Of a DNA stretch of 64,000 nucleotides, positions 1 through 64,000 are shown one piece after another (position 1 is the first letter of the stretch; the number at the start of each line of letters is the position of its first letter). This stretch comes from Solimonas terrae (GTDB lineage Bacteria > Pseudomonadota > Gammaproteobacteria > Nevskiales > Nevskiaceae). A program made the position numbers and the translations under genes. Below the pieces are notes generated by a model. The model was not told the DNA's origin, made no database searches, and worked only from the letters and a program-made list of their open reading frames with translations. Where the stretch lies: NCBI RefSeq assembly GCF_011067135.1, contig NZ_JAAMOW010000001.1, forward strand, positions 310,001-374,000, in the 5' to 3' direction.

Positions 1-592
1 CGATCGCGACGATGATCGCCGACGCCTTGATCAGGGCGATTGCGTCGGCGCCCTTGCGCAAGCCCAGCGACTCGCTGCTGGTGTGGGTCACGGTTGCCAC
101 CAGCAACTCGCCGCCCGACAACGTCAGTTCGATCTCGTCGTTGATGGCGCCGCGCGTCACGCGCGTGACACGGCCGGCGAACTGGTTTCTGGCACTGGTC
201 TGCATCGCCAATCTCCCGAGCACGCGCAGGTCGTCGCCGGCGCGCGCATGTGCTTCGTTCAGGGAATCGAGAAAGCGCCGATGCTCGGCCTCGAGGGCGC
301 GAAAGCTCTGCACCAGATCGACGCCACGTTCAGTCAATCGCGTGCCGCCACCGTGCTTGCCGCCGACGCTGCCTTCGATCAGCGGGCGATCGGCAAGATT
401 GTTCATCGCCGCGACGGCGTCCCAGGCGGCCTTGTAGCTGAGACCGACCGCCTTGGCGGCGGCGGTGATCGAGCCGGTCGCGCCAATCTGTTCGAGCAGC
501 GCGACGCGCGATGCGTTGGCGCTCAGACCCGAGCGCAGCGTGAAGCCGAGATCGGCTTCGAGCTTCAGCGGCGATTTGCGCCGGGCGGCCAT
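1..592 (-). CDS. modE: ModE-family molybdate-responsive regulator, C-terminus cut by window edge
   Basis: The reverse-strand frame starts at ATG 592 and runs off the left edge. The first ~110 residues are a ModE-type winged helix-turn-helix, with the family pattern GSITAAAKAVGLSYKAAWDA, and are followed by the start of a TOBE/molbindin domain (SARNQFAGRVTRV). ModE proteins bind molybdate through molbindin domains and control molybdate uptake and cofactor genes. The gene begins 4 nt after the moeA stop, so it is the visible distal gene of the nitrate/cofactor operon. Only one molbindin segment is visible before the edge, so the domain number is unknown. Confidence 0.85.
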   Translation of the reverse strand, partial: MAARRKSPLKLEADLGFTLRSGLSANASRVALLEQIGATGSITAAAKAVGLSYKAAWDAVAAMNNLADRPLIEGSVGGKHGGGTRLTERGVDLVQSFRALEAEHRRFLDSLNEAHARAGDDLRVLGRLAMQTSARNQFAGRVTRVTRGAINDEIELTLSGGELLVATVTHTSSESLGLRKGADAIALIKASAIIVAI

Positions 593-596
593 GTGC

Positions 597-1838
597 TCAG
601 GGCAAGGCCAGCCACTGCACGACGGCGTGCGCGTCGAGCGCCGCAGCCGCCGGAATCCGCACGAGCGCGCCGGCACTGGCCAGATTGCTGAGCATGTGCG
701 AGTCCTGACGGTCCAGACGCTCGAGCCAGATCCGGCCATCGCCATCGATGCGCACGCTCATGCGCAAGAGCTGCTCGCGGGCGTCGGCGCGCACGGCGGC
801 GGCCAGCCGACCGGTGCGCCAGGCCGGTGCTGCTTCGGCGGCGTTCTGCAGGTGTGCCAGCACCGCCGCGACGTGCACGTGCAGGCCGATCAGCACCGCG
901 CCCGGATTGCCCGGCAAACCGAGCATCAGCGGCCGCGCCTCATCATGGTCGCGCACGCCGAAATACAGGGGCTTGCCCGGCTTCTGCGCGACCTGCCAGA
1001 ACACCTCGCGCACACCGAGCTCTGCCGCGACCGGCCGCACCAGATCGTGATCGCCGACCGACACCCCGCCCGTGGTCAGCAACAGGTCGCAGTTGCGCAG
1101 CGCGTCGTCGACCGCGTCACGCAAGCGGGCGCGATCGTCGATCACGTAATCGATCTGCGGCGCCGGATAGCCGCGCTCGAGAAACCAGCTGCGCAGCAAA
1201 GGCCCGTTCGCATCGAACACGCCGGCTTCGCCGGGCGTGCCCTGCGTCACTTCGTCGCCGGTCACCAGCACCCGCACCCGCGGCATGCGCGCGACCTCGA
1301 CTTCGGCGACGCCGGCCATCGCCAGTGCCGCAATCAATCCGGCATGCAGACGCTGGCCGGCCTGCGCCAGCGGGCTGCCGGCACGCAGTTCCTCGCCCCG
1401 CATGCGGACATCGACGCCTGCCGCCAGGGCATGACGCAGCAGCGCATATTCGCCATCACGCTCGACGATCTCCTGACGGGCCACGGTGTCGGCACCGGCC
1501 GGTAGCCGGCCACCGGTGAAAATGCGCATGGCATGCCCGGCCGGCAGCGGCGCGTCCGGTGCCACCCCGGCCCGCACTTCGCCGGCGAGCGGCAAGCGCA
1601 ACGGTGCCGGCTTGCCGGCCGTGGCCAGATCGGCGGAACGCAGGGCGTAACCGTCGACCGCGCTTTGCGTGAACATCGGCAGATCGACTGCCGCCGAGAC
1701 CGGCGCTGCCAGTACGTGCTGCAAGGCGTCGGCCACCGGCAGGCGCTGCGCCGGCAGGCTGCGCACTTCGCGTGCGTAACACGCCAGCGCCGCGTCGAGC
1801 GGCAACAGCACGCCGTGTGCGCAGTCGTGAGCGCTCAT
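597..1838 (-). CDS. moeA: Molybdopterin molybdenumtransferase MoeA
   Basis: A protein of about 413 residues matching MoeA in length and content. MoeA inserts molybdenum into adenylated molybdopterin in the last step of cofactor synthesis. Visible family segments include the FTQSAVDGYALR region near the N-terminus, the TTGGVSVGDHDLV motif and the MLGLPGNPGAV motif. An in-frame GTG at 1868 overlaps the moaCB stop and would add ten residues. ATG 1838 gives the usual length and is preferred, though neither start has a clear Shine-Dalgarno. The gene lies between moaCB and modE. Confidence 0.93.
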   Translation of the reverse strand: MSAHDCAHGVLLPLDAALACYAREVRSLPAQRLPVADALQHVLAAPVSAAVDLPMFTQSAVDGYALRSADLATAGKPAPLRLPLAGEVRAGVAPDAPLPAGHAMRIFTGGRLPAGADTVARQEIVERDGEYALLRHALAAGVDVRMRGEELRAGSPLAQAGQRLHAGLIAALAMAGVAEVEVARMPRVRVLVTGDEVTQGTPGEAGVFDANGPLLRSWFLERGYPAPQIDYVIDDRARLRDAVDDALRNCDLLLTTGGVSVGDHDLVRPVAAELGVREVFWQVAQKPGKPLYFGVRDHDEARPLMLGLPGNPGAVLIGLHVHVAAVLAHLQNAAEAAPAWRTGRLAAAVRADAREQLLRMSVRIDGDGRIWLERLDRQDSHMLSNLASAGALVRIPAAAALDAHAVVQWLALP

Positions 1839-1854
1839 GCGATCGCGACCACCG

Positions 1855-2778
1855 TCATTGATAGCCACCCGGATGCGGCAGGTCGCGACAGACTTCGAAG
1901 ACGTGAATCAGCGACGGCAGGATCGCCGCCAGCGATTCCGATGCGCCGCCGCGGCTGCCCGGCAAGGTCACCAGCAGGGTGTCGCCGGCAAACCCGGCGA
2001 CGCCGCGCGACATCGCCGCATACGGCGTGCGCCGCTGGCCGAAGGCGCGTGCCGCTTCCATCAGGCCCGGCAGCTCGCGCGTGATCAAGGGCTTCAGCGT
2101 ATCGACGGTGATGTCGCGCCTGCCGATGCCGGTGCCGCCGACCGTGGCGATCAGGGCATGCTGCTTGCGCAGCTCGTTGACCGCGTCAAGCAGGGCCTGC
2201 GGTTCGTCCGGCAGCACCGCGTAGTGAATCGGCGCGAAGCCGGCGGCCTGCAGCTCACCCTCGACGGCGCGACCGGCGGTGTCGGGCTTGCGACCGGCCG
2301 CGACGGTGTCGGACAGCACCAGCACGGCTGCCGCCACCGGTGCCGGCAGCCGGCGCCTGTACTGCGACTTGCCGCCACGCTTCTCGTCGAGCCGGCATTC
2401 GCGAATGCACAACTCGGCCGGCTCGCAGTACGGCTTGAGCATGTCGTAAATCGTCAGGGCCGCGATGCTGGCCGCGGTCAGCGCTTCCATTTCGACACCG
2501 GTCGGCGCGATGGTCTCGACCTTGGCGATGATCCGGACGCGATCCTCGGCAAGCTCGAACAGCACATCGGCCTGGTAGATCGGCAGCGGGTGGCAGAGCG
2601 GGATGAGCTCGTCGGTGCGCTTGGCCGCGAGGATGCCGGCGACGCGGGCCGTCTTCAGCGGGTCGCCCTTCTCGGTGTCACCGCTGCGCAGTCGCGCGAT
2701 GCAATGCGCCGGCGCCAGCAATTCGGCCGATGCACGCGCGCGGCGCAAGGACTCCGGCTTCATTCCCACGTCTTTCAT
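1855..2778 (-). CDS. moaCB: Fused MoaC/MoaB molybdenum cofactor biosynthesis protein
   Basis: This 307-residue protein joins two pathway enzymes. Residues ~1-150 are MoaC (cyclic pyranopterin monophosphate synthase), with the KTARVAGILAAKRT and LIPLCHPLP motifs and the lysine region EKRGGKS. Residues ~155-307 are a MoaB/Mog-type adenylyltransferase fold with the TVGGTGIGRRDITVD and TLPGSRGG motifs. MoaC acts with MoaA on GTP; MoaB/Mog proteins activate molybdopterin by adenylation. moaC-moaB fusions are known in other bacteria. The start is ATG 2778; a second ATG five codons in is possible. Confidence 0.92.
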   Translation of the reverse strand: MKDVGMKPESLRRARASAELLAPAHCIARLRSGDTEKGDPLKTARVAGILAAKRTDELIPLCHPLPIYQADVLFELAEDRVRIIAKVETIAPTGVEMEALTAASIAALTIYDMLKPYCEPAELCIRECRLDEKRGGKSQYRRRLPAPVAAAVLVLSDTVAAGRKPDTAGRAVEGELQAAGFAPIHYAVLPDEPQALLDAVNELRKQHALIATVGGTGIGRRDITVDTLKPLITRELPGLMEAARAFGQRRTPYAAMSRGVAGFAGDTLLVTLPGSRGGASESLAAILPSLIHVFEVCRDLPHPGGYQ

Positions 2779-2801
2779 GTCGTGTCCGTCGGCGCAGCGA
2801 A

Positions 2802-3311
2802 TCAGTCGTGCGCGTGATGATGGTGATGGCGGTGATGATGATCAGCGGCTGCCGGCGCGCCGTCGTCGATATCCGGCGCGATGCAGCAGCCTTCGACAAA
2901 GGCGCTGCTGCCGTCGGCGTAGAACTCTTCCTTCCAGATCGGCACCTCGTGCTTGACGCGATCGACCGCCTCCTTGCACGCCGCGAACGCTTCGGCCCGG
3001 TGCGGTGCCCGCGCCACGCAGTAGATCGCGACCTCGCCGATCGCCAGCGCCCCGACCCGGTGCAGCACGCGCACGTAGGGCGCGCCGTGCCTGGCCGATA
3101 CCGCGTGCTCGATGTCGCGGATCTGCTTCTCGGCGAGCGGAGCGTATGCGGTGTAGCTCAGGCTGAGCACCGTCTTGTCGTCGTGATGATCGCGCACGGT
3201 GCCGGCGAACATCGCCAGTCCGCCGCATTCGGGAAAGGCATGCCAGGCCAGCAGCGGCTCCAGCGCCAGCGGCTGGTCCTGGATGCGCTTCGGATCGTCG
3301 GATGAAATCAT
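2802..3311 (-). CDS. moaE: Molybdopterin synthase catalytic subunit MoaE with His-rich tail
   Basis: MoaE works with MoaD to put two sulfurs into precursor Z. The body (residues ~10-150) is typical, with MFAGTVRDHH, LHRVGALAIGEVAI, PHRAEAFAACKEAVDRVKHE and IWKEEFYADG. At 169 residues it is longer than usual because of a histidine-rich C-terminus (residues ~156-169, ten His). That tail is coded by an ATG/GTG-repeat-like stretch at 2802-2845 and looks like a metal-binding or storage extension. It sits 23 nt upstream of moaCB. Confidence 0.93.
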   Translation of the reverse strand: MISSDDPKRIQDQPLALEPLLAWHAFPECGGLAMFAGTVRDHHDDKTVLSLSYTAYAPLAEKQIRDIEHAVSARHGAPYVRVLHRVGALAIGEVAIYCVARAPHRAEAFAACKEAVDRVKHEVPIWKEEFYADGSSAFVEGCCIAPDIDDGAPAAADHHHRHHHHHAHD

Positions 3312-3371
3312 GTTGTGATCACTGCGGATTCGACGGCCGTCATGATACGCGGATGCGCCGCGCTGCCGGCA

Positions 3372-3818
3372 TCACGATGGAAGTGACAACAGGCCGGCGG
3401 CGCCGCCCGGCAATGCGGCGAAGGCGCCCGGCGGCATCAGTCCGCGCATCCGCGCACGACGGACCGCCCGCGGCACACGCAGACCCGGCACGACAAAGCC
3501 CACGCCGACCGGCAGCAGCTGACAGCACACCGGATCGCAAATCAGCGCCCGACAGGATCGCGGCGCCGGCCACGGCAGCAGACCGAAGTGGACCGCGATC
3601 AGCAACAGTCCGCTGCCGCAAAGCACCAGCATCAGGGCGATGCGCACCGCGGCGCTTCGCAGGCGTCGACTCCATCGGATCGGGCGTCCGCTGCACGGTC
3701 CGGGCTGCGATGCCACGCGGCTGCGCGGGACGGCTCGGCGCGCGATCCGGGTGCGCCCGCCTTCGCGGCGGATCGTGGCTGGCAGACGGCGCCGGGCGTC
3801 GCCAGCGCGCCAGTTCAA
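3372..3818 (-). CDS. Small basic membrane protein of unknown function in the moa cluster
   Basis: The frame begins with TTG 3818, whose last two bases form the start of the moaD TGA (TTGA overlap). The same arrangement links nasA to mobA nearby, which supports translation here. The first ~57 residues are arginine-rich. They are followed by a clear hydrophobic segment (ALMLVLCGSGLLLIAVHFGL) and a Cys-rich stretch (ALICDPVCCQLLP) leading to a second weaker hydrophobic segment. I do not recognise a family. The first ~50 residues may be untranslated if an internal Met starts the protein. A competing frame at 3340-3822 has no membrane segment and looks like a shadow. Confidence 0.45.
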   Translation of the reverse strand: MNWRAGDARRRLPATIRREGGRTRIARRAVPRSRVASQPGPCSGRPIRWSRRLRSAAVRIALMLVLCGSGLLLIAVHFGLLPWPAPRSCRALICDPVCCQLLPVGVGFVVPGLRVPRAVRRARMRGLMPPGAFAALPGGAAGLLSLPS

Positions 3819-4066
3819 CCACCCGCTACCGGCGGCAGCAGCGCGATGCGGGTGTCGGCCTGCAGCAGCTCGCGGCGCAGGATCAGACGATCGCCGATCG
3901 CGCAGGCGCAGCGCGCCAATACCGGCGCCAGTTCCGGACGCAACTCGGCCAGCGCCTGCAATGCCGCGTCCAGCGTCAAGGGCGCCGACATTGGCAAGCG
4001 CTGTTCCGATGCACCGCCGAGGCGCAGCAGCTGGCCATGGAATTCGAAGGTGAGCGTCAATGCCAT
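3815..4066 (-). CDS. moaD: Molybdopterin synthase sulfur carrier subunit MoaD
   Basis: An 83-residue ubiquitin-like protein ending in Gly-Gly, the terminus that is adenylated and thiocarboxylated to donate sulfur to MoaE. The length and the final VAGG fit MoaD. It follows moaA after 3 nt and overlaps the next small gene by TTGA. No moeB-type activating enzyme is seen in the window, so activation must come from elsewhere. Confidence 0.9.
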   Translation of the reverse strand: MALTLTFEFHGQLLRLGGASEQRLPMSAPLTLDAALQALAELRPELAPVLARCACAIGDRLILRRELLQADTRIALLPPVAGG

Positions 4067-4069
4067 CTC

Positions 4070-5056
4070 TCAGCCGCCGATGGCGTGCATGGTCAGCGGA
4101 CGTTCGACCGGTCCCTGGCGCGCGGCGTAGCCGCGATCCTTGTGCCAGACGGCATCGCGGATCGCATCGAGCAGATCTTCGTCGGTCACACCGGCGCGCA
4201 GGCGTTCGCGCAAGGGCAGCCCGCGTTCCGCAAACAGGCAGGTGTAGAGCTCGCCGGTGGCGGTGATGCGCAGACGATCGCAGCTCGCGCAGAACGGATT
4301 GCTGACTGTCGAGATCACGCCAATCTCGTAGCCGCCGTCGAGCCGGTAGCGCGTTGCCGGATCGTGGCTGCGCGGCAGCGCTTCGACCGCGAAGCGCTCA
4401 CGCAGCGCATCGAGGATTTCCGCTTCACTGACGACCTGCTCACGCTGCCAGCGGCCCGGTGCATCGAGCGGCATGTATTCGATGAAGCGCAGCGGCAGGC
4501 CGCGCGCACGCGACCATTCGACGAGCGGCACGATCTGTTCGCCATTGTCCTCGCGCAACAGCACGGCATTGAGCTTGATCGGCAGACCGGCCGCCTGCGC
4601 TGCCTCGATGCCGTCGATCACCGGCGCGAGTTCACGACCGGTCATGTGGCGGAACGTGGCCGGCTCGACACTGTCGAGACTGATGTTGAGATCATCGAGC
4701 CCGGCCGCCTTCAGGGCCTGCGCCTGCGGTGCCAGCAGCGAAGCATTGCTGGTCATCGAAATGCGCTGCAGACCGAGCGGGCGCAGAGCATCGAGCGCCG
4801 CCACGCATTCCAGCAGGCCGCGGCGCAGCAGCGGCTCGCCACCGGTCAGGCGGATATGGGTGATGCCGTCGAGCACCATCACGCGCGCCAGCTGCGCGAT
4901 CTCCTCGATCGTCAGCACCTGCGCCTTCGGCAGCCACTGCGGATGTTCCGGCATGCAGTAGCGGCAGCGGAAATTGCAGCGATCGGTCAGCGAAATCCGC
5001 AGCTTGCGCTTGCGGCGTCCGTGCTGGTCGATCAGGTTGGAGAGTTTGGCTTCCAC
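4070..5056 (-). CDS. moaA: GTP 3',8-cyclase MoaA (radical SAM)
   Basis: A 328-residue radical-SAM enzyme for the first step of molybdopterin synthesis from GTP. It shows the N-terminal CNFRCRYC cluster (C27, C31, C34), the RLTGGEPLLRRGL motif, a C-terminal second Fe-S site (CASCDRLRITATGELYTC) and the terminal Gly-Gly needed for activity. The chosen start is GTG 5056, inside the end of mobA, because it gives normal length. The open frame continues upstream over mobA but has no domain content there. Confidence 0.95.
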   Translation of the reverse strand: MEAKLSNLIDQHGRRKRKLRISLTDRCNFRCRYCMPEHPQWLPKAQVLTIEEIAQLARVMVLDGITHIRLTGGEPLLRRGLLECVAALDALRPLGLQRISMTSNASLLAPQAQALKAAGLDDLNISLDSVEPATFRHMTGRELAPVIDGIEAAQAAGLPIKLNAVLLREDNGEQIVPLVEWSRARGLPLRFIEYMPLDAPGRWQREQVVSEAEILDALRERFAVEALPRSHDPATRYRLDGGYEIGVISTVSNPFCASCDRLRITATGELYTCLFAERGLPLRERLRAGVTDEDLLDAIRDAVWHKDRGYAARQGPVERPLTMHAIGG

Positions 5057-5661
5057 GATTCGGCAGTATGCGCGTCGGCGAGGCGTTCCGGCGTGTTGAG
5101 ATTGAGCAGCGGCCCGGGCCAGTTGTCGATCGCGACCGCGACCGCGCCCTGAGCCGCCAGCCAGCGCCCGACGGCATATTGTCCGTGCTCCAGCGCATCC
5201 TGCAAGGCGGCGAAGCGGCGGCGATGCAGCAGGCACAGCGGATACAGCGGTTCGCCGGCGATCACGGCGTAGGCGGCATCGGCCCCGGCGGTACGCGCGG
5301 CACACCACAGTCGGGCGGCCAGATCGCCCGGCAGGCCGGGTGTATCGCAGGGCGCCGCGAGCAGCCAGTCGTGCGTGACGAGCCGCGTGGCGGCGTGGAT
5401 GCCCGCCAGCGGCCCGCGAAAGTCCGGCCAGGCGTCGCTGACCAGGGGCGCGTCGAATTGCGCATAGGCCTCGTGATTGCGATTCGCACTGATCATGCAG
5501 CTGGCGACCTGCGGCCGCAGCGCCTGCAGCACATGGCGGACCAGCGGGGTTCCGTGCAGCAGGCTCAGGCCCTTGTCGGCCCCCAGCATCCGCAGACCGC
5601 GGCCGCCGGCCAGGATGACGCCTTCGATGTCCGCACGCGCGGCGCCTGCCGCTGCATTCAA
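5032..5661 (-). CDS. mobA: Molybdenum cofactor guanylyltransferase MobA
   Basis: A 209-residue nucleotidyltransferase that adds GMP to molybdopterin to make the MGD form used by NasA-type reductases. The N-terminal VILAGGRGLRMLGADKG signature binds GTP, and LLAAPCDTPGLP is the metal/nucleotide segment. The likely start is TTG 5661, which overlaps the nasA TGA as TTGA; no ATG or GTG is available nearby in frame. The 3' end overlaps moaA by 25 nt. Its position directly after nasA matches the need of NasA for bis-MGD. Confidence 0.9.
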   Translation of the reverse strand: MNAAAGAARADIEGVILAGGRGLRMLGADKGLSLLHGTPLVRHVLQALRPQVASCMISANRNHEAYAQFDAPLVSDAWPDFRGPLAGIHAATRLVTHDWLLAAPCDTPGLPGDLAARLWCAARTAGADAAYAVIAGEPLYPLCLLHRRRFAALQDALEHGQYAVGRWLAAQGAVAVAIDNWPGPLLNLNTPERLADAHTAESWKPNSPT

Positions 5662-8375
5662 GGCGCGGCCTCGACCAGCGCACACTCGGCCAGCAGACCG
5701 CGGATTTCCGGCAGGCAGGAACCGCAGTTGCCGCCCGCGCGCAGGCAAGCGGTGACATCCTTCGGCGACTTCAGGTCGCGCTCGCGGATCGCCTGGACGA
5801 TCGTGTTGCGGCCGACGCGAAAGCAGGAGCAGACCAGCGGACCACTGTCCTGCACGGGGCCGAGCGGAGCGCCGGCCAGCAGGCCGACGCGATCGCGTTC
5901 GGTCAGGCGCGCGCGGCCGAACAACTCCGCAAGCCAGCCGCGTGCGGGCAGCAGGTCCGGCGGTGCGACATAGAGGCAAGCCTGCAAGCGTCCATCCCGA
6001 AAATGCGCGGCGTGGTAGATGCCGCTGGCATCGTCACGATACTCGATCCAGTCGCCAGCCGACACGCCGAGCCTGAGCACGCTGCGGGCCCAGGCGCTGC
6101 GATCGTCGAGCTTGCCGCGACCGGAGAACTCGTACCGCTGCACGTCCGGCGCCTGCACCTTGGCCCACCACGCGAAAGGCTGAAGATCGACTTCGCCACG
6201 CGCGTAGAGCACGCCCTGCCACTCGGCGCGGAATTCGTCGACGCGCACCGGCGTGTGCTTGAACTCCGGCTCGCCGGACACCGGATCGACGACCGGGTTG
6301 ACCAGTGCGCCGACACGCGCATCGGAGGCGAACTGGTCGTTCCAGTGAATCGGCACGAACACCTGGCCACGGCGCATCTCGCCGCTGCAGCGTACGCGCG
6401 CAACCAGCGTGCCCCAGCGCGAGGTGACCCGCGCCAGACCGCCTTCACGCAGACCGCAGGCCAGCACGTCGGCAGCGTGCAGGTCGACATACGGCTCCGG
6501 CAGATGGGCGCCCAGTGTCGGCGCCACGCCGGTGCGCGTCATCGTGTGCCACTGGTCGCGAATGCGTCCCGTGTTGAGGATGAACGGGAATTGCTCGCTG
6601 AGCGGATGCGCCGGTGCGACCGGCGTGACCGGCACGAACATCGCGCGACCGTCTTCGGTCGGAAAACGTCCGTCGCCGAACAGGCGCTCGCTGCCGATAC
6701 CCGGGGCCGGTACCGGCCAGCGGATCGGCGCCAGGGCATCGTATTCGGAGTCCGACATGCCGGCGAGGCCGGCAAGATTGAAGACGCGCTCGCCGCCGTT
6801 CTCGAACGCCGACAGGCGCGCGTGCTCGTCGAAGATCTGCTGCGGTCCGGCGTAGTCGAATGCCTGCTCGTGGCCCAGCCGCCGGCCGACTTCCGCGAGT
6901 GCCCACCAGTCCGGCCGCGCCTCGCCCGGTGCCGCGCGAAAGGCGCGTTGCCGCGAGATCACGCGTTCGGAATTGGTCACCGTGCCGTCCTTTTCGCCCC
7001 AGGACAGCGCCGGCAGCAAGAGATGCGCAAGTTGTGCGGTATCGGTCGACGCGACGACATCGGACACGACCACGAAGTCGCAGCGTCGCAGGGCTTCACG
7101 CACGCGATCGGCGTCCGGCAGGCTGACCACCGGATTGGTGGCCATGATCCACAGCGCCTTGATCCGGCCGTCGTGCACGGCCTCGAACAGATCGACCGCC
7201 TTCGGACCCGGCGTCTCGGCAACGGTCGGACTGTTCCAGAAACGCTGCACGAGCGCCCGCTGCCGCGGATCGCCAAGTTCCAGATGTGCGGCAAGCGTGT
7301 TGGACAGGCCGCCGACCTCGCGACCGCCCATGGCATTGGGCTGGCCAGTCATCGAAAACGGCCCCATGCCGGGCTTGCCGATCCGGCCCGTGTACAGATG
7401 ACAGTTGATGATCGCGTTGACCTTGTCGGTGCCCTGCCCCGACTGGTTGACGCCCTGCGAGAACAGCGTCACGACCTTGTCGGTCGCAGCGAACAGGTTG
7501 AAGAACGTTTCCAGCCTGTCGCGCTGCAGGCCGCAGCTGACCGCCAGCGCATCGAGATCACCCGCCGTTTCCGCGGCCGCGGCGAGCGCGGCATCGGCGT
7601 CGCGCGTGTGTGCCGCGATGAAGTCGCGATCGGCCGCGCCATGCGTGGCCAGCCAGGCCAGCAGACCATTGAACAGCGGCACATCGCTGCCCGGCGCCAG
7701 CGGCAGATGCAGATCGGCGATGTCGCAGGTCGGCGTGCGGCGCGGATCGACGACGACGACGCGCAGCTCTGGGCGGCGTTCCTTTTCGGCGACGATGCGT
7801 TGATACAGCACCGGATGGCACCAGGCCGTATTGGAGCCGACCAGCACGACCAGATCGGCAAGCTCGAAATCCTCGTAGCAGCCGGGCACCAGGTCTTCGC
7901 CGAATGCGCGCTTGTGTCCGGCCACCGCCGAGGACATGCACAGGCGCGAGTTGGTGTCGATGTTGGCCGAGCCGAGATAGCCCTTCATCAACTTGTTGGC
8001 GACGTAGTAGTCCTCGGTCAGCAGCTGACCGGAAACATAGAACGCGACGCTCTCCGGACCGTGGCGCGCGATCGTCCGTGCGAAGCGTGTCGCGATTTCG
8101 GACAGCGCATCGTCCCAGGCCAGCGCCTGCCAGCGTTCCGGGCCGCTTTCGGCGACGCGGCGCTGCGGCCGCAGCAGGCGGCCGTCGAGGCCCAGGGTTT
8201 CACCGAGCGCACTGCCTTTCACGCACAGGCGCCCGCCATTGGCAGGATGCTGTACATCGCCGCTGACCGTGAGCTTCCTGGTATCGACCCGTACGCCGCA
8301 ACCGACGCCGCAATACGGACAGGTCGTGGCGAGGCCGCCGGCTGCCGCAACGGACTGCAGCGAAGCCGCGCTCAT
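5658..8375 (-). CDS. nasA: Assimilatory nitrate reductase catalytic subunit, BFD-like C-terminus
   Basis: A 905-residue molybdopterin oxidoreductase that reduces nitrate to nitrite in the cytoplasm. The N-terminal 4Fe-4S ligands are C19, C22, C26 and C51 (CPYCGVGC, then RLCVKGS). There is no Tat signal, as expected for the assimilatory type. The C-terminal ~60 residues form a BFD-like 2Fe-2S domain (VCSCFRVGR, then GNCGSCLPEI), as in Klebsiella NasA. It sits between the NirD/FAD-reductase fusion, its probable electron donor, and mobA. Confidence 0.95.
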   Translation of the reverse strand: MSAASLQSVAAAGGLATTCPYCGVGCGVRVDTRKLTVSGDVQHPANGGRLCVKGSALGETLGLDGRLLRPQRRVAESGPERWQALAWDDALSEIATRFARTIARHGPESVAFYVSGQLLTEDYYVANKLMKGYLGSANIDTNSRLCMSSAVAGHKRAFGEDLVPGCYEDFELADLVVLVGSNTAWCHPVLYQRIVAEKERRPELRVVVVDPRRTPTCDIADLHLPLAPGSDVPLFNGLLAWLATHGAADRDFIAAHTRDADAALAAAAETAGDLDALAVSCGLQRDRLETFFNLFAATDKVVTLFSQGVNQSGQGTDKVNAIINCHLYTGRIGKPGMGPFSMTGQPNAMGGREVGGLSNTLAAHLELGDPRQRALVQRFWNSPTVAETPGPKAVDLFEAVHDGRIKALWIMATNPVVSLPDADRVREALRRCDFVVVSDVVASTDTAQLAHLLLPALSWGEKDGTVTNSERVISRQRAFRAAPGEARPDWWALAEVGRRLGHEQAFDYAGPQQIFDEHARLSAFENGGERVFNLAGLAGMSDSEYDALAPIRWPVPAPGIGSERLFGDGRFPTEDGRAMFVPVTPVAPAHPLSEQFPFILNTGRIRDQWHTMTRTGVAPTLGAHLPEPYVDLHAADVLACGLREGGLARVTSRWGTLVARVRCSGEMRRGQVFVPIHWNDQFASDARVGALVNPVVDPVSGEPEFKHTPVRVDEFRAEWQGVLYARGEVDLQPFAWWAKVQAPDVQRYEFSGRGKLDDRSAWARSVLRLGVSAGDWIEYRDDASGIYHAAHFRDGRLQACLYVAPPDLLPARGWLAELFGRARLTERDRVGLLAGAPLGPVQDSGPLVCSCFRVGRNTIVQAIRERDLKSPKDVTACLRAGGNCGSCLPEIRGLLAECALVEAAP

Positions 8376-8433
8376 GCCACGGCCCCGCGGGACAGACCGG
8401 CGCGGACGGCGGCGGGTCGGATCATCGCCGCGC

Positions 8434-10020
8434 TCAGTTGCGCAGCGCGAATTCCCGGCCGAACAACAGCCGGTTTCGGATCGCGCCGATGTCGCGCTTC
8501 TCGCTGATCAGTTCGAAGTACCAGGCGCCATCGCGGGCATCGCCGTACAGCACCGCGCCCAGCACGCGGTTGTCGCGAATCACCAGACGCTTGTAGATCC
8601 CACGCTGCGCATCGTGCATGACCAGATCGTCGCTGCCGTCCGACGCATCGAACTCGCCGGCCGAGAACACCTCGATACCGGCGACCTTCAGCTGCGTCGC
8701 CAGCAGCGAGCCGCGATAGCGGGTGTGCCCGCGCTCGGCCAGCTGCGTCGCGCAGACGTGTGCCTGTCCCCATAGCGGATCAACGAGTCCATAAGTGCGT
8801 CCGCGATGCTGTACGCATTCGCCGACGGCATAGATGCGCGGATCGAAGGTCTGCATCGTGTCGTCGACCAGCACGCCGCGGTCGCAGCGCAGGCCACAAG
8901 CCTGCGCGAGTTCGACGTTCGGGCGGATGCCGACCGCCATCACCACCAGGCTGGCATCGATGATCGTGCCGTCCTTGAGGCGGATGCCGCTGACGCGGTC
9001 CTCGCCGAGAATTGCCTCGGTCTGAGCGTTCAGGTGCACGGTCATGCCGCGGCTTTCGAGCTTCTGCTTGAGCAGCGCCGCGGCCGGTGCGTCGAGCTGA
9101 CGTTCCATCAGCCGGTCCATCAGATGCACGACCGTCACCTGCATGCCGCGCCTGGCCAGACCATGCGCCGCCTCCAGACCGAGCAGGCCGCCGCCGATCA
9201 CGACCGCCTGACCGCGTTGCGCCGACGCGGCAATCATCGCGTCGACGTCGTCGAGATCGCGGAAGGTGGTGACGCCGGCCAGCTCGCGGCCCGGCAGCGG
9301 CAGCACCACGGGGTTCGAGCCGGTTGCCAGCAGCAGGCGGTCATAGCCGGTTTCGAGCCCGGACTTCGAACGCACGATACGCCTGGTGCGATTGATCGCG
9401 ACCGCCGGATCGCCGGCGTGGAAGACGATGCCGCGTTCCGCGTACCAGGCCGGCGGATGCAGCATGATGTCGGCGCTGCGCTTCTCGCCGGCGAGCACCG
9501 GCGACAGCAGGATGCGATTGTAGTTGCCGTGCGTCTCCGCGCCGAACACCTCGATCTGGTAGAGATCGGGCGCGGCATCGAGCAGCTCCTCGACGACCCG
9601 CATGCCGGCCATGCCGTTGCCGACCACGACCAGCCGCGCTTTGTCCAGGCGCGGCCGCGCACCCGGCAGATAGGTGCGCAGTGGCTGCGCATCGACCCAG
9701 ACCATGCCGTCCGAAACGCGCGCCGGATAAGCGTCGATGTTGCGTTCCGGATCTTCCAGACAGCGGCCGGTCGCGAGGCTGAAATGCTGCTTGTAGATCG
9801 GCGACGCGACGACCCGCTCGCCCTGCAGATCGCCGACCAGACCGCGCGCCAGCACGTTGGCGCCGGAGAACGGATCGCGGTTGGCGATCGCGTACACGCG
9901 ATCGTCGGCACGCATGCGGAACACCGCGATCTGCCGGCCGTCGAGCAGCGCGGCGACGCCGGTGTCCGGCACGATCTCGTCCAGTGCGCAGATCGGCCGC
10001 CAGGTGACAGGCGTGTTCAT
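8434..10020 (-). CDS. NirD domain fused to a NirB/NasC-like FAD-NADH reductase
   Basis: A 528-residue fusion. Residues ~1-115 match NirD, the Rieske-like small subunit of nitrite reductase; as in E. coli NirD, the iron ligands are absent (SPIYKQHFSLATGRC). Residues ~120-528 are a pyridine-nucleotide/FAD oxidoreductase like the N-terminal third of NirB, with VVVGNGMAGMRVVEELL, HGNYNRILLSPVLAG, VVIGGGLLGLEAAHGL and IYAVGEC. No siroheme domain is present. It probably passes NADH electrons to NasA (NasC-like role), with the NirD part assisting NirB. ATG 10020 overlaps the nirB stop; an upstream GTG (10023) also exists. Confidence 0.88.
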   Translation of the reverse strand: MNTPVTWRPICALDEIVPDTGVAALLDGRQIAVFRMRADDRVYAIANRDPFSGANVLARGLVGDLQGERVVASPIYKQHFSLATGRCLEDPERNIDAYPARVSDGMVWVDAQPLRTYLPGARPRLDKARLVVVGNGMAGMRVVEELLDAAPDLYQIEVFGAETHGNYNRILLSPVLAGEKRSADIMLHPPAWYAERGIVFHAGDPAVAINRTRRIVRSKSGLETGYDRLLLATGSNPVVLPLPGRELAGVTTFRDLDDVDAMIAASAQRGQAVVIGGGLLGLEAAHGLARRGMQVTVVHLMDRLMERQLDAPAAALLKQKLESRGMTVHLNAQTEAILGEDRVSGIRLKDGTIIDASLVVMAVGIRPNVELAQACGLRCDRGVLVDDTMQTFDPRIYAVGECVQHRGRTYGLVDPLWGQAHVCATQLAERGHTRYRGSLLATQLKVAGIEVFSAGEFDASDGSDDLVMHDAQRGIYKRLVIRDNRVLGAVLYGDARDGAWYFELISEKRDIGAIRNRLLFGREFALRN

Positions 10021-12572
10021 CACGCTTCCTCCGCAACGACCGGAATCCGCTTGAACGTCGAGCGCTCCTCGTCACGTGCCGGACGGATCTGGCCGCGCTC
10101 CTCGACGAACACCACGTTGTCGTCACCCGATTCGCTGTTGACGAAGGTGCGGAAGCGCTTGAGCGTCTGCGGATCGTTGATCGCGGTGTTCCACTCGTCC
10201 TGATAGGTCGAGACGATCAGTGCCATCTCCGCTTCGAGTTCGGCGCCGAGACCGAGGCTGTCGTCAATGATGACTTCCTTGAGGTAGTCGAGACCGCCTT
10301 CGAGATTGTCGCGCCAGACGCTGGTGCGCTGCAGGCGATCGGCGGTGCGGACATAGAACATCAGGAAGCGGTCGATGTAGCGATACAGGGTTTCGGTGTC
10401 GAGATCCGACGCCAGCAGCTCGGCATGCCGCGGCTTCATGCCGCCGTTGCCGCAGACGTAGAGGTTCCAGCCCTTCTCGGTGGCGATGACGCCGACGTCC
10501 TTGCCCTGCGCCTCGGCACATTCGCGCGTGCACCCGGACACCGCGAACTTGATCTTGTGCGGCGAGCGCAGGCCCTTGTAGCGGTTCTCGAGGTCGATCG
10601 CCAGACCGACCGAATCCTGCACGCCGTAGCGGCACCAGGTGCTGCCGACGCAGGACTTCACCGTGCGCAACGCCTTGCCGTAGGCATGGCCGGACTCGAA
10701 ACCGGCGTCGATCAGCTCTTTCCAGATCGCCGGCAGTTGATGGACTTCCGCGCCGAACAGGTCGATGCGCTGGCCGCCGGTGATCTTGGTGTAGAGACCG
10801 TACTTCTTCGCGACCGTGCCGATCGCGATCAGCTTGTCGGCGGTGATCTCGCCACCCGGCACGCGCGGCACGACCGAATACGTGCCGTTCTTCTGGATGT
10901 TGGCGAGGTAGTAGTCGTTCGAATCCTGCAGGCTGGCATGCTCCTTCTGCAGCACGAACGCGTTCCAGCAGCTGGCCAGCACCGACGCGACGGTCGGCTT
11001 GCAGATGTCGCAACCGAGGCCGCGTCCGTGTTTGTGCAGCACCTGCTCGAAGCTTTCCAGCTTGCCGACCCGCACCAGGTGATACAGCTCCTGCCGCGAA
11101 TACGGGAAATGCTCGCAGAGGTGATTGTTGACGGTGACGCCCTGACGCTTGAGCTCGGCCTTCAGCACCTGCGTCACCAGCGGCGCACAACCTCCGCAGC
11201 TGGTCGCCGCCTTGGTGCCTTTCTTCAGGGCGGCGAGCGTCGTGCAACCGGCGGCGATCGACTCGCACAAAACCTGTTTGGAGACGTTGTTGCAGGAACA
11301 GATCTGTGCGGCCGGCGGCAGCGCGTCGACACCGCTGCCGCTCGACACGACAGCCCCGCCGCCGGCCAGCGGCAGGATCAGCGCTTCCGGCTGCTCGGGC
11401 AGCGCGATGCCGTTCAGCATCATCTGCAGCAGATCGCCGTACTCGCTGGCATCGCCGACCAGCACCGCACCCAGCAGTTGCCTGCGATCGGCGGACACCA
11501 CCAGCTTCTTGTAGACCTCGCGCAACTCGTCGCTGAACAGATAGGCGAGTGCGCCCGGCGAGGCGGCGTGCGCGTCGCCGATCGATGCGACATCGACGCC
11601 CATGAGCTTCAGCTTGGTGCTCATGTCGGCGCCCTTGAACTGCAGCGTCGCATCGCCGGCAATGTGATCGGCCGCAACCCGCGCCATTTCGTAGCCCGGT
11701 GCGACCAGCCCGTAGATGCGGCCGTTCCACAGCGCGCATTCACCGATCGCGAAGATGTCCGGATCGGAGGTACGGCAGCTGTCGTCGACGACGATGCCGC
11801 CGCGCTCGCCGACCGCCAGACCGGCGCCGCGCGCCAGATCGTCGCGCGGACGGATGCCGGCCGAGAACACGATCATGTCGGCTTCCAGCTCGCTGCCGTC
11901 GGCGAATTTCATCTTGTGCCGCGCGCGGTCGCCGTCGACGATTTCGGTCGTACTCTTCTGCGTGTGCACGCTGACGCCGAGCGCTTCGATCTTGCGCCGC
12001 AGCAGGCGGCCGCCGCCTTCATCGACCTGCACCGCCATCAGGCGCGGTGCGAATTCGACGACATGCGTGGTCAGGCCCAGATCCTTGAGCGCCTTGGCCG
12101 CCTCCAGACCTAGCAGGCCGCCACCGACGACGACACCGACCTTGGCACCGCCTTCTGCGGCCGCGCGCATCGCTTCGAGATCCTCGATCGTGCGATAGAC
12201 GAAGCAGTTCGGACGATCCTTGCCGGGAATCGGCGGCACGAACGGAAACGAACCGGTCGCCAGCACGAGCTGATCGTACGGCACGATTTCGCCGGCCGCG
12301 GTCGTCACGGTCCTGGCCTCACGGTCGATCGCGGTTGCCCGCGTGTTGAGCTGCAGACCGATGCCGTAGGCATCCGCGAAGTCCGGCCGGGCGAGCGCCA
12401 GATCCTCGGCGGTCCTGCCGGAGAAGAATTCGGTCAGATGGACGCGGTCGTAGGCCGCACGCGGCTCTTCGCAAATCACGCTCAGCTGCAGATCGACACG
12501 ATCGGCCAGTGCCTCGACCAGCTTGTGCCCGACCATGCCATGGCCGACCACGACAACTTTTCGGTTATTCAT
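10020..12572 (-). CDS. nirB: NADH-dependent assimilatory nitrite reductase large subunit
   Basis: An 850-residue enzyme that reduces nitrite to ammonia using NADH. In order it shows an FAD domain (VVVGHGMVGHKLVEAL), an NAD domain (VGVVVGGGLLGLEAAKAL), a BFD-type 2Fe-2S domain (CSCNNVSKQVLC, then TSCGGCAPL) and a C-terminal siroheme/4Fe-4S half. The latter has CVGSTWC and GCTRECAEAQGKD for the coupled cluster. The start is ATG 12572, 37 nt after narK; an open frame continues upstream but carries only shadow sequence. The start has no strong Shine-Dalgarno and lies in an unusually A/T-rich patch. Confidence 0.96.
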   Translation of the reverse strand: MNNRKVVVVGHGMVGHKLVEALADRVDLQLSVICEEPRAAYDRVHLTEFFSGRTAEDLALARPDFADAYGIGLQLNTRATAIDREARTVTTAAGEIVPYDQLVLATGSFPFVPPIPGKDRPNCFVYRTIEDLEAMRAAAEGGAKVGVVVGGGLLGLEAAKALKDLGLTTHVVEFAPRLMAVQVDEGGGRLLRRKIEALGVSVHTQKSTTEIVDGDRARHKMKFADGSELEADMIVFSAGIRPRDDLARGAGLAVGERGGIVVDDSCRTSDPDIFAIGECALWNGRIYGLVAPGYEMARVAADHIAGDATLQFKGADMSTKLKLMGVDVASIGDAHAASPGALAYLFSDELREVYKKLVVSADRRQLLGAVLVGDASEYGDLLQMMLNGIALPEQPEALILPLAGGGAVVSSGSGVDALPPAAQICSCNNVSKQVLCESIAAGCTTLAALKKGTKAATSCGGCAPLVTQVLKAELKRQGVTVNNHLCEHFPYSRQELYHLVRVGKLESFEQVLHKHGRGLGCDICKPTVASVLASCWNAFVLQKEHASLQDSNDYYLANIQKNGTYSVVPRVPGGEITADKLIAIGTVAKKYGLYTKITGGQRIDLFGAEVHQLPAIWKELIDAGFESGHAYGKALRTVKSCVGSTWCRYGVQDSVGLAIDLENRYKGLRSPHKIKFAVSGCTRECAEAQGKDVGVIATEKGWNLYVCGNGGMKPRHAELLASDLDTETLYRYIDRFLMFYVRTADRLQRTSVWRDNLEGGLDYLKEVIIDDSLGLGAELEAEMALIVSTYQDEWNTAINDPQTLKRFRTFVNSESGDDNVVFVEERGQIRPARDEERSTFKRIPVVAEEA

Positions 12573-12609
12573 CGTTTTAATTTTTATCGGTAAAGAATCG
12601 CGGCGCCGC

Positions 12610-13965
12610 TCAGCCGGCTTCCGGCATCGCGTCCGGCTGCATGCCGGCCGCATTGCGACGCTGTTCCATGGCCTGCTGATAGAGGGCTTCCTCGCGCGAC
12701 TTGTGCTCGGCGCTGAAGCGCACGGCGATCGCACACAGCGAGGCAACCACGACGAAGCTGCCGAGGTAGGCGAAGGTCTGCTGCACGTCGCCGGTGCCCT
12801 TGAGCACGAAGCCGGCAGCGACCGCGCCGACATTGCCGCCGGCACCGATGATGCCGGCCACACCACCCAGCGACTTGCGATCGATGAAGGGCACCAGCGC
12901 GTAGGTCGATCCGCAGGCCATGTGCGTGCACAGGCCAAACGAGATCATCGCGATCACCGCCATCGTCACGGTCTGCGTGGTCGAGAACCACAGCAGGCCG
13001 ATGCCTTCGCCGAGCATCAGCACGAACAGCAGCAGGGTGCGCGCATCGAGCCCCCTTATGCGTGCGACACGATCGGAGACGATGCCGCCGACGGCACGCG
13101 CGAACAGCGCCAGCAGGCCGAAGCTGCCGGCCGCGAGTCCGGCCTGTTCGATGTCGAGGTGGAACTTGTCGACGTAGTAACTGGCTGCAACGCCGTGCAC
13201 GAACAGCTCGATGCCGAAGCAGCAGCCGTAGGTGACGAACAGCATCCACACGCGGTAGTTCGTCGACGCCGCCTTGAACACCGCCCAGCCGCCGTTCTTG
13301 CCGCTTTCGATTTCAACGCCCTTGGCGCGCAGATCCTTGTAATTGCCTTCCGGGCAGTCCTGCGTGTACTTCCAGTACAGCCAGGCGACGATCAGCATGG
13401 CGATGCCGGGCACCAGCATCGCGATGCGCCAGCCCAGCGCGTTGCCGACGCCGAAACCGAGGATCGCCGTCAGGATGATCGGCATCAGCGTCTGGGTGAC
13501 GCCGCCACCGGCATTGCCCCAGCCCGCGGTCGCGGCGTTGGCGGTACCGACGACATTCGGCGCGAACATCACCGAGGTGTGGTACTGCGTGATGACGAAG
13601 CTCGCACCGATCACGCCGATCGCCAGACGCAACACCAGAAACGCGGCGTAACCGTGAACCAGGCCAATGCCGATCACCGGCACGGCGCCGAAACCGAGCA
13701 GGCAGGTGTAGACGATGCGGGGGCCGTATTTGTCGCACAGCGGACCGATCAGGATGCGGCCGAAGATCGTGACGCTGACGGCGGCGATCACGATGTTGGC
13801 GAGCTGATCCTTGCTGAGACCGAACTCGCCCTTGATCACCGGCATCAGCGGTGCAACGGCGAACCAGGCGAAGAAACAGATGAAGAACGCGAGCCAGCTG
13901 AGGTGAAACGCGCGCATCTGCGGGGTGCGCAGACTGAACAGGTTGATGGCGGTAGCCTTCGACAT
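12610..13965 (-). CDS. NarK/NNP-family nitrate/nitrite transporter
   Basis: A 451-residue major facilitator protein of the nitrate-nitrite porter family with about twelve membrane segments. Both nitrate signature motifs are present (AGWGNAGGGVTQ in the N-half, GIIGAGGNVGAVAAG in the C-half). It brings nitrate into the cell for NasA and is the first gene of the operon. The ATG at 13965 has a good ribosome site (GGAG, 5 nt away). A longer open frame extends upstream but has no transporter features and would cross the promoter. Confidence 0.94.
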   Translation of the reverse strand: MSKATAINLFSLRTPQMRAFHLSWLAFFICFFAWFAVAPLMPVIKGEFGLSKDQLANIVIAAVSVTIFGRILIGPLCDKYGPRIVYTCLLGFGAVPVIGIGLVHGYAAFLVLRLAIGVIGASFVITQYHTSVMFAPNVVGTANAATAGWGNAGGGVTQTLMPIILTAILGFGVGNALGWRIAMLVPGIAMLIVAWLYWKYTQDCPEGNYKDLRAKGVEIESGKNGGWAVFKAASTNYRVWMLFVTYGCCFGIELFVHGVAASYYVDKFHLDIEQAGLAAGSFGLLALFARAVGGIVSDRVARIRGLDARTLLLFVLMLGEGIGLLWFSTTQTVTMAVIAMISFGLCTHMACGSTYALVPFIDRKSLGGVAGIIGAGGNVGAVAAGFVLKGTGDVQQTFAYLGSFVVVASLCAIAVRFSAEHKSREEALYQQAMEQRRNAAGMQPDAMPEAG

Positions 13966-13997
13966 GCGAGCTCCAGACGAGAATGAACGTCGTGAAA

Positions 13998-14015
13998 GCG
14001 GGCGTCGTTGACCGC
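13998..14015 (-). promoter_or_regulatory. Leader hairpin with ANTAR-like hexaloop upstream of the nas operon
   Basis: In the predicted 5' leader the RNA reads GCGGUC-AACGAC-GCCCGC, a six-position stem with one U/C mismatch and a six-base loop with A at position 1 and G at position 4. This is the loop rule for targets of ANTAR antiterminators such as NasR/NasT. Only one good hairpin is seen; a partner at about 14019-14035 (loop ACAGGC) has mostly G-U pairs. No terminator follows before the start codon, so the assignment is tentative. Confidence 0.3.
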
Positions 14016-14066
14016 GAAAATGCCTGTACCCGATCGACATCGATCTGCAGCAGGCCAGAGTGAAAC

Positions 14067-14082
14067 TGCAAAGCGCATGCCA
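14067..14082 (-). promoter_or_regulatory. Sigma-54 (-24/-12) promoter of the nitrate assimilation operon
   Basis: On the minus strand the sequence is TGGCATG-CGCT-TTGCA, matching the consensus TGGCACG-N4-TTGCW at all but one position, with GG and GC at the correct 10-nt separation. Transcription would start near 14056 and leave a ~90 nt leader before narK. A 5'-proximal hairpin (GCCTG at 14051-14055 with CAGGC at 14022-14026, inner GATCG/CGATC) is predicted. This implies NtrC-type nitrogen control; no convincing NtrC site was found upstream. Confidence 0.75.
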
Positions 14083-14280
14083 AGCGCGTCGATCCCGGAC
14101 ACTCGATCGCGCGATATCGGCGCAAGCCTGCTGCAATCGGGCGGATCGGCTCTGCTTCGCGGCACCGATTTGTGACGTTTGAATGAACCAATGCCGCGAC
14201 AACGCACCGAGGCGAGGCGTCAGGTTCGCGCATGGTGCAGATGCGGCGAACTTTCGGTGCAAGCATGCTCGAACGACAAG

Positions 14281-14305
14281 AGCCCGCCGATCGGATCGGC
14301 GGGCT
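14281..14305 (-). terminator. Intrinsic terminator after the OmpA-cupredoxin gene
   Basis: A near-perfect 12-bp inverted repeat (AGCCCGCCGATC and its complement) lies 22 nt past the stop codon at 14327. On the minus strand it is followed by a T-rich run (CTTGTCGTT). It separates this gene from the narK promoter region. The 13966-14326 stretch otherwise contains only the narK promoter and leader. Confidence 0.7.
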
Positions 14306-14326
14306 CCCGGGGCACGACCGACCGTC

Positions 14327-15832
14327 TTACTTCACGACGATCTTGCCAGTCATCATCGGATGGATCGTGCACACGTACGGGTACTCGCCCGCCGCAGCGA
14401 AGGTCCGCGTCCAGGTCGCACCCAGACCCAGACGGCCGCTGTCGGCACCGTCCGCGAAGTGCACGATATGGGTCGAACCATCGTTGTTGACGAAGGTCAC
14501 CGTCGTGCCGACCGGCACGGTGAGCGTCGCCGGACCGAACGCGAAGTTCTGGATCGACACGGTCGTGCCGCCGCCTGTCGCAGCCGGCGCCGTTCCGGAA
14601 TCGGCAGGGGCCGGTGCCGCCGGCATCGCCATCGGTTCGGCGGCAGCCGGGGCCACCGGTGCCGGTGCAGCCTCGGGTGCCGGTGCGGCGTCGGTGGCCG
14701 GTGCAGGTGCCGCGGGTTCGGCTGCCGGCGCGGCCGGCGGGGCATCGTAGGTCTGCGCCGCACGTCCTTCCTGCTCCACCGTGACCGCGCCTGCCGCGGC
14801 TTCGGTGACCTTCAGCTCGACGCGACGGTTGAGCTCGCGGCCCTCGTCGGTCGCGTTGTCGGCAATCGGCATGCTTTCACCGAAGCCCTTCTCGGTCATC
14901 CGGTCGGCAGCGATGCCCTTGCTCTTCAGATAGGACATCACGGACGCGGCACGCCGGTCGGACAACTTGAGGTTGTAGGCGTCCGATCCCTTGCTGTCGG
15001 TATGGCCGTCGATCTCGACCTTGATGTCGGGACGCTTGTTCAGGGCGTCGACCACCTGGTCGAGCAGCGTCTTGGCGTTGACCGTCAGGTTCGACTTGTC
15101 GAATTCGAAGTTCACGCCACGCAACACCACGGTGTCGCCGGTCTTGCAGCCGCTGAAATCGACTGCGCCGTTTTCGCCGCTCATCGTGCACGGCGGCGGC
15201 GGCGGTGGAGGCGGCGGCGGCGGCGCGACCGGCGGCACGACCTTCACCGGCTCGGGAATTTCATGAACCACCGGCTCGCGATGCTGACCGAGCGGGATGC
15301 GGATGCCGAGGTTGAACACCGGCTCCTTGATGTCCCAATCCGACTTCGCCTGCAGCAGGGCTTCGGCGCGAATCGCGAAACCGTTGTCGCTCAGCGGCAG
15401 ATCCCAGCCGAGACCCGCGTGATAGTAGGACGAGGACGTCTTCATCACGTCCGCATGAATGAAGGGACCGCCGAAGACCGTCTCGGCCAGGAACATGTTG
15501 CCGCCGAAGCCGCCGCCCGACAGGGTGTCGCTGCCGTAATCGCAGCGCGACAGATTCAGAAGGCCGCAGGGATAGTTGCCCTTGCCCTTGTACTTGAGAT
15601 AAGTGCCGAGCGCTTCGAACTCGAGGCGGTTCGACAGCTTCCAGCCCGCTGCCAGCGTGCCGCCGAGGCCGTCCTTGGTGTGACGGTCGTCATCGGCGAG
15701 CGAATACGAGGCCATCGGCGCGATGTAGGTATCGTCTAGCCAGCTGTCGGCGTGGGCGACGCGACTGGTGAATGCCGAGGCCGCCACCAGCGGAATCAGC
15801 GCCAGACGAAAAACGCTTCCTGCACTCTTCAT
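14327..15832 (-). CDS. OmpA-family outer-membrane protein fused to a C-terminal cupredoxin domain
   Basis: 501 residues. Residues 1-28 are a signal peptide (cut after VAHA). Residues ~30-185 resemble an eight-strand OmpA-type barrel; ~190-215 is a linker with eleven consecutive prolines; ~235-345 is an OmpA peptidoglycan-binding domain (FEFDKSNLT, DGHTDSKGSDAYN, GKGES-like turn, NRRVEL). Then comes an Ala/Pro-rich spacer (~350-420) and a plastocyanin-like domain (~424-501). The copper ligands look intact: His in STHIVHF (~455), Cys 488, His 491 and Met 493/494 (CTIHPMM). Start ATG 15832 has an AAGGGG ribosome site. It would place a copper redox centre in the periplasm anchored to outer membrane and cell wall. 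Confidence 0.9.
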   Translation of the reverse strand: MKSAGSVFRLALIPLVAASAFTSRVAHADSWLDDTYIAPMASYSLADDDRHTKDGLGGTLAAGWKLSNRLEFEALGTYLKYKGKGNYPCGLLNLSRCDYGSDTLSGGGFGGNMFLAETVFGGPFIHADVMKTSSSYYHAGLGWDLPLSDNGFAIRAEALLQAKSDWDIKEPVFNLGIRIPLGQHREPVVHEIPEPVKVVPPVAPPPPPPPPPPPCTMSGENGAVDFSGCKTGDTVVLRGVNFEFDKSNLTVNAKTLLDQVVDALNKRPDIKVEIDGHTDSKGSDAYNLKLSDRRAASVMSYLKSKGIAADRMTEKGFGESMPIADNATDEGRELNRRVELKVTEAAAGAVTVEQEGRAAQTYDAPPAAPAAEPAAPAPATDAAPAPEAAPAPVAPAAAEPMAMPAAPAPADSGTAPAATGGGTTVSIQNFAFGPATLTVPVGTTVTFVNNDGSTHIVHFADGADSGRLGLGATWTRTFAAAGEYPYVCTIHPMMTGKIVVK

Positions 15833-15850
15833 GCAAATCCCCTTGTTGCC

Positions 15851-15864
15851 TTGATCAAGATCAG
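15851..15864. promoter_or_regulatory. FNR/CRP-family-like operator near the OmpA-cupredoxin start
   Basis: TTGATCAAGATCAG matches the FNR consensus TTGAT-N4-ATCAA at nine of ten defined positions. It lies 19-32 nt upstream of the ATG at 15832, so it falls in or near the leader, where a bound protein would more likely repress than activate. It shares the core TGATCAAGRTCA with the palindrome at 16031-16052. Confidence 0.45.
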
Positions 15865-15918
15865 CACGCATCGATCAGCCGGCACCGGCAGCCCCGGCGC
15901 GCGACCTGTCTTGCGCAC

Positions 15919-15957
15919 AAAAAAAAATCCACGCCCCTCCCATCGGAGTTGCGCGGA
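15919..15957 (-). terminator. Strong intrinsic terminator upstream of the OmpA-cupredoxin gene
   Basis: On the minus strand a stem TCCGCGC/GCGTGGA (one G-U pair) encloses a second stem CTCC/GGAG and is followed by nine T residues. It lies ~87 nt before the ATG of the gene it precedes, so it either ends an unseen minus-strand transcript from 15960-16450 or works as an attenuator. Its outer stem resembles that of the plus-strand terminator at 16559-16606. Confidence 0.7.
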
Positions 15958-16030
15958 CTTCGTTGTCCTGCCGGCTATCGTGCCGACAAACGCGATATTG
16001 CCACGAGTTGGTGAGCAAGGCGTGTGCCAT

Positions 16031-16052
16031 CGACATGATCAAGGTCATGTCG
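16031..16052. promoter_or_regulatory. 22-bp perfect palindromic operator, FNR/DNR-like
   Basis: Eight-base arms CGACATGA and TCATGTCG flank the hexamer TCAAGG. The centre reads TGATCAAGGTCA, close to the half-site layout of CRP/FNR-family regulators (TGAT-N4-RTCA). It lies mid-way between the two divergent transcription units and shares its core with the site at 15851-15864, so one regulator could bind both. Confidence 0.5.
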
Positions 16053-16455
16053 AGGATGAAGGCCCGTGTCTGTCCTCGAACAATTTCACGCCTTAATAAG
16101 GAGTACTTGAAGCGAGACGCCGATTCGTCGCGCTGCACCGCCAAGGTCGTTCATGCCTCCGGGCGTGCACGTTTTGCGCTCACCGTTCACGGCAATGGAA
16201 CATGCTGGCGCGCCAACATGGATCACCGCCACGCTCCTCGCGATATCGACAGGCCTGTCGATCGGCTGATTCCGACGCCGCACTCGCGCACATCATCACG
16301 CCGGCTTTTTCGCGCGTGCGTCGTGCGTCTGCGCATACCCGGCAAACCCTTGTGGGACCTGCGATCCGGCTGCGCATGCGCATGCATCTTGCGTGGCGAT
16401 GCCGAAGTGATCGACGAGCGCGACTCGAGCTTCACCTGTTGCAACGCCGCATAGT

Positions 16456-16471
16456 TGGCACAGGCTTTGCT
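16456..16471 (+). promoter_or_regulatory. Sigma-54 promoter of the globin/flavin operon
   Basis: TGGCACA-GGCT-TTGCT differs from the TGGCACG-N4-TTGCW consensus at one position and keeps the exact GG-GC spacing. The predicted start is 16482, which is also the first base of a 7-bp hairpin. This is the only promoter I can see before the gene at 16712. Confidence 0.75.
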
Positions 16472-16481
16472 CCAGTAATTT

Positions 16482-16606
16482 CGTGCACCAAGGATTAGTG
16501 CACGGACGCGTCAAGGGAGTCGGGCAAAGCCGCTCGAATCCAAAACCACGGACACCGACGTCCACGCAGCTGGCTGATTTCAGCCATTCGCGTGGACGTT
16601 TTTTTT
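16482..16606 (+). ncRNA. Candidate ~125-nt sigma-54 leader RNA or small RNA
   Basis: The predicted transcript starts at 16482 with a stem CGUGCAC/GUGCACG (16482-16504, nine-base loop). It has a second hairpin near 16518-16536 (GAG-U-CGG/CCGCUC, loop GCAAAG) and ends at a strong terminator at 16559-16606. It contains no convincing open reading frame. It may be a stand-alone small RNA or a regulated leader that must be read through to express the operon at 16712. No known riboswitch class was recognised. Confidence 0.4.
16559..16606 (+). terminator. Strong intrinsic terminator inside the operon leader
   Basis: A 9-bp perfect stem CGTCCACGC/GCGTGGACG encloses an inner stem TGGCTGA/TCAGCCA and is followed by eight T residues (16599-16606). 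It lies between the sigma-54 promoter and the first gene of the operon (ATG 16712). Full expression therefore needs read-through, antitermination or a second promoter in 16607-16700, where I see none. Confidence 0.8.
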
Positions 16607-16711
16607 GGGCCGATGTCCGGGGTGCGCCTCATCAGGACACGCACCGTGAGGTGCGGACTTCTCTTTCGGGGTTTTGTTGCATTCCATTCAGGTCAAAAGG
16701 AGTTGGGGCAG

Positions 16712-17758
16712 ATGAAACGGTTACATAAGAGCGGCTTGCGTACCCTGCAGTGCGCGGCGATTCTCGCAGCCGGACTGGTGAGCAGTAGCGCCTGGGCCGG
16801 TATCTACAACGACGGCAAGGTTCTGCTGACGGGCGGTGTGTTCACGGTTGACGGTGCGGGTGGCGGCGGCGCCGTGCCGTGGGCAACCATCAGCGGCTAC
16901 GAAACCCGTGACGGCATCAACGGCAGCGCCGGCTTTACCTATGTCAACCTTCCTGCCCTTCAGGTCTCGTTCTACGGCGTCAACGTCGGACTGTTCGATC
17001 GCGTCGAGCTGTCCTATGTCGACAGCCGCCTGTCGCTGAACCTGCCGAACCTGCAGACGGTCGCGCTGGTGGCCGATGCGGCCGGGCTCGATGTCGGTAC
17101 CGATGCGTGGAACTCCACGCTCGGCATGCAGACCTACGGCGTCAAGGTCCGTCTGTTCGGCGATGCGGTGTACACGTCCGACAGCTGGATTCCGCAGGTG
17201 GCAGTCGGCGGCCTCTACAAGGACAACCGCAATGTCGCGCTGATTCATACCCTGGGTGCGGACAAGACCAAGGACTATGAAATCTACGTGGCGGCGACCA
17301 AGGTCCTGTTCCCGATCAGCACCCTGGTCAACGTCACGGCTCGTTACACGAGCGCCAACGAAGACGGCCTGACCGGCTTCGGCTATTGCAACGGCGGATC
17401 GCAGACCGATTGCCACAACAAGCGCAAGGTTCGCGCCGAAGTGTCGATCGCGCATCTGGTGGCCAAGAACACGGCGATCGGCGGCGAGTGGCAGCAGCAC
17501 GGCAGCAATCTTGACGGTCGCAGCGTCAATGTCGCGGGCCTCGACCTCTCGGGTCTGACCGGTCTGCTCGGTTCCGCCGGGCTCGGCGGTCTGTCCGGCG
17601 CGCTGACGCAGAAGAAGGAAGGCGACTGGTACGACCTGTTCATGGCCTACGCCCCGAACAAGCACATCTCGTTCGTCGTGGCCTATCTGATGTTCGGCAA
17701 CATCGCGGTGGCCCCGGCCCAGAACGGCTTCTACTTCGCGACGCACCTGACGTTCTGA
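16712..17758 (+). CDS. DUF3034-family outer-membrane beta-barrel protein
   Basis: 348 residues with a Sec signal peptide (cut after SSSAWA, ~residue 29), many alternating hydrophobic strands and a C-terminal phenylalanine (FATHLTF), the usual outer-membrane insertion signal. The overall sequence fits the uncharacterised DUF3034 family. The start has an AAAAGGAG ribosome site 9-11 nt upstream. It is the first gene of the globin/flavin operon, with 30 nt before the next gene, and could act as a porin or a scaffold for the redox proteins that follow. The function is not known. Confidence 0.75.
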   Translation: MKRLHKSGLRTLQCAAILAAGLVSSSAWAGIYNDGKVLLTGGVFTVDGAGGGGAVPWATISGYETRDGINGSAGFTYVNLPALQVSFYGVNVGLFDRVELSYVDSRLSLNLPNLQTVALVADAAGLDVGTDAWNSTLGMQTYGVKVRLFGDAVYTSDSWIPQVAVGGLYKDNRNVALIHTLGADKTKDYEIYVAATKVLFPISTLVNVTARYTSANEDGLTGFGYCNGGSQTDCHNKRKVRAEVSIAHLVAKNTAIGGEWQQHGSNLDGRSVNVAGLDLSGLTGLLGSAGLGGLSGALTQKKEGDWYDLFMAYAPNKHISFVVAYLMFGNIAVAPAQNGFYFATHLTF

Positions 17759-17788
17759 TCCATCACTACAGGATCAAGGAGACTTTCA

Positions 17789-18262
17789 ATGAAACGCAGC
17801 AAGATTTCTCTCGCTCTGGCCACCGGCGTCACGCTGCTGGTTGCCGCCGCCGCGCAACCGGCGTTCGCTGGCGAATCGAAGACCAAGCCGATCATGGGCA
17901 TTCCGAGCAGCGCCGTCGCCGATTTCGGCGGCGCCTACGGTGTCCACAACTGGGTCGAGTCGCTGTTCTACTACATCATGCTCGACAACCGCATCAACTA
18001 CATTTTCAAGGAGTTCGGCAACGTCGATCGCCAGATCGCACTCAACACGCAGCTGGAGCAGATGGTCCTTGGTGGTCCCAACAACTACCAGGGCGCGAGC
18101 ATGAGCGCGGCGCATGCCGACCTCGGGATCACGATGACGCAGTTCAACGCGGTCGTCGAAGCGGCCTACAACGCCTGCGAACGCAACGAGATCAAGTACT
18201 ACGCCTGCAATGATCTGATCGCTGCGCTCGCCCCGTTCACCCGCGTGATCGTCACCAAGTAA
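17789..18262 (+). CDS. Exported group-1 truncated hemoglobin
   Basis: 157 residues. Residues 1-27 form a Sec signal peptide (AAAAQPAFAGES), unusual for truncated globins, which are normally cytoplasmic. The mature part keeps the family pattern: Phe-Tyr at B9-B10 (FYYIMLDNRINYIF), the GGPNNYQG E-F corner and the proximal histidine in SAAHADLGITMTQFNAVV. Three cysteines (NACER, YYACND) are near the C-terminus. Such globins bind O2 or NO; turnover needs an electron donor, and the flavin proteins downstream are candidates. The ribosome site AAGGAG is clear. Confidence 0.85.
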   Translation: MKRSKISLALATGVTLLVAAAAQPAFAGESKTKPIMGIPSSAVADFGGAYGVHNWVESLFYYIMLDNRINYIFKEFGNVDRQIALNTQLEQMVLGGPNNYQGASMSAAHADLGITMTQFNAVVEAAYNACERNEIKYYACNDLIAALAPFTRVIVTK

Positions 18263-18362
18263 GACGCTGTCTTTCCTCCGGAGTGCGCCTGTATCGGTGC
18301 TGGCCGATCGATACAGGCGCACAACGGTGCGGCAGCGGTTCCATTTCCTTGCAGGATTCGTC

Positions 18363-19007
18363 GTGACAATTAATAAAGCAGATTCCCGCAACGACGCAGG
18401 CAGCAATCGCGTCTCTCCTTCCAGCATTCATCTTGTCCCGGGCGATACGCTCGGCTCCCCCGAACGCCGTTCCCTGCTGCGTGGCCTGCTCGCACTGCCA
18501 CTGATCGCGGTCGTGGCCCGCAAGGCCAATGCGCAGGACGACGTCGAGCTGTCGAAAACCTTCCAGACACCCGAAGCCTTCATCACCGAAGCCTTCGCAC
18601 CGGCTGCCGCACCGCCGCCATCGATGTTGATGCTCGATGCCGGCAAGCAGTCGCAGATCAGTGCCGTACTCGGTCATCCGTACCCGCAGGCACGCCTGCG
18701 TTACTGGAAAGCGGCCGGCCGCAGCGCATGGATCTTCGATGACATCGGCAAGGAAGGCTACGTGCCGACCACTTGCGGATTCATCGTGTCCAACGCATCG
18801 ATCGAACATGCCCGCGTGCTGATCTATCGCGAGTCGCGCGGCGAACAGATCGGCGATCCGTCGTTCCTGCGCCAGCTGATCGGCGCCAGGGCCGCCGGCA
18901 GCGGGCTCGACAAGCATGTCGACAACATCTCCGGCGCGACGCTGTCGGTCAACATGATGCAGCGCATGGCGCGTGCCGCGCTGGTCTTCGATTCGCTGAC
19001 GGCGTGA
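18363..19007 (+). CDS. Exported FMN-binding protein with ApbE flavinylation motif
   Basis: 214 residues from GTG 18363 (AGGA ribosome site); an upstream in-frame codon at 18297 would add unsupported sequence. Residues ~33-58 (ERRSLLRGLLALPLIAV, cut near ANAQ) look like a twin-arginine signal. The C-terminal half fits the FMN_bind domain and ends with DNISGATLSV (Thr 193), the consensus where ApbE attaches FMN to threonine. apbE is four genes downstream. It is probably a folded, flavinylated periplasmic electron carrier. Confidence 0.82.
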   Translation: MTINKADSRNDAGSNRVSPSSIHLVPGDTLGSPERRSLLRGLLALPLIAVVARKANAQDDVELSKTFQTPEAFITEAFAPAAAPPPSMLMLDAGKQSQISAVLGHPYPQARLRYWKAAGRSAWIFDDIGKEGYVPTTCGFIVSNASIEHARVLIYRESRGEQIGDPSFLRQLIGARAAGSGLDKHVDNISGATLSVNMMQRMARAALVFDSLTA

Positions 19008-19054
19008 GCATCATGCCGCCCGCCTCTTCTGCCGTCCTGCGCGAGAGTGTGACG

Positions 19055-19903
19055 ATGCAACAGAGCAGCCGGCGTCGCTTCCTGCCACGACTGCGTCCCT
19101 TGCAGCGCGGCGCCACGGCCAAGCCCCCGAAGCCGAAACGCAACATCATCGCGGTGCTGCGCGAGTGGCACTCGCGCGCCGGCCTGGTGGCATTCGCCTT
19201 CCTGATCTGGCTGGCCAGCACCGGCATCCTGCTGACGCGCAGCAACGATCTGGGCCTGGACACCGCACGTGTCGACTGGCCGTGGCTGATGGACCTGTAT
19301 GGCCTGCATGCGGCGCCGCCACAATCCGGCTTCGCCGCCGGCGGCCACTGGCTGGCATCGACCAACGACTACACGCTGGTCGACGGCAAGCCGCTGGCGA
19401 CGCAGATCAGCGCGCCGCTCGGCATGGTCGCGGACGACAATCCGCAGATGCCGATGCTGTACATCGCCAGCCCGTCCAGCGTCGTGCTGATCACGCCGGA
19501 CGGACAGCGCATCGACAATCTGATGCCGCCGATCCTGCCGATCTCGACCGTGCGCCGCATCGGCACGCTGAAGACCGATCCGCACACGGTTGTCGTTCAG
19601 GATCTCGATGCCTACCAGAGCCATGACGAGGGCAATACCTGGTCGCCGGTGTCACCAACCGAGGTCGCATGGTCGCGACCCGAAGCCCTGCCGCCGGCAC
19701 AGAGCGACAAGGCGATGCCGTATTCGAAGCCGCGCGTGATCGTCGAGCAGGTGCTGATCGATCTGCACAGCGGTCGCCTGTTCGGACCGGTCGGAGCCTG
19801 GGCGATCACCATCGTCGGCGGCATCGCGATCGTCCTCGCGATCAGCGGCATCTGGATGTGGTGGCGCATCCGCCAGAACCGCAAGCGCATGACCTCACGT
19901 TGA
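19055..19903 (+). CDS. PepSY-type inner-membrane protein
   Basis: About 282 residues with one membrane segment near the N-terminus (GLVAFAFLIWLASTGILL), a periplasmic domain of ~190 residues and a second segment at the C-terminus (ITIVGGIAIVLAISGIWMWW) with a basic tail. This is the layout of PepSY_TM-type proteins that often accompany flavinylated FMN-binding proteins. ATG 19055 has GAGAG upstream; ATG 19013, nearer the previous stop, would add 14 residues. It may link the FMN protein to the membrane; no heme-ligand pairs are obvious. Confidence 0.75.
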   Translation: MQQSSRRRFLPRLRPLQRGATAKPPKPKRNIIAVLREWHSRAGLVAFAFLIWLASTGILLTRSNDLGLDTARVDWPWLMDLYGLHAAPPQSGFAAGGHWLASTNDYTLVDGKPLATQISAPLGMVADDNPQMPMLYIASPSSVVLITPDGQRIDNLMPPILPISTVRRIGTLKTDPHTVVVQDLDAYQSHDEGNTWSPVSPTEVAWSRPEALPPAQSDKAMPYSKPRVIVEQVLIDLHSGRLFGPVGAWAITIVGGIAIVLAISGIWMWWRIRQNRKRMTSR

Positions 19904-19978
19904 GCACGGACGGTCACACAGCGGAGATTTTTTTTGCAGTAGACATCATCAACGCAGTACGGAAATGGGAGATGGGAC

Positions 19979-20263
19979 ATGGATAAGTCACGGTTGTTCG
20001 CGGTATGCACGCTCGCCTTCTGTGGCGCCGCCTTTGCGCAGACGCCGCTGCCGGGTCACTCGATGGACGCGCCCGGATCGGGCACCGTCGGTGCGCCCGA
20101 AGCAACGGCGCCCGCCGACCAGATGTGGGTCGACAAGAACGGCGACGGCATCATCCAGCGCGATGAAGTCACCCCCGGATCGCAGCTGGCAAAGCGCTTC
20201 GATACACGCGACGCCAATCATGACGGCCAGCTGACATCGGACGAGTACTACCTGCCGAAATGA
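19979..20263 (+). CDS. Small exported EF-hand protein
   Basis: 94 residues with a Sec signal peptide (CTLAFCGAAFAQ) and two EF-hand loops, DKNGDGIIQRDE and DANHDGQLTSDE, that retain the calcium ligands. It lies inside the globin/flavin operon with a GGAGATGGGAC ribosome region. Calcium-dependent assembly of periplasmic partners is a possible role but there is no direct evidence. Confidence 0.82.
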   Translation: MDKSRLFAVCTLAFCGAAFAQTPLPGHSMDAPGSGTVGAPEATAPADQMWVDKNGDGIIQRDEVTPGSQLAKRFDTRDANHDGQLTSDEYYLPK

Positions 20264-20279
20264 GGCTGCAATGCCGGCA

Positions 20280-20304
20280 ACGGGAGTGGCCACGCCACTC
20301 CCGT
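20280..20304 (+). repeat. 11-bp hairpin between the EF-hand gene and apbE
   Basis: ACGGGAGTGGC and its exact complement are separated by CAC. There is no T-run, so it is not a standard terminator. It may stabilise the upstream mRNA or dampen apbE expression. It argues that apbE starts downstream at 20343 rather than at the ATG 20271 that precedes the hairpin. Confidence 0.55.
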
Positions 20305-20342
20305 CTCCGCGCCGGCCGCCATTGCCAGGAAAGCCGAACCCC

Positions 20343-21332
20343 ATGGGCTGGTTACGCAGACCGACACCGCTGCAGCGTCGTTTCATGGCGATGGGAACCT
20401 TCGTCACGGCGACGCTGATCGTCGAACCGCGAGGTCGTTTTTCCGCCGATCAGGTACTGAGCGAGATCGAGAGCGAACTGCTGGAGTTCGGTCGCGACGC
20501 CTGGGCCTGGGGCAATGGCCTGCTCGCGGACTTCAACCGGCGTCTCTCCGCCGGCATGCGCGTCGAAATTCCGGCCTCGCTGCGGCCGTTGTTCGAACAG
20601 GCCTGGGCCATTCATCGCGCCAGCGGGGGGCTGTTCGAACCGCGTATCGCTTCGCTGGTCCGACTCTGGGGCTTTGACGATGTCGCCCGCACGCGCAAGG
20701 AACCGCCGAGCACGATCGAGATCGACACCCTGTTCGCAGCCCTGCAGAGCGCCGCCGATTTCGACGGGGGCACGCACTACGGTCCGGCCCGCAATGTCGG
20801 CTGGGATTTCGGCGGCATCGCCAAAGGCTATATCGTCGACCACGTGCTCGACGGCCTGCGGCGACGCGGCTATCGCAATGTCAGCCTCGACGCCGGCGGC
20901 AATCTCGCCGTTCGCGGCCAGCGCAACGACCGCCCGTGGCGGATCGGCATCCGCGATCCGCGCAGCAGTCACACGCCGCGCCTGCTGGCTACACTGGACG
21001 CCACCGACGAAGCGATCATCACGCACGGCGATGACCAGCGCTATTTCGAATTCGGCAGCAAACGCTATTCACATCTGCTGGACCCGCGCAGCGGCTGGCC
21101 GGCGCAGGGCCTGCGCAGCCTCACCGTCGTGCATCGCAATGCCAGTGTCGCCGACGCCGCGGGCGGTGCCCTGTTTGTTGCCGGTGCGAGCGGCTGGCGT
21201 GCACTGGCGGCGAAGATGAAGATCGATCAGGTGCTGGTGCTGACCGATCGCGACGAGTTGGTGGCGACCGAAACCCTGGCCGCACGCCTGCGCGCCAGCG
21301 AAGACGGGCCGCGCCTGCGCGCGGTCGCCTGA
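20343..21332 (+). CDS. apbE: FAD:protein FMN transferase (ApbE), no visible signal peptide
   Basis: 329 residues from ATG 20343. ApbE cuts FAD and links FMN to a Ser/Thr in target proteins. Family motifs are RRFMAMGTFVTATL at the N-terminus, WDFGGIAKGYIVD, SLDAGGNLAVRG and RYSHLLDPRSGWPAQG. Unlike classical ApbE lipoproteins it has no Sec or lipobox signal from either possible start (20343 or 20271). A cytoplasmic enzyme would suit the Tat-type FMN protein of the same operon, which is exported folded. The gene ends 19 bp from the convergent gene at 21352. Confidence 0.92.
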   Translation: MGWLRRPTPLQRRFMAMGTFVTATLIVEPRGRFSADQVLSEIESELLEFGRDAWAWGNGLLADFNRRLSAGMRVEIPASLRPLFEQAWAIHRASGGLFEPRIASLVRLWGFDDVARTRKEPPSTIEIDTLFAALQSAADFDGGTHYGPARNVGWDFGGIAKGYIVDHVLDGLRRRGYRNVSLDAGGNLAVRGQRNDRPWRIGIRDPRSSHTPRLLATLDATDEAIITHGDDQRYFEFGSKRYSHLLDPRSGWPAQGLRSLTVVHRNASVADAAGGALFVAGASGWRALAAKMKIDQVLVLTDRDELVATETLAARLRASEDGPRLRAVA

Positions 21333-21351
21333 TTCACCCTGCCCTTTATTC

Positions 21352-21654
21352 CTACTTCGGTTCCAGACGCACGCGACGATACGCGGCATTGGCTTCATCG
21401 TCGGCGACACGCGCTGCAAAACGCGCCGGGTCGATGGGCGCATCGGCGACATCGAACTGTCGTGGCGGCAGATCGATGTCGCTCGGGGCTTCTTCTTTCC
21501 ACGGCAGCAGATACAGCCCCACTGCCGCGTCACGCTGACCGATCAGGGTCGTGCCGGCATCGGCCGCTGCCGTCGGCGCCTTGCCGTCGGCCAAGGCGGC
21601 TTGCACGAAGCCGAAGCTCAGCATCAGCATCGTCGCTGCGTGCACGGCTTTCAT
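21352..21654 (-). CDS. Small exported protein of unknown function
   Basis: 100 residues with a signal peptide (MLMLSFGFVQAALADG) and a short acidic/proline mature region (LYLLPWKEEAPSDIDLPPRQF). The ATG overlaps the stop of the preceding TPR lipoprotein gene as ATGA, so the two are translationally coupled. I recognise no family. It is the last gene of the TPR operon. Confidence 0.65.
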   Translation of the reverse strand: MKAVHAATMLMLSFGFVQAALADGKAPTAAADAGTTLIGQRDAAVGLYLLPWKEEAPSDIDLPPRQFDVADAPIDPARFAARVADDEANAAYRRVRLEPK

Positions 21655-22304
21655 TGCGACGCTCCCGCCGGCGGTGTCCCGCCGGCCGCGATGGTCTGTC
21701 CCTGCAGTTCGTGGATCCAGACCGCGACCATCGGCTGCGCGTCGGCACCGGCGAGCTTTTCGTAGGCCTGGTACTGCACGAGTGCCAGATCGGGCCGATG
21801 CATGGCGGCATCGTAGAGAATCGCGAGATTGAAGTGGGCCGGCGCGTAGCCCGCCTGCGCTGCGATCGCGCGCCGGTAGAACTGCTCGGCGTGCGGATAG
21901 TCGCCGCGCTCGCGACTGAGCTGACCGAGCCAATTCAGTGCCACGGCGTTGTCCGGCCTGGCCTTGATGGCGGCGTTGAACGCGCTCACGGCGGCGGCGT
22001 TCTTCTTCGCCTTCGCGTACAGGATGCCGAGGTCGGTGGACGGGCCTGAGAACTGCGGGAAATCCTGGCTGAGCACGAGCAGGGCGATCTCCGCCTCGTC
22101 ATTGCGACCGTCGTGCATCAGCGCCAGCGCCGCGGCGAAGCGCGCCTGCGGATCGCCCTTGCCGGTATCGACGACGGCCTTGTGCACCGGCGTCTGACTT
22201 GCCATTCGTTGCGGGGCCGGCGGCGGCGGATTGCTCGCGCAGGCGCCGAGCGCAGCGTACACGACCAGGAGTGCGAGCCTATTGCAGCGATTCATAGTGA
22301 TCAT
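21651..22304 (-). CDS. TPR-repeat lipoprotein
   Basis: 217 residues. The N-terminus carries a lipoprotein signal with lipobox LGAC (LALLVVYAALGACASN). The rest consists of tetratricopeptide-like helices (for example NAVALNWLGQLSRERGDY, PHAEQFYRRAI, AHFNLAILYD). It overlaps the upstream TPR gene by 26 nt. An internal ATG at 22295 gives a more typical lipoprotein N-terminus and is an equally good start. It is likely an outer-membrane adaptor or scaffold for the large TPR proteins. Confidence 0.8.
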   Translation of the reverse strand: MITMNRCNRLALLVVYAALGACASNPPPPAPQRMASQTPVHKAVVDTGKGDPQARFAAALALMHDGRNDEAEIALLVLSQDFPQFSGPSTDLGILYAKAKKNAAAVSAFNAAIKARPDNAVALNWLGQLSRERGDYPHAEQFYRRAIAAQAGYAPAHFNLAILYDAAMHRPDLALVQYQAYEKLAGADAQPMVAVWIHELQGQTIAAGGTPPAGASQ

Positions 22305-25131
22305 CGTGAATCTCGTTCTTGCCGTAACGGGCCGGCGCGAGCTCGGTCAGCGAATTGGCGCTGCGTCGCGTCCAGTCGTTCCAGATGCCCTGATGCACGC
22401 GCGCCAGGTTGACCGCATAGGCCGCAATGGCCTTTTCCTCGAAGGGATCGGCCTGTTCTTCGAGCAGGATCTGGTACTGCTCCAGCGCATCGCCCTGCAG
22501 CTTGCCGGGCCGCTCGGAATCCAGCAGCGCGCGCCCGAAATCCTGGTAGACGCTGCCGATTTCGTAGGTCGCGGCCGTGGTGATCTCGGCGTCGTTGCTC
22601 TGCGCGGCACGCATCAGGCTGTCGAGCGCCGATTCGACCGCCTGCTTGCGCTTCGGCAGGCTGTGCGCAACCGGCGCCGACAGCGCCAGCAGTCGCGCCG
22701 CCTCGGCATCCTGCTGGCCGATCTCCAGGCTCGCCTGCGCCGCCATCTGCTGCGACAGCGCCGATCGCGCACTGCCGGCCTGTGCATCGGCCGCCACGAT
22801 CGCTTCGAGCCAGTGCCGCGAGGCGGCGGAATCGTGCAGGGTATCGCGCGTCAGATCGGCTAGCCGACGGCGTGCCTGCATGCCGCGATCAAGCGGCTGC
22901 GTGACGGCATCGTCGAGGCAGAATTCGTAGGCGCGTACCGCGGCGGCGGCCAATTGCGCACGATCGTATAGCTGTGCGGCCTGCCAGGCGGCGTCGCGGC
23001 GAATGTCCGGCGACTGATCGTCGCGCCGCGCGATGCGTGCGTAGACATCGGCGGCGTTGCCCGGCTTGCCGTCCTGTTCGTAGGCATAGGCGAGCTTCTT
23101 GTCGACATCGCCGGCCAGCGCGTCGGCCGGATGGCGCGAGCGGAAATCCTCGAGCGCACGTTCCGCCGCCGGCCAGTCTTTCAGGGCCATCAGCGCGGCC
23201 GTTGCGTCGTAGTCGGCCTTGCTGCGAATCGTCGCGTCCGGAACCAGCGCGCCGACGCGCTGGAAGGTCTGCGCCGCGCCGCGCAGATCGCCGGCATCAC
23301 GCGCCTTCTCGCCCTGACGATAGATCGACACGGCGAGATGCTCGCTGGCCTGGGTGCGCGCTGCCGGCTCCGGTGATTGCCGCAGCAAGGCGACGTATGC
23401 CGTCTCGGCACCGGCGTAGTCCTCCTGCGCGTAATGCGCGTCGGCGACCACGGTCAGCAATTCGAGGCGCTGACCGGGTGTGATGTCGTTGTCGTGATCG
23501 AGCGCATCCTGTGCCAGCGCCATCGCCTGCGCGTCCTGATGCAGTTCGTAGAGATCGCCGGCGGCGCGCGTCTGCACCGCCGTGCGCTGCGCGTGATGCG
23601 GAAACTGCGCGGCCAGTCGCTGGCTGGCAGCCACTGATTGCTGCAACGCCGCCGGGCGCGCCGGGGCCGCGACTTCCTGCGCAAGCCGCTGATAGGCCTG
23701 CACGGCGGCGTAGGCGGCTTCCGCTGCCTGCGGGCTCGGCCTGTCATAAGCGACGTGCAGATAGGCCTCGGCCGCGTCCGCGGTCCGTCCGCCGTCGTAC
23801 AGCGCATCGGCGTAGTGCATGGCAGTGACCGGCGACGGCGCGTCGGCGGGATCGAGCGCGAGCCGCTGCCGATACCAGTCGGCGGCGGCGAGGAAGCCGG
23901 CCGTGCGCGCCGGATCGCCAACCGCCGCCTGCTGCGCGCGCGACTGCTCGACGCGACCGAGCAGATCGAGATGATCGCGCAGATGCGCAACGACCGTCGC
24001 CGGCGGCGCGACGCTGCCCCAGTACGGCGTGCCGGGGCTGTAGCGCTGCACGTAGCGCCGCGTCGCCGCCATCGCCGGCTCGTCGAAGCCGCCGGCATCG
24101 AGCGCGGCGATTGCCGCCTGCTGGAAATCCGGATCGTGCGGGTCCTGCGGATGACGGTCGATGAAGGATTCGTAGACCTGCGCCGAATCGGTATAGCGAC
24201 GCTGTTCCAGCAGCGCCTCGCCCAGCGCGCGGTACAGCAGCGTCGAGAAGCGCGGCTCGCCCTGCGCTTCGAAATAGCGGTTCATCGCCGGCCCGCCGCC
24301 GAGCTCGGCGAACGACAGCCCGGTGACGCGCAACGCATCGCCCGCGAATTCCGCGGAACGGCGATTGACCGACGTCAGCGCCAGTTGCGGATCGTCGGCC
24401 GTGGCGCCGGGCGGCAAATCGGCATCGAGAATGGCAATGAACACCTTGGCGGCATCCGCGTATTGCGCCTGCAGGTACAGCGTCCAGCCCAGCTTGTACT
24501 GCGCCGGCGCGAAGTACGGACCGTCCTTGCCCTGGGCAAGCACTGCTTCGTACAGCGGCTCGGCCTCGGCGTAGCGGCTGCGCGCATACAGAAGCTCGGC
24601 GGCGCGGAAGCGTGCGTCGCCGACCAGCGTCGAATCCGGATAGCGCTGACCGAGTTCGCGCAGGCTGGCGATCGCGGCGTCGTTGTCGCCGAGCAGCTGC
24701 TGGGCGCGCGCCAGCTGGTAGACCGCCAGATCGTTGGCCGGATCATCCGCCTGCTCGCGCAGCAGGCGCTGATAGATCGCGACGGCTTCGCGCAGCGCCG
24801 CGGTATCGGGGCCACCGGCATCGGCGTCGCGATCGGCGAGCTTGATGCGCAGATACGCGGCGCGACGCATCGCTTCGGCGCGAATCTGCGGGTCGGCGGC
24901 GTCGAGCGCGATGACCTGATCGTAGTGACGGATCGCGCGCTGCAGATCCGGCGTCACCGGCGGCGATATTTCGACGCGCAGGATGTCCGGCGTCTTGACG
25001 ATCAGATAGCCGTTCTTCTGCATGCCGTTGTTGCGGGTCACCGAGCCAACGGTCGGCACATCATCGGCATGCGCCAACGGCAGCGCCATCGACAACGCGA
25101 GCAGCAAGGCGACGGCAAAACGGCGATTCAT
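22279..25131 (-). CDS. Large exported TPR-repeat protein (950 aa)
   Basis: A signal peptide (VALLLALSMALPLAHA) is followed by many TPR-like units over almost the whole length (for example VIALDAADPQIRAEAMRRAAYLR, RSRYAEAEPLYEAVLAQGKDG). Such proteins act as protein-interaction scaffolds in the periplasm. It overlaps the upstream gene by 4 nt (ATGA) and the downstream lipoprotein gene by 26 nt. No enzymatic domain was seen. Confidence 0.82.
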   Translation of the reverse strand: MNRRFAVALLLALSMALPLAHADDVPTVGSVTRNNGMQKNGYLIVKTPDILRVEISPPVTPDLQRAIRHYDQVIALDAADPQIRAEAMRRAAYLRIKLADRDADAGGPDTAALREAVAIYQRLLREQADDPANDLAVYQLARAQQLLGDNDAAIASLRELGQRYPDSTLVGDARFRAAELLYARSRYAEAEPLYEAVLAQGKDGPYFAPAQYKLGWTLYLQAQYADAAKVFIAILDADLPPGATADDPQLALTSVNRRSAEFAGDALRVTGLSFAELGGGPAMNRYFEAQGEPRFSTLLYRALGEALLEQRRYTDSAQVYESFIDRHPQDPHDPDFQQAAIAALDAGGFDEPAMAATRRYVQRYSPGTPYWGSVAPPATVVAHLRDHLDLLGRVEQSRAQQAAVGDPARTAGFLAAADWYRQRLALDPADAPSPVTAMHYADALYDGGRTADAAEAYLHVAYDRPSPQAAEAAYAAVQAYQRLAQEVAAPARPAALQQSVAASQRLAAQFPHHAQRTAVQTRAAGDLYELHQDAQAMALAQDALDHDNDITPGQRLELLTVVADAHYAQEDYAGAETAYVALLRQSPEPAARTQASEHLAVSIYRQGEKARDAGDLRGAAQTFQRVGALVPDATIRSKADYDATAALMALKDWPAAERALEDFRSRHPADALAGDVDKKLAYAYEQDGKPGNAADVYARIARRDDQSPDIRRDAAWQAAQLYDRAQLAAAAVRAYEFCLDDAVTQPLDRGMQARRRLADLTRDTLHDSAASRHWLEAIVAADAQAGSARSALSQQMAAQASLEIGQQDAEAARLLALSAPVAHSLPKRKQAVESALDSLMRAAQSNDAEITTAATYEIGSVYQDFGRALLDSERPGKLQGDALEQYQILLEEQADPFEEKAIAAYAVNLARVHQGIWNDWTRRSANSLTELAPARYGKNEIHDDHYESLQ

Positions 25132-26825
25132 GGCGCGGACACTCCATGCGGCACACGGTCGTCGATCCGGGCCAGCGCAAATTCGGCTTCGGCCAGATAG
25201 CGGCTGGCGTCGCGGTCGCGCGCCTGCAGGCTGGCGTCGAGTGCCTGACGCGCGTCGGCGGCGACGGTGCCACGCGCAAGCGCGATGCGCGCACGCAGGG
25301 CATCGATCGCCGTCAGCAGCGACTCATCGTGATCGGCCAGGTGCGCGCGATCGGCGGCCAGCGCACGATCGATTGCCTGCAGTTGCCGGTAGTCGTGCAG
25401 CGGTGCCGCGACCTGCGGATCTTCGATCAGCACGCGCAGCGGCACCGCCGCACTGTCGCCATGCCGCTCGACCAGCAGGCGCGGCCAGCCGCTGCCGGTA
25501 TCGGCGTCGCGGGCATCGAGTTCGGCCAGCATGCGTCCATCGTCGACTTCCTGGCGCGCGGCTGCCAGCGTCTGACGCGCGCCATGCAGGCGATCGACCG
25601 CGCGCTGGTAGTAGTCCTGCGCCTGCGCGTGGGCACCGAGATGATCGAGGGCATACGGAATCACCAGCATGCCCTCCTCGACCGCCGGATCGAGCGGGTC
25701 GCGGCCGATCAGTTCCGACCACGGCACCAGGGCGCGACGCAGATCGTCCGCGCGCTTGCCGTCGACGACCGCCTGCAGATAACGAAACGGCGTCTGCCGC
25801 CGCGTGACGGCCATTGCATCGGCCGACGCCGGGCGCAGCGAGACCGGGATCGGCGCAGCCTTGTCGGCCTGCGGCAGGAGACAGGACCAGCCGAGTCCGA
25901 GCATCGCCGCGCTCGAATACGGGCCGGGGCTGCGCACCTGTCTGAAACGGTCGGCGGCGAGATCGACCTGGCCGTCCTGCAGGGCGCGATAGCCCAGCGT
26001 CAGATTGCTCAGGTCGCGCACTGCCAGACCTTGCGCATCCGCAGCGCTGGCGTCGGCCAGTTGCTGCAGGGCGCTGTCCTGCGCTGCATCGACCTTGGCA
26101 ACCGCGGCGTTGTAGTGCGACAGCACCGGCGCTGTCTCGCCGCTCTCCGCCAGACCCAGGGCCGCGCGCGCGGCCTGCACCCGCACGGGATCGCTGCGAT
26201 TCGACGCCGAAAACAGCACCAGCGCTTCGAACGGCCGGCCGCCGGCCAGCAGCACCTCGGCTTCGTTCGGCAAGGGATCACTGCCGCCTGCCTGCAGGTC
26301 CATGGAGGCGCTGCTGACGAGACTGCCGGACTGCGCGGTGAGCACCAGCACGGCAGTCGCGGCGGCAGTGTTGAACGACCGATCGAGCTGTGCCGTCACC
26401 AGCGTCGCGTGCGGCTTGCCGGTATCGGCGCGCGCGCGAAACTCGGCGCGCAGGCGGTGAGCGCCCGCAGCCTCGGGCGGCAAGCTGCTCAGATACTTGA
26501 ATCCGCCGCCATTGAGCGCGTGCGCTTCGTCTTCGCTGAATTGATACGTGATCGGCGCGTCGTCGTCGATCTGCACGCTGATGTCGCGCAACACGGCGTC
26601 ATGCAGCGCCGAGCCCAGGACGAGCGTGGTGCCGCGGTCGGGGTTGGCCTGCCGCACCCGCAGCGACAGGTCCAGTGCCGAAGCGCTCAACTCGGCAAGC
26701 GAGGCGGTTTGCGCCCATGCCGATGACGTCAGCAGACATCCGGCCAGCAGCAGAACGCGCGTGGCGGCGTTCCGAACCGGCGTGCGCTGCCGCTCAGGGG
26801 CTGGAGCTGACGGCAATGCGTTCAT
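25128..26825 (-). CDS. Exported TPR-containing protein with N-terminal beta-rich region
   Basis: 565 residues from ATG 26825 (a TTG at 26846 would extend it by seven). A signal sequence (TRVLLLAGCLLTSSAWAQ) is preceded by a basic stretch. Residues ~45-160 look beta-rich (RGTTLVLGSALHDAVLRDI) and the remainder is helical with TPR-like repeats. It overlaps the small membrane protein gene upstream by 32 nt and couples to the 950-residue TPR gene downstream. The specific role is unknown. Confidence 0.75.
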   Translation of the reverse strand: MNALPSAPAPERQRTPVRNAATRVLLLAGCLLTSSAWAQTASLAELSASALDLSLRVRQANPDRGTTLVLGSALHDAVLRDISVQIDDDAPITYQFSEDEAHALNGGGFKYLSSLPPEAAGAHRLRAEFRARADTGKPHATLVTAQLDRSFNTAAATAVLVLTAQSGSLVSSASMDLQAGGSDPLPNEAEVLLAGGRPFEALVLFSASNRSDPVRVQAARAALGLAESGETAPVLSHYNAAVAKVDAAQDSALQQLADASAADAQGLAVRDLSNLTLGYRALQDGQVDLAADRFRQVRSPGPYSSAAMLGLGWSCLLPQADKAAPIPVSLRPASADAMAVTRRQTPFRYLQAVVDGKRADDLRRALVPWSELIGRDPLDPAVEEGMLVIPYALDHLGAHAQAQDYYQRAVDRLHGARQTLAAARQEVDDGRMLAELDARDADTGSGWPRLLVERHGDSAAVPLRVLIEDPQVAAPLHDYRQLQAIDRALAADRAHLADHDESLLTAIDALRARIALARGTVAADARQALDASLQARDRDASRYLAEAEFALARIDDRVPHGVSAP

Positions 26826-26970
26826 GGTCCCCGGTACGACGCGCAAGCGTGCGAACGCGCACGGCGTCGCTCAGCGTAGAAAGAAAAAAAAGGAGGATGA
26901 ATGCAGCGGCACAGATCGCGATGATCTGCATGGCCGGATCGACGAAGGCGAAAAGCACGGGATCAGACAT
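26794..26970 (-). CDS. Small single-span membrane protein
   Basis: 58 residues from ATG 26970, which has an AGGAG ribosome site 8 nt away. One strong membrane segment (AMQIIAICAAAFILLFFLST) is followed by a basic cytoplasmic-type tail. It is the first gene of the exported TPR operon and overlaps the next gene, so it may anchor or regulate that complex. No family is recognised. Confidence 0.65.
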   Translation of the reverse strand: MSDPVLFAFVDPAMQIIAICAAAFILLFFLSTLSDAVRVRTLARRTGDHERIAVSSSP

Positions 26971-27104
26971 GGCGACGACTCCTGGCAATTAGGCTGGGAC
27001 AGTCGCGGACGTCATTGGCCGCTTTGCAAACCGAATCTTCAGCGATCCGGCCGTTCGCGCTTCATCACGAACGACGATGAAAATTTCGCAAGCGCCGTGC
27101 CAGA

Positions 27105-28328
27105 TTATCCGGTGACGGCGCTGCGCGCGGCCTCGGGATTCCAGCCGCGTGCGGCCAGATACGCCGCCGGATTGGCAGGGTCGAGTTCGGAGCCATCGAT
27201 GAAGCGCGATTCGATCGCGGCGCCGTCGGCCCCCAGTGCCACGACGCCCGCCCCTTCGCGCACCGAATCGACCGCCGGCCGCGGAAAGCCGAGCGCGGCC
27301 GCTGCGTCGCAATAGGCCGAGACATCGCAGACCGAGGCGGTCAGCGACGACAGACTGATCGGACCGTTCCACTGCCGACAACGCAGCATCTGCAAGGCGC
27401 ACCACATCAGTTGCGAGCGACGCGGGAACGCGTGCAGGCCGCTGGCGAAGCGCGGCGGGATGCCGCTGCCCTGCCCGCGCAGCACCGCCTCGATCCAGGA
27501 CTCGGGCACCGCCAGCACCTTCGCGCGGTGCAGCAGCATCGTCAGCTCGGCCGTCACGTCGCGACTGTCGAGTTCGTCGAGCGCGGCCATGACCGCCGAC
27601 AGCAGGGCGCGATGCGTGTTCGGAAACTGCTGGGCCCATTCGCGCGTGACGCCGAGCACCTTGTCGGCACCGCCGTCCCAGATCGCGCTGGTCGGCGTCA
27701 CGACAAAGCCAAGCCCTCCCTTCACGGCGGCCGTATTCCAGGGCTCGCCGACGCAGAAGCCGTCGACCGCACCGGTTTCGAGCAGGCGCACCATCTGCGG
27801 CGGCGGCGCGACCAGGAATTCGATGCTGCCGCTGTCGCTGCCCATGACATCGAGGCCGCCGCGTTCCAGCCACTCGCGCAGCAGGTAGTGATGCATGGAA
27901 AACGGAAACACGTGCGCAAGACGCAGGCGACCGCCGCCACGAACGTACTGGGCGACGGCGGTCGCGCTTTCGGTCGCCGTCATGCCGCTCGTCATGCCGA
28001 GGCGGTCGGCCATGGTCCGCGACAGGGTGATCGCCGAACCGCCGCGCGACAGGCACAGCCCGGTCATCATCGGCACGCCGACATGATCGGCGCCGAGTGT
28101 CGCCGCCACCGGCATCGGCGCCAGACACTGGGCGGCATCGAGCGCGCCATAGGCGAGCCGGTCGCGCAGGCTCGCCCACGACACTTCGCCGACCAGTTCG
28201 ACATCGAGTCCGGCCGCACGGAAGTAGCCGCGATGTGCTGCCCACAACAGCGGCGCCGAATCGAGCAGCGGCATGTAACCGACGGTGAGATGGGCGATCT
28301 CCGGGCGAAACGGCAGTACCAGATTCAT
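27105..28328 (-). CDS. nasS: Nitrate sensor NasS (NrtA-like, no signal peptide)
   Basis: 407 residues related to the substrate-binding proteins of nitrate ABC transporters (GYMPLLDSAPLLWAAHRGYF, DGFCVGEPWNTAAVKGGLGF) but starting directly with the domain and lacking an export signal. That is the NasS type, which binds nitrate in the cytoplasm and sequesters the antiterminator NasT when nitrate is absent. It overlaps nasT as ATGA. It lies 13 kb from the nas operon it presumably controls. Confidence 0.88.
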   Translation of the reverse strand: MNLVLPFRPEIAHLTVGYMPLLDSAPLLWAAHRGYFRAAGLDVELVGEVSWASLRDRLAYGALDAAQCLAPMPVAATLGADHVGVPMMTGLCLSRGGSAITLSRTMADRLGMTSGMTATESATAVAQYVRGGGRLRLAHVFPFSMHHYLLREWLERGGLDVMGSDSGSIEFLVAPPPQMVRLLETGAVDGFCVGEPWNTAAVKGGLGFVVTPTSAIWDGGADKVLGVTREWAQQFPNTHRALLSAVMAALDELDSRDVTAELTMLLHRAKVLAVPESWIEAVLRGQGSGIPPRFASGLHAFPRRSQLMWCALQMLRCRQWNGPISLSSLTASVCDVSAYCDAAAALGFPRPAVDSVREGAGVVALGADGAAIESRFIDGSELDPANPAAYLAARGWNPEAARSAVTG

Positions 28329-29002
28329 GAGCTTTCTCCACCAACATCGGCAGCGCCGGGGTCGAACAGCTCGGCGGCGGCCAGCACCGTGCGCGCGGCC
28401 TCGCCGATCGTGATCCGGCGCGCCATCGCACTGCGGCGGAGCAAGGCGTAGGCCTGGGCTTCGTCGAGCCGACGCACGCGGGCAAGCATCGACTTGGCGC
28501 GTTCGACATCGCGGCGATCGGCGAGCCGGGTGCGCATGTCGTCCAGTTCATTGCGCAGTTTCTGGTGCTCGCGGAAGCGCGCGATCGCGACATCGAGGAT
28601 CGGCTTGATGCGATGCGCCGCCAGGCCGTCGACGATGTACGCGGAGACGCCGGCGCGCACGGCACGCGAGATCGTGTCCGGATCGGAGTCGCGTGCAAAG
28701 AAAATGATCGGCCGCGGTACTTGTTGGGTCACGGCCGCACAGTTATCGAGCACGTCGCGCGCCGGATTGTCCATGTCGACGAGGATCACGTCGGGCCGCA
28801 GGCGGCGTACCGCCGAGAGCAGGTCCTCGTTCGCCGACAGGCGGGCGACGACATCGTGACCGGCGACGCGCAATGCCTGGGTCACGAACGCGGCGCGATC
28901 GGCGTCGTCGTCCACCAGCACCATGCGCAGACTGGCTGCGGGACGTTCGGCAGCCGCATCGCGTCTGCTGCTTGAGTATTCCACTTCGTCCAAGGTCCGC
29001 AT
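28325..29002 (-). CDS. nasT: Response-regulator-like antiterminator NasT (ANTAR)
   Basis: 225 residues from ATG 29002 (GGGGA upstream). Residues ~28-140 are a receiver-like domain (MVLVDDD, DVILVDMDNP); residues ~165-212 are an ANTAR RNA-binding domain (VERAKSMLARVRRLDEAQAYALLRR). NasT binds paired hexaloop hairpins in leaders and prevents termination when NasS has bound nitrate. The two terminators upstream of 15832 and 16712, and the nas leader, are the visible places where it might act. Confidence 0.88.
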   Translation of the reverse strand: MRTLDEVEYSSSRRDAAAERPAASLRMVLVDDDADRAAFVTQALRVAGHDVVARLSANEDLLSAVRRLRPDVILVDMDNPARDVLDNCAAVTQQVPRPIIFFARDSDPDTISRAVRAGVSAYIVDGLAAHRIKPILDVAIARFREHQKLRNELDDMRTRLADRRDVERAKSMLARVRRLDEAQAYALLRRSAMARRITIGEAARTVLAAAELFDPGAADVGGESS

Positions 29003-29216
29003 CCGCCATTCCCCGCTGGTCGTGTCGATGTTCCGAGTACGGTCAGCGTCCAAACCGGAGACGCCGACTGCCTGCGCAGCGGACGTCGTTGCCCTGCGAT
29101 CATGCCGATGAGTCCGCGGGATCTGGGCCGGCCAACCGGCGCGGCAGCACTGCCGCAATCCCGCTGGATATGCACAGCCAGTTTCGTGCCACTTCGGGCG
29201 GGCACCCGGCAGCTAG

Positions 29217-29481
29217 GGCCTGTTAACGCTATGGACGATCGCTGCGTTGCTGCCAGCAATCACGCCAGGCAAGGCAGGAGCCGCAGGGCTTGGTGGCGCC
29301 AAGCGCAAGGCTCGTAACGCCGCATGGCGCGATTGCTGGCGCAACCCGAATGGGGCGGGGCCGTTTTGGCGCAGGGCGGCGTTGCCAGCCGCTTGCCTGG
29401 CGCCACCAGGCGGCGCGGCTGGCGCCTTGCCCTGCGCCAAAACGACCTCCGCCGCAGCGATTGCCATAGCGTCAACAGGCC
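29217..29481. mobile_element. 265-bp MITE-like element between CTAG sites
   Basis: The ends are long imperfect inverted repeats: GGCCTGTTAACGCTATGG on the left and, reversed, GGCCTGTTGACGCTATGG on the right, with similarity continuing ~30 bp inward. Both ends abut CTAG. It encodes no transposase; short frames inside are alanine/proline-rich chance frames. It lies between nasT and the IS481 element. Confidence 0.7.
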
Positions 29482-29486
29482 CTAGG

Positions 29487-30505
29487 TGTAAAGGTTCGAT
29501 AGGTTGTTCATCCGGCTGTGGAGATGGGAATCTGAGGTTGTCGAGACTTCAGATCATCGGCAGGGAGCCGGATGAACAGTCATGAGAATGCCCGACTGAC
29601 GGCCAGAGGACGAGCGCGGCTGGTCGCTCGCATGGGTGAGATCGGCGTGAATGCGGCGGCCGCGGAGAGCGGAGTGTCGGTGCGCACGGCGTACAAGTGG
29701 CGTGCCCGATTCGAGCAGGAAGGTGACGCCGGGCTGGGCGATCGCTCCAGCCGGCCGCATCGGGTCCGCAGTGCCCTGTCGGCGGCGCAGCAGGATCGGG
29801 TCCTGGCGCTACGCCAGGATCGCCGGCCGATCCGCGAGATTGCCGAAGCACTGGGGTGTCCCTACGCGACGGTGCGTCGGTGCATCGTCCGGCACGGCTT
29901 GAGCCGCTTGCCGTCCGTCGAGGTCCGGCCACCGGTAGTGCGCTACGAGCATGAGCGGCCCGGGGAGATGCTGCACCTGGACACCAAGAAGCTCGGCCGG
30001 ATCGAGAAGCTCGGACACCGTGTCACCGGCAATCCGCGGGACCACACGCGTGGCGCCGGCTGGGAAGTCCTGCATCTGGCCGTAGACGATCACAGCCGTC
30101 TGGCCTATACCGAAGTCCTCGCCGACGAGCGCAAAGACACCACGACGGGCTTTCTGAAGCGTGCCCTGGCCTGGTTCGCCGAGCACAGCGTCACGACGCG
30201 CCGCATCATGACCGACAACGGCATGGCCTATCGCTCCCAACCCTTCGCGGACGCCCTGCGGCAGCAAGGCATCCGCCACATCTTCACCAAGCCCTACACC
30301 CCGAGAACCAACGGCAAGGCCGAGCGCTTTGTGCAGACTGCGCTACGCGAATGGGCTTACGCCTACGCCTACCGCCACTCCAGCGAGCGAACCGAGCATC
30401 TCGCACGCTGGCAGCACCACTACAATCACCACCGACGACACTCAGCGCTCGGCTATCAACCGCCCATCAGCCGCATCCCGCTGAATAACGTATCGAACCT
30501 CAACA
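29487..30505 (+). mobile_element. IS481-family insertion sequence
   Basis: The ends are TGTAAAGGTTCGATAGGTT and, reversed, TGTTGAGGTTCGATACGTT, with the TGT...ACA termini usual for IS481 elements. It is flanked by the 6-bp direct repeat CCTAGG (29481-29486 and 30506-30511), fitting the NCTAGN target preference described for IS481. It has one intact transposase gene and therefore looks recent. Confidence 0.9.
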
Positions 30506-30510
30506 CCTAG
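29572..30510 (+). CDS. IS481-family DDE transposase
   Basis: 312 residues with an N-terminal helix-turn-helix (NAAAAESGVSVRTAYKW) and an rve-type catalytic core. The DDE residues are visible in LHLDTKKLG, RIMTDNGMAY and GKAERFVQ. The stop codon TAG (30508-30510) is not in the element: it is made by the duplicated CTAG target next to the right end, so termination depends on the insertion site. Confidence 0.95.
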   Translation: MNSHENARLTARGRARLVARMGEIGVNAAAAESGVSVRTAYKWRARFEQEGDAGLGDRSSRPHRVRSALSAAQQDRVLALRQDRRPIREIAEALGCPYATVRRCIVRHGLSRLPSVEVRPPVVRYEHERPGEMLHLDTKKLGRIEKLGHRVTGNPRDHTRGAGWEVLHLAVDDHSRLAYTEVLADERKDTTTGFLKRALAWFAEHSVTTRRIMTDNGMAYRSQPFADALRQQGIRHIFTKPYTPRTNGKAERFVQTALREWAYAYAYRHSSERTEHLARWQHHYNHHRRHSALGYQPPISRIPLNNVSNLNT

Positions 30511-30523
30511 GCCGAATCGACAT

Positions 30524-30928
30524 TCAATTGATCCAGAGAGGAATGGCGGCGAGGTAAAGGAAGGCAAGGAAGTGTTGGGGTTTGCGATCGAAACGCGTGG
30601 CGATGCGGCGGAACTGTTTGAGTCTGGCAAAGCATCGTTCGATCCGATTACGGAGCCGATAGCGCACCTTGTCGTAGGTTCGCGGCTGCTGGCAGCTGCG
30701 CGGCGGGATCACCGCTTTGCAGCCCTGACGCTGAATCAGATCGACCAGTTCCCGGCTGTCGTAGCCCTTGTCGGCCAGCACGTACTTGGCCTTCAGGTTC
30801 GCCAGCAGCGCCGGCGCTTGCGTGATGTCGTTGCGATGCCCGCCGGTCAGCAGAAAGCGAATCGGACGACCGTGACCATCGACCGCCAGATGAATCTTGG
30901 TGCTCAGACCGCCTCGGGATCGCCCCAA
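30524..30928 (-). CDS. IS5-family transposase, frame B
   Basis: 134 residues with the rest of the DDE core (LADKGYDSRELV, NRIERCFARLKQFRRIATR). It overlaps frame A by 25 nt and is probably expressed mainly as the frameshifted fusion rather than from its own TTG. Confidence 0.85.
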   Translation of the reverse strand: MGRSRGGLSTKIHLAVDGHGRPIRFLLTGGHRNDITQAPALLANLKAKYVLADKGYDSRELVDLIQRQGCKAVIPPRSCQQPRTYDKVRYRLRNRIERCFARLKQFRRIATRFDRKPQHFLAFLYLAAIPLWIN

Positions 30929-31302
30929 AGCCGCGTCCGGCGCCCCCCTTTTCCGGTCGCCGCCTGTGCGTGCGCCCGGACGATGCTGCTGTCGATCATC
31001 AGGTACTCATTGTCCCGGTCCCGGATCAAGGTCTGAAAGACGCGCTCCCAGACGCCGTTGGCGGCCCAGCGGGTAAAGCGCTTGTGCACGCTTTTGTAGG
31101 CACCGTAACGCGGCGGCAAATCACTCCAGCGTGCACCAGAGCGCAACACCCAGAGCACCGCATTGACGAAGGTCCGGTTATCCGCCGCCGTGCGCCCCGG
31201 ATCACTGGCCTTGCCTGGAAGCAAGTCCTCGATCCGCGCCCATTGCGTATGGCTCAGCTCGTAGCGGCTTGGCCGCAGTGAACACTTCTTTTCGTTCGAC
31301 AT
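30904..31302 (-). CDS. IS5-family transposase, frame A
   Basis: 132 residues holding the N-terminal DUF4096-like region (RYELSHTQWARIEDLLPG) and the first catalytic Asp (YLMIDSSIVRAH). It ends at RTRLWGDPEAV. A -1 shift at the CTTTGGGG run near 30920 would continue into frame B as LWGRSRGGLSTK, the conserved family sequence. The full protein is thus made by programmed frameshifting. Confidence 0.88.
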   Translation of the reverse strand: MSNEKKCSLRPSRYELSHTQWARIEDLLPGKASDPGRTAADNRTFVNAVLWVLRSGARWSDLPPRYGAYKSVHKRFTRWAANGVWERVFQTLIRDRDNEYLMIDSSIVRAHAQAATGKGGRRTRLWGDPEAV

Positions 31303-31343
31303 CCAGCAAGATTAAAAGCTGAATGTCGATTCGGCCTAGGGCA

Positions 31344-32396
31344 CTACTCCTGATCGAGCAGCTTGTACTTGCGCAGCAGACCGCGGAACTGGTGGTAGGT
31401 CAGATGCAGCAGTTCGGCCGCCTTGCGCTGATTGTAGCGGCCGTCTTCCAGCGCCTGCCGCACCAGCCGCGTCTCGAATGCCGCTACCGCCTCCTCGAAC
31501 ACCAGGGGCAGGGCCGGCGCCGCATCAACAACCGATGGCGTCGGTTCCGGCATCGGTGCCGCCACGCTCGCGCCCGCCGCCGGCATCAGCTGCGACGCCA
31601 TCGCCTTCGGACGATACGGGGACGCGAACGGATCGAGTTCGAGCGACTCGACCGTGCTGCGCTCGTGTTCGATGCGATAGACCGCGCGCTCGACGACATT
31701 GCGCAGCTCGCGGATGTTGCCGGGCCAGTCATGCGCCAGCAGCGCACGCTCGGCTGACGGCGAAAACCCGGCGAAGTACTCGCGCCCGAGTTCCTGCGCC
31801 ATGCCTTCGGCAAATTTCTGCGCGAGCAGCAGGATGTCGTCGCGCCGCTCGCGCAGCGGCGGCACCGTGATGACATCGAACGACAGACGATCGAGCAGGT
31901 CTTCCCGGAACTTGCCGGCGCGCGCCATCGCCGGCAGATCGACGTTGGCGGCGCCGATCAGGCGGATGTTGACCTTGATCGTCTCGCTGGAGCCGACCCG
32001 CTCGAACTCGCCGTACTCGACGACGCGCAGCAGCTTTTCCTGCAGGCGCAGCGACATCGATGCCAGCTCGTCGAGAAAGATCGAGCCGTTGTTGGCGAGT
32101 TCGAAGCGTCCGATGCGCGCCTTGGCGGCGCCGGTGTAGGCGCCGGCGACGTGACCGAACAGTTCGGATTCCAGCAGCTCCTCGTTGAGCGCCGCACAGT
32201 TGAATTTCACGTAGGGCCGCGCCCAGCGTTCGGACAGATAGTGCACCCGCGCCGCGATCAATTCCTTGCCGGAGCCGCGCTCGCCGATAATGAGGACGGG
32301 CTTGGACAGCGGCGCGACGCGCGAGACCCGTTCCAGGACAGCAAGGAAATTATCGGCCTGGCCGAGTATGGGATCGGGGCTGTCGCGCAGTTCCAT
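31344..32396 (-). CDS. pspF: Phage shock protein operon activator PspF
   Basis: A 350-residue sigma-54 enhancer-binding protein with only an AAA+ domain and a Fis-type C-terminal helix-turn-helix (QRKAAELLHLTYHQFRGLLRK), as expected for PspF, which lacks a receiver domain. Walker A is GERGSGKE. The sigma-54 contact loop is GAYTGA instead of GAFTGA. An Ala/Pro-rich linker (~270-305) makes it longer than E. coli PspF. It is divergent from the psp operon, whose sigma-54 promoter it should activate; PspA normally inhibits it. Confidence 0.92.
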   Translation of the reverse strand: MELRDSPDPILGQADNFLAVLERVSRVAPLSKPVLIIGERGSGKELIAARVHYLSERWARPYVKFNCAALNEELLESELFGHVAGAYTGAAKARIGRFELANNGSIFLDELASMSLRLQEKLLRVVEYGEFERVGSSETIKVNIRLIGAANVDLPAMARAGKFREDLLDRLSFDVITVPPLRERRDDILLLAQKFAEGMAQELGREYFAGFSPSAERALLAHDWPGNIRELRNVVERAVYRIEHERSTVESLELDPFASPYRPKAMASQLMPAAGASVAAPMPEPTPSVVDAAPALPLVFEEAVAAFETRLVRQALEDGRYNQRKAAELLHLTYHQFRGLLRKYKLLDQE

Positions 32397-32497
32397 TGCG
32401 GCATTGTGCTAGAACTTGGTAAATATCACCATATGTCGGCGCATTGCCTCATCGCACTTTTGACCGGAGTCACATCGTCAGGATTTAAATTAAATAC

Positions 32498-32510
32498 TTT
32501 CAATAAGTTA
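32498..32510 (+). promoter_or_regulatory. IHF-like site upstream of the psp promoter
   Basis: TTTCAATAAGTTA fits the IHF consensus WATCAA-N4-TTR with one mismatch, in an AT-rich stretch (32482-32510) just upstream of the -24 element. IHF bending at this position is typical of sigma-54 promoters served by PspF. Confidence 0.45.
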
Positions 32511-32526
32511 CATGGCATGGCCGGCT

Positions 32527-32542
32527 TGGCACGGAGCTGGCA
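32527..32542 (+). promoter_or_regulatory. Sigma-54 promoter of the psp operon
   Basis: TGGCACG-GAGC-TGGCA has a perfect -24 half and the GC of the -12 half at the right spacing (one T replaced by G). Transcription would start near 32553, 29 nt before the first gene. PspF, encoded divergently, is the expected activator. Confidence 0.75.
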
Positions 32543-32581
32543 ATAACAGACCCACACACCAGCAACAACGGGGAAACCGCC

Positions 32582-32854
32582 ATGTTCTACCAGCATCTCG
32601 CCAGCGCCACTGTCGCCATCGCCATGACCGCCGCCACCGTCGGTGGCCTCAATGGCTACGCCGGCACGCTCGTGCAGGACAACCAGAATGTCGTCGCGCT
32701 GCAGACCGCCGCGACGGCACAGATCGACACCCAGCTGCAGGTCGCGTTGCAGCAGTCGCAACGCGAACTGCAGGACAATGTTGCCGGCACGGTGCTGGCG
32801 ATGATGCCGGCCATGAACGTCGATGCGCCGACGACGATGGTCGCGCAGCGCTAG
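32582..32854 (+). CDS. Small exported protein heading the psp operon
   Basis: 90 residues with a likely signal sequence (ASATVAIAMTAATVGGLNGYA) and a Gln-rich helical mature part (LQTAATAQIDTQLQVALQQSQ). It has a GGGGA ribosome site and is the first gene after the sigma-54 promoter, 37 nt before pspA. It is not a standard psp gene and I recognise no family. Position suggests an envelope-stress role. Confidence 0.65.
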   Translation: MFYQHLASATVAIAMTAATVGGLNGYAGTLVQDNQNVVALQTAATAQIDTQLQVALQQSQRELQDNVAGTVLAMMPAMNVDAPTTMVAQR

Positions 32855-32891
32855 CAGCAAAGGCCGGACTGCAGTTTTCGAGGAACGATTG

Positions 32892-33581
32892 ATGGGAATT
32901 TTTTCCAGAACGCGCGATGTCATCGATTCGAATCTGGGCGCCTTGCTCAACAAGGCCGAGGATCCGGAAAAGATGGCTCGCCTGATCATCCAGGAGATGG
33001 AGGACACGCTCGTGGAAGTACGCTCGATGGCGGTCCGCTTTCTCGCCCGCAAGAAAGAACTGCAGCGCGCGATCGACACGCTCGGCGTCGAAGCTGCGGA
33101 CTGGGAAGCCAAGGCCGAGCTGGCCGTCAGCAAGGATCGTGACGATCTGGCGCGGGGCGCCCTGGCCGCCAAGCGGCGTGCCGGCGACCGCATCGACGAC
33201 GCCCGGCGCGAGCTCAGGCAGGTCGATACGGAAGTCGGCAAGCTCGACGAGGACATCGCCAAGCTGCGCGCGAAGCTGTCGGAAGCCCGTCAGCGCCAGA
33301 AAACGATCAACCTGCGCAGCCAGTCGGCGGGCTCGCGCATCAAGCTGCGCGAACAGATGGATGACAAACGCTCGGCGGCAACGCAGGCCGCGCTGGATCA
33401 TGCCGAACGCGCGGCCGACGAACTCGAATCGCGGGTCGATGCCTTCGACCTCGGCGCCGACCGTTTGCGTGATGAATTCGCCCGTCTGGCCGACGACAAG
33501 GTCGAAGCCGAACTGGCAAGATTGCGCGCCAAGGCAGGCAAGCCGGCAGCGGCCGCCGACAAAGACAAAGCGCAGGAGTAA
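32892..33581 (+). CDS. pspA: Phage shock protein A
   Basis: 229 residues, almost all coiled coil, starting with the amphipathic membrane-binding helix MGIFSRTRDVIDSNLGALL and the EDPEKMARLIIQEMEDTLVE motif typical of PspA/IM30. PspA binds the inner membrane under stress and inhibits PspF otherwise. The C-terminus is Ala/Lys-rich (AGKPAAAADKDKAQE). Confidence 0.96.
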   Translation: MGIFSRTRDVIDSNLGALLNKAEDPEKMARLIIQEMEDTLVEVRSMAVRFLARKKELQRAIDTLGVEAADWEAKAELAVSKDRDDLARGALAAKRRAGDRIDDARRELRQVDTEVGKLDEDIAKLRAKLSEARQRQKTINLRSQSAGSRIKLREQMDDKRSAATQAALDHAERAADELESRVDAFDLGADRLRDEFARLADDKVEAELARLRAKAGKPAAAADKDKAQE

Positions 33582-33584
33582 CGG

Positions 33585-33833
33585 GTGGAAAATTTTTTCG
33601 ACAATCTGATTCCGCTGGTCGTCGTCACGGGAATTTTCGTCGTGTTCCCGGTGCTGCTGTTCCGCCACTTTGCACAGCGCAACGCCGGCAAATCGCAGAC
33701 ATCGAACGGCGACGCGGTCGGCAAGGATCTGATCGACCTGGCGGACCGCATGGAAAAACGCATCGATACGCTCGAGCGTCTGCTCGACGTGGAAGCCCCC
33801 GGCTGGAGAGAACGGCATCATGAGCAACACTAA
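33585..33833 (+). CDS. pspB: Phage shock protein B
   Basis: 82 residues from GTG 33585, 3 nt after pspA. One N-terminal membrane segment (LIPLVVVTGIFVVFPVLLF) is followed by a charged helix (LADRMEKRIDTLERLLDVEAPGW), the PspB layout. It works with PspC to release PspF from PspA. It overlaps pspC by 14 nt. Confidence 0.92.
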   Translation: MENFFDNLIPLVVVTGIFVVFPVLLFRHFAQRNAGKSQTSNGDAVGKDLIDLADRMEKRIDTLERLLDVEAPGWRERHHEQH

Positions 33834-34242
33834 AGCCCCACGCGACGACAGCGGCAGCCTGTCTTCGATGCGCCGCTACCCGGAAGACGGCTGGATCGCC
33901 GGCGTCTGTGCCGGCATCGCCGACTACTTCGGCTGGAGCGTCAAGCTGATCCGCGTGCTGGTGATCATCGCATTCGTGTTCAGCGGCTTCTTCCCGCTCG
34001 GCGTCGTCTACATCGCACTCTGGTACCTGATGGATCCGGCCGACGCCGGCATGACGATGTCGGCCACGCCGACGCGGCGCGCCGGCAGCAGCCCGGGTCA
34101 CAGCCGCATGGAGCCCGGCGTCACCCCCGATGCTGCCAGGGCGCGCTTTGATCGCCTGGAGCGCCGCCTGCGCCAGATCGAAGCCTGCGTCACGCAGGAA
34201 GAACTGGAACTGCGCCGCGAGTTCAAGAACCTCGAAGCCTGA
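33820..34242 (+). CDS. pspC: Phage shock protein C (PspC domain)
   Basis: 140 residues. The PspC domain shows RRYPEDGWIAGVCAGIADYFGW and a membrane segment (VLVIIAFVFSGFFPLGVVYIAL). A C-terminal helix (ARFDRLERRLRQIEACV) is cytoplasmic. It senses membrane stress together with PspB. The start overlaps the end of pspB. Confidence 0.94.
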   Translation: MSNTKAPRDDSGSLSSMRRYPEDGWIAGVCAGIADYFGWSVKLIRVLVIIAFVFSGFFPLGVVYIALWYLMDPADAGMTMSATPTRRAGSSPGHSRMEPGVTPDAARARFDRLERRLRQIEACVTQEELELRREFKNLEA

Positions 34243-34261
34243 GGACCGGAGTCTCTTCACC

Positions 34262-34471
34262 GTGAAAACGCTGACCTTCCTGACCGCCTGGCTGTTGCTG
34301 CTGGTGCTGTGCTGGCCGCTCGCCCTGATGGCCCTGTTGCTGGCACCACTGGTCTGGCTGATCTGCCTGCCGCTGCGCCTGCTCGGCATCGCGATCGACG
34401 GCATGTTCGCGCTGGTCGCGGCGCTGTTCATGCTGCCGGCACGCCTGCTCGGATATCGCGGCGCGCATTGA
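34262..34471 (+). CDS. Small hydrophobic protein ending the psp operon
   Basis: 69 residues from GTG 34262, nearly all hydrophobic, with two likely membrane segments (LTFLTAWLLLLVLCWPLALM, then LLGIAIDGMFALVAALFMLP). It follows pspC after 19 nt. It may fill the place of PspD but shows no clear similarity to it. Confidence 0.7.
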   Translation: MKTLTFLTAWLLLLVLCWPLALMALLLAPLVWLICLPLRLLGIAIDGMFALVAALFMLPARLLGYRGAH

Positions 34472-34574
34472 ACGCGGGCGCGGCTGCGGCTTCTGCATGA
34501 GTGCGTGACGATGTCGTTGCTGGCAAGCGGCGGCGACATCGTCGAGAATTCGCGCTCATCGCCGAAAGACCGCC

Positions 34575-35210
34575 ATGCCGCGCAAGCCCGCTCACGAACA
34601 ATTCGACACGATCAAGGCAATCGCCGATCAGGCTTTCGAACTGTTCGGTCGCTACGGCTACGAAGGCGTTTCGATCGGCGACATCGCCAAGGCCGCAAAG
34701 CTTTCCAAGGGCGCTCTCTACTGGCATTTCGACGGCAAGGAAGCGCTGTATCTCCAGTGCCTGCGGTGCCTGCACGCGATCTTCGATCAATACGTGTTCG
34801 AACCGATGCGCGCCGAGAGCGATCCGGTGCGGGCCATCCTGCACGTGTTCACCGGCCTGCAGAAGTTGCTGCAGGACTCGCGCGTCGAGAAAGGCGTGGC
34901 AGGCTACTGGCTGATCCCCTCGCGCCCCGAAACGGCGGCACTGACCGCCGCACAGCGGGCCTTTGAGGCCGCCTCGATCGAAACCCTGCGCCGCAACCTC
35001 CAGCTCGCCAGCGAGCACGGTCAGCTCGAACTGGGCGGCGAGGCGGACGAGATGGCGCGTGCGGTGATCGCGCTGATCGAGGCCTGCGTCGTGCCGCTGC
35101 GCCAATACAGCGTCGACGAAATGCATGGCATTCTTGCCGTGCTCGCGCGCACGCTGTTCCGTGCGTATGCAAAATCGGACGAGCTGCTGAAGCTCGCGTT
35201 GACGATCTGA
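34575..35210 (+). CDS. TetR/AcrR-family regulator
   Basis: 211 residues with a classical N-terminal TetR helix-turn-helix (YGYEGVSIGDIAKAAKLSKGALYWHFDGKE region, residues ~28-57) and a helical ligand domain. It is followed 56 nt later by the RND/MMPL transporter gene, which it probably represses until a hydrophobic ligand binds. Confidence 0.9.
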   Translation: MPRKPAHEQFDTIKAIADQAFELFGRYGYEGVSIGDIAKAAKLSKGALYWHFDGKEALYLQCLRCLHAIFDQYVFEPMRAESDPVRAILHVFTGLQKLLQDSRVEKGVAGYWLIPSRPETAALTAAQRAFEAASIETLRRNLQLASEHGQLELGGEADEMARAVIALIEACVVPLRQYSVDEMHGILAVLARTLFRAYAKSDELLKLALTI

Positions 35211-35266
35211 CGCGCAGCGCAGGTCGACACGGCTGGCGTCGACCACAACAAGAAACGGAGGACGAG

Positions 35267-37636
35267 GTGGGCCGCAACGCCGAACGCATTCTGCGCATCG
35301 TCGAACCGATCGTGTACGCGCGACGCTGGCTGACCTTCGGCGTCCTGCTCGCGTTCACGGCCGGCATGCTGGTGCTGGCCTTGCGCCTGCAGCCCGACGC
35401 CGGCTTCGAGAAGCAGATACCGCTCGATCATCCGTACATGAAGGTGTTCAAGCGCTACGAGCAGGCGTTCGGCGGCGCCAACCTGATCTCGATTGCGGTC
35501 ATGCGCAAACCCGGCACGCCGGGCGACATCTACGACGCCGGTTTTCTCGATACGCTGCACAAGGTCACGGACGACGTCTTTTTCCTGCCGGGTGTCGATC
35601 GCTCGCGCGTGACGTCGCTGTTCACGCCCGGCGTGCGCTACATGGAAGTCGTCGAGGACGGCTTCAGCACCGGCGACGTCATCCCGCGCGACTATCGCCC
35701 GACGCCGGAAATGCTCGCACGCATCCGCTCGAACGTCGGCAAGGCCAACGTGATCGGCCGCCTCGTGTCGCTCGATCAACGCGGTGCGATGGTGGTCGCC
35801 GAACTGCTGGAACGCGATCCGTCGACCGGTGCCCGCCTCGACTATCGCGCGGTCGCGGCCAGACTCGAAGCGATACGCCAGCGCTACGAAAACGATCAGA
35901 TCGACATCCGCATCATCGGCTTCGCCAAGGTGGTCGGCGATGTCAGCGACGCCAGCAGCGAAGTGCTGATGTTCTTCGCCATCGCGCTGCTGTCGACGCT
36001 GCTGCTGCTGTGGATGTTCTGCGGTTCCTGGCGACTGGCGCTGCTGCCGCTGTTCGCCGCGCTCGCGGCGGTGGTCTGGGAACTCGGCCTGCTGCGACTC
36101 GCCGGTTTCGGCCTCGATCCGTTCGCGATCCTGGTGCCGTTCCTGATCCTGTCGATCGGCGTTTCGCACGGCGTGCAGTACGTCAACGCCTGGCGTTACG
36201 AGGTGGCAGTCAACGGCCTTGATTCACGCGAGGCCTCGATCGCCACGTTCCGCCAGCTGTTCATTCCCGGCACGGTCGCGATCCTGACCGACGTGATCGG
36301 CTTCGCGACGCTGGCGTTCATCAAGATCGACATCGTTCGCGAGATGGCGATCAACGCGGCGATGGGCATGGCGGCGGTGATCATCAGCAACAAGCTGATG
36401 CTGCCGATCGTGCTGTCGTGGGTGCGCGTGCACGACGTCGAGGCGTTCCGAGCACGTCAGCGCCAGCGCGTCGCCCTGTCCGATCGCGTCTGGCAGCGCG
36501 TTGCCGCGTTCGCGACCGCGCAAGCGGCCATCCCGACGCTGATCGTCGCCGCCGTCGCGCTGGTGTGGGCGCTGGTGATGTATCCGAAACTGACCGTCGG
36601 CGATCAACAGGCCGGCGTGCCGGAGTTGCGACCGGACAGCCGCTACAACGTCGACTCGCGCGCGATCGGCGGCAGCTTCGCGATCGGTGTCGACGTACTC
36701 AAGGTGTTTGCGGTCGGTGCGCCATACAGCTGCGTCGATCCGCAGAAGATGGAGGAAATCGATCGCTTTGCCTGGCACATGCAGAACACCGACGGCGTGC
36801 GGTCGGTGCTGTCGCTGCCGCAGATTGCCAAACAGGTGCGCGCCGGCTGGTTCGAAGGCTCGCCGAAATGGCGAGTGCTGCCGCGCAACCAGAACCTCTC
36901 GCAGCTGGTGGCGCCGGTACCGAGCCAGCTCGGCCTGCAGAATCCGGACTGCAGTGTGATGCCGGTACTGATCTTCACGCGCGATCACCGCGCCAGCACG
37001 ATCGATCGCGTGGTCAATGCAGTGAAAACCTTTGCGCGCGACAACGCCGGCCACGGCGTCGATTTCCAGCTGGCGTCCGGCAACGTCGGCGTCTGGGCGG
37101 CGACCAACGAAGAAATCCGCGCGCGCGAACTGCTGGTGATCATCTGGGTACATGCGACGCTGGCACTGTTTGCATGGCTGAGTTTTCGCAGCGGCGTCGC
37201 GGTGTTCTGCATTCTCACGCCGCTGGTGCTGTGCTCACTGCTGACCTACGGCCTGATGGCGACACTCGGCATCGGCATGAAACCGGCGACCCTGCCGGTT
37301 GCCGCCTTCGGCGTCGGCATCGGCGTCGACTACAGCATTTACCTGTGGAGCGTGTTCTCGCGCCATCTGGATCGCGCGACGCCTCTGCGCAAGGCCTACT
37401 ACGAAGCACTGCGTCACACCGGCAAGGCCGTGATCTTCACGTCGGCCTCACTGGTGCTGAGTGTCTTCACCTGGCTGTTCTCGGGCCTGCAATTCCAGGC
37501 CGACATGGGCCTGCTGCTGCTGTTCATGTTCAGCACCAATCTGTTCGGTGCGATTTTCCTGTTGCCGGCCCTCGCCTGGCTGGCTTTGCGTCGACGTGAC
37601 ACGAACCCGACGCCGGTTCGTGCAGTCGAAACCTGA
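35267..37636 (+). CDS. RND/MMPL-family transporter
   Basis: 789 residues from GTG 35267 (GGAGGACGAG upstream). Two halves each hold one large periplasmic loop and a bundle of membrane helices, about twelve in all, in the RND/MMPL arrangement (ILVPFLILSIGVSHGVQYVNA and VAAFGVGIGVDYSIYLWSVF are the matching helix-4 segments). These proteins are commonly found with DUF1329 and DUF1302 proteins in export or uptake of sterols and lipids. The substrate here is not known. Confidence 0.9.
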   Translation: MGRNAERILRIVEPIVYARRWLTFGVLLAFTAGMLVLALRLQPDAGFEKQIPLDHPYMKVFKRYEQAFGGANLISIAVMRKPGTPGDIYDAGFLDTLHKVTDDVFFLPGVDRSRVTSLFTPGVRYMEVVEDGFSTGDVIPRDYRPTPEMLARIRSNVGKANVIGRLVSLDQRGAMVVAELLERDPSTGARLDYRAVAARLEAIRQRYENDQIDIRIIGFAKVVGDVSDASSEVLMFFAIALLSTLLLLWMFCGSWRLALLPLFAALAAVVWELGLLRLAGFGLDPFAILVPFLILSIGVSHGVQYVNAWRYEVAVNGLDSREASIATFRQLFIPGTVAILTDVIGFATLAFIKIDIVREMAINAAMGMAAVIISNKLMLPIVLSWVRVHDVEAFRARQRQRVALSDRVWQRVAAFATAQAAIPTLIVAAVALVWALVMYPKLTVGDQQAGVPELRPDSRYNVDSRAIGGSFAIGVDVLKVFAVGAPYSCVDPQKMEEIDRFAWHMQNTDGVRSVLSLPQIAKQVRAGWFEGSPKWRVLPRNQNLSQLVAPVPSQLGLQNPDCSVMPVLIFTRDHRASTIDRVVNAVKTFARDNAGHGVDFQLASGNVGVWAATNEEIRARELLVIIWVHATLALFAWLSFRSGVAVFCILTPLVLCSLLTYGLMATLGIGMKPATLPVAAFGVGIGVDYSIYLWSVFSRHLDRATPLRKAYYEALRHTGKAVIFTSASLVLSVFTWLFSGLQFQADMGLLLLFMFSTNLFGAIFLLPALAWLALRRRDTNPTPVRAVET

Positions 37637-37668
37637 AGGAGGCGGTCGCGCTGCGACCGAAAACCGTC

Positions 37669-39015
37669 ATGATGCCTCGTATCGCACGCTGTCTCGCCCT
37701 GCTGCTGCTGCCGCTGATGGGCTGCGCGTTCGCCAAGGTCACGGCCGACGAAGCCGCCAGACTCGGCAAGGATCTCACGCCGATGGGCGCCGAACGCGCC
37801 GGCAATGCCGCGGGCACGATCCCGGCGTGGACCGGCGGCCTGCCGAAACAGGATCTGCCGCGCGGCGCCAATCCGTTTGCCGCCGACAAGCCGCTGTACA
37901 CGATCACGGCGCAGAACATGTCGCAGCACGCCGATGTGCTGACCGAGGGTTACAAGGCGCTGTTCAAGACCTTTCCCGATTACAAGATGATCGTCTACCC
38001 GACGCGGCGCAGCGCTTCGTACCCGCAGTGGTATTACGACGCGACCGAGAAGAACGCGACCGAAGTCTCGCTGACTGACGACGGCTACGGCTTCTGCTGC
38101 GCCGCACAGGGCGATCCGTTTCCGATCCCGAAGAACGGCACGGAAGTGATGTGGAACCACATCATGCGCTACAACACGCGCGGCTTTCGCGGCTTCGTCG
38201 ACTCGGCAGCGACCGCCGCGGACGGCAGCTTCGTCGTGCAGCGCGACTACGTCGAACTCGCCTTCATGTACAACAATCCGGACGCGACCGTGAAATCGCT
38301 GGACGGCATGAACCTGTACGCATTCCAGAAGACCGTCGCGCCGCCGAACCTCGCCGGCGAGGCGCATCTGCTGCACGTGCCGATCGATCGCATCGCCAAC
38401 CAGACCGGCGTCTGGGTCTACAACAACACGGTCGGCCGGCCGCGGCGCATCGGCGAGGTCGGCTACGACAATCCGCTGTACGACGGCCTGATGACGCACG
38501 ACCAGATCGACATGTTCAACGGGCCGCTCGACCGCTACACGATCAAGCTGCTCGGCAAGAAGGAAATGCTGATCCCGTACAACAGCTACAAGCTCTACGA
38601 CCCGAAACTCAAGTACAAGGACATCGTCACCAAGGGCCACATCAATCAGGATCTCGCCCGCTACGAGCTGCACCGCGTCTGGGTGATCGAGGCGAACGTG
38701 CGGCAGGGCTACGCCCATCGTTACAAGAAGCGCGTGTTCTATGTCGACGAGGACTCGTGGATCGTCCACGCCGAAGACATCTACGACGAGCGCGATCAGT
38801 TCTGGCGGACCGCCGAGTCGCATTCGATCACGTTTCCGAACGAGCCCGTTGTCGTCAACGGCGTGCAGGTTCACTACGACCTGCAGTCGCGACGCTACGT
38901 GATCATCAACATGACCAACGAGGAGCGGAACCTGATCGAATACGACTGGAACGCCAAGCCCTCGTACTTCACGCCGCAGGCGCTGAAACGCTTCGCAACC
39001 AGCGGACCCAATTGA
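37669..39015 (+). CDS. DUF1329-family exported lipid-handling protein
   Basis: 448 residues with a signal peptide (LALLLLPLMGCAFA) and the DUF1329 pattern (AGTIPAWTGGL, RSASYPQW, WNHIMRYNTRGFRG, AHRYKKRVFYVDEDSW). The family is LolA/B-like and linked to outer-membrane lipid traffic. It follows the MMPL gene by 32 nt. The usual third partner, DUF1302, is absent from the window. Confidence 0.9.
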   Translation: MMPRIARCLALLLLPLMGCAFAKVTADEAARLGKDLTPMGAERAGNAAGTIPAWTGGLPKQDLPRGANPFAADKPLYTITAQNMSQHADVLTEGYKALFKTFPDYKMIVYPTRRSASYPQWYYDATEKNATEVSLTDDGYGFCCAAQGDPFPIPKNGTEVMWNHIMRYNTRGFRGFVDSAATAADGSFVVQRDYVELAFMYNNPDATVKSLDGMNLYAFQKTVAPPNLAGEAHLLHVPIDRIANQTGVWVYNNTVGRPRRIGEVGYDNPLYDGLMTHDQIDMFNGPLDRYTIKLLGKKEMLIPYNSYKLYDPKLKYKDIVTKGHINQDLARYELHRVWVIEANVRQGYAHRYKKRVFYVDEDSWIVHAEDIYDERDQFWRTAESHSITFPNEPVVVNGVQVHYDLQSRRYVIINMTNEERNLIEYDWNAKPSYFTPQALKRFATSGPN

Positions 39016-39265
39016 ATCCTCACCGGAAACTGTCGTGACTGACAGCTTAGTCGCTGAAATTCCAGAAAAAATTAAGGACGAATTCAGTTAGCAGGGCTAG
39101 TCTGCAAACTTCTCGGTTCTTCTCGCCGCAAGCCTCGGAGACGCGCCATGATCCTGCTGTCGACTGCCGCCGACCCGGTGCTTGATGCGAAGCGCCCGGG
39201 CGGGCGTGGCGTCGCTCCGTGCCTCGACGTGGACGTACGGGCGCGCGCCGACTAAATTGCCTGCG

Positions 39266-39577
39266 ATGCGTATCTCTTTTTTCATCGTCGTTGGCTTGGC
39301 CGGCGTCGTCCTGCTGCAGCCGGCGAGCGCGGCGCTGGCCCGCCCGGCCAAGCACGATGGCGATCGCGGCACCGTCCTGCGGGCCCCGGTACAACCGCCG
39401 CCGGCGCCGGCGCCGGCGCAGGATCTGCGCGCAACGACCTTCACGCCCGACTCGGCAGCGCGCGAGATCCAGCGCATGCACGGTGGCCGGGTGCTGGCCG
39501 TGCAGCCGGACGGCGCCGGATATCGCGTCAAGATGCTCAAGGACGGCGAAGTCCGAATCTATCAAGTCGATCCATAG
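39266..39577 (+). CDS. Small exported PepSY-like protein
   Basis: 103 residues from ATG 39266. A signal peptide (FIVVGLAGVVLLQPASAALA) and a proline-rich spacer precede a PepSY-like C-terminal repeat (AAREIQRMHGGRVLAVQPDGAGYRVKM). It lies 42 nt before the two-component genes, an arrangement common in this group, and may act as a periplasmic modulator of the kinase. The 250 bp before it hold no gene I can support. Confidence 0.75.
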   Translation: MRISFFIVVGLAGVVLLQPASAALARPAKHDGDRGTVLRAPVQPPPAPAPAQDLRATTFTPDSAAREIQRMHGGRVLAVQPDGAGYRVKMLKDGEVRIYQVDP

Positions 39578-39619
39578 CGGACCTGCCGGTCCGCTCCGTT
39601 TTAACAGGGAGAAAGCAGG

Positions 39620-40297
39620 ATGCGTGCCCTAGTCATTGAAGACGATCCGGACCTGCGCGAGCAGGTCGCCAAGTTTCTCAGCGACGACGGCTTTGCCGTC
39701 GACGTTGCCGCCGATGGCGACAACGGCGCCTACATGGCCGAGGAATATCCGGCCGACATCGCCATCATCGATCTCGGCCTGCCCGGCATGCCCGGCATCG
39801 ACATCATCCGCCAGGTCCGCAAATCGGGACGCAAGTATCCGATCCTGATCCTGACCGCTCGCGACGGCTGGCAGACCAAGGTCGAGGGCCTGGAAGCCGG
39901 CGCCGACGATTATCTGGTGAAGCCCTTCCATCGCGAGGAGCTGATCGCCCGCGTGCGGGCTCTGGTGCGCCGCGTCGGCGGCTGGACGCAGGCAACGCTG
40001 AACTCCGGGCCGTACATTGTCGACACCAGCGCCAAGTCGGTGATGGTCGACGGCAAGCCGGTCGATCTGACCAGCTATGAATTCCGCGTGCTCGAATACC
40101 TGCTCACGCATGCCGGCAAGGTCATCTCCAAGAGCGAGCTGACCGAACACCTGTACACCGAAGACGAGGAACGCGACAGCAACGTCATCGAAGTCTTCAT
40201 CCGCCGTCTGCGTTCCAAACTCGATTCGGACAGCCAGTACAACCCGATCACCACCTTGCGCGGTTCAGGCTACCGGTGGGACCTGCCGCGCGCCTGA
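39620..40297 (+). CDS. OmpR/PhoP-family response regulator
   Basis: 225 residues. A receiver domain (phospho-acceptor Asp in IAIIDLGLPG, Lys in YLVKPF) is followed by an OmpR-type winged helix (LTSYEFRVLEYLLTHAGKVISK, SNVIEVFIRRLRSKL). Similarity and length fit PhoP-like regulators. It overlaps the histidine kinase gene by 22 nt. Confidence 0.92.
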   Translation: MRALVIEDDPDLREQVAKFLSDDGFAVDVAADGDNGAYMAEEYPADIAIIDLGLPGMPGIDIIRQVRKSGRKYPILILTARDGWQTKVEGLEAGADDYLVKPFHREELIARVRALVRRVGGWTQATLNSGPYIVDTSAKSVMVDGKPVDLTSYEFRVLEYLLTHAGKVISKSELTEHLYTEDEERDSNVIEVFIRRLRSKLDSDSQYNPITTLRGSGYRWDLPRA

Positions 40298-41655
40298 AGG
40301 CGACTGCAGCGCGCCGCCCGCGCCTCACGTCCCTTCGCGCCCGTCTGCTGATTTCGACCGCGGTCGTGCTGCTGGCCTTTGTCGGACTCGGTGGCCTGGC
40401 GCTGGAGAAGGCCTTCGAGCGTTCGCTGCTGCAGGCACAGCAAGACAAGCTCGAAGGCCTGATCTACGCGCTGCTCGGTGCGGCGTCGACCACGCCGGAC
40501 GGCGATCTGACGATCGCGCTCGACGCAATCCCGGATCGCCGTCTGCGCGAACCGATGTCCGGCCTGCAGGCGGCGCTGTTCAACGAGCTCGGCATCATGG
40601 TCTGGAGTTCGTCGCAGTCCCTGGACATGCCGCCGCCGCCGTCGATCAACGTCGGTCAATGGAGTTTCCAGCGGCTCGCCAGTCCGAACGCATTCCGTCT
40701 CAGCTTCGGTCTGCGCTGGATCGATTCCGAACGCAACCAGCCGCGCCTGTACACCGTGAGCGTGATCGACGACACCCGTTCCTTCGATCGCCAGCTGGTG
40801 ATTTTCCGGCGTACCTTGTGGATCTGGCTGGGCGGTACCGTGATCGCCCTGGTCGCGATCCTGCTGCTGATCCTGCGCTGGAGCCTGGCGCCGTTGAAGC
40901 GTCTGGGGCGCGAGCTGCATCGCGTCGAATCCGGGCTGCAGCTGGAAATCGAAGGTTCCTATCCGGACGAGCTCAAGCCCCTGACCCGCGATCTCAACGC
41001 GATGATCGTCAGCGAGCACAGCCACCAGACACGCTACCGCAATGCGCTCGGCGATCTGGCGCATTCGCTGAAAACACCGCTCGCGGTACTGCGTGGCATC
41101 AGCAGCGAACCGCAGATTCCGGCAGCGCAGCAGAGCCAGCTCGACGAGCAGGTCAGTCGCATGCAACACATCGTCGATCACCAGCTGCGCCGTGCCGCGG
41201 CTGCCGGCAGCCGCACGCTCACCGAGCCGATCCTGCTCAAGCCGCTGATCGACAAGCTGACGTCGGCGCTGACCAAGGTCTATGCGAGCCGCGGCGTCGG
41301 CTTCTACAACCGCCTCGACCCGGAATTGCGACTGCGCGCCGATCAAGGTGATCTCTACGAACTGTTCGGCAATCTGCTCGACAATGCTGCCAAGTACGGC
41401 GACGAACACATCCGCATCTCGGCGCACACCGAGAAGAATCTGCTGCACATCGATGTCGACGACGATGGTCCGGGCTTCCCTGACGAGCCGGAAAAGCTGC
41501 TCGAGCGCGGCGCCAGGGCCGACACCAGAAAGCCCGGCCAGGGCATCGGGCTGGCCGCTGTCAACGAGATCGTGCAGGCCTATGGTGGCCGGCTGGAACT
41601 GGCGCGCTCGCCGCTCGGCGGCGCCCGTGTCGGCGTGATCATGCCGACACGCTGA
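40276..41655 (+). CDS. PhoQ-like sensor histidine kinase
   Basis: 459 residues from GTG 40276 inside the end of the regulator gene. Two membrane segments (ARLLISTAVVLLAFVGLGGLA and WIWLGGTVIALVAILLLIL) flank a periplasmic sensor domain. A HAMP-like stretch, the H-box LAHSLKTPLAVLRG and the ATPase motifs NLLDNAAKYG, DDDGPGF and GQGIGLAAV follow. The pair with the upstream regulator resembles PhoPQ of Xanthomonadales. Confidence 0.9.
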   Translation: MGPAARLKATAARRPRLTSLRARLLISTAVVLLAFVGLGGLALEKAFERSLLQAQQDKLEGLIYALLGAASTTPDGDLTIALDAIPDRRLREPMSGLQAALFNELGIMVWSSSQSLDMPPPPSINVGQWSFQRLASPNAFRLSFGLRWIDSERNQPRLYTVSVIDDTRSFDRQLVIFRRTLWIWLGGTVIALVAILLLILRWSLAPLKRLGRELHRVESGLQLEIEGSYPDELKPLTRDLNAMIVSEHSHQTRYRNALGDLAHSLKTPLAVLRGISSEPQIPAAQQSQLDEQVSRMQHIVDHQLRRAAAAGSRTLTEPILLKPLIDKLTSALTKVYASRGVGFYNRLDPELRLRADQGDLYELFGNLLDNAAKYGDEHIRISAHTEKNLLHIDVDDDGPGFPDEPEKLLERGARADTRKPGQGIGLAAVNEIVQAYGGRLELARSPLGGARVGVIMPTR

Positions 41656-41719
41656 AGGCGCCGCTCGATTTCCGTGGCGACGCTCGAACTGCAGTGCGGC
41701 GCCAATTCAGCCGCTTCTC

Positions 41720-42292
41720 TCAGACTGCCGGAAAACGCAGGAAGTGATTGCGGTAGTAGCGCAGCTCTTCGATCGATTCCTTGATGTCGTCGAGCGCCAG
41801 ATGGCGGGACTGCTTGTTGTAGCCGCGCGCGATTTCCGGTGCCCAGCGCGTGCACAGCTCCTTGAGCGTGCTGACATCGATGTGCCGGTAATGGAAATGG
41901 CGTTCCAGTGCCGGCATCCAGCGGGCCAGAAAGCGGCGGTCCTGGCAGATCGAATTGCCGCACATCGGCGATTTGCCGGCCGGCACCCACTTTTCGAGAA
42001 ACGCGAGCGTGCGACGTTCGGCGTCCGTGTCGTCGACGTCGCTGTCGCGTACACGTTGCGTCAGGCCCGAGCGGCCGTGCTGATTGACGTTCCAGTCATC
42101 CATGAGCGCCAGCTCGTCCTGCGTGCGACGCACGGCCAGCACCGGCCCTTCGGCCAGAACATTGAGGTGCGGGTCGGTGACGACCGTCGCGATCTCGATG
42201 ATGCGATGCTGCTCGGGAATCAGACCGGTCATCTCCAGATCGATCCAGATCAGGTTCTGCGGGTTTTGCTCCGTCACGGGGTTTTCTTTCAT
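41720..42292 (-). CDS. orn: Oligoribonuclease
   Basis: 190 residues of a DEDDh 3'-5' exonuclease that degrades 2-5 nt RNAs and pGpG. Visible motifs: [31 protein letters not shown] and [12 protein letters not shown]. The start ATG 42292 gives the normal length; the frame is open far upstream over cbs but without domain content. It is divergent from cbs. Confidence 0.95.
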
Positions 42293-42352
42293 TCGCGGTG
42301 AGGAACGCGATGTTATCGTGAAGCGATCGTGCATGACGCCGAGGAGACGGCC

Positions 42353-43723
42353 ATGGCCCACGAAGGAGCGATCCTGCAGACGATCGGCAATACGCCGCTG
42401 GTCGAACTGAAGAACCTCGACACCGGCTGCTGCCGGCTGTTTGCCAAGCTCGAGAACCAGAACCCCACCGGCTCGATCAAGGATCGCATCGGCCTGTCGA
42501 TGATCGAAGCCGCCGAGCGCGAAGGTCGTATCCAGCCCGGCGGCACACTGATCGAAGCCACGGCCGGCAACACCGGCCTGGGCCTGGCGCTGGTTGCCAG
42601 CCAGAAGGGCTACAAGCTGATCCTGGTGATACCCGACAAGATGGCGCAGGAGAAGGTCCTGCATTTGCGCGCGCTCGGCGCCGACTGCCGCATCACGCGC
42701 AGCGACGTCGGCAAGGGTCATCCGGACTACTACCAGGATGTCGCCGAACGCCTGAGTCGCGAGAACCCCGGCAGTTTCTACGTCAACCAGTTCGCCAATC
42801 CCGCCAATCCGCTCGCGCATGAAGCCAGCACCGGCCCGGAGATCTGGGCGCAGATGCAGCAGATGCTCGATGCGGTCGTGGTCGGTGTCGGCAGCGGCGG
42901 CACGCTGACCGGCCTGTCGCGCTACTTCGCGCGCGTCGCGCCGCATGTCGAGATGCTGCTGGCCGACCCCGGCGGCTCGGTACTCGCCGACATCGTCAAT
43001 ACCGGCAGGATCCAGAAGGAAGCCGGCAGCTGGCTGATCGAAGGCATCGGCGAGGATTTCGTGCCACCGAACTGCAGGCTCGATGGCGTGAAGCAGGCCT
43101 TCGAGATCGACGACCGCGAGAGCTTCGAAGCAGCGCGCCTGCTGCTGCGTCGCGAGGGCATCCTCGGCGGTTCCAGCACCGGCACCCTGCTCGCCGCGGC
43201 GCTGCGCTACTGTCGAGCGCAGACCGCGCCGAAACGGGTCGTGACCCTGGTCTGCGACAGCGGCAACAAGTATCTGTCGAAGATGTACAACGACAGCTGG
43301 TTGTTCGAGCAGGGGCTGCTCGACCGACCGCAGGCCGGCAGCGTCGTCGACCTGATCGTGCGCCGCTACGCCGAAGGCTCGGCGGTCACGGTCACGCCCG
43401 AGGACTCCCTGCTGCACGCCTACCGGCGCATGAAACTGTTCGACGTCTCGCAATTGCCGGTGATGAACGGCGAGCAGATTGCCGGCATCGTCGACGAAAC
43501 CGATCTGGTCCAGCACGTCGCACTCGATCCGGCGCGCTTTCACGACCCGATCGCGACGGCCATGGTTCGTGAACTGGAAACCGTCTCGCCGGATGCACCG
43601 ATCGCCGAACTGATGCCGGTATTCGCCCGCGATCACGTCGCGATCGTGGCCGATGCGCAGGGTTTCGTCGGCTTGATCACGCGCATCGACCTGCTCAACT
43701 ATCTGCGCAAGCAACTCGTGTAG
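42353..43723 (+). CDS. Cystathionine beta-synthase
   Basis: 456 residues from ATG 42353 (GAGGAG ribosome site); a GTG at 42329 would add eight. Residues ~1-320 are a fold-II PLP enzyme ([11 protein letters not shown] with the PLP lysine, [22 protein letters not shown]); residues ~335-456 carry two CBS domains. It joins homocysteine and serine in reverse transsulfuration. The lyase gene follows after 16 nt. Confidence 0.92.
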
Positions 43724-43739
43724 CACCGGGGAATCCACC

Positions 43740-44909
43740 ATGACCGATGACGCCAGGCCAGCCGCGTTCGCCACCCGCGTCATTCATGCCGGCCAGCATC
43801 CGGACCCGAGCACCGGCGCGATCATGCCGCCCATCTATCAGACTTCGACCTACGTGCAGACCTCGCCTGGCGTGCACCAGGGCTACGAGTACTCGCGCTC
43901 GCAGAATCCGACGCGTTTCGCCTACGAGCGCTGTGTGGCCGACCTTGAGGGCGGCCGCCACGGCTACGCGTTCGCATCCGGCCTGGCCTCGACCGCGACC
44001 CTGCTCGACAGTCTGCCGAGCGGCGCACACGTCATCGCCAGCGACGATCTGTACGGCGGCACCTATCGCCTGTTCGCGCGCGTACGGGAAAAATCGGCCG
44101 GCCTGCGTTTCAGCTTCGTCGACATGCGCGATCCGCAGAACATCGAAGCGGCCATCACCGCCGACACGCGGATGATCTGGGTCGAGACCCCGACCAACCC
44201 CATGCTCAAGCTGGTCGATCTCGACGCGGTGAGCGCCATCGCGCGACGGCACCGGCTGATTGCCGCCGCCGACAACACCTTCGCCAGCCCCTATCTGCAA
44301 CGTCCGCTCGAACATGGCTTCGATGTCGTCATGCATTCCGCAACCAAGTACATCAGCGGCCACTCCGATGTGGTCGGCGGCATGCTCGTGGTCGGCGACA
44401 ATTCCGAACTCGCCGAACAACTCGGCTTCCTGCAGAACGCGGTCGGCGCGGTCGCCGGTCCGTTCGACAGCTTCCTCGCCTTGCGCGGCGTCAAGACCCT
44501 GGCGCTGCGCATGCAGCGGCACTGCGAAAACGCCCTGCAGCTCGCGCAGTGGCTGGAATCGCATCCGAGCGTCGCACGCGTGCATTACCCCGGTCTGAGC
44601 TCGCATCCGCAACACGCGCTGGCGCAACGGCAGATGCCGCGCGGCAGCGGCGGCATGATCAGCATCGAGCTGCAAGGCACGCTCGCCGACGCACGGCGTT
44701 TTCTCGAACGCTGCCGGCTGTTCTCGCTGGCCGAATCGCTGGGCGGCGTCGAGAGCCTGATCGAACACCCGGCAATCATGACCCATGCCAGTGTGCCGGC
44801 GCCGGCGCGCGCGGCACTCGGCATCAGCGACACGCTGTGCCGCCTGTCGGTCGGCGTCGAAGCGCTCGACGACCTGCGTGCCGATCTCGCTGCCGCACTG
44901 CAAGGCTGA
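43740..44909 (+). CDS. Cystathionine gamma-lyase / gamma-synthase family enzyme
   Basis: 389 residues of a fold-I PLP enzyme of the Cys/Met family ([63 protein letters not shown] with the PLP lysine). Next to cystathionine beta-synthase it most likely acts as the gamma-lyase that releases cysteine, although sequence alone does not exclude gamma-synthase activity. Confidence 0.9.
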
Positions 44910-44952
44910 AGACTGCTTTAGAATCGCGGCCCAGCAATCCGGAACCGATGAC

Positions 44953-45288
44953 ATGAGCGAACTGGCAGAACGACGCTGCAAGCCCTGCGAGGGTGGCGTG
45001 CCGCCGCTCGACCTCGCTGCCGCCAGCAAACTCAAGGATCAGGTCAACGCGCGCTGGAAATGGAGCCGCGACGGCAAGGCGATCGAAGCCGCGTTCGAAT
45101 TCGACAACTACTGGCAGACCACGGCGTTCGTCAACGCGGTCGCGTGGATCGCGCACACCACCGACCACCACCCGGACATCAGCTTCGGCTACAAGACCTG
45201 CACGATCTCGTACTGGACGCATGCGGTCGGCGGCCTGAGCGAGAACGATTTCATCTGCGCCGCCCGGATCGACGCGCTGCTCGATTGA
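44953..45288 (+). CDS. phhB: 4a-hydroxytetrahydrobiopterin dehydratase
   Basis: 111 residues of the PCD/DCoH family, with the active-site motif HTTDHHPDISFGY and the C-terminal THAVGGLSENDFICA. It recycles the pterin cofactor of aromatic hydroxylases, or has the moonlighting molybdopterin-linked role reported for the family. No phenylalanine hydroxylase gene is in the window. Confidence 0.93.
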   Translation: MSELAERRCKPCEGGVPPLDLAAASKLKDQVNARWKWSRDGKAIEAAFEFDNYWQTTAFVNAVAWIAHTTDHHPDISFGYKTCTISYWTHAVGGLSENDFICAARIDALLD

Positions 45289-45329
45289 GCAATACCGGTC
45301 GCACACATCGCGCTTCCGACCGAAATGCG

Positions 45330-45929
45330 TCAGACCGCGCGGCGCCCGCTCAAGGCATGCGTCAGCGTGCTGCCGTCGACGTATTCCAGCTCTCCGCCCA
45401 TCGGCACCCCCTGGGCGATGCGCGTGACGCGCAGACCGCGCGCCTTGGCCATTTCGGCGAGGTAGTACGCAGTCGCCTCGCCTTCGACGGTGGGATTGGT
45501 GGCAATGATCATTTCCTGCATCGCGCCTTCGTCGAGCAGTTCCGCCAGGCGCGGCAGGCCAAGTTCGTCCGGGCCGATGCCGTCGAGCGGCGACAGCCGC
45601 CCCATCAGCACGAAATAGCGGCCGCGGTAGGCCGTTCCCTGCTCGATCGCGACCAGATCGGCCGGCCCTTCGACCACGCATAATTGTCCGCTCTGCGTCC
45701 GGTTGTCACTGCAATAGCGACAGGCCTCGTCCTCCTTGAACATGCGGCAATTCGGGCAGCGGCCGATGCCGGCCAGCGCCTCGCCGAGCGCGGTACCGAG
45801 CTGACCCGCGGCCTCGCGATCGCGATCAAGCAGATGGAAGGCCATGCGCTGCGCGGACTTCGGACCGACACCGGGCAGACGGCGCAGGGCATCGATCAGG
45901 CGGCTGAGACGGGGACTGTACTGGCTCAC
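45330..45929 (-). CDS. recR: Recombination protein RecR
   Basis: 199 residues from GTG 45929. A helix-hairpin-helix ([18 protein letters not shown]), a four-Cys zinc site ([16 protein letters not shown]), a Toprim domain ([29 protein letters not shown]) and a C-terminal Walker-B-like region ([16 protein letters not shown]) are all present. RecR helps load RecA in the RecFOR gap-repair pathway. Confidence 0.95.
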
Positions 45930-45970
45930 GGCCGATAGTCTAGCGGCCGGGCGATACGGCCGCGTCGCCT

Positions 45971-47653
45971 TCAGGGTGCAAAGGCAGGCGCGTCGCTGCG
46001 CGGCGAAGTCTGCTCGGCGGCGCTCATGTGGTTGTCGCCATCCGCCGTCTGATAGGCAGCGCCGAACGCCTCGGTCGTGCTCGGCTGGGTGATCGTGTCG
46101 ACATACCAGTGCTCGCCGATCACGCGCTGCGGCGTGATATCGAGCAGCAGATACCCTTTCCTGGTGAAATCCGAGTACTTGATGTGCGGGTTCAGCACCG
46201 GGATCAGGGGCTTGATCGGCGCAAACGAATCCAGACCCGGCGAGGTGATCGAGGTGCAGACGAATTCGACCGCGACCGCACCGGCGCCGTCGAGCGGGTT
46301 GTAGCCGCCAAGCGGGGCCAGCGGATCGTTCGGATCGCGCGTCAGGTCCATGCACCAGGACGAATGAATGTCGCCGGTCAGCACCACGACGTTGTCGATC
46401 GCGGCGTCGGTGCCGCCACCGTCGATGATGTCGAAAACGCGGCCGCGCGCCGCCGGGTAGCCGTCCCATTGATCGGGATTGACGTAGACACCGCCGCTCA
46501 GGAGGTTCGGCAGCCCGGCGATCTTGAGCTGGCCGAACATCACACCCTGTCCGATCAGCTTCCACTTCGCAGGCGATTGGCGCAGCTGTCCGGACAGCCA
46601 GGCTTCCTGCTCGCTGCCGATCATCTGCCGGTCGGCGTTCTGCACCTCGCCGATCGGCAGCAGCAGGATTTCCGTATCGGCGAGATTGATGACGCCCGGC
46701 ACCTGCTGATCACGCGCCAGCAGCCGCTCCTCCAGCATGGTCAGCTGCACCAGATCGCCGAACTGGAAACTGCGATAGTCCTTGCGCGGCTGGCCGGCGT
46801 CGAGTTCGCGGGTCGGCTGCCATTCGTAGAAGGCCTGCAGGGCACCGCTGACACGCACTGCCCAGTCGCCCTCCCCTTCGTTGTGGTTGTAGGCGCCGTC
46901 CTTCCAGGAATTGTCGGCCGTCTCGTGGTCGTCCCAGATGTTGATCAGCGCGTGCTGGCGGTGCATGGCCTGCAGTTCGGCCTCGCCGCGGTACTGGGCG
47001 TAACGCGTACGGTAGTCATCGAGCGTGAGGATCTCGTGCTCCGGCTCGTAGGCACGCAGGTTGCCGTACTGACCGCTGCCGTACTCGTAGATGTAGTCGC
47101 CGAGATGCACGATCAGGTCGAGATCCGCGCGCTCGGCCAGGCGCCCGTAGGCGTTGAAGTAGCCGTGCGCAAGACTCGCGCAGGACACGACACCGATGCG
47201 CAGGCGATCGACGCTGCCGACCGGCAGGGTGCGCGTGCGTCCGATCGGCGACTGCAGATCGCCGGCATGGAAGCGGTAGTAGTAGGTCGTCGCCGGCTGC
47301 AGCCCGGTTGCGTCCACCTTGACGGTGAAATCGCGCTGCGCGCTGGTCTGGACGGAGCCGTGCTTGACGACATCGCCCAGCTGCGGATCGCGCGCCACGA
47401 CATAGTCGACGGTCGCCGTCGCGTCGCTGGCGACACCGCTGATGCGGGTCCAGAGCACGACCCGGTCGGAGAGCGGATCACCGCTGGCGACGCCATGCCG
47501 GAACTCGAGCGCGCCACCACTGCGCAGTCCGTCCGAATGCCCGCAGCCCGGCAGCATCGGCAGCAGGCCGACGGCGGCCGACGACAGACCGGCCTTCTTG
47601 AGAAATGCACGGCGCGAATAGCCGCGACGGCGCGGCTTGCGTGGTCCTGACAT
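45971..47653 (-). CDS. phoD: Tat-exported PhoD-family alkaline phosphatase
   Basis: 560 residues from ATG 47653. A twin-arginine signal ([19 protein letters not shown]) with a possible lipobox (LPGC) is followed by the PhoD N-terminal domain ([20 protein letters not shown]) and the metallophosphatase core ([47 protein letters not shown]). It releases phosphate from organic esters outside the cytoplasm. No Pho box was identified. Confidence 0.92.
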
Positions 47654-47760
47654 CGATTGCCCCCGGGAAAAGATTCCGTGCGCCGGTCTGGCGTCTGTTG
47701 CGTCGATCTTATGACAGTCATGTTGCCGTCGTTTGACGACCGACCGCCTGCGTCGGCCGA

Positions 47761-48582
47761 CTAGAACGTCTGCCGGCGCAGGTTCTTCTCCTGCATGACG
47801 GTGGCCGCGATTTCCTCGACCGACATGTTCGACGAATCGACGAACGGGATGCCGAGCCGCTCGTAGAGCTTCTGCGCCTGACGCAGCTCGTACGAGCACT
47901 GCGCCAGCGACGCATATTTCGATCCCGGTCGACGCTCGTTGCGGATCTGCGCGAGGCGCTCGGCGTCGATGATCAGCCCGAAGCACAGCGCTTCACGGCC
48001 CTGCAGGGTCTTCGGCAGGTGCTGGCGTTCCAGATCATCCTCGGTCAGCGGAAAGTTGGCGGCGTAGATGCCGTGTTGCAGTGCAAGGTACAGACAGGTC
48101 GGCGTCTTGCCGCAGCGCGAGGGCGCGATCAGGATGACATTGGCCTTGGCGATCTCGCGCATCGAGGCGCCATCGTCGTGCTCCATGGTGTAGTTCATTG
48201 CCGCGATGCGCGCGTTGTAGCGCGCCGTATTGGCGCCGCCATGGGCGCGGCCGGTGGCATGCGAGGAGTCCTGCCCGACCTCGGCTTCCAGCACGTGGAT
48301 GAAGTGATCGAACAGATCGAGAAACAGGCCGTTGACGTTGCGCAGGATCTCGCGGACCTCGTCGTTGACCGTGGTACTGAAGACCAGCGGGCGGATGCCG
48401 CTCTCGGTGGCGACGAAGTTGATGTAGTCGACGATGCTGCGCGCGCGTTCGGCGGAGTTGATGAACGGCAATGTGGTCTTTTCGACCTCCAGGCCATCGA
48501 ACTGCGTCAACAGGGTATTGCCGAGCGTCTCGGCCGTGATTCCGGTGCCGTCCGAGACGAAGAACACAGATCTTTGGGTCAT
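47761..48582 (-). CDS. ppsR: PEP synthase regulatory kinase/pyrophosphorylase
   Basis: 273 residues of the DUF299 family. The start VFFVSDGTGITAETLGN, the P-loop-like IAPSRCGKTPTCLYLAL and the end IPFVDSSNMSVEEIA are characteristic. It switches PEP synthase on and off by ADP-dependent phosphorylation and Pi-dependent dephosphorylation. It is divergent from ppsA, the standard layout; 48583-48799 should hold both promoters. Confidence 0.94.
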   Translation of the reverse strand: MTQRSVFFVSDGTGITAETLGNTLLTQFDGLEVEKTTLPFINSAERARSIVDYINFVATESGIRPLVFSTTVNDEVREILRNVNGLFLDLFDHFIHVLEAEVGQDSSHATGRAHGGANTARYNARIAAMNYTMEHDDGASMREIAKANVILIAPSRCGKTPTCLYLALQHGIYAANFPLTEDDLERQHLPKTLQGREALCFGLIIDAERLAQIRNERRPGSKYASLAQCSYELRQAQKLYERLGIPFVDSSNMSVEEIAATVMQEKNLRRQTF

Positions 48583-48799
48583 GGTTCGCAGTTTCCGGTC
48601 TTTTTCGCGGCCGCGCCAGCGGCCACGGTGAGGCGCCGGGGCGCCCGGTCCTTTATCATTGGCGCCCCGCGCGGCCAGCCGGACACGAGGCGACCCGCCG
48701 GCTTCAGCTTCAGGACAGCGTCAAGAAAAGATAGTCCGCAGGTTCGCCACCGGCCTGAGGGACAACGTGCACAACCCCTACCATCAACGAGATTCGATC

Positions 48800-51175
48800 G
48801 TGACCCGTAACGTCCTCTGGTACTCCGAACTTGGCATGCACGACGTGGAAATCGTCGGCGGCAAGAACGCCTCGCTTGGCGAAATGATCGCCAACCTTGC
48901 GCAGTCCGGCGTTCGTGTCCCGAACGGTTTCGCGACCACTGCCGATGCCTATCGCCAGTTCCTGACGTTCGAAGGTCTGGCCGATCGCATCAATGGCATG
49001 CTCGGCAAGCTCGATGTCGACGACGTCGCCGAACTGGCGCGTACCGGCAAGGCGATTCGCGAGGCGGTGCTGAAGGCACCCTTCCCGGCCGATCTCGAAA
49101 AGGACATCCGCTCCCACTACGAGCAGCTGGTCGCCGAATCCGGCCAGGAAATCTCGGTTGCGGTGCGCTCCTCGGCGACCGCCGAGGATCTGCCGGATGC
49201 CTCGTTCGCCGGTCAGCAGGAGACCTTCCTCAACGTCAACGGCATCGACAAGGTGCTGCATGCGATCAAGGAAGTGTTCGCCTCCTTGTACAACGACCGC
49301 GCGATCGCCTATCGCGTGCATCACAAGTTCGAGCATTCGACGGTTGCCCTGTCGGCCGGCGTACAGCGCATGGTCCGCTCCGACAAGGGCGCCGCCGGCG
49401 TGATGTTCACGATGGACACCGAGTCCGGCTTTCGCGACGCGGTCTTCATCACCTCCAGCTACGGCCTCGGCGAAGCCGTCGTGCAGGGCTCGGTCAATCC
49501 GGACGAGTTCTACGTCTACAAGCCGAACATTCGAGCGAAGAAGCCGGCGATTCTCAAGCGCGGCCTCGGCGAGAAGGCCAAGAAGCTGATCTATTCGGCC
49601 GACAAGACGATCGGCAAGACCATCGAGTTCGCGCCGGTCGCCCCGGACGATCGCAACCGCTTCTCGCTGACCGACGCCGAAGTCGAGGCGCTCGCCGCCC
49701 AGGCCCTCATTATCGAAGCGCATTACGGCCGGCCGATGGACATCGAATGGGGCAAGGACGGCGTCGACGGCCAGCTCCACATCCTCCAGGCGCGTCCGGA
49801 GACCGTGCAGTCGCGCGCGTCGGCCAACGTGCTGCGCCGCTACAAGCTCAAAGGCAGCAAGGGTGCACTGCTCGCCGAGGGCCGCGCGATCGGCCAGAAG
49901 ATCGGCGCCGGGGCCGTGCGCCTGCTCAGCTCGATCGACGAAATGCACCGTGTGCAGGCCGGCGACGTGCTGGTCACCGACATGACCGATCCGGACTGGG
50001 AACCGATCATGAAGCGCGCCAGCGCCATCGTCACCAATCGCGGCGGTCGCACCTGTCACGCAGCCATCATCGCCCGCGAACTCGGCATTCCGGCCGTCGT
50101 CGGCTGCGGTGATGTCACCGAGAAGCTCAAGGACGGCAGCAAGGTCACGGTGTCCTGCGCCGAGGGCGATACCGGCTTCGTCTACGAAGGCGCCGTCGAC
50201 TTCGCCGTCGACGAAATCGCGCTCGACAAGATGCCGGACATCCCGGTCAAGATCATGATGAACGTCGGCACGCCGGAACAGGCGTTCGACTTCGCGTCAC
50301 TGCCGAACAAGGGGGTCGGCCTCGCCCGCCTCGAATTCATCATCAATCGCCAGATCGGCATCCACCCGCAGGCGTTGCTGGAACTCGACAAGCAGCCGGC
50401 CGAACTGCGTCGCATCATCGACCCGATGATCGCGCCGTACGGCGGACCGGTCGACTACTTCGTCAAGCGTCTCGCCGAAGGCGTGGCGACGATCGCCGCG
50501 GCGTTCGCGCCGGAGCCGGTGATCGTGCGCATGTCCGACTTCAAGTCGAACGAATACGCGAACCTGATCGCCGGCAAGCGCTACGAGCCGCACGAAGAGA
50601 ATCCGATGATCGGCTTCCGTGGCGCCTCGCGCTACATCGCCGAATCGTTCCGGCCCTGCTTCGAGCTGGAATGCCGGGCGCTCAAGTACGTGCGCGACGA
50701 AATGGGCCTGACCAACGTCAAGATCATGATCCCGTTCGTGCGCACGCTCGACGAAGCGCGCCAGGTCAACGAGATTCTCGCCGCCAACGGCCTCAAGCGC
50801 GGTGACAACGGACTGCAGTTGATCATGATGTGCGAGCTGCCGAGCAACGCCGTGCTCGCCGACAAGTTCCTCGAACATTTCGACGGCTTCTCGATCGGTT
50901 CGAACGACATGACGCAGCTGACGCTGGGTCTCGATCGCGACTCGGGCCTGATCGCGCATCTGTTCGACGAACGCGACGAAGCGGTCAAGCGCATGTTGCA
51001 CATGGCGATCGACGCCTGCCGCAAGCAGAACAAGTACATCGGCATCTGCGGCCAGGGGCCATCCGATCACCCGGACCTGGCACGCTGGCTGCTCGACGAG
51101 GGCATCGAGTCGATGTCGCTGAACCCGGACACGGTCGTCGAAACCTGGCTGTTCCTCGCCGGGCAGAAGGCCTAG
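48800..51175 (+). CDS. ppsA: Phosphoenolpyruvate synthase
   Basis: 791 residues from GTG 48800. It has the ATP-grasp N-terminal domain ([34 protein letters not shown]), the phosphohistidine domain ([20 protein letters not shown]) and the TIM-barrel PEP domain ([30 protein letters not shown]). It makes PEP from pyruvate and ATP for gluconeogenesis. The open frame extends upstream to 48659, but the GTG gives the family length. Confidence 0.96.
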
Positions 51176-51180
51176 GCCCG

Positions 51181-51807
51181 ATGCGCACGCTCGGGTTTGC
51201 GGCAGCCGCGCTCTGCGCCCTGTTGTGCAGCCCGGGCGCCCCGGCCGGCGGCACGCCCGGACAGTTCGACTACTGGGTGCTGACGCTGTCGTGGTCGCCG
51301 GAGTACTGCACGGCGGACATCGGTGACGAGCAATGTCCGAAGCATCTCGATTTCGTCGTGCAGGGCCTGCAGCCGCAGAACGAACTCGGCCGCAGTCCGT
51401 CGAGCTGCGGCGACCGCACGCGGGTTCCCAAGGATCTGCTGGTCCGCATGCTGCCGATGATGGCCAGCGAAAAGCTGATCCAGCACGAGTGGAATACCCA
51501 CGGAAGCTGTTCCGGCCTCGATCAGCAGAACTACTTCGAACTGGTCGAACGGGCTCGGCGCAAGCTCGAAATACCGGGAGCCTATGACGCTCCGGAACAG
51601 CGCATCGAAACCAGCCGCGACGCGGTGCTGCAGGCGTTCAAGTCGACCAACCCGGATTTCACCGGCGAGGACTTCGCGCTGGACTGCCGCGGTCACTGGC
51701 TGGACGAGATCCACGTCTGTTTCGATCGTGATCTCGATCCGCGCGCCTGCGCGTCGAACGTCGAGAACGACTGCGGCAACAAGGTGATGGTTCGCAGCAA
51801 TCGATAG
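51181..51807 (+). CDS. Ribonuclease T2-family protein lacking the first catalytic histidine
   Basis: 208 residues with a signal peptide (GFAAAALCALLCSPGAPAGG) starting 5 nt after ppsA. The second active-site segment is intact (IQHEWNTHGSC: His, Glu, His). The first segment, normally an HGLWP motif, reads VVQGLQPQNE, so both the catalytic His and the Trp are Gln. Ten cysteines (LCALLCS in the signal excluded) could form the usual disulfides. It may be weakly active, altered or inactive. Confidence 0.85.
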   Translation: MRTLGFAAAALCALLCSPGAPAGGTPGQFDYWVLTLSWSPEYCTADIGDEQCPKHLDFVVQGLQPQNELGRSPSSCGDRTRVPKDLLVRMLPMMASEKLIQHEWNTHGSCSGLDQQNYFELVERARRKLEIPGAYDAPEQRIETSRDAVLQAFKSTNPDFTGEDFALDCRGHWLDEIHVCFDRDLDPRACASNVENDCGNKVMVRSNR

Positions 51808-51899
51808 GCGACGTACGCCCGACGCCCTGCAATGCCCGTGCATGACCGGAGCAGTCGATTCGGCCGATGCGCCGGATCGACGCCATCATCGGAGAAATG

Positions 51900-51915
51900 A
51901 TGGCGTCCCCACGGG
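51900..51915. repeat. Left attachment site
   Basis: ATGGCGTCCCCACGGG repeats exactly at 61413-61428. Here it is a stand-alone copy of the tRNA-Glu 3' end with no tRNA around it, marking the outer border of the element. Confidence 0.88.
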
Positions 51916-52741
51916 AATGCACAAAAACGCCCTAACCGCTTGCTTTATAAGCTGATCGCGAAGCGTGCAGTTCCGACTTACTGCGATTCTTGTGCAGTTC
52001 GTGCAAAAGCGCCGCCTCTTTCAGGTCAAGAATCGGCACAGCTCGCGATAGGTGGCGAGCATTCTTCCCCGAACTGGCCGACGAACGGTCAAGACCGCAC
52101 AGCCCACTTGCGCAACCTGTCATCGCCGGCACCTGCCTGGCGGAAATCCTCTACCCGAGAAACTCTTCGTAGCTTTCGAAAGGCGCCGCCTTCTGCGGCG
52201 TCGGGAATTACGCGAGTTGCGCCAGTCGCGATACACCCGCGCAATGCGGCATAGCAGGCTCAGAAATCGAAGGAGCTCGATTACGAGCTGGGGGTCAAAG
52301 TGTTCCATGCGTCGACTCCGGGAATGAAGGCGACAAACATCTTTCTGTCACGACGCGTCGAAGTCGACAAATCGGCGGATTGAGTGAGCCCGCTGGGCCG
52401 CACAGGTCTCTCAAAAACACCGATGTCTGCGCGGCCAATCGGCCTTTTCACGGTACGGCTGGCCGCTCACTGCCCGGTTCGCCGAATCCTTGATATTGGC
52501 ATCGTCGTGACGAGCGCCTGAAGGCACCCTCCGCGCAATAGCAGGCTGCCACCCATTCTCTTGACTCGAGAACTCCGCTGGTTCACCGTATATGTGCGGC
52601 CACCGGCGCCGTTCCCGTTCTCAGCCAGAACCTGGCCATGGGGCAACCGGTATTCACACTAGATGAGCGCTTTCCTTTTGAGGAAACAGCCGTCGCAACG
52701 AGAACCCGAAGGCATCGTTTCCTCATCAATAGGAGCGACTC
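51916..52741. other. Gene-poor left end of the element
   Basis: 826 bp with no gene I can support firmly. Short frames occur on both strands; only the minus-strand frame 52120-52308 has a ribosome site. The sequence has lower GC than the flanks and no obvious repeats. Confidence 0.5.
52120..52308 (-). CDS. Possible small protein with amphipathic N-terminus
   Basis: 62 residues from ATG 52308 with GGAG 7 nt upstream. The first 29 residues (MEHFDPQLVIELLRFLSLLC...) look protein-like and amphipathic, but the rest is Arg/Ser-rich and may be chance sequence. It is kept only because of the ribosome site. Confidence 0.25.
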   Translation of the reverse strand: MEHFDPQLVIELLRFLSLLCRIARVYRDWRNSRNSRRRRRRRLSKATKSFSGRGFPPGRCRR

Positions 52742-53722
52742 ATGTTTGCTACTTCCTCTCCCTTTGTACGTCGTTACACCGCCCAAGCGCGCGCCGTTGC
52801 TGATGCCGTGCGGCTTGGCCACTTCCACCCCATTGCTTTTGATCAGGCAGCTGCCGAACTGATGCTGAAGATCGCGCGCGGCGGCGAGCTTCCGAATGCG
52901 CAGCAGGCTGCCCGAGTAGTCCGACGCGCAGCAGAGCTGAGCATCCCGCCGAAGCGCCTCGGCGCACAAGCTACGTTGGAATTGCTTGCGGCAGCGGACG
53001 GGTTCCGAAACTGGCCTACCCTGCGCGCCTCGCTGGAGAAATCCAGCAAACAGCAAGCGCCAGCATTGCCCACCCAGAGATCCGGGTCACCGGAATACAC
53101 TGCCTTCCGTCGTGCAGTTCTGCAGCACCGCCTACATGGTTCGGTGGATAGTCCGACTGCGTTGCAACTCGGAAACCGGCGCGCCCTGGCCAGCGGCGGG
53201 ATGAGCGGTGCTGACCTTCTGGAGTCCTTGGACGTGATCGGTCATGGCGTCAAGTTTTCGACCCTACCTGCGTCGACCGCGATTCTCATCGTAGAACTCG
53301 TTTCCGCGGCGGTTGAGGAACATCCAGCGCTCGCAGATCAGGATGCAGTCGGACTGGATCTCGCTTTAAGCCTCTCGGACTGCCTGACGCCTCAGGGGCT
53401 GTACCTCTACAGCGGCAAGGCGTGGGCGGCCGGAGAGGACGAGACCACTGATATTTCGCGCATGCGACGGCATATCTACGAGGTGGTGCGCGGCTCGGTG
53501 AACGACCATTTGGAGTCCGTGGGGAGCTTCTTTGCAATGGGACCGGTCGCGGGGTCAAAGCATCAACCGTTCAGTGATCTCGAATCGCTACACGCCCCAG
53601 TGATCGACGCTGTACGCGCAGCATTTGGCACGCAGCAGAATCGCCGGTACCGGTCCGTCGCGACGCAAACGTCTCTGAAATGGTCGCAGGCAAAGGCCGT
53701 CAATTCGACAACTCAACCTTAG
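52742..53722 (+). CDS. Hypothetical protein of the island, plus strand
   Basis: 326 residues with an AATAGGAGCG ribosome region before the ATG. The N-terminal ~95 residues are helical and end with a GFRNWPTLRASL segment also seen in plasmid- and island-borne proteins; the rest (ADLLESLDVIGHGVKF, AVGLDLALSLSDCLT) has no family I recognise. It is the only clear plus-strand gene in the element, so it is likely expressed independently. Confidence 0.65.
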   Translation: MFATSSPFVRRYTAQARAVADAVRLGHFHPIAFDQAAAELMLKIARGGELPNAQQAARVVRRAAELSIPPKRLGAQATLELLAAADGFRNWPTLRASLEKSSKQQAPALPTQRSGSPEYTAFRRAVLQHRLHGSVDSPTALQLGNRRALASGGMSGADLLESLDVIGHGVKFSTLPASTAILIVELVSAAVEEHPALADQDAVGLDLALSLSDCLTPQGLYLYSGKAWAAGEDETTDISRMRRHIYEVVRGSVNDHLESVGSFFAMGPVAGSKHQPFSDLESLHAPVIDAVRAAFGTQQNRRYRSVATQTSLKWSQAKAVNSTTQP

Positions 53723-53783
53723 CCGATTGTCGATCTGCGAATCGTGTCCGGCGCCGCAAGATGGCAGCGGCGCCGGACCACGA

Positions 53784-53999
53784 CTACCGGATCGCATCCC
53801 AATTCGGTTCCGGGATAGCGGGCTTTGGCTTGCGCTTGGTGTCGGGATTCAGCAATGCCTCAACTGCAGAATGCAGCACAACGAGGGAACCGTCTCCACG
53901 CATGGCGTACTTCAATCCGATTGCATCCAGCGCGCGCGCCTGGGCAGCGTGCTGCTTCTTGCGCGTCAGTGATTCGATTTCTTCGTCAGTCAGGAACAT
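53784..53999 (-). CDS. DUF4224-family small phage protein
   Basis: 71 residues starting MFLTDEEIESLTRKKQHAAQ, the DUF4224 pattern (MFLTdeEl..LTg.k). These proteins are usually next to phage integrases and are thought to be excisionase-like. Here it lies at the opposite end from the integrase. Confidence 0.8.
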   Translation of the reverse strand: MFLTDEEIESLTRKKQHAAQARALDAIGLKYAMRGDGSLVVLHSAVEALLNPDTKRKPKPAIPEPNWDAIR

Positions 54000-54032
54000 C
54001 TGAGCACCTCCCCATTATTTTGATTACGAAGC

Positions 54033-54290
54033 TCACGGCTCTGACGCTGACCCAGAATCCATCCCGTCTTTTAGAAACGGCGGGGCCGGAGTCTCCTTCT
54101 GCGGAAAAGCAGCCGATTTGACCGGATACGGGGGCGGCGGCGTGAACGTTCCAATCTCCGGCGGCTCGCCTTGAGCACGAACGAACAGACCTTCCACCGG
54201 CTGAGGATAGAGCTGCGCCTTCGCGACCTTCTTGGCGTGCTGAACCCGGTCCGCTTCTTCGCGCGTCTTCGGTTTGCTGTCGGTGCTCAT
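54033..54290 (-). CDS. Small proline-rich hypothetical protein
   Basis: 85 residues from ATG 54290 (GGAGTGTGGCA upstream). The N-terminus is charged (TDSKPKTREEADRVQHAKK) and the C-terminal half is Pro-rich (GTFTPPPPYPVKS). No family is recognised. It may be a phage lysis-module or virion accessory remnant, but that is a guess. The 344 bp between it and the next gene hold only a hairpin at 54561. Confidence 0.5.
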   Translation of the reverse strand: MSTDSKPKTREEADRVQHAKKVAKAQLYPQPVEGLFVRAQGEPPEIGTFTPPPPYPVKSAAFPQKETPAPPFLKDGMDSGSASEP

Positions 54291-54560
54291 TGCCACACTC
54301 CTGCATACTGAAGCCGCGCCAGATGCACCGCAGACATCGCCTGCGTCCCCTGCTCCAACGTCCAAGACGTTCGGCCTCGATGCTCGCGCGCATCGCATGA
54401 GCAAGACAACCAGCGGCGAGAGGATCGGCGCCGCCGCTGGCGCTGAACGCGGATCTCTTCCGAGTCAGGAGGTCGTGCCGCTTCAAGCGTATCGTGCGAG
54501 TCCGACTGCAGCAATGTCCGGCGAATCAGCCCAAGCCTCGAATGCGTGTGCGTACTGTTC

Positions 54561-54582
54561 CGAAACGGGTACGCCCGTTTCG
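54561..54582. repeat. 9-bp hairpin downstream of the helicase chimera
   Basis: CGAAACGGG and CCCGTTTCG surround TACG. It lies 53 nt past the stop of the helicase chimera on the minus strand. No T-run follows, so it is at most a weak terminator. Confidence 0.4.
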
Positions 54583-54634
54583 CTGGAAAGGGGCAGCCCC
54601 CACCTCGCGCGCGTACTGCTCGCTCAGGCCCGCG

Positions 54635-55684
54635 TCAGGGCACCTGAGCTGCGGGCGCCGTCTCGCTGGCATTGCCCGTGAGCGTCAATCCCAAGGCATC
54701 ACTAGCGAGCTTCCGGTTCGGCCCCTTCAGCGTGTTGAGCTTCGCCGCTAGATCCATCAGATCCGCCTGCGGCGTGGCCACCAGATACTGCGACAGCTCC
54801 TGTGGCGTCGCATGCGGTCCGGCAAGCGTGGCGTACCGGTTCACGATGTAGCGCGGGTGAGCGCCGGCGGCGACGAGCCGCTGCAGTTCCTCGACGTTCC
54901 GCCTGGTGGCGCGCTGTGCTCCTTTCCGCGCCGCTTGCCCCAGCATCGGGACGACCACGGCACCGACGGGACCGCCCGCCGTGTAGCCGGCCGATGATCC
55001 GATCGCAGCGCCAACGACATTGGTCGCGGCATGAACGGCGATCTGGTTGGCAAGTGCGGTTTTGCCGATGCTCGTGCGCGCCGCGATGCCGATCAACTCG
55101 CCCGGCCGCATGCCGCCAGTGAGCGTATCGACGGCGGGAATGCCGAACGGTACGCCGAGCTCCCGGCCAGCCCGCCGGGCGGCAATCAGCGCCTCGGCCT
55201 GCTGCTCGGTCCGGTCGATGACCTCGCGAAAGCTCAGGGCGTTCGCGGTGCCGGTCGCGAGCACGGCGTCGAGCTTGCGCGTCAGCATGGCGATGGTGTC
55301 GCTGGCCGCCTCATGCTCGGCTGCCGTCATCGCCTCATGGCAGGCCGCGACGACGGCTCTGCGGTTCGCCAGGTCACGGAGATAGTGGGCGCGATGCTCG
55401 AGATTCGCCGTGCCGGTGGCGTACTGCGCCAAGCCAACGATGTCGGCGAACATGATGCCGTCTTCGCGCCCCTTCATCGCCTCGGCGACTGCCAAGCCGT
55501 CATGTGGCTGCTCGGCGCGCGCCAGGCGAAGCAGCTCGCCGTAGATCGCTCGATGATCCTCGCGGGCGAACGCGTCATCGCCGAGCACGCCAGCGAGCTC
55601 CACCGCCATAGGCTCACCCTGCAGGCTGGCGAGCATCAGGCCGCCAAGCACATCAGCTTCCGATTCGATGCTGACAAGGCTCAT
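54635..55684 (-). CDS. DnaB-like helicase cut after Walker A and fused to an unrelated tail
   Basis: 349 residues from ATG 55684 (ATGA overlap with the upstream gene). Residues 1-110 are a DnaB N-terminal domain (DVLGGLMLASLQGEP); residues ~150-220 begin the helicase core up to Walker A (LIGIAARTSIGKTALANQIA). From about residue 221 (near 55022) the sequence changes abruptly to a small-residue hydrophobic stretch (AIGSSAGYTAGGPVGAVVVP) and a helical C-terminus, resembling the end of a phage virion or DNA-transfer protein. Walker B and the rest of the ATPase are missing, so it cannot be an active helicase. Confidence 0.75.
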   Translation of the reverse strand: MSLVSIESEADVLGGLMLASLQGEPMAVELAGVLGDDAFAREDHRAIYGELLRLARAEQPHDGLAVAEAMKGREDGIMFADIVGLAQYATGTANLEHRAHYLRDLANRRAVVAACHEAMTAAEHEAASDTIAMLTRKLDAVLATGTANALSFREVIDRTEQQAEALIAARRAGRELGVPFGIPAVDTLTGGMRPGELIGIAARTSIGKTALANQIAVHAATNVVGAAIGSSAGYTAGGPVGAVVVPMLGQAARKGAQRATRRNVEELQRLVAAGAHPRYIVNRYATLAGPHATPQELSQYLVATPQADLMDLAAKLNTLKGPNRKLASDALGLTLTGNASETAPAAQVP

Positions 55685-56562
55685 GACGGAAGCCCTTGGG
55701 CCCGAAGCACGTCCTCGGCGCTGTAGGTCGGCGCATCGTAGAAACCGCGCGGCGGCTGCCCTTCTTGCGGGGCACGTTCTGCCGCCTCGTCCTCCCACCG
55801 CCGGCCGTTGAGCCAGGTCGCCGGGTGCGGGATGTACTGCCCATTGTCGCGACGCCACTGATCCGACCGCCTGTCGCGCTCAAGGCCGGCGAGGATTGCC
55901 GGCAGCGCCTGCGTGTCGAGCCTCAGCTTCCGCCACGCGGCTTGCGCGTGGGGTTTGGAGGCTTTGCGGGGATAGGCGAGCCAGAACTCGGCGAAGCCGT
56001 CGGGCCGCGTGTCCGCCTTCCCGGCCGGCACGTCCCCCCGCCTGCGGGGGGTAAGGGGGGTATTGCTGTTATCTGCCTCTGCTTCTGCTTGGGCGACTTC
56101 GCGTGACAACCCGTGACTGTCACGCTTTGTCACGCCTTCACCGTGACATTCATCGGGCGGCGTGACAGCATGCGACTCACCGAGCGCAGCATCGCGCTGA
56201 GCTTCTCGGAGACGCCGCTGTCGTTCGGCGTCTGCTTCGCGCTTGGCCTCCTCATCGCGCATCTCGCGGTACTTGAGGTAGTTCAGCAGTCGCCAGCCGC
56301 CGTCGATGTTCTCAATGCGACGGCCTTCGTGATCGGGTGTGCGGCTGTATCGATCGGGCTGCCCGAATGTCTTGAGCGCGATCTCGCATTCTTCGAGCGT
56401 GATCCCGGCGCGGCGTGCCAAACCGGGGACGCTGGCGAACACCTCGCCTTTGCGATCCGCCATCGCGAGCATGGACACCCAGAGGATGCGCGTCGGGTAC
56501 GGCTCGCACCAGACAGTGCTTTCGGTGATGCTCGAAAACAGTTTCGTGAACGTGCGGCTCAT
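55681..56562 (-). CDS. Phage replication-initiation (O/DnaT-like) protein
   Basis: 293 residues. The N-terminal ~110 residues look like a winged helix (TRILWVSMLAMADRKGEVFA, VPGLARRAGITLEECEIAL), followed by a charged linker and a C-terminal domain (FWLAYPRKASKPHAQAAWRKL, YIPHPATWLNGRRWEDE) common in phage replication proteins that load helicase. It overlaps the helicase chimera by 4 nt, the normal order in such modules. Confidence 0.8.
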   Translation of the reverse strand: MSRTFTKLFSSITESTVWCEPYPTRILWVSMLAMADRKGEVFASVPGLARRAGITLEECEIALKTFGQPDRYSRTPDHEGRRIENIDGGWRLLNYLKYREMRDEEAKREADAERQRRLREAQRDAALGESHAVTPPDECHGEGVTKRDSHGLSREVAQAEAEADNSNTPLTPRRRGDVPAGKADTRPDGFAEFWLAYPRKASKPHAQAAWRKLRLDTQALPAILAGLERDRRSDQWRRDNGQYIPHPATWLNGRRWEDEAAERAPQEGQPPRGFYDAPTYSAEDVLRAQGLPS

Positions 56563-56563
56563 G

Positions 56564-56719
56564 TCAGACCCTGCATGCGCGCGCGATGCGCCGCATAGCC
56601 ACCTGATACTCGTCAGCCGTTGCCCGTGGGTGAGCGGCTAGCCAGGCCGACTTCAGCGACTCGAAGCGGCCATAGTCGGCGCGGACGCGGCGCCTGCGGA
56701 CGCGATTAGCGGCCTTCAT
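56564..56719 (-). CDS. Short phage protein (51 aa)
   Basis: A 51-residue basic protein (MKAANRVRRRRVRADYGRFE...) from ATG 56719 to the TGA at 56564-56566, fitting exactly between its neighbours: it overlaps the upstream stop by 14 nt and ends 1 nt before the next ATG. The ESLKSAWLAAHPRATADEYQ segment looks protein-like. The function is unknown. Confidence 0.6.
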   Translation of the reverse strand: MKAANRVRRRRVRADYGRFESLKSAWLAAHPRATADEYQVAMRRIARACRV

Positions 56720-57038
56720 AAGCCGTCTCCTTGCCCTCGGCGATCAACCGCGCGGCGTGCGCCTGGGCAAAGTGATGTGCCATCGTGAACAGGCCGACGC
56801 CGGTGCCGTACGACACGCCCGATGCCTGAATCGCTTCGCGCAGTCGACGTTTCGCGTCTTGCTCGCGATCGCGAAAGCTCTTTGGGCGAGTCGGCTGCTC
56901 AATCTCGACGTGCTCGGCCAAGTCGAGTTCATCGGCAACGCTGAGGCGTTGCATGGTGCTATGCTTTCGGCTCGAAACGCTGTCTTGAGCCGCTTGGACG
57001 TTGGCGCGTCCGGCGGCTTTTTCGCTGAGGGCGTCCAT
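56706..57038 (-). CDS. Hypothetical phage protein (110 aa)
   Basis: It starts at ATG 57038 in a TAATG overlap with the AlpA-like gene. The sequence is helical and charged (KSFRDREQDAKRRLREAIQASG, GLFTMAHHFAQAHAARLI). No family is recognised. Its place in the replication module suggests an early phage function. Confidence 0.6.
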   Translation of the reverse strand: MDALSEKAAGRANVQAAQDSVSSRKHSTMQRLSVADELDLAEHVEIEQPTRPKSFRDREQDAKRRLREAIQASGVSYGTGVGLFTMAHHFAQAHAARLIAEGKETAYEGR

Positions 57039-57415
57039 TAAGTGATCGCCTCCGCACACTGAATTCGGCGTGCCTTGCGCGCGGCAGCGCTCAGCTTCCC
57101 GAGTTCGATTCCGCGCTGCCTGTCGGCGATGCGTAGCTCGCGCTGCTCCGGCGTGTCGCGCTCCGCGATTTGACGACGAACGATCTCGCGGATTTCATCG
57201 TCGGCCGCCCCTCTCAGGCGGGCTTCGGCGATCTCGATGATTTCCGACTCAAGCCAGAACGAATTGCGGCCGTACTTGGCCGGCGGCGGCAGTAGGCCAC
57301 GAGCCACATCCAAGGAAACAGTGGAGTCACCGCGACCGAGAATGTCACCTACGTCGCGGCGGCGAACAGCGCGGAAAGCTAGGGGTCGGCACGGCCCTTC
57401 GATGATTTCGTTCAT
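57038..57415 (-). CDS. AlpA-like helix-turn-helix regulator
   Basis: About 125 residues. The RAVRRRDVGDILGRGDSTVSLDVARGLLPPP region (residues ~14-45) and the following GRNSFWLESEIIEIAEARL match the AlpA/excisionase-type MerR-like fold. The start at ATG 57415 has GAG 9 nt upstream; ATG 57448 is another option. It probably controls integrase or replication genes of the element. Confidence 0.65.
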   Translation of the reverse strand: MNEIIEGPCRPLAFRAVRRRDVGDILGRGDSTVSLDVARGLLPPPAKYGRNSFWLESEIIEIAEARLRGAADDEIREIVRRQIAERDTPEQRELRIADRQRGIELGKLSAAARKARRIQCAEAIT

Positions 57416-57476
57416 TACCGTCTCGTTGCGGGTTACGAGACGAATCATCAGGCCAACTTTTTGGCCAACTTCCCTA

Positions 57477-58133
57477 TTATTCAACCGCGAGTAACCAGCC
57501 TCCCTGTACTTCCGTGATGCGCCCCTCGCTCGATAGGGACGTAATCGCAGCTTCGCATGCGTCTGCTGTGATACCTGCGTTGGAGGCGATGAGGGCCACG
57601 TCGCTTGTAACGCAATTGTTGAGGCTGGCGAGCGACCGCATCGCTTTCAGAGTTTTTTCCTCGACTTCCGCGAAGGCATTCTCTTTAGCGGCGGGAACGA
57701 CGATCTCTTTGAACTTCTGAAACGCATTTTGAGGCGTGTTCTTTGCGCCACCTTTGTAGGATGTTCTCACGGCCTTGCCGCCGCTTAATTGCCCCCTAGC
57801 AACCTCGAGCGCCAAGAGTGCATAGCTGACGAGCTTGGGGCGGCCACGGTTCCTCGGACCAAGTTCGGCGCGGTCTTCAGGCGTTATCAATTTGTCAGCG
57901 GAATAGCTGTATTGAAGGGGGAAACCTTCTACCCCTGTAATCGGATTTTTCGTGTAGCTGCATTCCAACTCCACGCTGGCAAGATCGTGCTCGAAATCTT
58001 CTACAAGCTTATTGACGCGCGACGATTCCGCAATGAGGGCACGGACATCGTCATCGGAAAGCTCCTCGCCAGCGGCTGCCCGCTTCTTCAACTCGGCAAG
58101 GTGTGCCGCGTCGTTCGCCCTCGCCTTACTCAC
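57477..58133 (-). CDS. Hypothetical protein with C-terminal winged-helix-like end
   Basis: 218 residues. The N-terminus is charged and helical (LAELKKRAAAGEELSDDDVRALI); the C-terminal ~60 residues (LNNCVTSDVALIASNAGITADACEAAITSLSSEGRITEV) look like a winged helix. It is 40 nt downstream of the HigA-like gene. No family is recognised. Confidence 0.6.
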   Translation of the reverse strand: MSKARANDAAHLAELKKRAAAGEELSDDDVRALIAESSRVNKLVEDFEHDLASVELECSYTKNPITGVEGFPLQYSYSADKLITPEDRAELGPRNRGRPKLVSYALLALEVARGQLSGGKAVRTSYKGGAKNTPQNAFQKFKEIVVPAAKENAFAEVEEKTLKAMRSLASLNNCVTSDVALIASNAGITADACEAAITSLSSEGRITEVQGGWLLAVE

Positions 58134-58173
58134 GCGCAGTCACGGCTCTATCGGCGATCGGGCGATGAGCGGC

Positions 58174-58602
58174 TCATGGCAGGAACGCATCCGCCGTCAT
58201 CTTGAACCGCTTGGCGAGGGCGCCGATCTGACGCGCGTTGAGCTGCCGTTTGCCGGCAAGGATCTGCGAGACGACGGACTGATTGCCGATCTCTGGAAGG
58301 TCGGATTGCCGAAGGCCGTGTTCCTTCATCAGGCCGCGCAGGATTTCGCCTGGCGGCATTGCCGCGACGGGATGCACTCGGGCTTCGTATTCCTCGATCG
58401 CCGGCGTCAGCAGATCGAGCAGGGCATTCATGGGGTGCTTCGCGTTTTCGCGCTCCGGCTTGCCGCGCGTGGCGTCCATGATCGCCTCGACAATCGCAAG
58501 CGCACGGTCGTAGTCAGCCTCGGTGCGGATCGCACCGAAGCCCGCGACTTCCACGAAGCCCTTGAACCCGCGCGTGATGCGAGTCAGTTCCGCTTTGTTC
58601 AT
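58174..58602 (-). CDS. HigA-type antitoxin
   Basis: 142 residues from ATG 58602, overlapping the toxin stop as ATGA. The C-terminal half holds an XRE-type helix-turn-helix (GLRQSDLPEIGNQSVVSQIL, GKRQLNARQIGALAKRF) and the N-terminal half resembles the HigA proteins of Gram-negative bacteria. It should neutralise the toxin and repress the operon at the palindromes upstream. Confidence 0.85.
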   Translation of the reverse strand: MNKAELTRITRGFKGFVEVAGFGAIRTEADYDRALAIVEAIMDATRGKPERENAKHPMNALLDLLTPAIEEYEARVHPVAAMPPGEILRGLMKEHGLRQSDLPEIGNQSVVSQILAGKRQLNARQIGALAKRFKMTADAFLP

Positions 58603-58880
58603 GGCGCCCATTTGTCGTACTCCGCGTGTGTGAAAACGTACTTGATGAAGACCGTCTGCGAACGAAAGACCACATCACAAACGAGGCGATACTTGTTGCC
58701 GCCGACGTCGAAAACAACGTAGCCATCAACCCAATCCGACGACCCGAACAACGCCTTGAGCGTCGCGAAATCGGCGGGACTGGCCTTCTCCAAGATCGCG
58801 TGCCAGCGGGTCAGCGGTTCCTCGGCGTCAGGGTATTGATCCCAGAAAGCACGAAGCGTCCGCTTGGCGATGATGTGCAT
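58599..58880 (-). CDS. HigB-type mRNA interferase toxin
   Basis: 93 residues of the HigB_toxin family (MHIIAKRTLRAFWDQYPDAE, YVVFDVGGNKYRLVCDVVF, VFIKYVFTHAEYDKW). These cut mRNA on translating ribosomes. The toxin gene precedes the antitoxin, as is usual for higBA. It probably stabilises the element. Confidence 0.9.
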   Translation of the reverse strand: MHIIAKRTLRAFWDQYPDAEEPLTRWHAILEKASPADFATLKALFGSSDWVDGYVVFDVGGNKYRLVCDVVFRSQTVFIKYVFTHAEYDKWAP

Positions 58881-58891
58881 AGGAGAATATT

Positions 58892-58923
58892 ATTGCGGAA
58901 CGTAATAAATTGCAATACGCAAT
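58892..58923. promoter_or_regulatory. Tandem palindromic operator of the HigBA-type pair
   Basis: Two related 15-bp palindromes, ATTGCGGAACGTAAT (one mismatch) and ATTGCAATACGCAAT (perfect 5-bp arms), lie 12-43 nt before the toxin ATG. Their spacing and AT-rich setting fit autoregulation by the antitoxin. Confidence 0.6.
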
Positions 58924-58934
58924 ACAGGCGTATG

Positions 58935-58975
58935 TTCAAAAAGACCGCGCCCAGCCGGCGAAGACCGGGCGCGGT
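58935..58975 (-). terminator. Intrinsic terminator after the S24-like gene
   Basis: On the minus strand a 9-bp stem ACCGCGCCC/GGGCGCGGT is followed by CTTTTTG. It lies 9 nt after the stop at 58984 and insulates the HigBA-type promoter. Confidence 0.75.
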
Positions 58976-58983
58976 GGTGCGGA

Positions 58984-59346
58984 TCAGCGGATACTCGTCG
59001 ACCGGTAGACCGTCTCGACGTAGCCGACGACTTCGTAGCCGGCATCCTGAGCGGACAGATACGTCTCCCAGTCGCCGCGACCGGTCACGTCAATCCGCAC
59101 GCCATCGCCACAGCAGGTCATGGGGCGAGCGCCGTAGTAAACGATCTCGCCGTCCTCCTTGATGACGTAGAGATAGATTCCGCCGCCGGTCGTGACCGTC
59201 CGCCTGTCGAAGTCAGCAACAACCAAATCAGCCGGCTGGATCAGGTCGCCGCACTGGCAGTACGAACCGCTGATGAGCGTGCGGCCACAGAACGCCGGCG
59301 CGCCGATGCGTACCACTTCCGGATAGTCGTCGAGGGCGGCGCTCAT
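58984..59346 (-). CDS. S24/LexA-like peptidase-fold protein without DNA-binding domain
   Basis: 120 residues. The central part (GDLIQPADLVVADFDRRTV, GGIYLYVIKEDGEIVYYG) resembles the C-terminal domain of phage repressors and LexA. No helix-turn-helix is present and the catalytic Ser-Lys pair is not evident. It overlaps the DUF3077 gene as ATGA. The role is unknown. Confidence 0.45.
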   Translation of the reverse strand: MSAALDDYPEVVRIGAPAFCGRTLISGSYCQCGDLIQPADLVVADFDRRTVTTGGGIYLYVIKEDGEIVYYGARPMTCCGDGVRIDVTGRGDWETYLSAQDAGYEVVGYVETVYRSTSIR

Positions 59347-59657
59347 GACTGCACCTCCGCGAAGGTGTACGCCTGACAGGCATCCGTTATCGCCTTTGCG
59401 CACTCTGCCAGGAAATGCGCGGCGCACGCGTACTGTTCTGTCGAAACCGTCAGAGCCCCACCCGCGGTAAGTGCAAGGTCGCCCGCAAGATCAGAAAGAT
59501 TGCTGGCCTGCTGAAGCGCCTCGCCGATCGGAACGCCGCCATTGACGGCCAGCAGGAATTTGAAACTCTGCCCTCTGACATCACCGCAATTGACGGTCCG
59601 AAACACTTGCGCCGTCGTAACCGGCTCAGGAGTAACATTCTTCACAGCTTGCGTCAT
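59343..59657 (-). CDS. DUF3077-like small protein
   Basis: 104 residues with the segment FLLAVNGGVPIGEALQQASNLSDLAGDLAL, reminiscent of DUF3077 proteins of Pseudomonas and their phages. The function is unknown. It precedes and overlaps the S24-like gene. Confidence 0.65.
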   Translation of the reverse strand: MTQAVKNVTPEPVTTAQVFRTVNCGDVRGQSFKFLLAVNGGVPIGEALQQASNLSDLAGDLALTAGGALTVSTEQYACAAHFLAECAKAITDACQAYTFAEVQS

Positions 59658-59757
59658 GGGTTCTCTCCATGTTGCGAGTCAGGGCCGGCGACGTTCTCGT
59701 ACAACGCCACCGGCCCGCCTCAGATCCGGTGTTCCGCACCGGCACGGTTTAAAATTG

Positions 59758-59991
59758 TCAGTCTGCAGCTCGACGGATCGCGGCCGCGGCATCTTCGGCA
59801 CGCTCGCGCATGCGGCGAGCTTCGATGCGAATCACCGTGAGCACGTCGGGCGCGGCATGCGCAGCTTCGGCTTTGCGCGGAGACTCGAGCGCCGCGGCGA
59901 GCACGAGCGCCAGGGCGTCGATGCGACGGGCAACGTTGATCGCTGCGTCACAGCACACAGCGGGATCGGCGAGCGTGATTTCTTCGTTCAT
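59758..59991 (-). CDS. Small helical hypothetical protein
   Basis: 77 residues from ATG 59991 with GGGGATCGAC upstream, 10 nt after the integrase stop. It is alanine-rich and helical (CCDAAINVARRIDALALVLAAAL). No family is recognised; proteins of this kind often follow phage integrases. Confidence 0.55.
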   Translation of the reverse strand: MNEEITLADPAVCCDAAINVARRIDALALVLAAALESPRKAEAAHAAPDVLTVIRIEARRMRERAEDAAAAIRRAAD

Positions 59992-60001
59992 GTCGATCCC
60001 C

Positions 60002-61246
60002 TCAAGCTGCGCGCAGCGGCGTAACTTTGCTGTCGCCACGCTGCAGGCTGTCGAGATAGTCGGCCCATGCCTGCATCATCCTGCGGCGCTCATCGAGGAA
60101 CGACGTGCGGTTGTAGGCGCGCCCGTTCGGGTCGAGCACTTCATGCGAAAGCTGGTGTTCGATGATGTCAGGCCGGAATCGCAGTATCTCGTCGAGCATC
60201 GTTCGCGCCATTGCGCGGAAGCCGTGCGGCGTCATCTCTTCGTTGGAAAATCCGAGCGTGCGCATCGCCTGCCGCAGCGCGTTCTCGGATAGCGGGCGCA
60301 GACGTGAGCGGGCGCCGGGGAACACGTAGCGCGGCGCATCAGGCTTCAAGCCAAGACCATGCCCCGTCAGCGGCTGCAGTTCGCGCAGGATCGCAATGGC
60401 CTGCTCCGACAATGGAACGAGGTGCGGCCGGCGCATCTTCATTTTCTCGATCGGGATGCTCCACTCGGCGGCGTCGAGGTCGAGTTCCGACCACTCCATG
60501 CGCCTGATTTCACCGGGGCGCTGAAACAGCAGTGCCGACAGAGCGAGTGCGCCGCGGACGATCGGCGAGCCCTTGTAACCGTGAATCGCCGTCATGAGCC
60601 TGGCTACGTCGTCCGGCTTCGTGAACGCGGCGTGGCTCTTGGCCTTTGCACGCTTCTCGCCACGCAGCGCATAGGTCGGATCGTGCTCCATAAGGCCGCG
60701 TCGGATCGCGAAGCGGCAGACCTGCCCGATGATGAGCTTGACGCGCCGGGCGGTGACATCGGCACCACGCTCGCGGATGCGATCCAGCATCAGCATCACG
60801 TCCGCGATCTTGATGCTGGCGATGGGGCGATCGCCAACGTAGGGCAGCACATTCAGTTCGAGCCGGCGCCAGACCAAAGCCGCCGTGTCCGGATTGGCGT
60901 GCTTCGCGAGCTCCAGCTCGCGCCAGCGCTCGGCGACAGCGCGGAAGGTCTGCTCTGAGGCCTCGGCCTGGGCGAGCTTCTCTTCCTTGCGCTGCAGGGC
61001 GGGATCAATGCCCTGGGCTATCAGCCGGCGGCCATCGTCGCGACGCAGGCGAGCACTCGCGAGCGAGACATCAGGGAAGACGCCGAGGCTCAGCGTGTTG
61101 CGCTTGCCGGCGAAGGTATACCGCAGACGCCAGTAGTGTCGGCCGTCCGGGTTGATGACGATGAACAACCCGCGCTCATCAGAGAGGTTGTACGGCTTGT
61201 CTTTGCGGGGCGCACGCTTGATGGTGGTGTCGGTCAGCACTGGCAT
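60002..61246 (-). CDS. Tyrosine recombinase (P4-type integrase)
   Basis: 414 residues. The N-terminal DUF4102 arm-binding domain (GLFIVINPDGRHYWRLRY, LSLGVFPDVSLASAR) is followed by a core-binding domain and the catalytic domain with R (FQRPGEIRRMEW), HGFR, HQLSHEV and the tyrosine in GRAYNRTSF. It lies next to tRNA-Glu, whose 3' end is the attachment site, as for many P4-type integrases. Confidence 0.95.
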   Translation of the reverse strand: MPVLTDTTIKRAPRKDKPYNLSDERGLFIVINPDGRHYWRLRYTFAGKRNTLSLGVFPDVSLASARLRRDDGRRLIAQGIDPALQRKEEKLAQAEASEQTFRAVAERWRELELAKHANPDTAALVWRRLELNVLPYVGDRPIASIKIADVMLMLDRIRERGADVTARRVKLIIGQVCRFAIRRGLMEHDPTYALRGEKRAKAKSHAAFTKPDDVARLMTAIHGYKGSPIVRGALALSALLFQRPGEIRRMEWSELDLDAAEWSIPIEKMKMRRPHLVPLSEQAIAILRELQPLTGHGLGLKPDAPRYVFPGARSRLRPLSENALRQAMRTLGFSNEEMTPHGFRAMARTMLDEILRFRPDIIEHQLSHEVLDPNGRAYNRTSFLDERRRMMQAWADYLDSLQRGDSKVTPLRAA

Positions 61247-61353
61247 AACTCCTTGGCGAAACTCTGGCCGACAGCCAAGTTATGCCAATTCTTATGCCAG
61301 TCAAGCAATGGCTGCCGGTGGACGCCGGTGGACAGCCAAAAACACGAAACCAA

Positions 61354-61378
61354 CAAAAAACCGCGCATTAGCGCGGTT
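61354..61378 (-). terminator. Intrinsic terminator after the tRNA pair
   Basis: On the minus strand an 8-bp stem AACCGCGC/GCGCGGTT with loop TAAT is followed by TTTTTTG. It ends the tRNA-Ala/tRNA-Glu transcript 36 nt past tRNA-Glu. It lies on the element side of the att site, so the element may have brought it. Confidence 0.8.
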
Positions 61379-61412
61379 ATCTGGTCGTTCTTGGACGTCT
61401 ATGAACGAAGTT

Positions 61413-61428
61413 ATGGCGTCCCCACGGG
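61413..61428. repeat. Right attachment site within tRNA-Glu
   Basis: A second copy of ATGGCGTCCCCACGGG. It coincides with the acceptor stem, discriminator and CCA end of tRNA-Glu, so integration restores an intact tRNA. Confidence 0.88.
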
Positions 61429-61489
61429 GATTCGAACCCCGGTACTTACCGTGAAAGGGTAATGTCCTAGGCCTCTAGACGATGGGGAC
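61414..61489 (-). tRNA. tRNA-Glu (TTC)
   Basis: A 76-nt cloverleaf: acceptor GTCCCCA pairs with the 3' TGGGGAC, the anticodon loop reads CTTTCAC (anticodon TTC), the T-loop is GTTCGAATC, and CCA is encoded. It is the integration target of the element on its left. Confidence 0.97.
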
Positions 61490-61504
61490 GAGGCAATCCT
61501 GTTT

Positions 61505-61580
<76 letters not shown>

Positions 61581-61595
61581 ACTACAGGGGCGCGC

Positions 61596-61623
61596 ATTAT
61601 ACCGAATGAAAGCGGGATGGGAA
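61596..61623 (-). promoter_or_regulatory. Sigma-70 promoter of the tRNA operon
   Basis: The minus strand has a perfect -10 TATAAT (61596-61601) with a partial -35 TTCCCA at 16-nt spacing. A GC-rich discriminator (GCGCGCCCC) follows, as expected for a stringently controlled stable-RNA promoter. Confidence 0.7.
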
Positions 61624-61677
61624 GCCTGTTCTCGATGGTCTTTTTCGCGAGTTCGTCGTCGTCGCGAAAGCAGCCGT

Positions 61678-62658
61678 TCAGACCGCGAACTGCGCCGTGA
61701 ACTGACGCGCGAATTCACCGAACTGCGCCGCCGGCAGATCGTTGATGCCGGCCGCTGCCGCACGTCCGCCACCGGTCGGAAAGCGCCGGCACAACTCGTC
61801 CGCGCCCTTCTTGCGATTCAGCGGCGCACGCACGCTGATCAAGTAATTGCCGTTGGCTTTTTCGGTCAGCACGGCATGCGCGCGATCCGGGTACAGGTTG
61901 ACCAGATCGTTGCTGTAGACGCCGCTGACGCGGCGCGCCCATGGCGCATCCGGCAGGATGAACAGCGCGGCGTGCGCGGTCGATGCCGCTTCCGGCTGGG
62001 TCGACTCAGCCCTCGCCATGTCGGTCTGGTAGCCGTCGGCGAGCTTTTCGAAATGCTCGCGGCCATCGCCGGCAATGAAATCGAACGGCGACGCGTGGCG
62101 GCTGACGAGGCGGAACAGCGCATCGGGCGCGAAGTGCAGATCGCCGACCGATTCGCCGTAACCGTTGTAGTTCAGATAGGTGCCAAGGTCTTCGAGCTGG
62201 CGCAGCTGCGCTTCGCTGACATCGAGACCCTTGGCGATCGTCTCGGCGCTCTTTTTCAGGTTGTCACCGAACGCACCGACGACGGCCCAGGCGAGAAAGC
62301 GGTTCTTCAGGTAACCGTTGACGAGCAGGCTCGTGCAGACATCCGGCGCCTCGTTGATGATCGTCTTCAGCTTGTCACCGGACGGCCCATCGTTGGGAAT
62401 GGCTCCAGCGAAGTGGTGATCGACATAGAACACCTCGGCGCCGGCGGCGAGCAGACGCACGACGCCCTCGCGATTCTTGTCGAGCGAGACGTCGAGCACC
62501 GTCACGCGATCGCCGGCCCTGGCTTCGACCTGATCGAGCAGCTCGATATCGCGCTTCACGCCGGTGACAAGGCGCGCGTCGCGCGGTTCGGCGAGATGCA
62601 GCTGCGTCAGTGCGCAGATGCCGTCGGCATCGCCATTGAATACGTCGATAAAAGCCAT
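61678..62658 (-). CDS. DHH-family phosphoesterase
   Basis: 326 residues. The DHH domain shows FNGDADGICAL, LDVSLDKNREG and YVDHHFAGA, and the DHHA1 C-terminus has RRFPTGGGRAAAAGIN. Related enzymes are short oligonucleotide or nucleotide phosphatases. It is 102 nt downstream of sat, separated by a terminator. The exact substrate cannot be told. Confidence 0.88.
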   Translation of the reverse strand: MAFIDVFNGDADGICALTQLHLAEPRDARLVTGVKRDIELLDQVEARAGDRVTVLDVSLDKNREGVVRLLAAGAEVFYVDHHFAGAIPNDGPSGDKLKTIINEAPDVCTSLLVNGYLKNRFLAWAVVGAFGDNLKKSAETIAKGLDVSEAQLRQLEDLGTYLNYNGYGESVGDLHFAPDALFRLVSRHASPFDFIAGDGREHFEKLADGYQTDMARAESTQPEAASTAHAALFILPDAPWARRVSGVYSNDLVNLYPDRAHAVLTEKANGNYLISVRAPLNRKKGADELCRRFPTGGGRAAAAGINDLPAAQFGEFARQFTAQFAV

Positions 62659-62715
62659 CGGGGGAATCCTCGCTGCGTGCGTCGTCGCTGGTTCTTCGGC
62701 CTTTCACAAACAGAA

Positions 62716-62746
62716 CGGGCCGGATTTGCGCAGCAAACCCGGCCCG
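62716..62746 (-). terminator. Intrinsic terminator after sat
   Basis: A long stem CGGGCCGG/CCGGCCCG with an inner TTTGC/GCAAA stem. On the minus strand it is followed by TTCTGTTTG. It lies 14 nt after the sat stop. Confidence 0.7.
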
Positions 62747-62760
62747 CTTGACCGCTACGC

Positions 62761-63957
62761 TCAGGCCTTCCTGGCGTCTTCGATCTGGTAGTACTCCATC
62801 AGCACCTTGGCCACTTCCGGGCGCGAGAATTCCGGCGGCGGCGCGATGCCGGCGCCGAGCATCTGGCGCACCTTGGTGCCCGACAGCGCAACGAAGTCAT
62901 CCGGCACGTGATCCGGCGCTTCGCGCATCATCACCACGCGGCCGAGCTTCTTGCTGAACGCGGTGTTGTCGGCGCGGAAGATCTCGATCTGCAGCGCACC
63001 CTTCGGCACCTTCTCGTCGAAGATGGCCTGCGCGTCGAACGGACCGTAGTAGTCGCCGACGCCGGCATGGTCGCGGCCGACGATCAGGTAATCGGCGCCC
63101 ATGTTCTGACGGAACAGCGCATGCAGCACAGCCTCGCGCGGACCGGCGTAGAGCATGTCGAAACCGTAGCCGGTGATCATCACCGTGTTCTTCGGGAAGT
63201 AATGGTCGACCATCGTGCGGATGCACGCGTCACGCACCGGCGCCGGGATGTCGCCTTCCTTGAGCTTGCCGAGCAGCATGTGGATGACGATGCCGTCGGT
63301 GCCGAGGCGCTCGTGCGCCATGCGGCACAGCTCTTCATGCGCGCGGTGCATCGGGTTGCGCGTCTGGAACGCGACGACCTTCTTCCAGCCACGCTCGGCG
63401 ATCTCGTTGCGGATTTCGACGGCGGTACGGAAGGTGTCCGGGAACTCGCTCTGGAAGTAGCTGAAGTTCAGCACATCGATCGGGCCCGACAGCACGGTGT
63501 TGCCGAGACCGAGGAAGGTCTTGACGCCAGGGTGCTTCTCGTCGAGGTTGCCGAAGATTTCCTTGGCCATCATGCGCAGCTGCTCGTCGCTGACCGCTTC
63601 GACGCCCTGCACGTCCATCACCGCGAGCACCGGGTTGCCTTCGACGTTCGGATCGCGCAGCGCGATGCGATCACCGGCCTTGATCCCCGACTCCTTCGTG
63701 ATGTTGAGGATCGGCACCGGCCAGAACAGCCCCGACGTGGTCTTCAGGTCCTTGGCGACGCTGAGCGCGTCGGCCAGATTCATGTAGCCGGACAGCGGAT
63801 TGAAATAGCCGGCGCCCAGCATCACGGCGTTGGCGGCGGCGGCCGAATTGAGCAGCAGGCTCGGCAATGACTGCGCTTCCTTGCTCAGCGCTTCGTGCCG
63901 GGCGGTGTCGTAGACAAAACGCGGCTGCAGGGAATCGGAACCGTGGGGCTTGATCAT
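62761..63957 (-). CDS. sat: Sulfate adenylyltransferase (single-chain ATP sulfurylase)
   Basis: 398 residues of the homo-oligomeric ATP sulfurylase family, with the nucleotide motifs FQTRNPMHRAHEEL and GRDHAGVGDYYGPF and the C-terminal ALSGTKVRQML. It makes APS from ATP and sulfate, or runs in reverse in sulfur oxidisers. This is not the CysDN type usual in gammaproteobacteria. A possible TGA at 63987-63989 suggests another minus-strand gene just beyond the window; its identity cannot be seen. Confidence 0.93.
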   Translation of the reverse strand: MIKPHGSDSLQPRFVYDTARHEALSKEAQSLPSLLLNSAAAANAVMLGAGYFNPLSGYMNLADALSVAKDLKTTSGLFWPVPILNITKESGIKAGDRIALRDPNVEGNPVLAVMDVQGVEAVSDEQLRMMAKEIFGNLDEKHPGVKTFLGLGNTVLSGPIDVLNFSYFQSEFPDTFRTAVEIRNEIAERGWKKVVAFQTRNPMHRAHEELCRMAHERLGTDGIVIHMLLGKLKEGDIPAPVRDACIRTMVDHYFPKNTVMITGYGFDMLYAGPREAVLHALFRQNMGADYLIVGRDHAGVGDYYGPFDAQAIFDEKVPKGALQIEIFRADNTAFSKKLGRVVMMREAPDHVPDDFVALSGTKVRQMLGAGIAPPPEFSRPEVAKVLMEYYQIEDARKA

Positions 63958-64000
63958 GTCGTCGTCTCTGTTGTCTGTTCGGGGATTCAGGCGGCCGGCA

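Follow-up and report, generated by a model that had tools for sequence, protein, structure and literature searches.

The six-gene operon described here very probably belongs to the nitrate-assimilation regulon of Solimonas terrae, judging from its sequence context, because it is preceded by an ANTAR leader, because the window (the whole 64,000-nt stretch of DNA that was analysed) also codes for NasS-NasT, a NarK-type transporter, NirB and NasA, and because the divergent gene carries the same promoter-leader pair. The regulation and anatomy of the operon are well supported, and its chemistry is put forward conditionally. The genes of the operon and of nitrate assimilation are as follows:

16712-17758, plus strand: DUF3034 outer-membrane protein (OMP), presumed beta-barrel (Pfam DUF3034, E 2e-69)
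17789-18262, plus strand: truncated globin of group 1 carrying an N-terminal signal; the proximal His is His109, B10 is Phe60, E7 Gln82 and E11 Asn86 (Pfam Bac_globin, 7e-5)
18363-19007, plus strand: FMN_bind carrier; its signal is Tat-like (ERRSLLRG...ANA) and its flavinylation motif is DNISGAT (Pfam FMN_bind, 2.8e-5)
19013-19903, plus strand: two-helix PepSY_TM protein with conserved His53 and His252 (P0004 numbering) and a beta-rich middle domain (Pfam PepSY_TM, 4e-13)
19979-20263, plus strand: small EF-hand protein, N-terminal signal by eye (Pfam EF-hand, just above cut-off)
20271-21332, plus strand: ApbE flavin transferase without visible signal peptide (Pfam ApbE, 1.6e-55)
5658-8375, minus strand: NasA-type molybdopterin oxidoreductase
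8434-10023, minus strand: fusion of Rieske (NirD-like) protein and pyridine-nucleotide reductase
10020-12938, minus strand: large subunit of nitrite reductase, NirB (coordinates are those of the ORF, within which the true start lies)
12610-13965, minus strand: transporter of the MFS family, called NarK from its context (ATG at 13965)
27105-28328, minus strand: NasS-type nitrate sensor (NMT1_2; named by context with NasT)
28325-29158, minus strand: NasT (response receiver and ANTAR)

The sequence-only reading of this DNA had called six consecutive plus-strand ORFs, which proved real, correctly read and correctly placed, and had suggested looking for their order in related genomes. The order OMP(DUF3034)-globin-FMN_bind-PepSY recurs across Nevskiales and in Zhongshania/Spongiibacter, the nearest named relatives carrying it being Solimonas, but of 37 related loci only 7 have the EF-hand gene and 21 a local ApbE gene. 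The proposed extracytoplasmic redox genes form one conserved set across loci, export itself being predicted. Of 61 genomes sampled, 29 code for the system-type globin, and all 29 have NirB over the cut-off, vs 7 of the 32 without this globin; almost all of the loci inspected share the gene order. The suggested link to nitrate assimilation is therefore stronger than the sequence-only reading could show, given these counts and the NasT/ANTAR-type leader. No description of such a globin-flavin gene set was found in the searched portion of the open-access literature.

The following control elements were located:

16455-16471, plus strand: sigma-54 (-24/-12) promoter of the operon, TTGGCAC-N5-TTGCT, also given as 16456-16470 (strict-site scan; same place in related loci)
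16520-16537, plus strand: ANTAR hairpin P1, stem UCGGGC/GCUCGA, hexaloop AAAGCC with A1 and G4 (covariation)
16550-16563, plus strand: ANTAR hairpin P2, GGAC-ACCGAC-GUCC, hexaloop with A1 and G4, 3' strand within the terminator 5' arm
16558-16606, plus strand: intrinsic terminator with a 10-bp outer stem and a T-run after it; it and P2 exclude each other (covariation)
15917-16008, minus strand: second antiterminator/terminator leader, before the OmpA-cupredoxin gene (R1 35.3 bits)
16015-16029, minus strand: sigma-54 site of the divergent OmpA-cupredoxin gene
14068-14082, minus strand: sigma-54 site 5' of the NarK-type gene
27088-27102, minus strand: sigma-54 site 5' of the TPR operon

A NasT/ANTAR leader consists of two hairpins whose hexaloops carry A1 and G4, the second being overlapped by a terminator, as outlined in PMC3369931. 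The leader at 16520-16606 strictly shows each of these features, and NasT binding and nitrate-dependent read-through are predicted. Strict dual AnnGnn hexaloops with a terminator were present in 15 of 32 leaders (L061, L063, L070, L088 and the site-less L079 and L085 omitted) and in none over 20 rounds of mononucleotide-shuffled leaders. Alignment A2 comprised 21 of the 23 leaders fitting the P2-plus-T-run pattern, the near-duplicates L055 and L059 being dropped; the P1 loop fitted in 20 of these and the P2 loop in 18. G4 of P2 is the only unselected loop count, because the script favoured G4 of P1 and leaders were picked by the P2 stem and A1. P1 and the terminator covaried, and the covariation score and the cells paired exceeded all 500 shuffles for both P1/P2 and the terminator. 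P2 hardly varied and showed no covariation of its own, which counts against the explanation preferred below. Of the 500 shuffles, 125 reached the observed number of pairs changed on both sides for P1/P2 and none did so for the terminator; the observed number of further pair types was reached in 34 shuffles for P1/P2 and in 32 for the terminator. The two P1/P2 results, among five structure measures, likewise count against it.

Model R1 matched 25 of the 32 leaders, 21 of which had been used to build it. More independent results are L062 and L065, which had no T-run fit to the leader pattern yet scored 60.8 and 63.0 bits, and the OmpA-cupredoxin leader, the second-best R1 match in the whole genome, whose P1 loop (ACGATA) is without G4. 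The third match was the reverse strand of the first terminator, and the next (C2:48559, 20 bits) lay in a short locus where no nitrate gene was recognised, ORFs running off its ends being unlisted. A NasT-like gene splits the operon in L056, L058 and L059, where the FMN half comes with a sigma-54 site of its own plus an R1 match of 52-58 bits. The leaders of the seven Zhongshania/Spongiibacter loci yielded no antiterminator, a further point against the preferred explanation. Six Rfam matches were obtained at 12-34 kb of the window, all of them below the gathering score, so that no catalogued Rfam family accounts for the leader.

Sigma-54 control, as proposed earlier, was borne out. Of the 34 loci that could be tested, the window among them, 33 have a site 5' of the OMP gene, with about 0.02 expected each. 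These 34 are what is left of 36 loci that offer 300 nt or more upstream (again counting the window) once L061 and L088 are removed, in which the OMP is cut by the contig start and the L061 site is spurious. The sole miss, L079, has a site at 8378 once the full OMP ORF is used. The window holds four strict sites (TGGCAY-N5-TTGC) against 0.44 expected. Across the window and 36 loci, 80 of 94 strict sites precede genes of this locus (OMP 33, OmpA-cupredoxin 20, TPR 10, NarK 8, NasT 5, FMN 2, NasS 1, NirB 1) and the 14 others were not placed, a few sites being counted twice as L069 and L070 overlap. Two genes of the genome bear an RpoN DNA-binding domain, so that both marks of a sigma-54 regulon, the -24/-12 site and RpoN, are present. 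No clearly enriched NtrC-like dyad was seen in the 350 nt upstream of 31 sigma-54 sites, and this absence counts against the preferred explanation.

As in flavinylated PepSY systems, PepSY_TM is clustered here with ApbE and a flavinylation substrate. The SGAT flavinylation site noted earlier is present in the FMN_bind protein as DNISGAT, and the GAT motif occurs in 34 of 34 aligned FMN proteins; covalent FMN on its Thr is predicted. No solved relative of FMN_bind was found at E<=1 (phmmer). The PepSY model (pLDDT 88) has two long helices, not the three transmembrane helices described in PMC8238504, and His53 and His252 are invariant in 22 sequences. Foldseek gave no match to this model at E<=0.001, no FoxB among the best 50 matches listed, and at most weak beta-propeller-like matches for the middle domain. 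No export signal was found in any of 22 ApbE ORFs. In all 23 loci that have a local ApbE gene, counting the window and L076, whose ApbE is partial, the FMN protein bears a Tat-like signal (17 by the strict RR pattern, four RR and two KR by eye), vs 2 of 12 loci lacking a local ApbE gene, or 2 of 11 if L064, which ends before any ApbE is visible, is left out. The strict-only contrast was 17/23 vs 2/12 (p 0.003, which overstates independence given the kinship of the sets). This pairing of a Tat-like signal with a signal-less local ApbE suggests that the FMN protein is flavinylated in the cytoplasm before export. The seven Zhongshania/Spongiibacter loci have no local ApbE, which counts against the preferred explanation.

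Both a profile search (E 4e-14 for the best solved structure) and a Foldseek fold comparison, whose top matches were M. tuberculosis HbN, backed the globin assignment. The truncated-globin fold and the proximal F8 His, kept in 37 of 37 globins, are those of group-1 truncated hemoglobins. A hydrophobic N-terminal segment occurred in 36 of 37, and the globin is predicted to be exported. Pocket positions were taken from sequence alignment because the first structure model was mediocre (pLDDT 68). Tyr at B10 is important in canonical truncated-globin NO dioxygenases; B10 is Phe in 37 of 37 globins, window included, so that this canonical trHb1 mark is missing, and this counts against the preferred explanation. 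B10 is aliphatic in 13 wider globins, and the solved structure closest in sequence is a chain with the Y25F mutation. The host's own globin paralogue (C11:677610, 24% identical) was set aside as a system member.

We propose, at about even probability, that this is a nitrate-assimilation accessory operon whose exported, flavin-reduced globin handles NO or other reactive nitrogen. Judging from promoter and leader, full transcription would need nitrogen limitation (the sigma-54 side) and nitrate or nitrite, in whose presence NasS would release NasT and P1/P2 would be favoured over the terminator. While the FMN_bind protein is still in the cytoplasm, the signal-less ApbE would attach FMN to it, and the folded flavoprotein would then be exported by Tat. 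Electrons would cross the inner membrane to FMN through the two-helix PepSY protein, which is probably a heme-b homodimer, and FMN would in turn keep the exported globin ferrous. Working near the outer-membrane barrel and a peptidoglycan-anchored cupredoxin, the globin would most likely oxidise NO to nitrate with O2, or otherwise remove nitrite-derived reactive nitrogen made during nitrate assimilation. The system would be a three-part, extracytoplasmic equivalent of flavohemoglobin and a cell-envelope analogue of Bjgb-Flp in Bradyrhizobium and of THB1-nitrate reductase in Chlamydomonas. In favour of this explanation are the shared promoters and leaders, the co-occurrence of the globin with NirB, the pairing of Tat-like signals with local ApbE genes, and the conserved redox residues, namely the GAT motif, the two PepSY His, the four Cu-ligand residues of the cupredoxin and the F8 His. 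The fuller version, an extracytoplasmic multi-protein NO dioxygenase combining cytoplasmic flavinylation, Tat, a two-helix heme-b PepSY dimer, a Phe-B10 globin, nitrate re-uptake by NarK and joint sigma-54/NasT control with an outer-membrane-anchored cupredoxin, is more tentative. In Bradyrhizobium under denitrifying conditions, narK-bjgb-flp was reported to rise, not fall, in a nasT deletion, which counts against the proposal.

The neighbourhood is wider than six genes and includes the OmpA-cupredoxin and TPR proteins and, elsewhere, linked ExbB/ExbD/TonB:

14327-15871, minus strand: OmpA domain fused to C-terminal cupredoxin (Pfam; alignment of 28)
21352-21654, minus strand: small protein c10, N-terminal signal by eye
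21651-22304, minus strand: TPR protein c7 (Pfam)
22279-25131, minus strand: TPR protein c8
25128-26846, minus strand: c12, conserved, no Pfam match, member of the TPR operon

These neighbours bear on the leading, though unlikely, rival, an energised outer-membrane uptake or envelope machine for a nitrogen source, built from the DUF3034 barrel, the OmpA protein, TPR proteins and ExbB/ExbD/TonB, in which the heme, flavin and copper proteins would condition or sense the substrate. Among 27 full-flank loci, c8 is present in 22 and a TonB-like protein in 12; ExbB-ExbD-ExbD-TonB runs directly into the OMP operon in several other genomes, and the TPR operon has its own sigma-54 site. However, the related ExbD genes of the host are unlinked, about 320 kb away, and the conserved flavinylation motif and heme relay would be left unexplained. 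Iron or copper reduction for assimilation, supplying siroheme, Fe-S and molybdenum enzymes of nitrate assimilation, appears improbable, as a globin is not a usual metal reductase and the control signals found are NasT and sigma-54. The four Cu-ligand residues conserved in the OmpA-cupredoxin alignment of 28 agree with it, as does the tie of PepSY-type flavinylated clusters to iron reduction in PMC8238504.

Slightly more improbable is a gas or redox sensor, in which globin and cupredoxin would bind NO or O2 and signal, the flavin proteins only resetting the heme. The distal pocket without Tyr would fit it, and in wider Gammaproteobacteria the globin and OMP stand with a cupredoxin-like protein beside a sensor-GGDEF-EAL protein, without these flavin genes; the ancestral role may for this reason have been sensory, which counts against the preferred explanation. 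No GGDEF-EAL protein was present among the conserved clusters inspected in Nevskiales loci. Chance neighbours without common function are very improbable and were rejected on the recurrence of the globin in 29 of 61 genomes, the shared gene order, Zhongshania/Spongiibacter included, and the common promoters and leaders.

Among known systems, the PepSY-type systems of PMC8238504 share clustered ApbE, flavinylation substrate and PepSY_TM, and some of the present loci may be among them. As described there, the substrate is mostly DUF2271, whereas here it is FMN_bind, with a signal-bearing globin, DUF3034 OMP and OmpA-cupredoxin added, a signal-less ApbE paired with a substrate that bears a Tat-like signal, and NasT-type and sigma-54 control. 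The words 'globin' and 'DUF3034' do not occur in the main texts of PMC8238504 and PMC10979944. Bradyrhizobium narK-bjgb-flp-nasC (PMC6759348, PMC6965051) also joins a globin and a flavoprotein reductase in a nitrate-assimilation operon with predicted NasT hairpins, but is described as cytoplasmic (single-domain hemoglobin and FAD-NAD(P)H oxidoreductase), whereas in the present set both the globin and the FMN carrier have the look of exported proteins, and covalently bound FMN would be the flavin. Chlamydomonas THB1 (PMC4620153) is likewise a truncated globin with nitrogen-source control, flavin-partner reduction and NO dioxygenase activity, but it is cytosolic and eukaryotic and its partner is nitrate reductase itself. 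The truncated hemoglobin domains of cable bacteria are also proposed to be periplasmic, but they are fused to multiheme cytochromes, and the text consulted mentions neither flavin carrier nor nitrate control (PMC11976967). Flavohemoglobin holds globin and flavin reductase in one chain, whereas these are separate proteins here.

The finding connects a class of flavin electron-transfer clusters, whose purpose is unclear, with nitrate as a defined signal by way of a recognisable RNA switch, which makes their function testable under known conditions. It also suggests what an exported truncated globin and DUF3034 might do, and it predicts a flavinylation route of cytosolic ApbE followed by Tat export; the main text of a 2025 ApbE review describes cytosolic ApbE, and 'Tat' and 'twin-arginine' do not occur in it. 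A globin with a flavin reductase in a nitrate regulon is already reported in an alga and a rhizobium, and the present system would be its cell-envelope version.

The six consecutive plus-strand genes claimed in the sequence-only reading were all present, each with the domain named for it, and the locus was arranged as follows:

14327-15871, minus strand, divergent OmpA-cupredoxin gene
16520-16537, first leader hairpin (P1)
16550-16563, second leader hairpin (P2)
16558-16606, terminator of the leader
16712-21332, plus strand, genes for a DUF3034 outer-membrane protein (OMP), globin, FMN_bind protein, PepSY protein, EF-hand protein and ApbE
21651-26846, minus strand, TPR operon
27105-29158, genes for a NasS-type sensor and NasT (receiver plus ANTAR)

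The host genome comprises 4.42 Mb, and its closest named relatives are Solimonas; the globin of S. marina was 90% identical to that of the window. DUF3034 was detected in 33 of 61 genomes, the host counted. Scanning the named genomes with a globin alignment yielded 37 loci, 27 of which span at least 18 kb, from Solimonas, Sinimarinibacterium, Hydrocarboniphaga, Panacagrimonas, Nevskia, Polycyclovorans, Stenotrophobium, Oceanococcus, Spongiibacter, Zhongshania and several MAGs. Profiles identified OMP in 37, globin in 36, FMN_bind and PepSY in 34 each, OmpA-cupredoxin in 28, ApbE in 21 and EF-hand in 7 of these loci. The proposed gene order held in part: OMP-globin-FMN_bind-PepSY recurred in most of the first loci compared, some of them shortened by contig ends, and ApbE occurred in part of them. 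Three loci of another family (L003-L005) carried OMP alone or with a distant globin, and nothing more of the set. The OMP-globin pair was present twice within L036 (genome G005), where the copies lie on either side of the TPR operon, and within L019 (G004). In Hydrocarboniphaga effusa, the cluster was placed twice on one contig with equal locus coordinates and identities (L062, L063); either a large segment was duplicated recently or the assembly is at fault.

By profile, the window globin belongs to the group-1 truncated hemoglobins (E 4e-14 against a Tetrahymena chain), and its fold agrees. All 37 globins, including that of the window, shared F8 His, B10 Phe, E7 Gln, E11 Asn and two Cys, with B10 and E7 assigned through alignment to the Tetrahymena Y25F chain. 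The Phe-B10/Gln-E7 pair is like that of elephant myoglobin. The lack of Tyr at B10 is the chief result against a standard NO dioxygenase. GAT was kept in 34/34 aligned FMN_bind proteins, His53 and His252 of PepSY were invariant across 22 aligned sequences, and the His, Cys, His and Met of OmpA-cupredoxin were invariant where the 28 aligned sequences reach those columns. In the predicted PepSY structure (pLDDT 88), a domain rich in beta strands accompanies two long helices; a two-heme core would therefore need a dimer under this model. A Tat-like signal on the FMN protein was observed in 23/23 loci with a local ApbE (six by eye) versus 2/12 without. No hydrophobic N-terminal segment was found in 22 ApbE ORFs (one partial). 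The host genome encodes four ApbE genes, so another ApbE could serve; cytosolic ApbE enzymes are known, for example from Klebsiella (PMC12052999).

The claimed sigma-54 control was supported by four strict sites in the window against 0.44 expected, each heading one transcription unit of the locus, namely, narK, OmpA-cupredoxin, the OMP operon and the TPR operon. Across the window and 36 loci, two of which overlap, 80 of 94 strict sites sit upstream of locus genes, and the other 14 have no assigned gene. A small membrane-protein gene (by eye), on the minus strand from 26970 downwards, immediately follows a sigma-54 site and precedes the TPR operon. At 31344-33581, a minus-strand sigma-54 activator gene (PspF-like by eye) diverges from a plus-strand PspA gene, and a sigma-54 site with one mismatch lies at 32526; this pair is probably a phage-shock locus outside the system.

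The RNA leading from the sigma-54 site up to the start of OMP was more stable than shuffles (16470-16720, z -2.9). This leader forms two hairpins with hexanucleotide loops carrying A at position 1 and G at position 4, and the 3' strand of the second doubles as part of the terminator; PMC3369931 gives the same hairpin, hexaloop and terminator features for ANTAR targets, K. oxytoca nasF among them. The strict dual-hairpin motif occurred once in the whole window and in 15/32 leaders, and never in shuffled leaders over 20 rounds. In 21 aligned leaders, the covariation score exceeded each of the 500 shuffles and every slid control for both P1/P2 and the terminator; the P1/P2 signal came from P1 because P2 hardly varies and belonged to the selection pattern. 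Other P1/P2 structure measures were weaker, with two reached by 125 and 34 of 500 shuffles, and the cells tallied are sequences rather than events. A covariance model of the leaders ranked the OMP-operon leader first in the entire host genome (80.8 bits), followed by the divergent OmpA-cupredoxin leader (35.3 bits), which was outside the training set. In three loci (L056, L058, L059), a NasT-like gene lies between globin and FMN_bind, and there the FMN unit comes with a sigma-54 site and a leader match of its own. The element was absent from all seven Spongiibacter/Zhongshania loci examined. In Polycyclovorans (L085, near 3702), a separate sigma-54 site and match to the antiterminator model (43.8 bits) belong to a NirB-like gene 3' of PepSY.

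In the window, the system is flanked on one side by a NarK-type transporter, nirB, a Rieske-reductase fusion, nasA and molybdenum-cofactor genes (the last by eye) and on the other by nasS-nasT; an IS481-type transposase gene (29572-30510) adjoins nasT. At least one of NasT, NasS, NarK and NirB was close by in 22/37 loci (17/27 with full flanks). System-type globins, defined by a genome-survey score above 200 bits, occurred in 29 of 61 genomes; NirB exceeded its cut-off in all 29 versus 7 of the 32 others (Fisher 3.9e-11), the seven including G033, where DUF3034 lies at a contig end and no globin was seen. Within the family, the corresponding values were 26/26 and 5/11 (p 2e-4). Conservation of promoter, leader and genes supports placing the operon in the nitrate-assimilation regulon, and the sequence evidence for nitrate control is strong. 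Among other neighbours, TPR proteins recurred, one of them (c8) in 23/37 loci, as did a small protein with a signal by eye (c10), and of the 27 loci with full flanks 12-13 also had ExbB, a TonB-like protein and two ExbD. Unlinked ExbD genes with an adjoining ExbB-like ORF, related to the cluster-linked ones elsewhere, lie at C11:653718-654724 of the host genome.

Electrons would pass from PepSY heme to FMN and then to the globin, and the system would remove NO; this chemistry is proposed from the cofactors, their location and two described analogues, Bjgb-Flp of Bradyrhizobium and THB1-nitrate reductase. Expression of narK-bjgb-flp is reported to rise in a nasT deletion of Bradyrhizobium under denitrifying conditions, so the way NasT controls globins in that organism is not straightforward.

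In a class-wide sample, DUF3034 occurred in 18/369 genomes, the host counted, and a globin that looked exported by its N-terminus lay within 10 of 17 long-fetched non-host loci. Two further proteins, one cupredoxin-like and the other a sensor, recurred in the wider loci, forming clusters with 13 and 15 members, respectively, among 20 loci; the one representative tested of each was Cupredoxin_1, under Pfam's cut-off, and dCache-HAMP-GGDEF-EAL, respectively. The wider-group globins (n=13) had aliphatic B10 and Leu/Phe at E7. Loci L107-L118, L033, L034 and L124 combine the cupredoxin-like protein, sensor-GGDEF-EAL, DUF3034 OMP and globin (some with a lipobox by eye) without the system's flavin genes. 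In L119-L122, DUF3034 adjoins reductase-like proteins and a sigma-54 activator-like protein (by eye), and no globin profile match was found. The open-access literature searched yielded no description of this variant. The system is a genuine variant, and a conserved one, of flavin-based extracytosolic electron transfer; the Nevskiales/Spongiibacteraceae form seems to have added its flavin genes and its control by nitrate.
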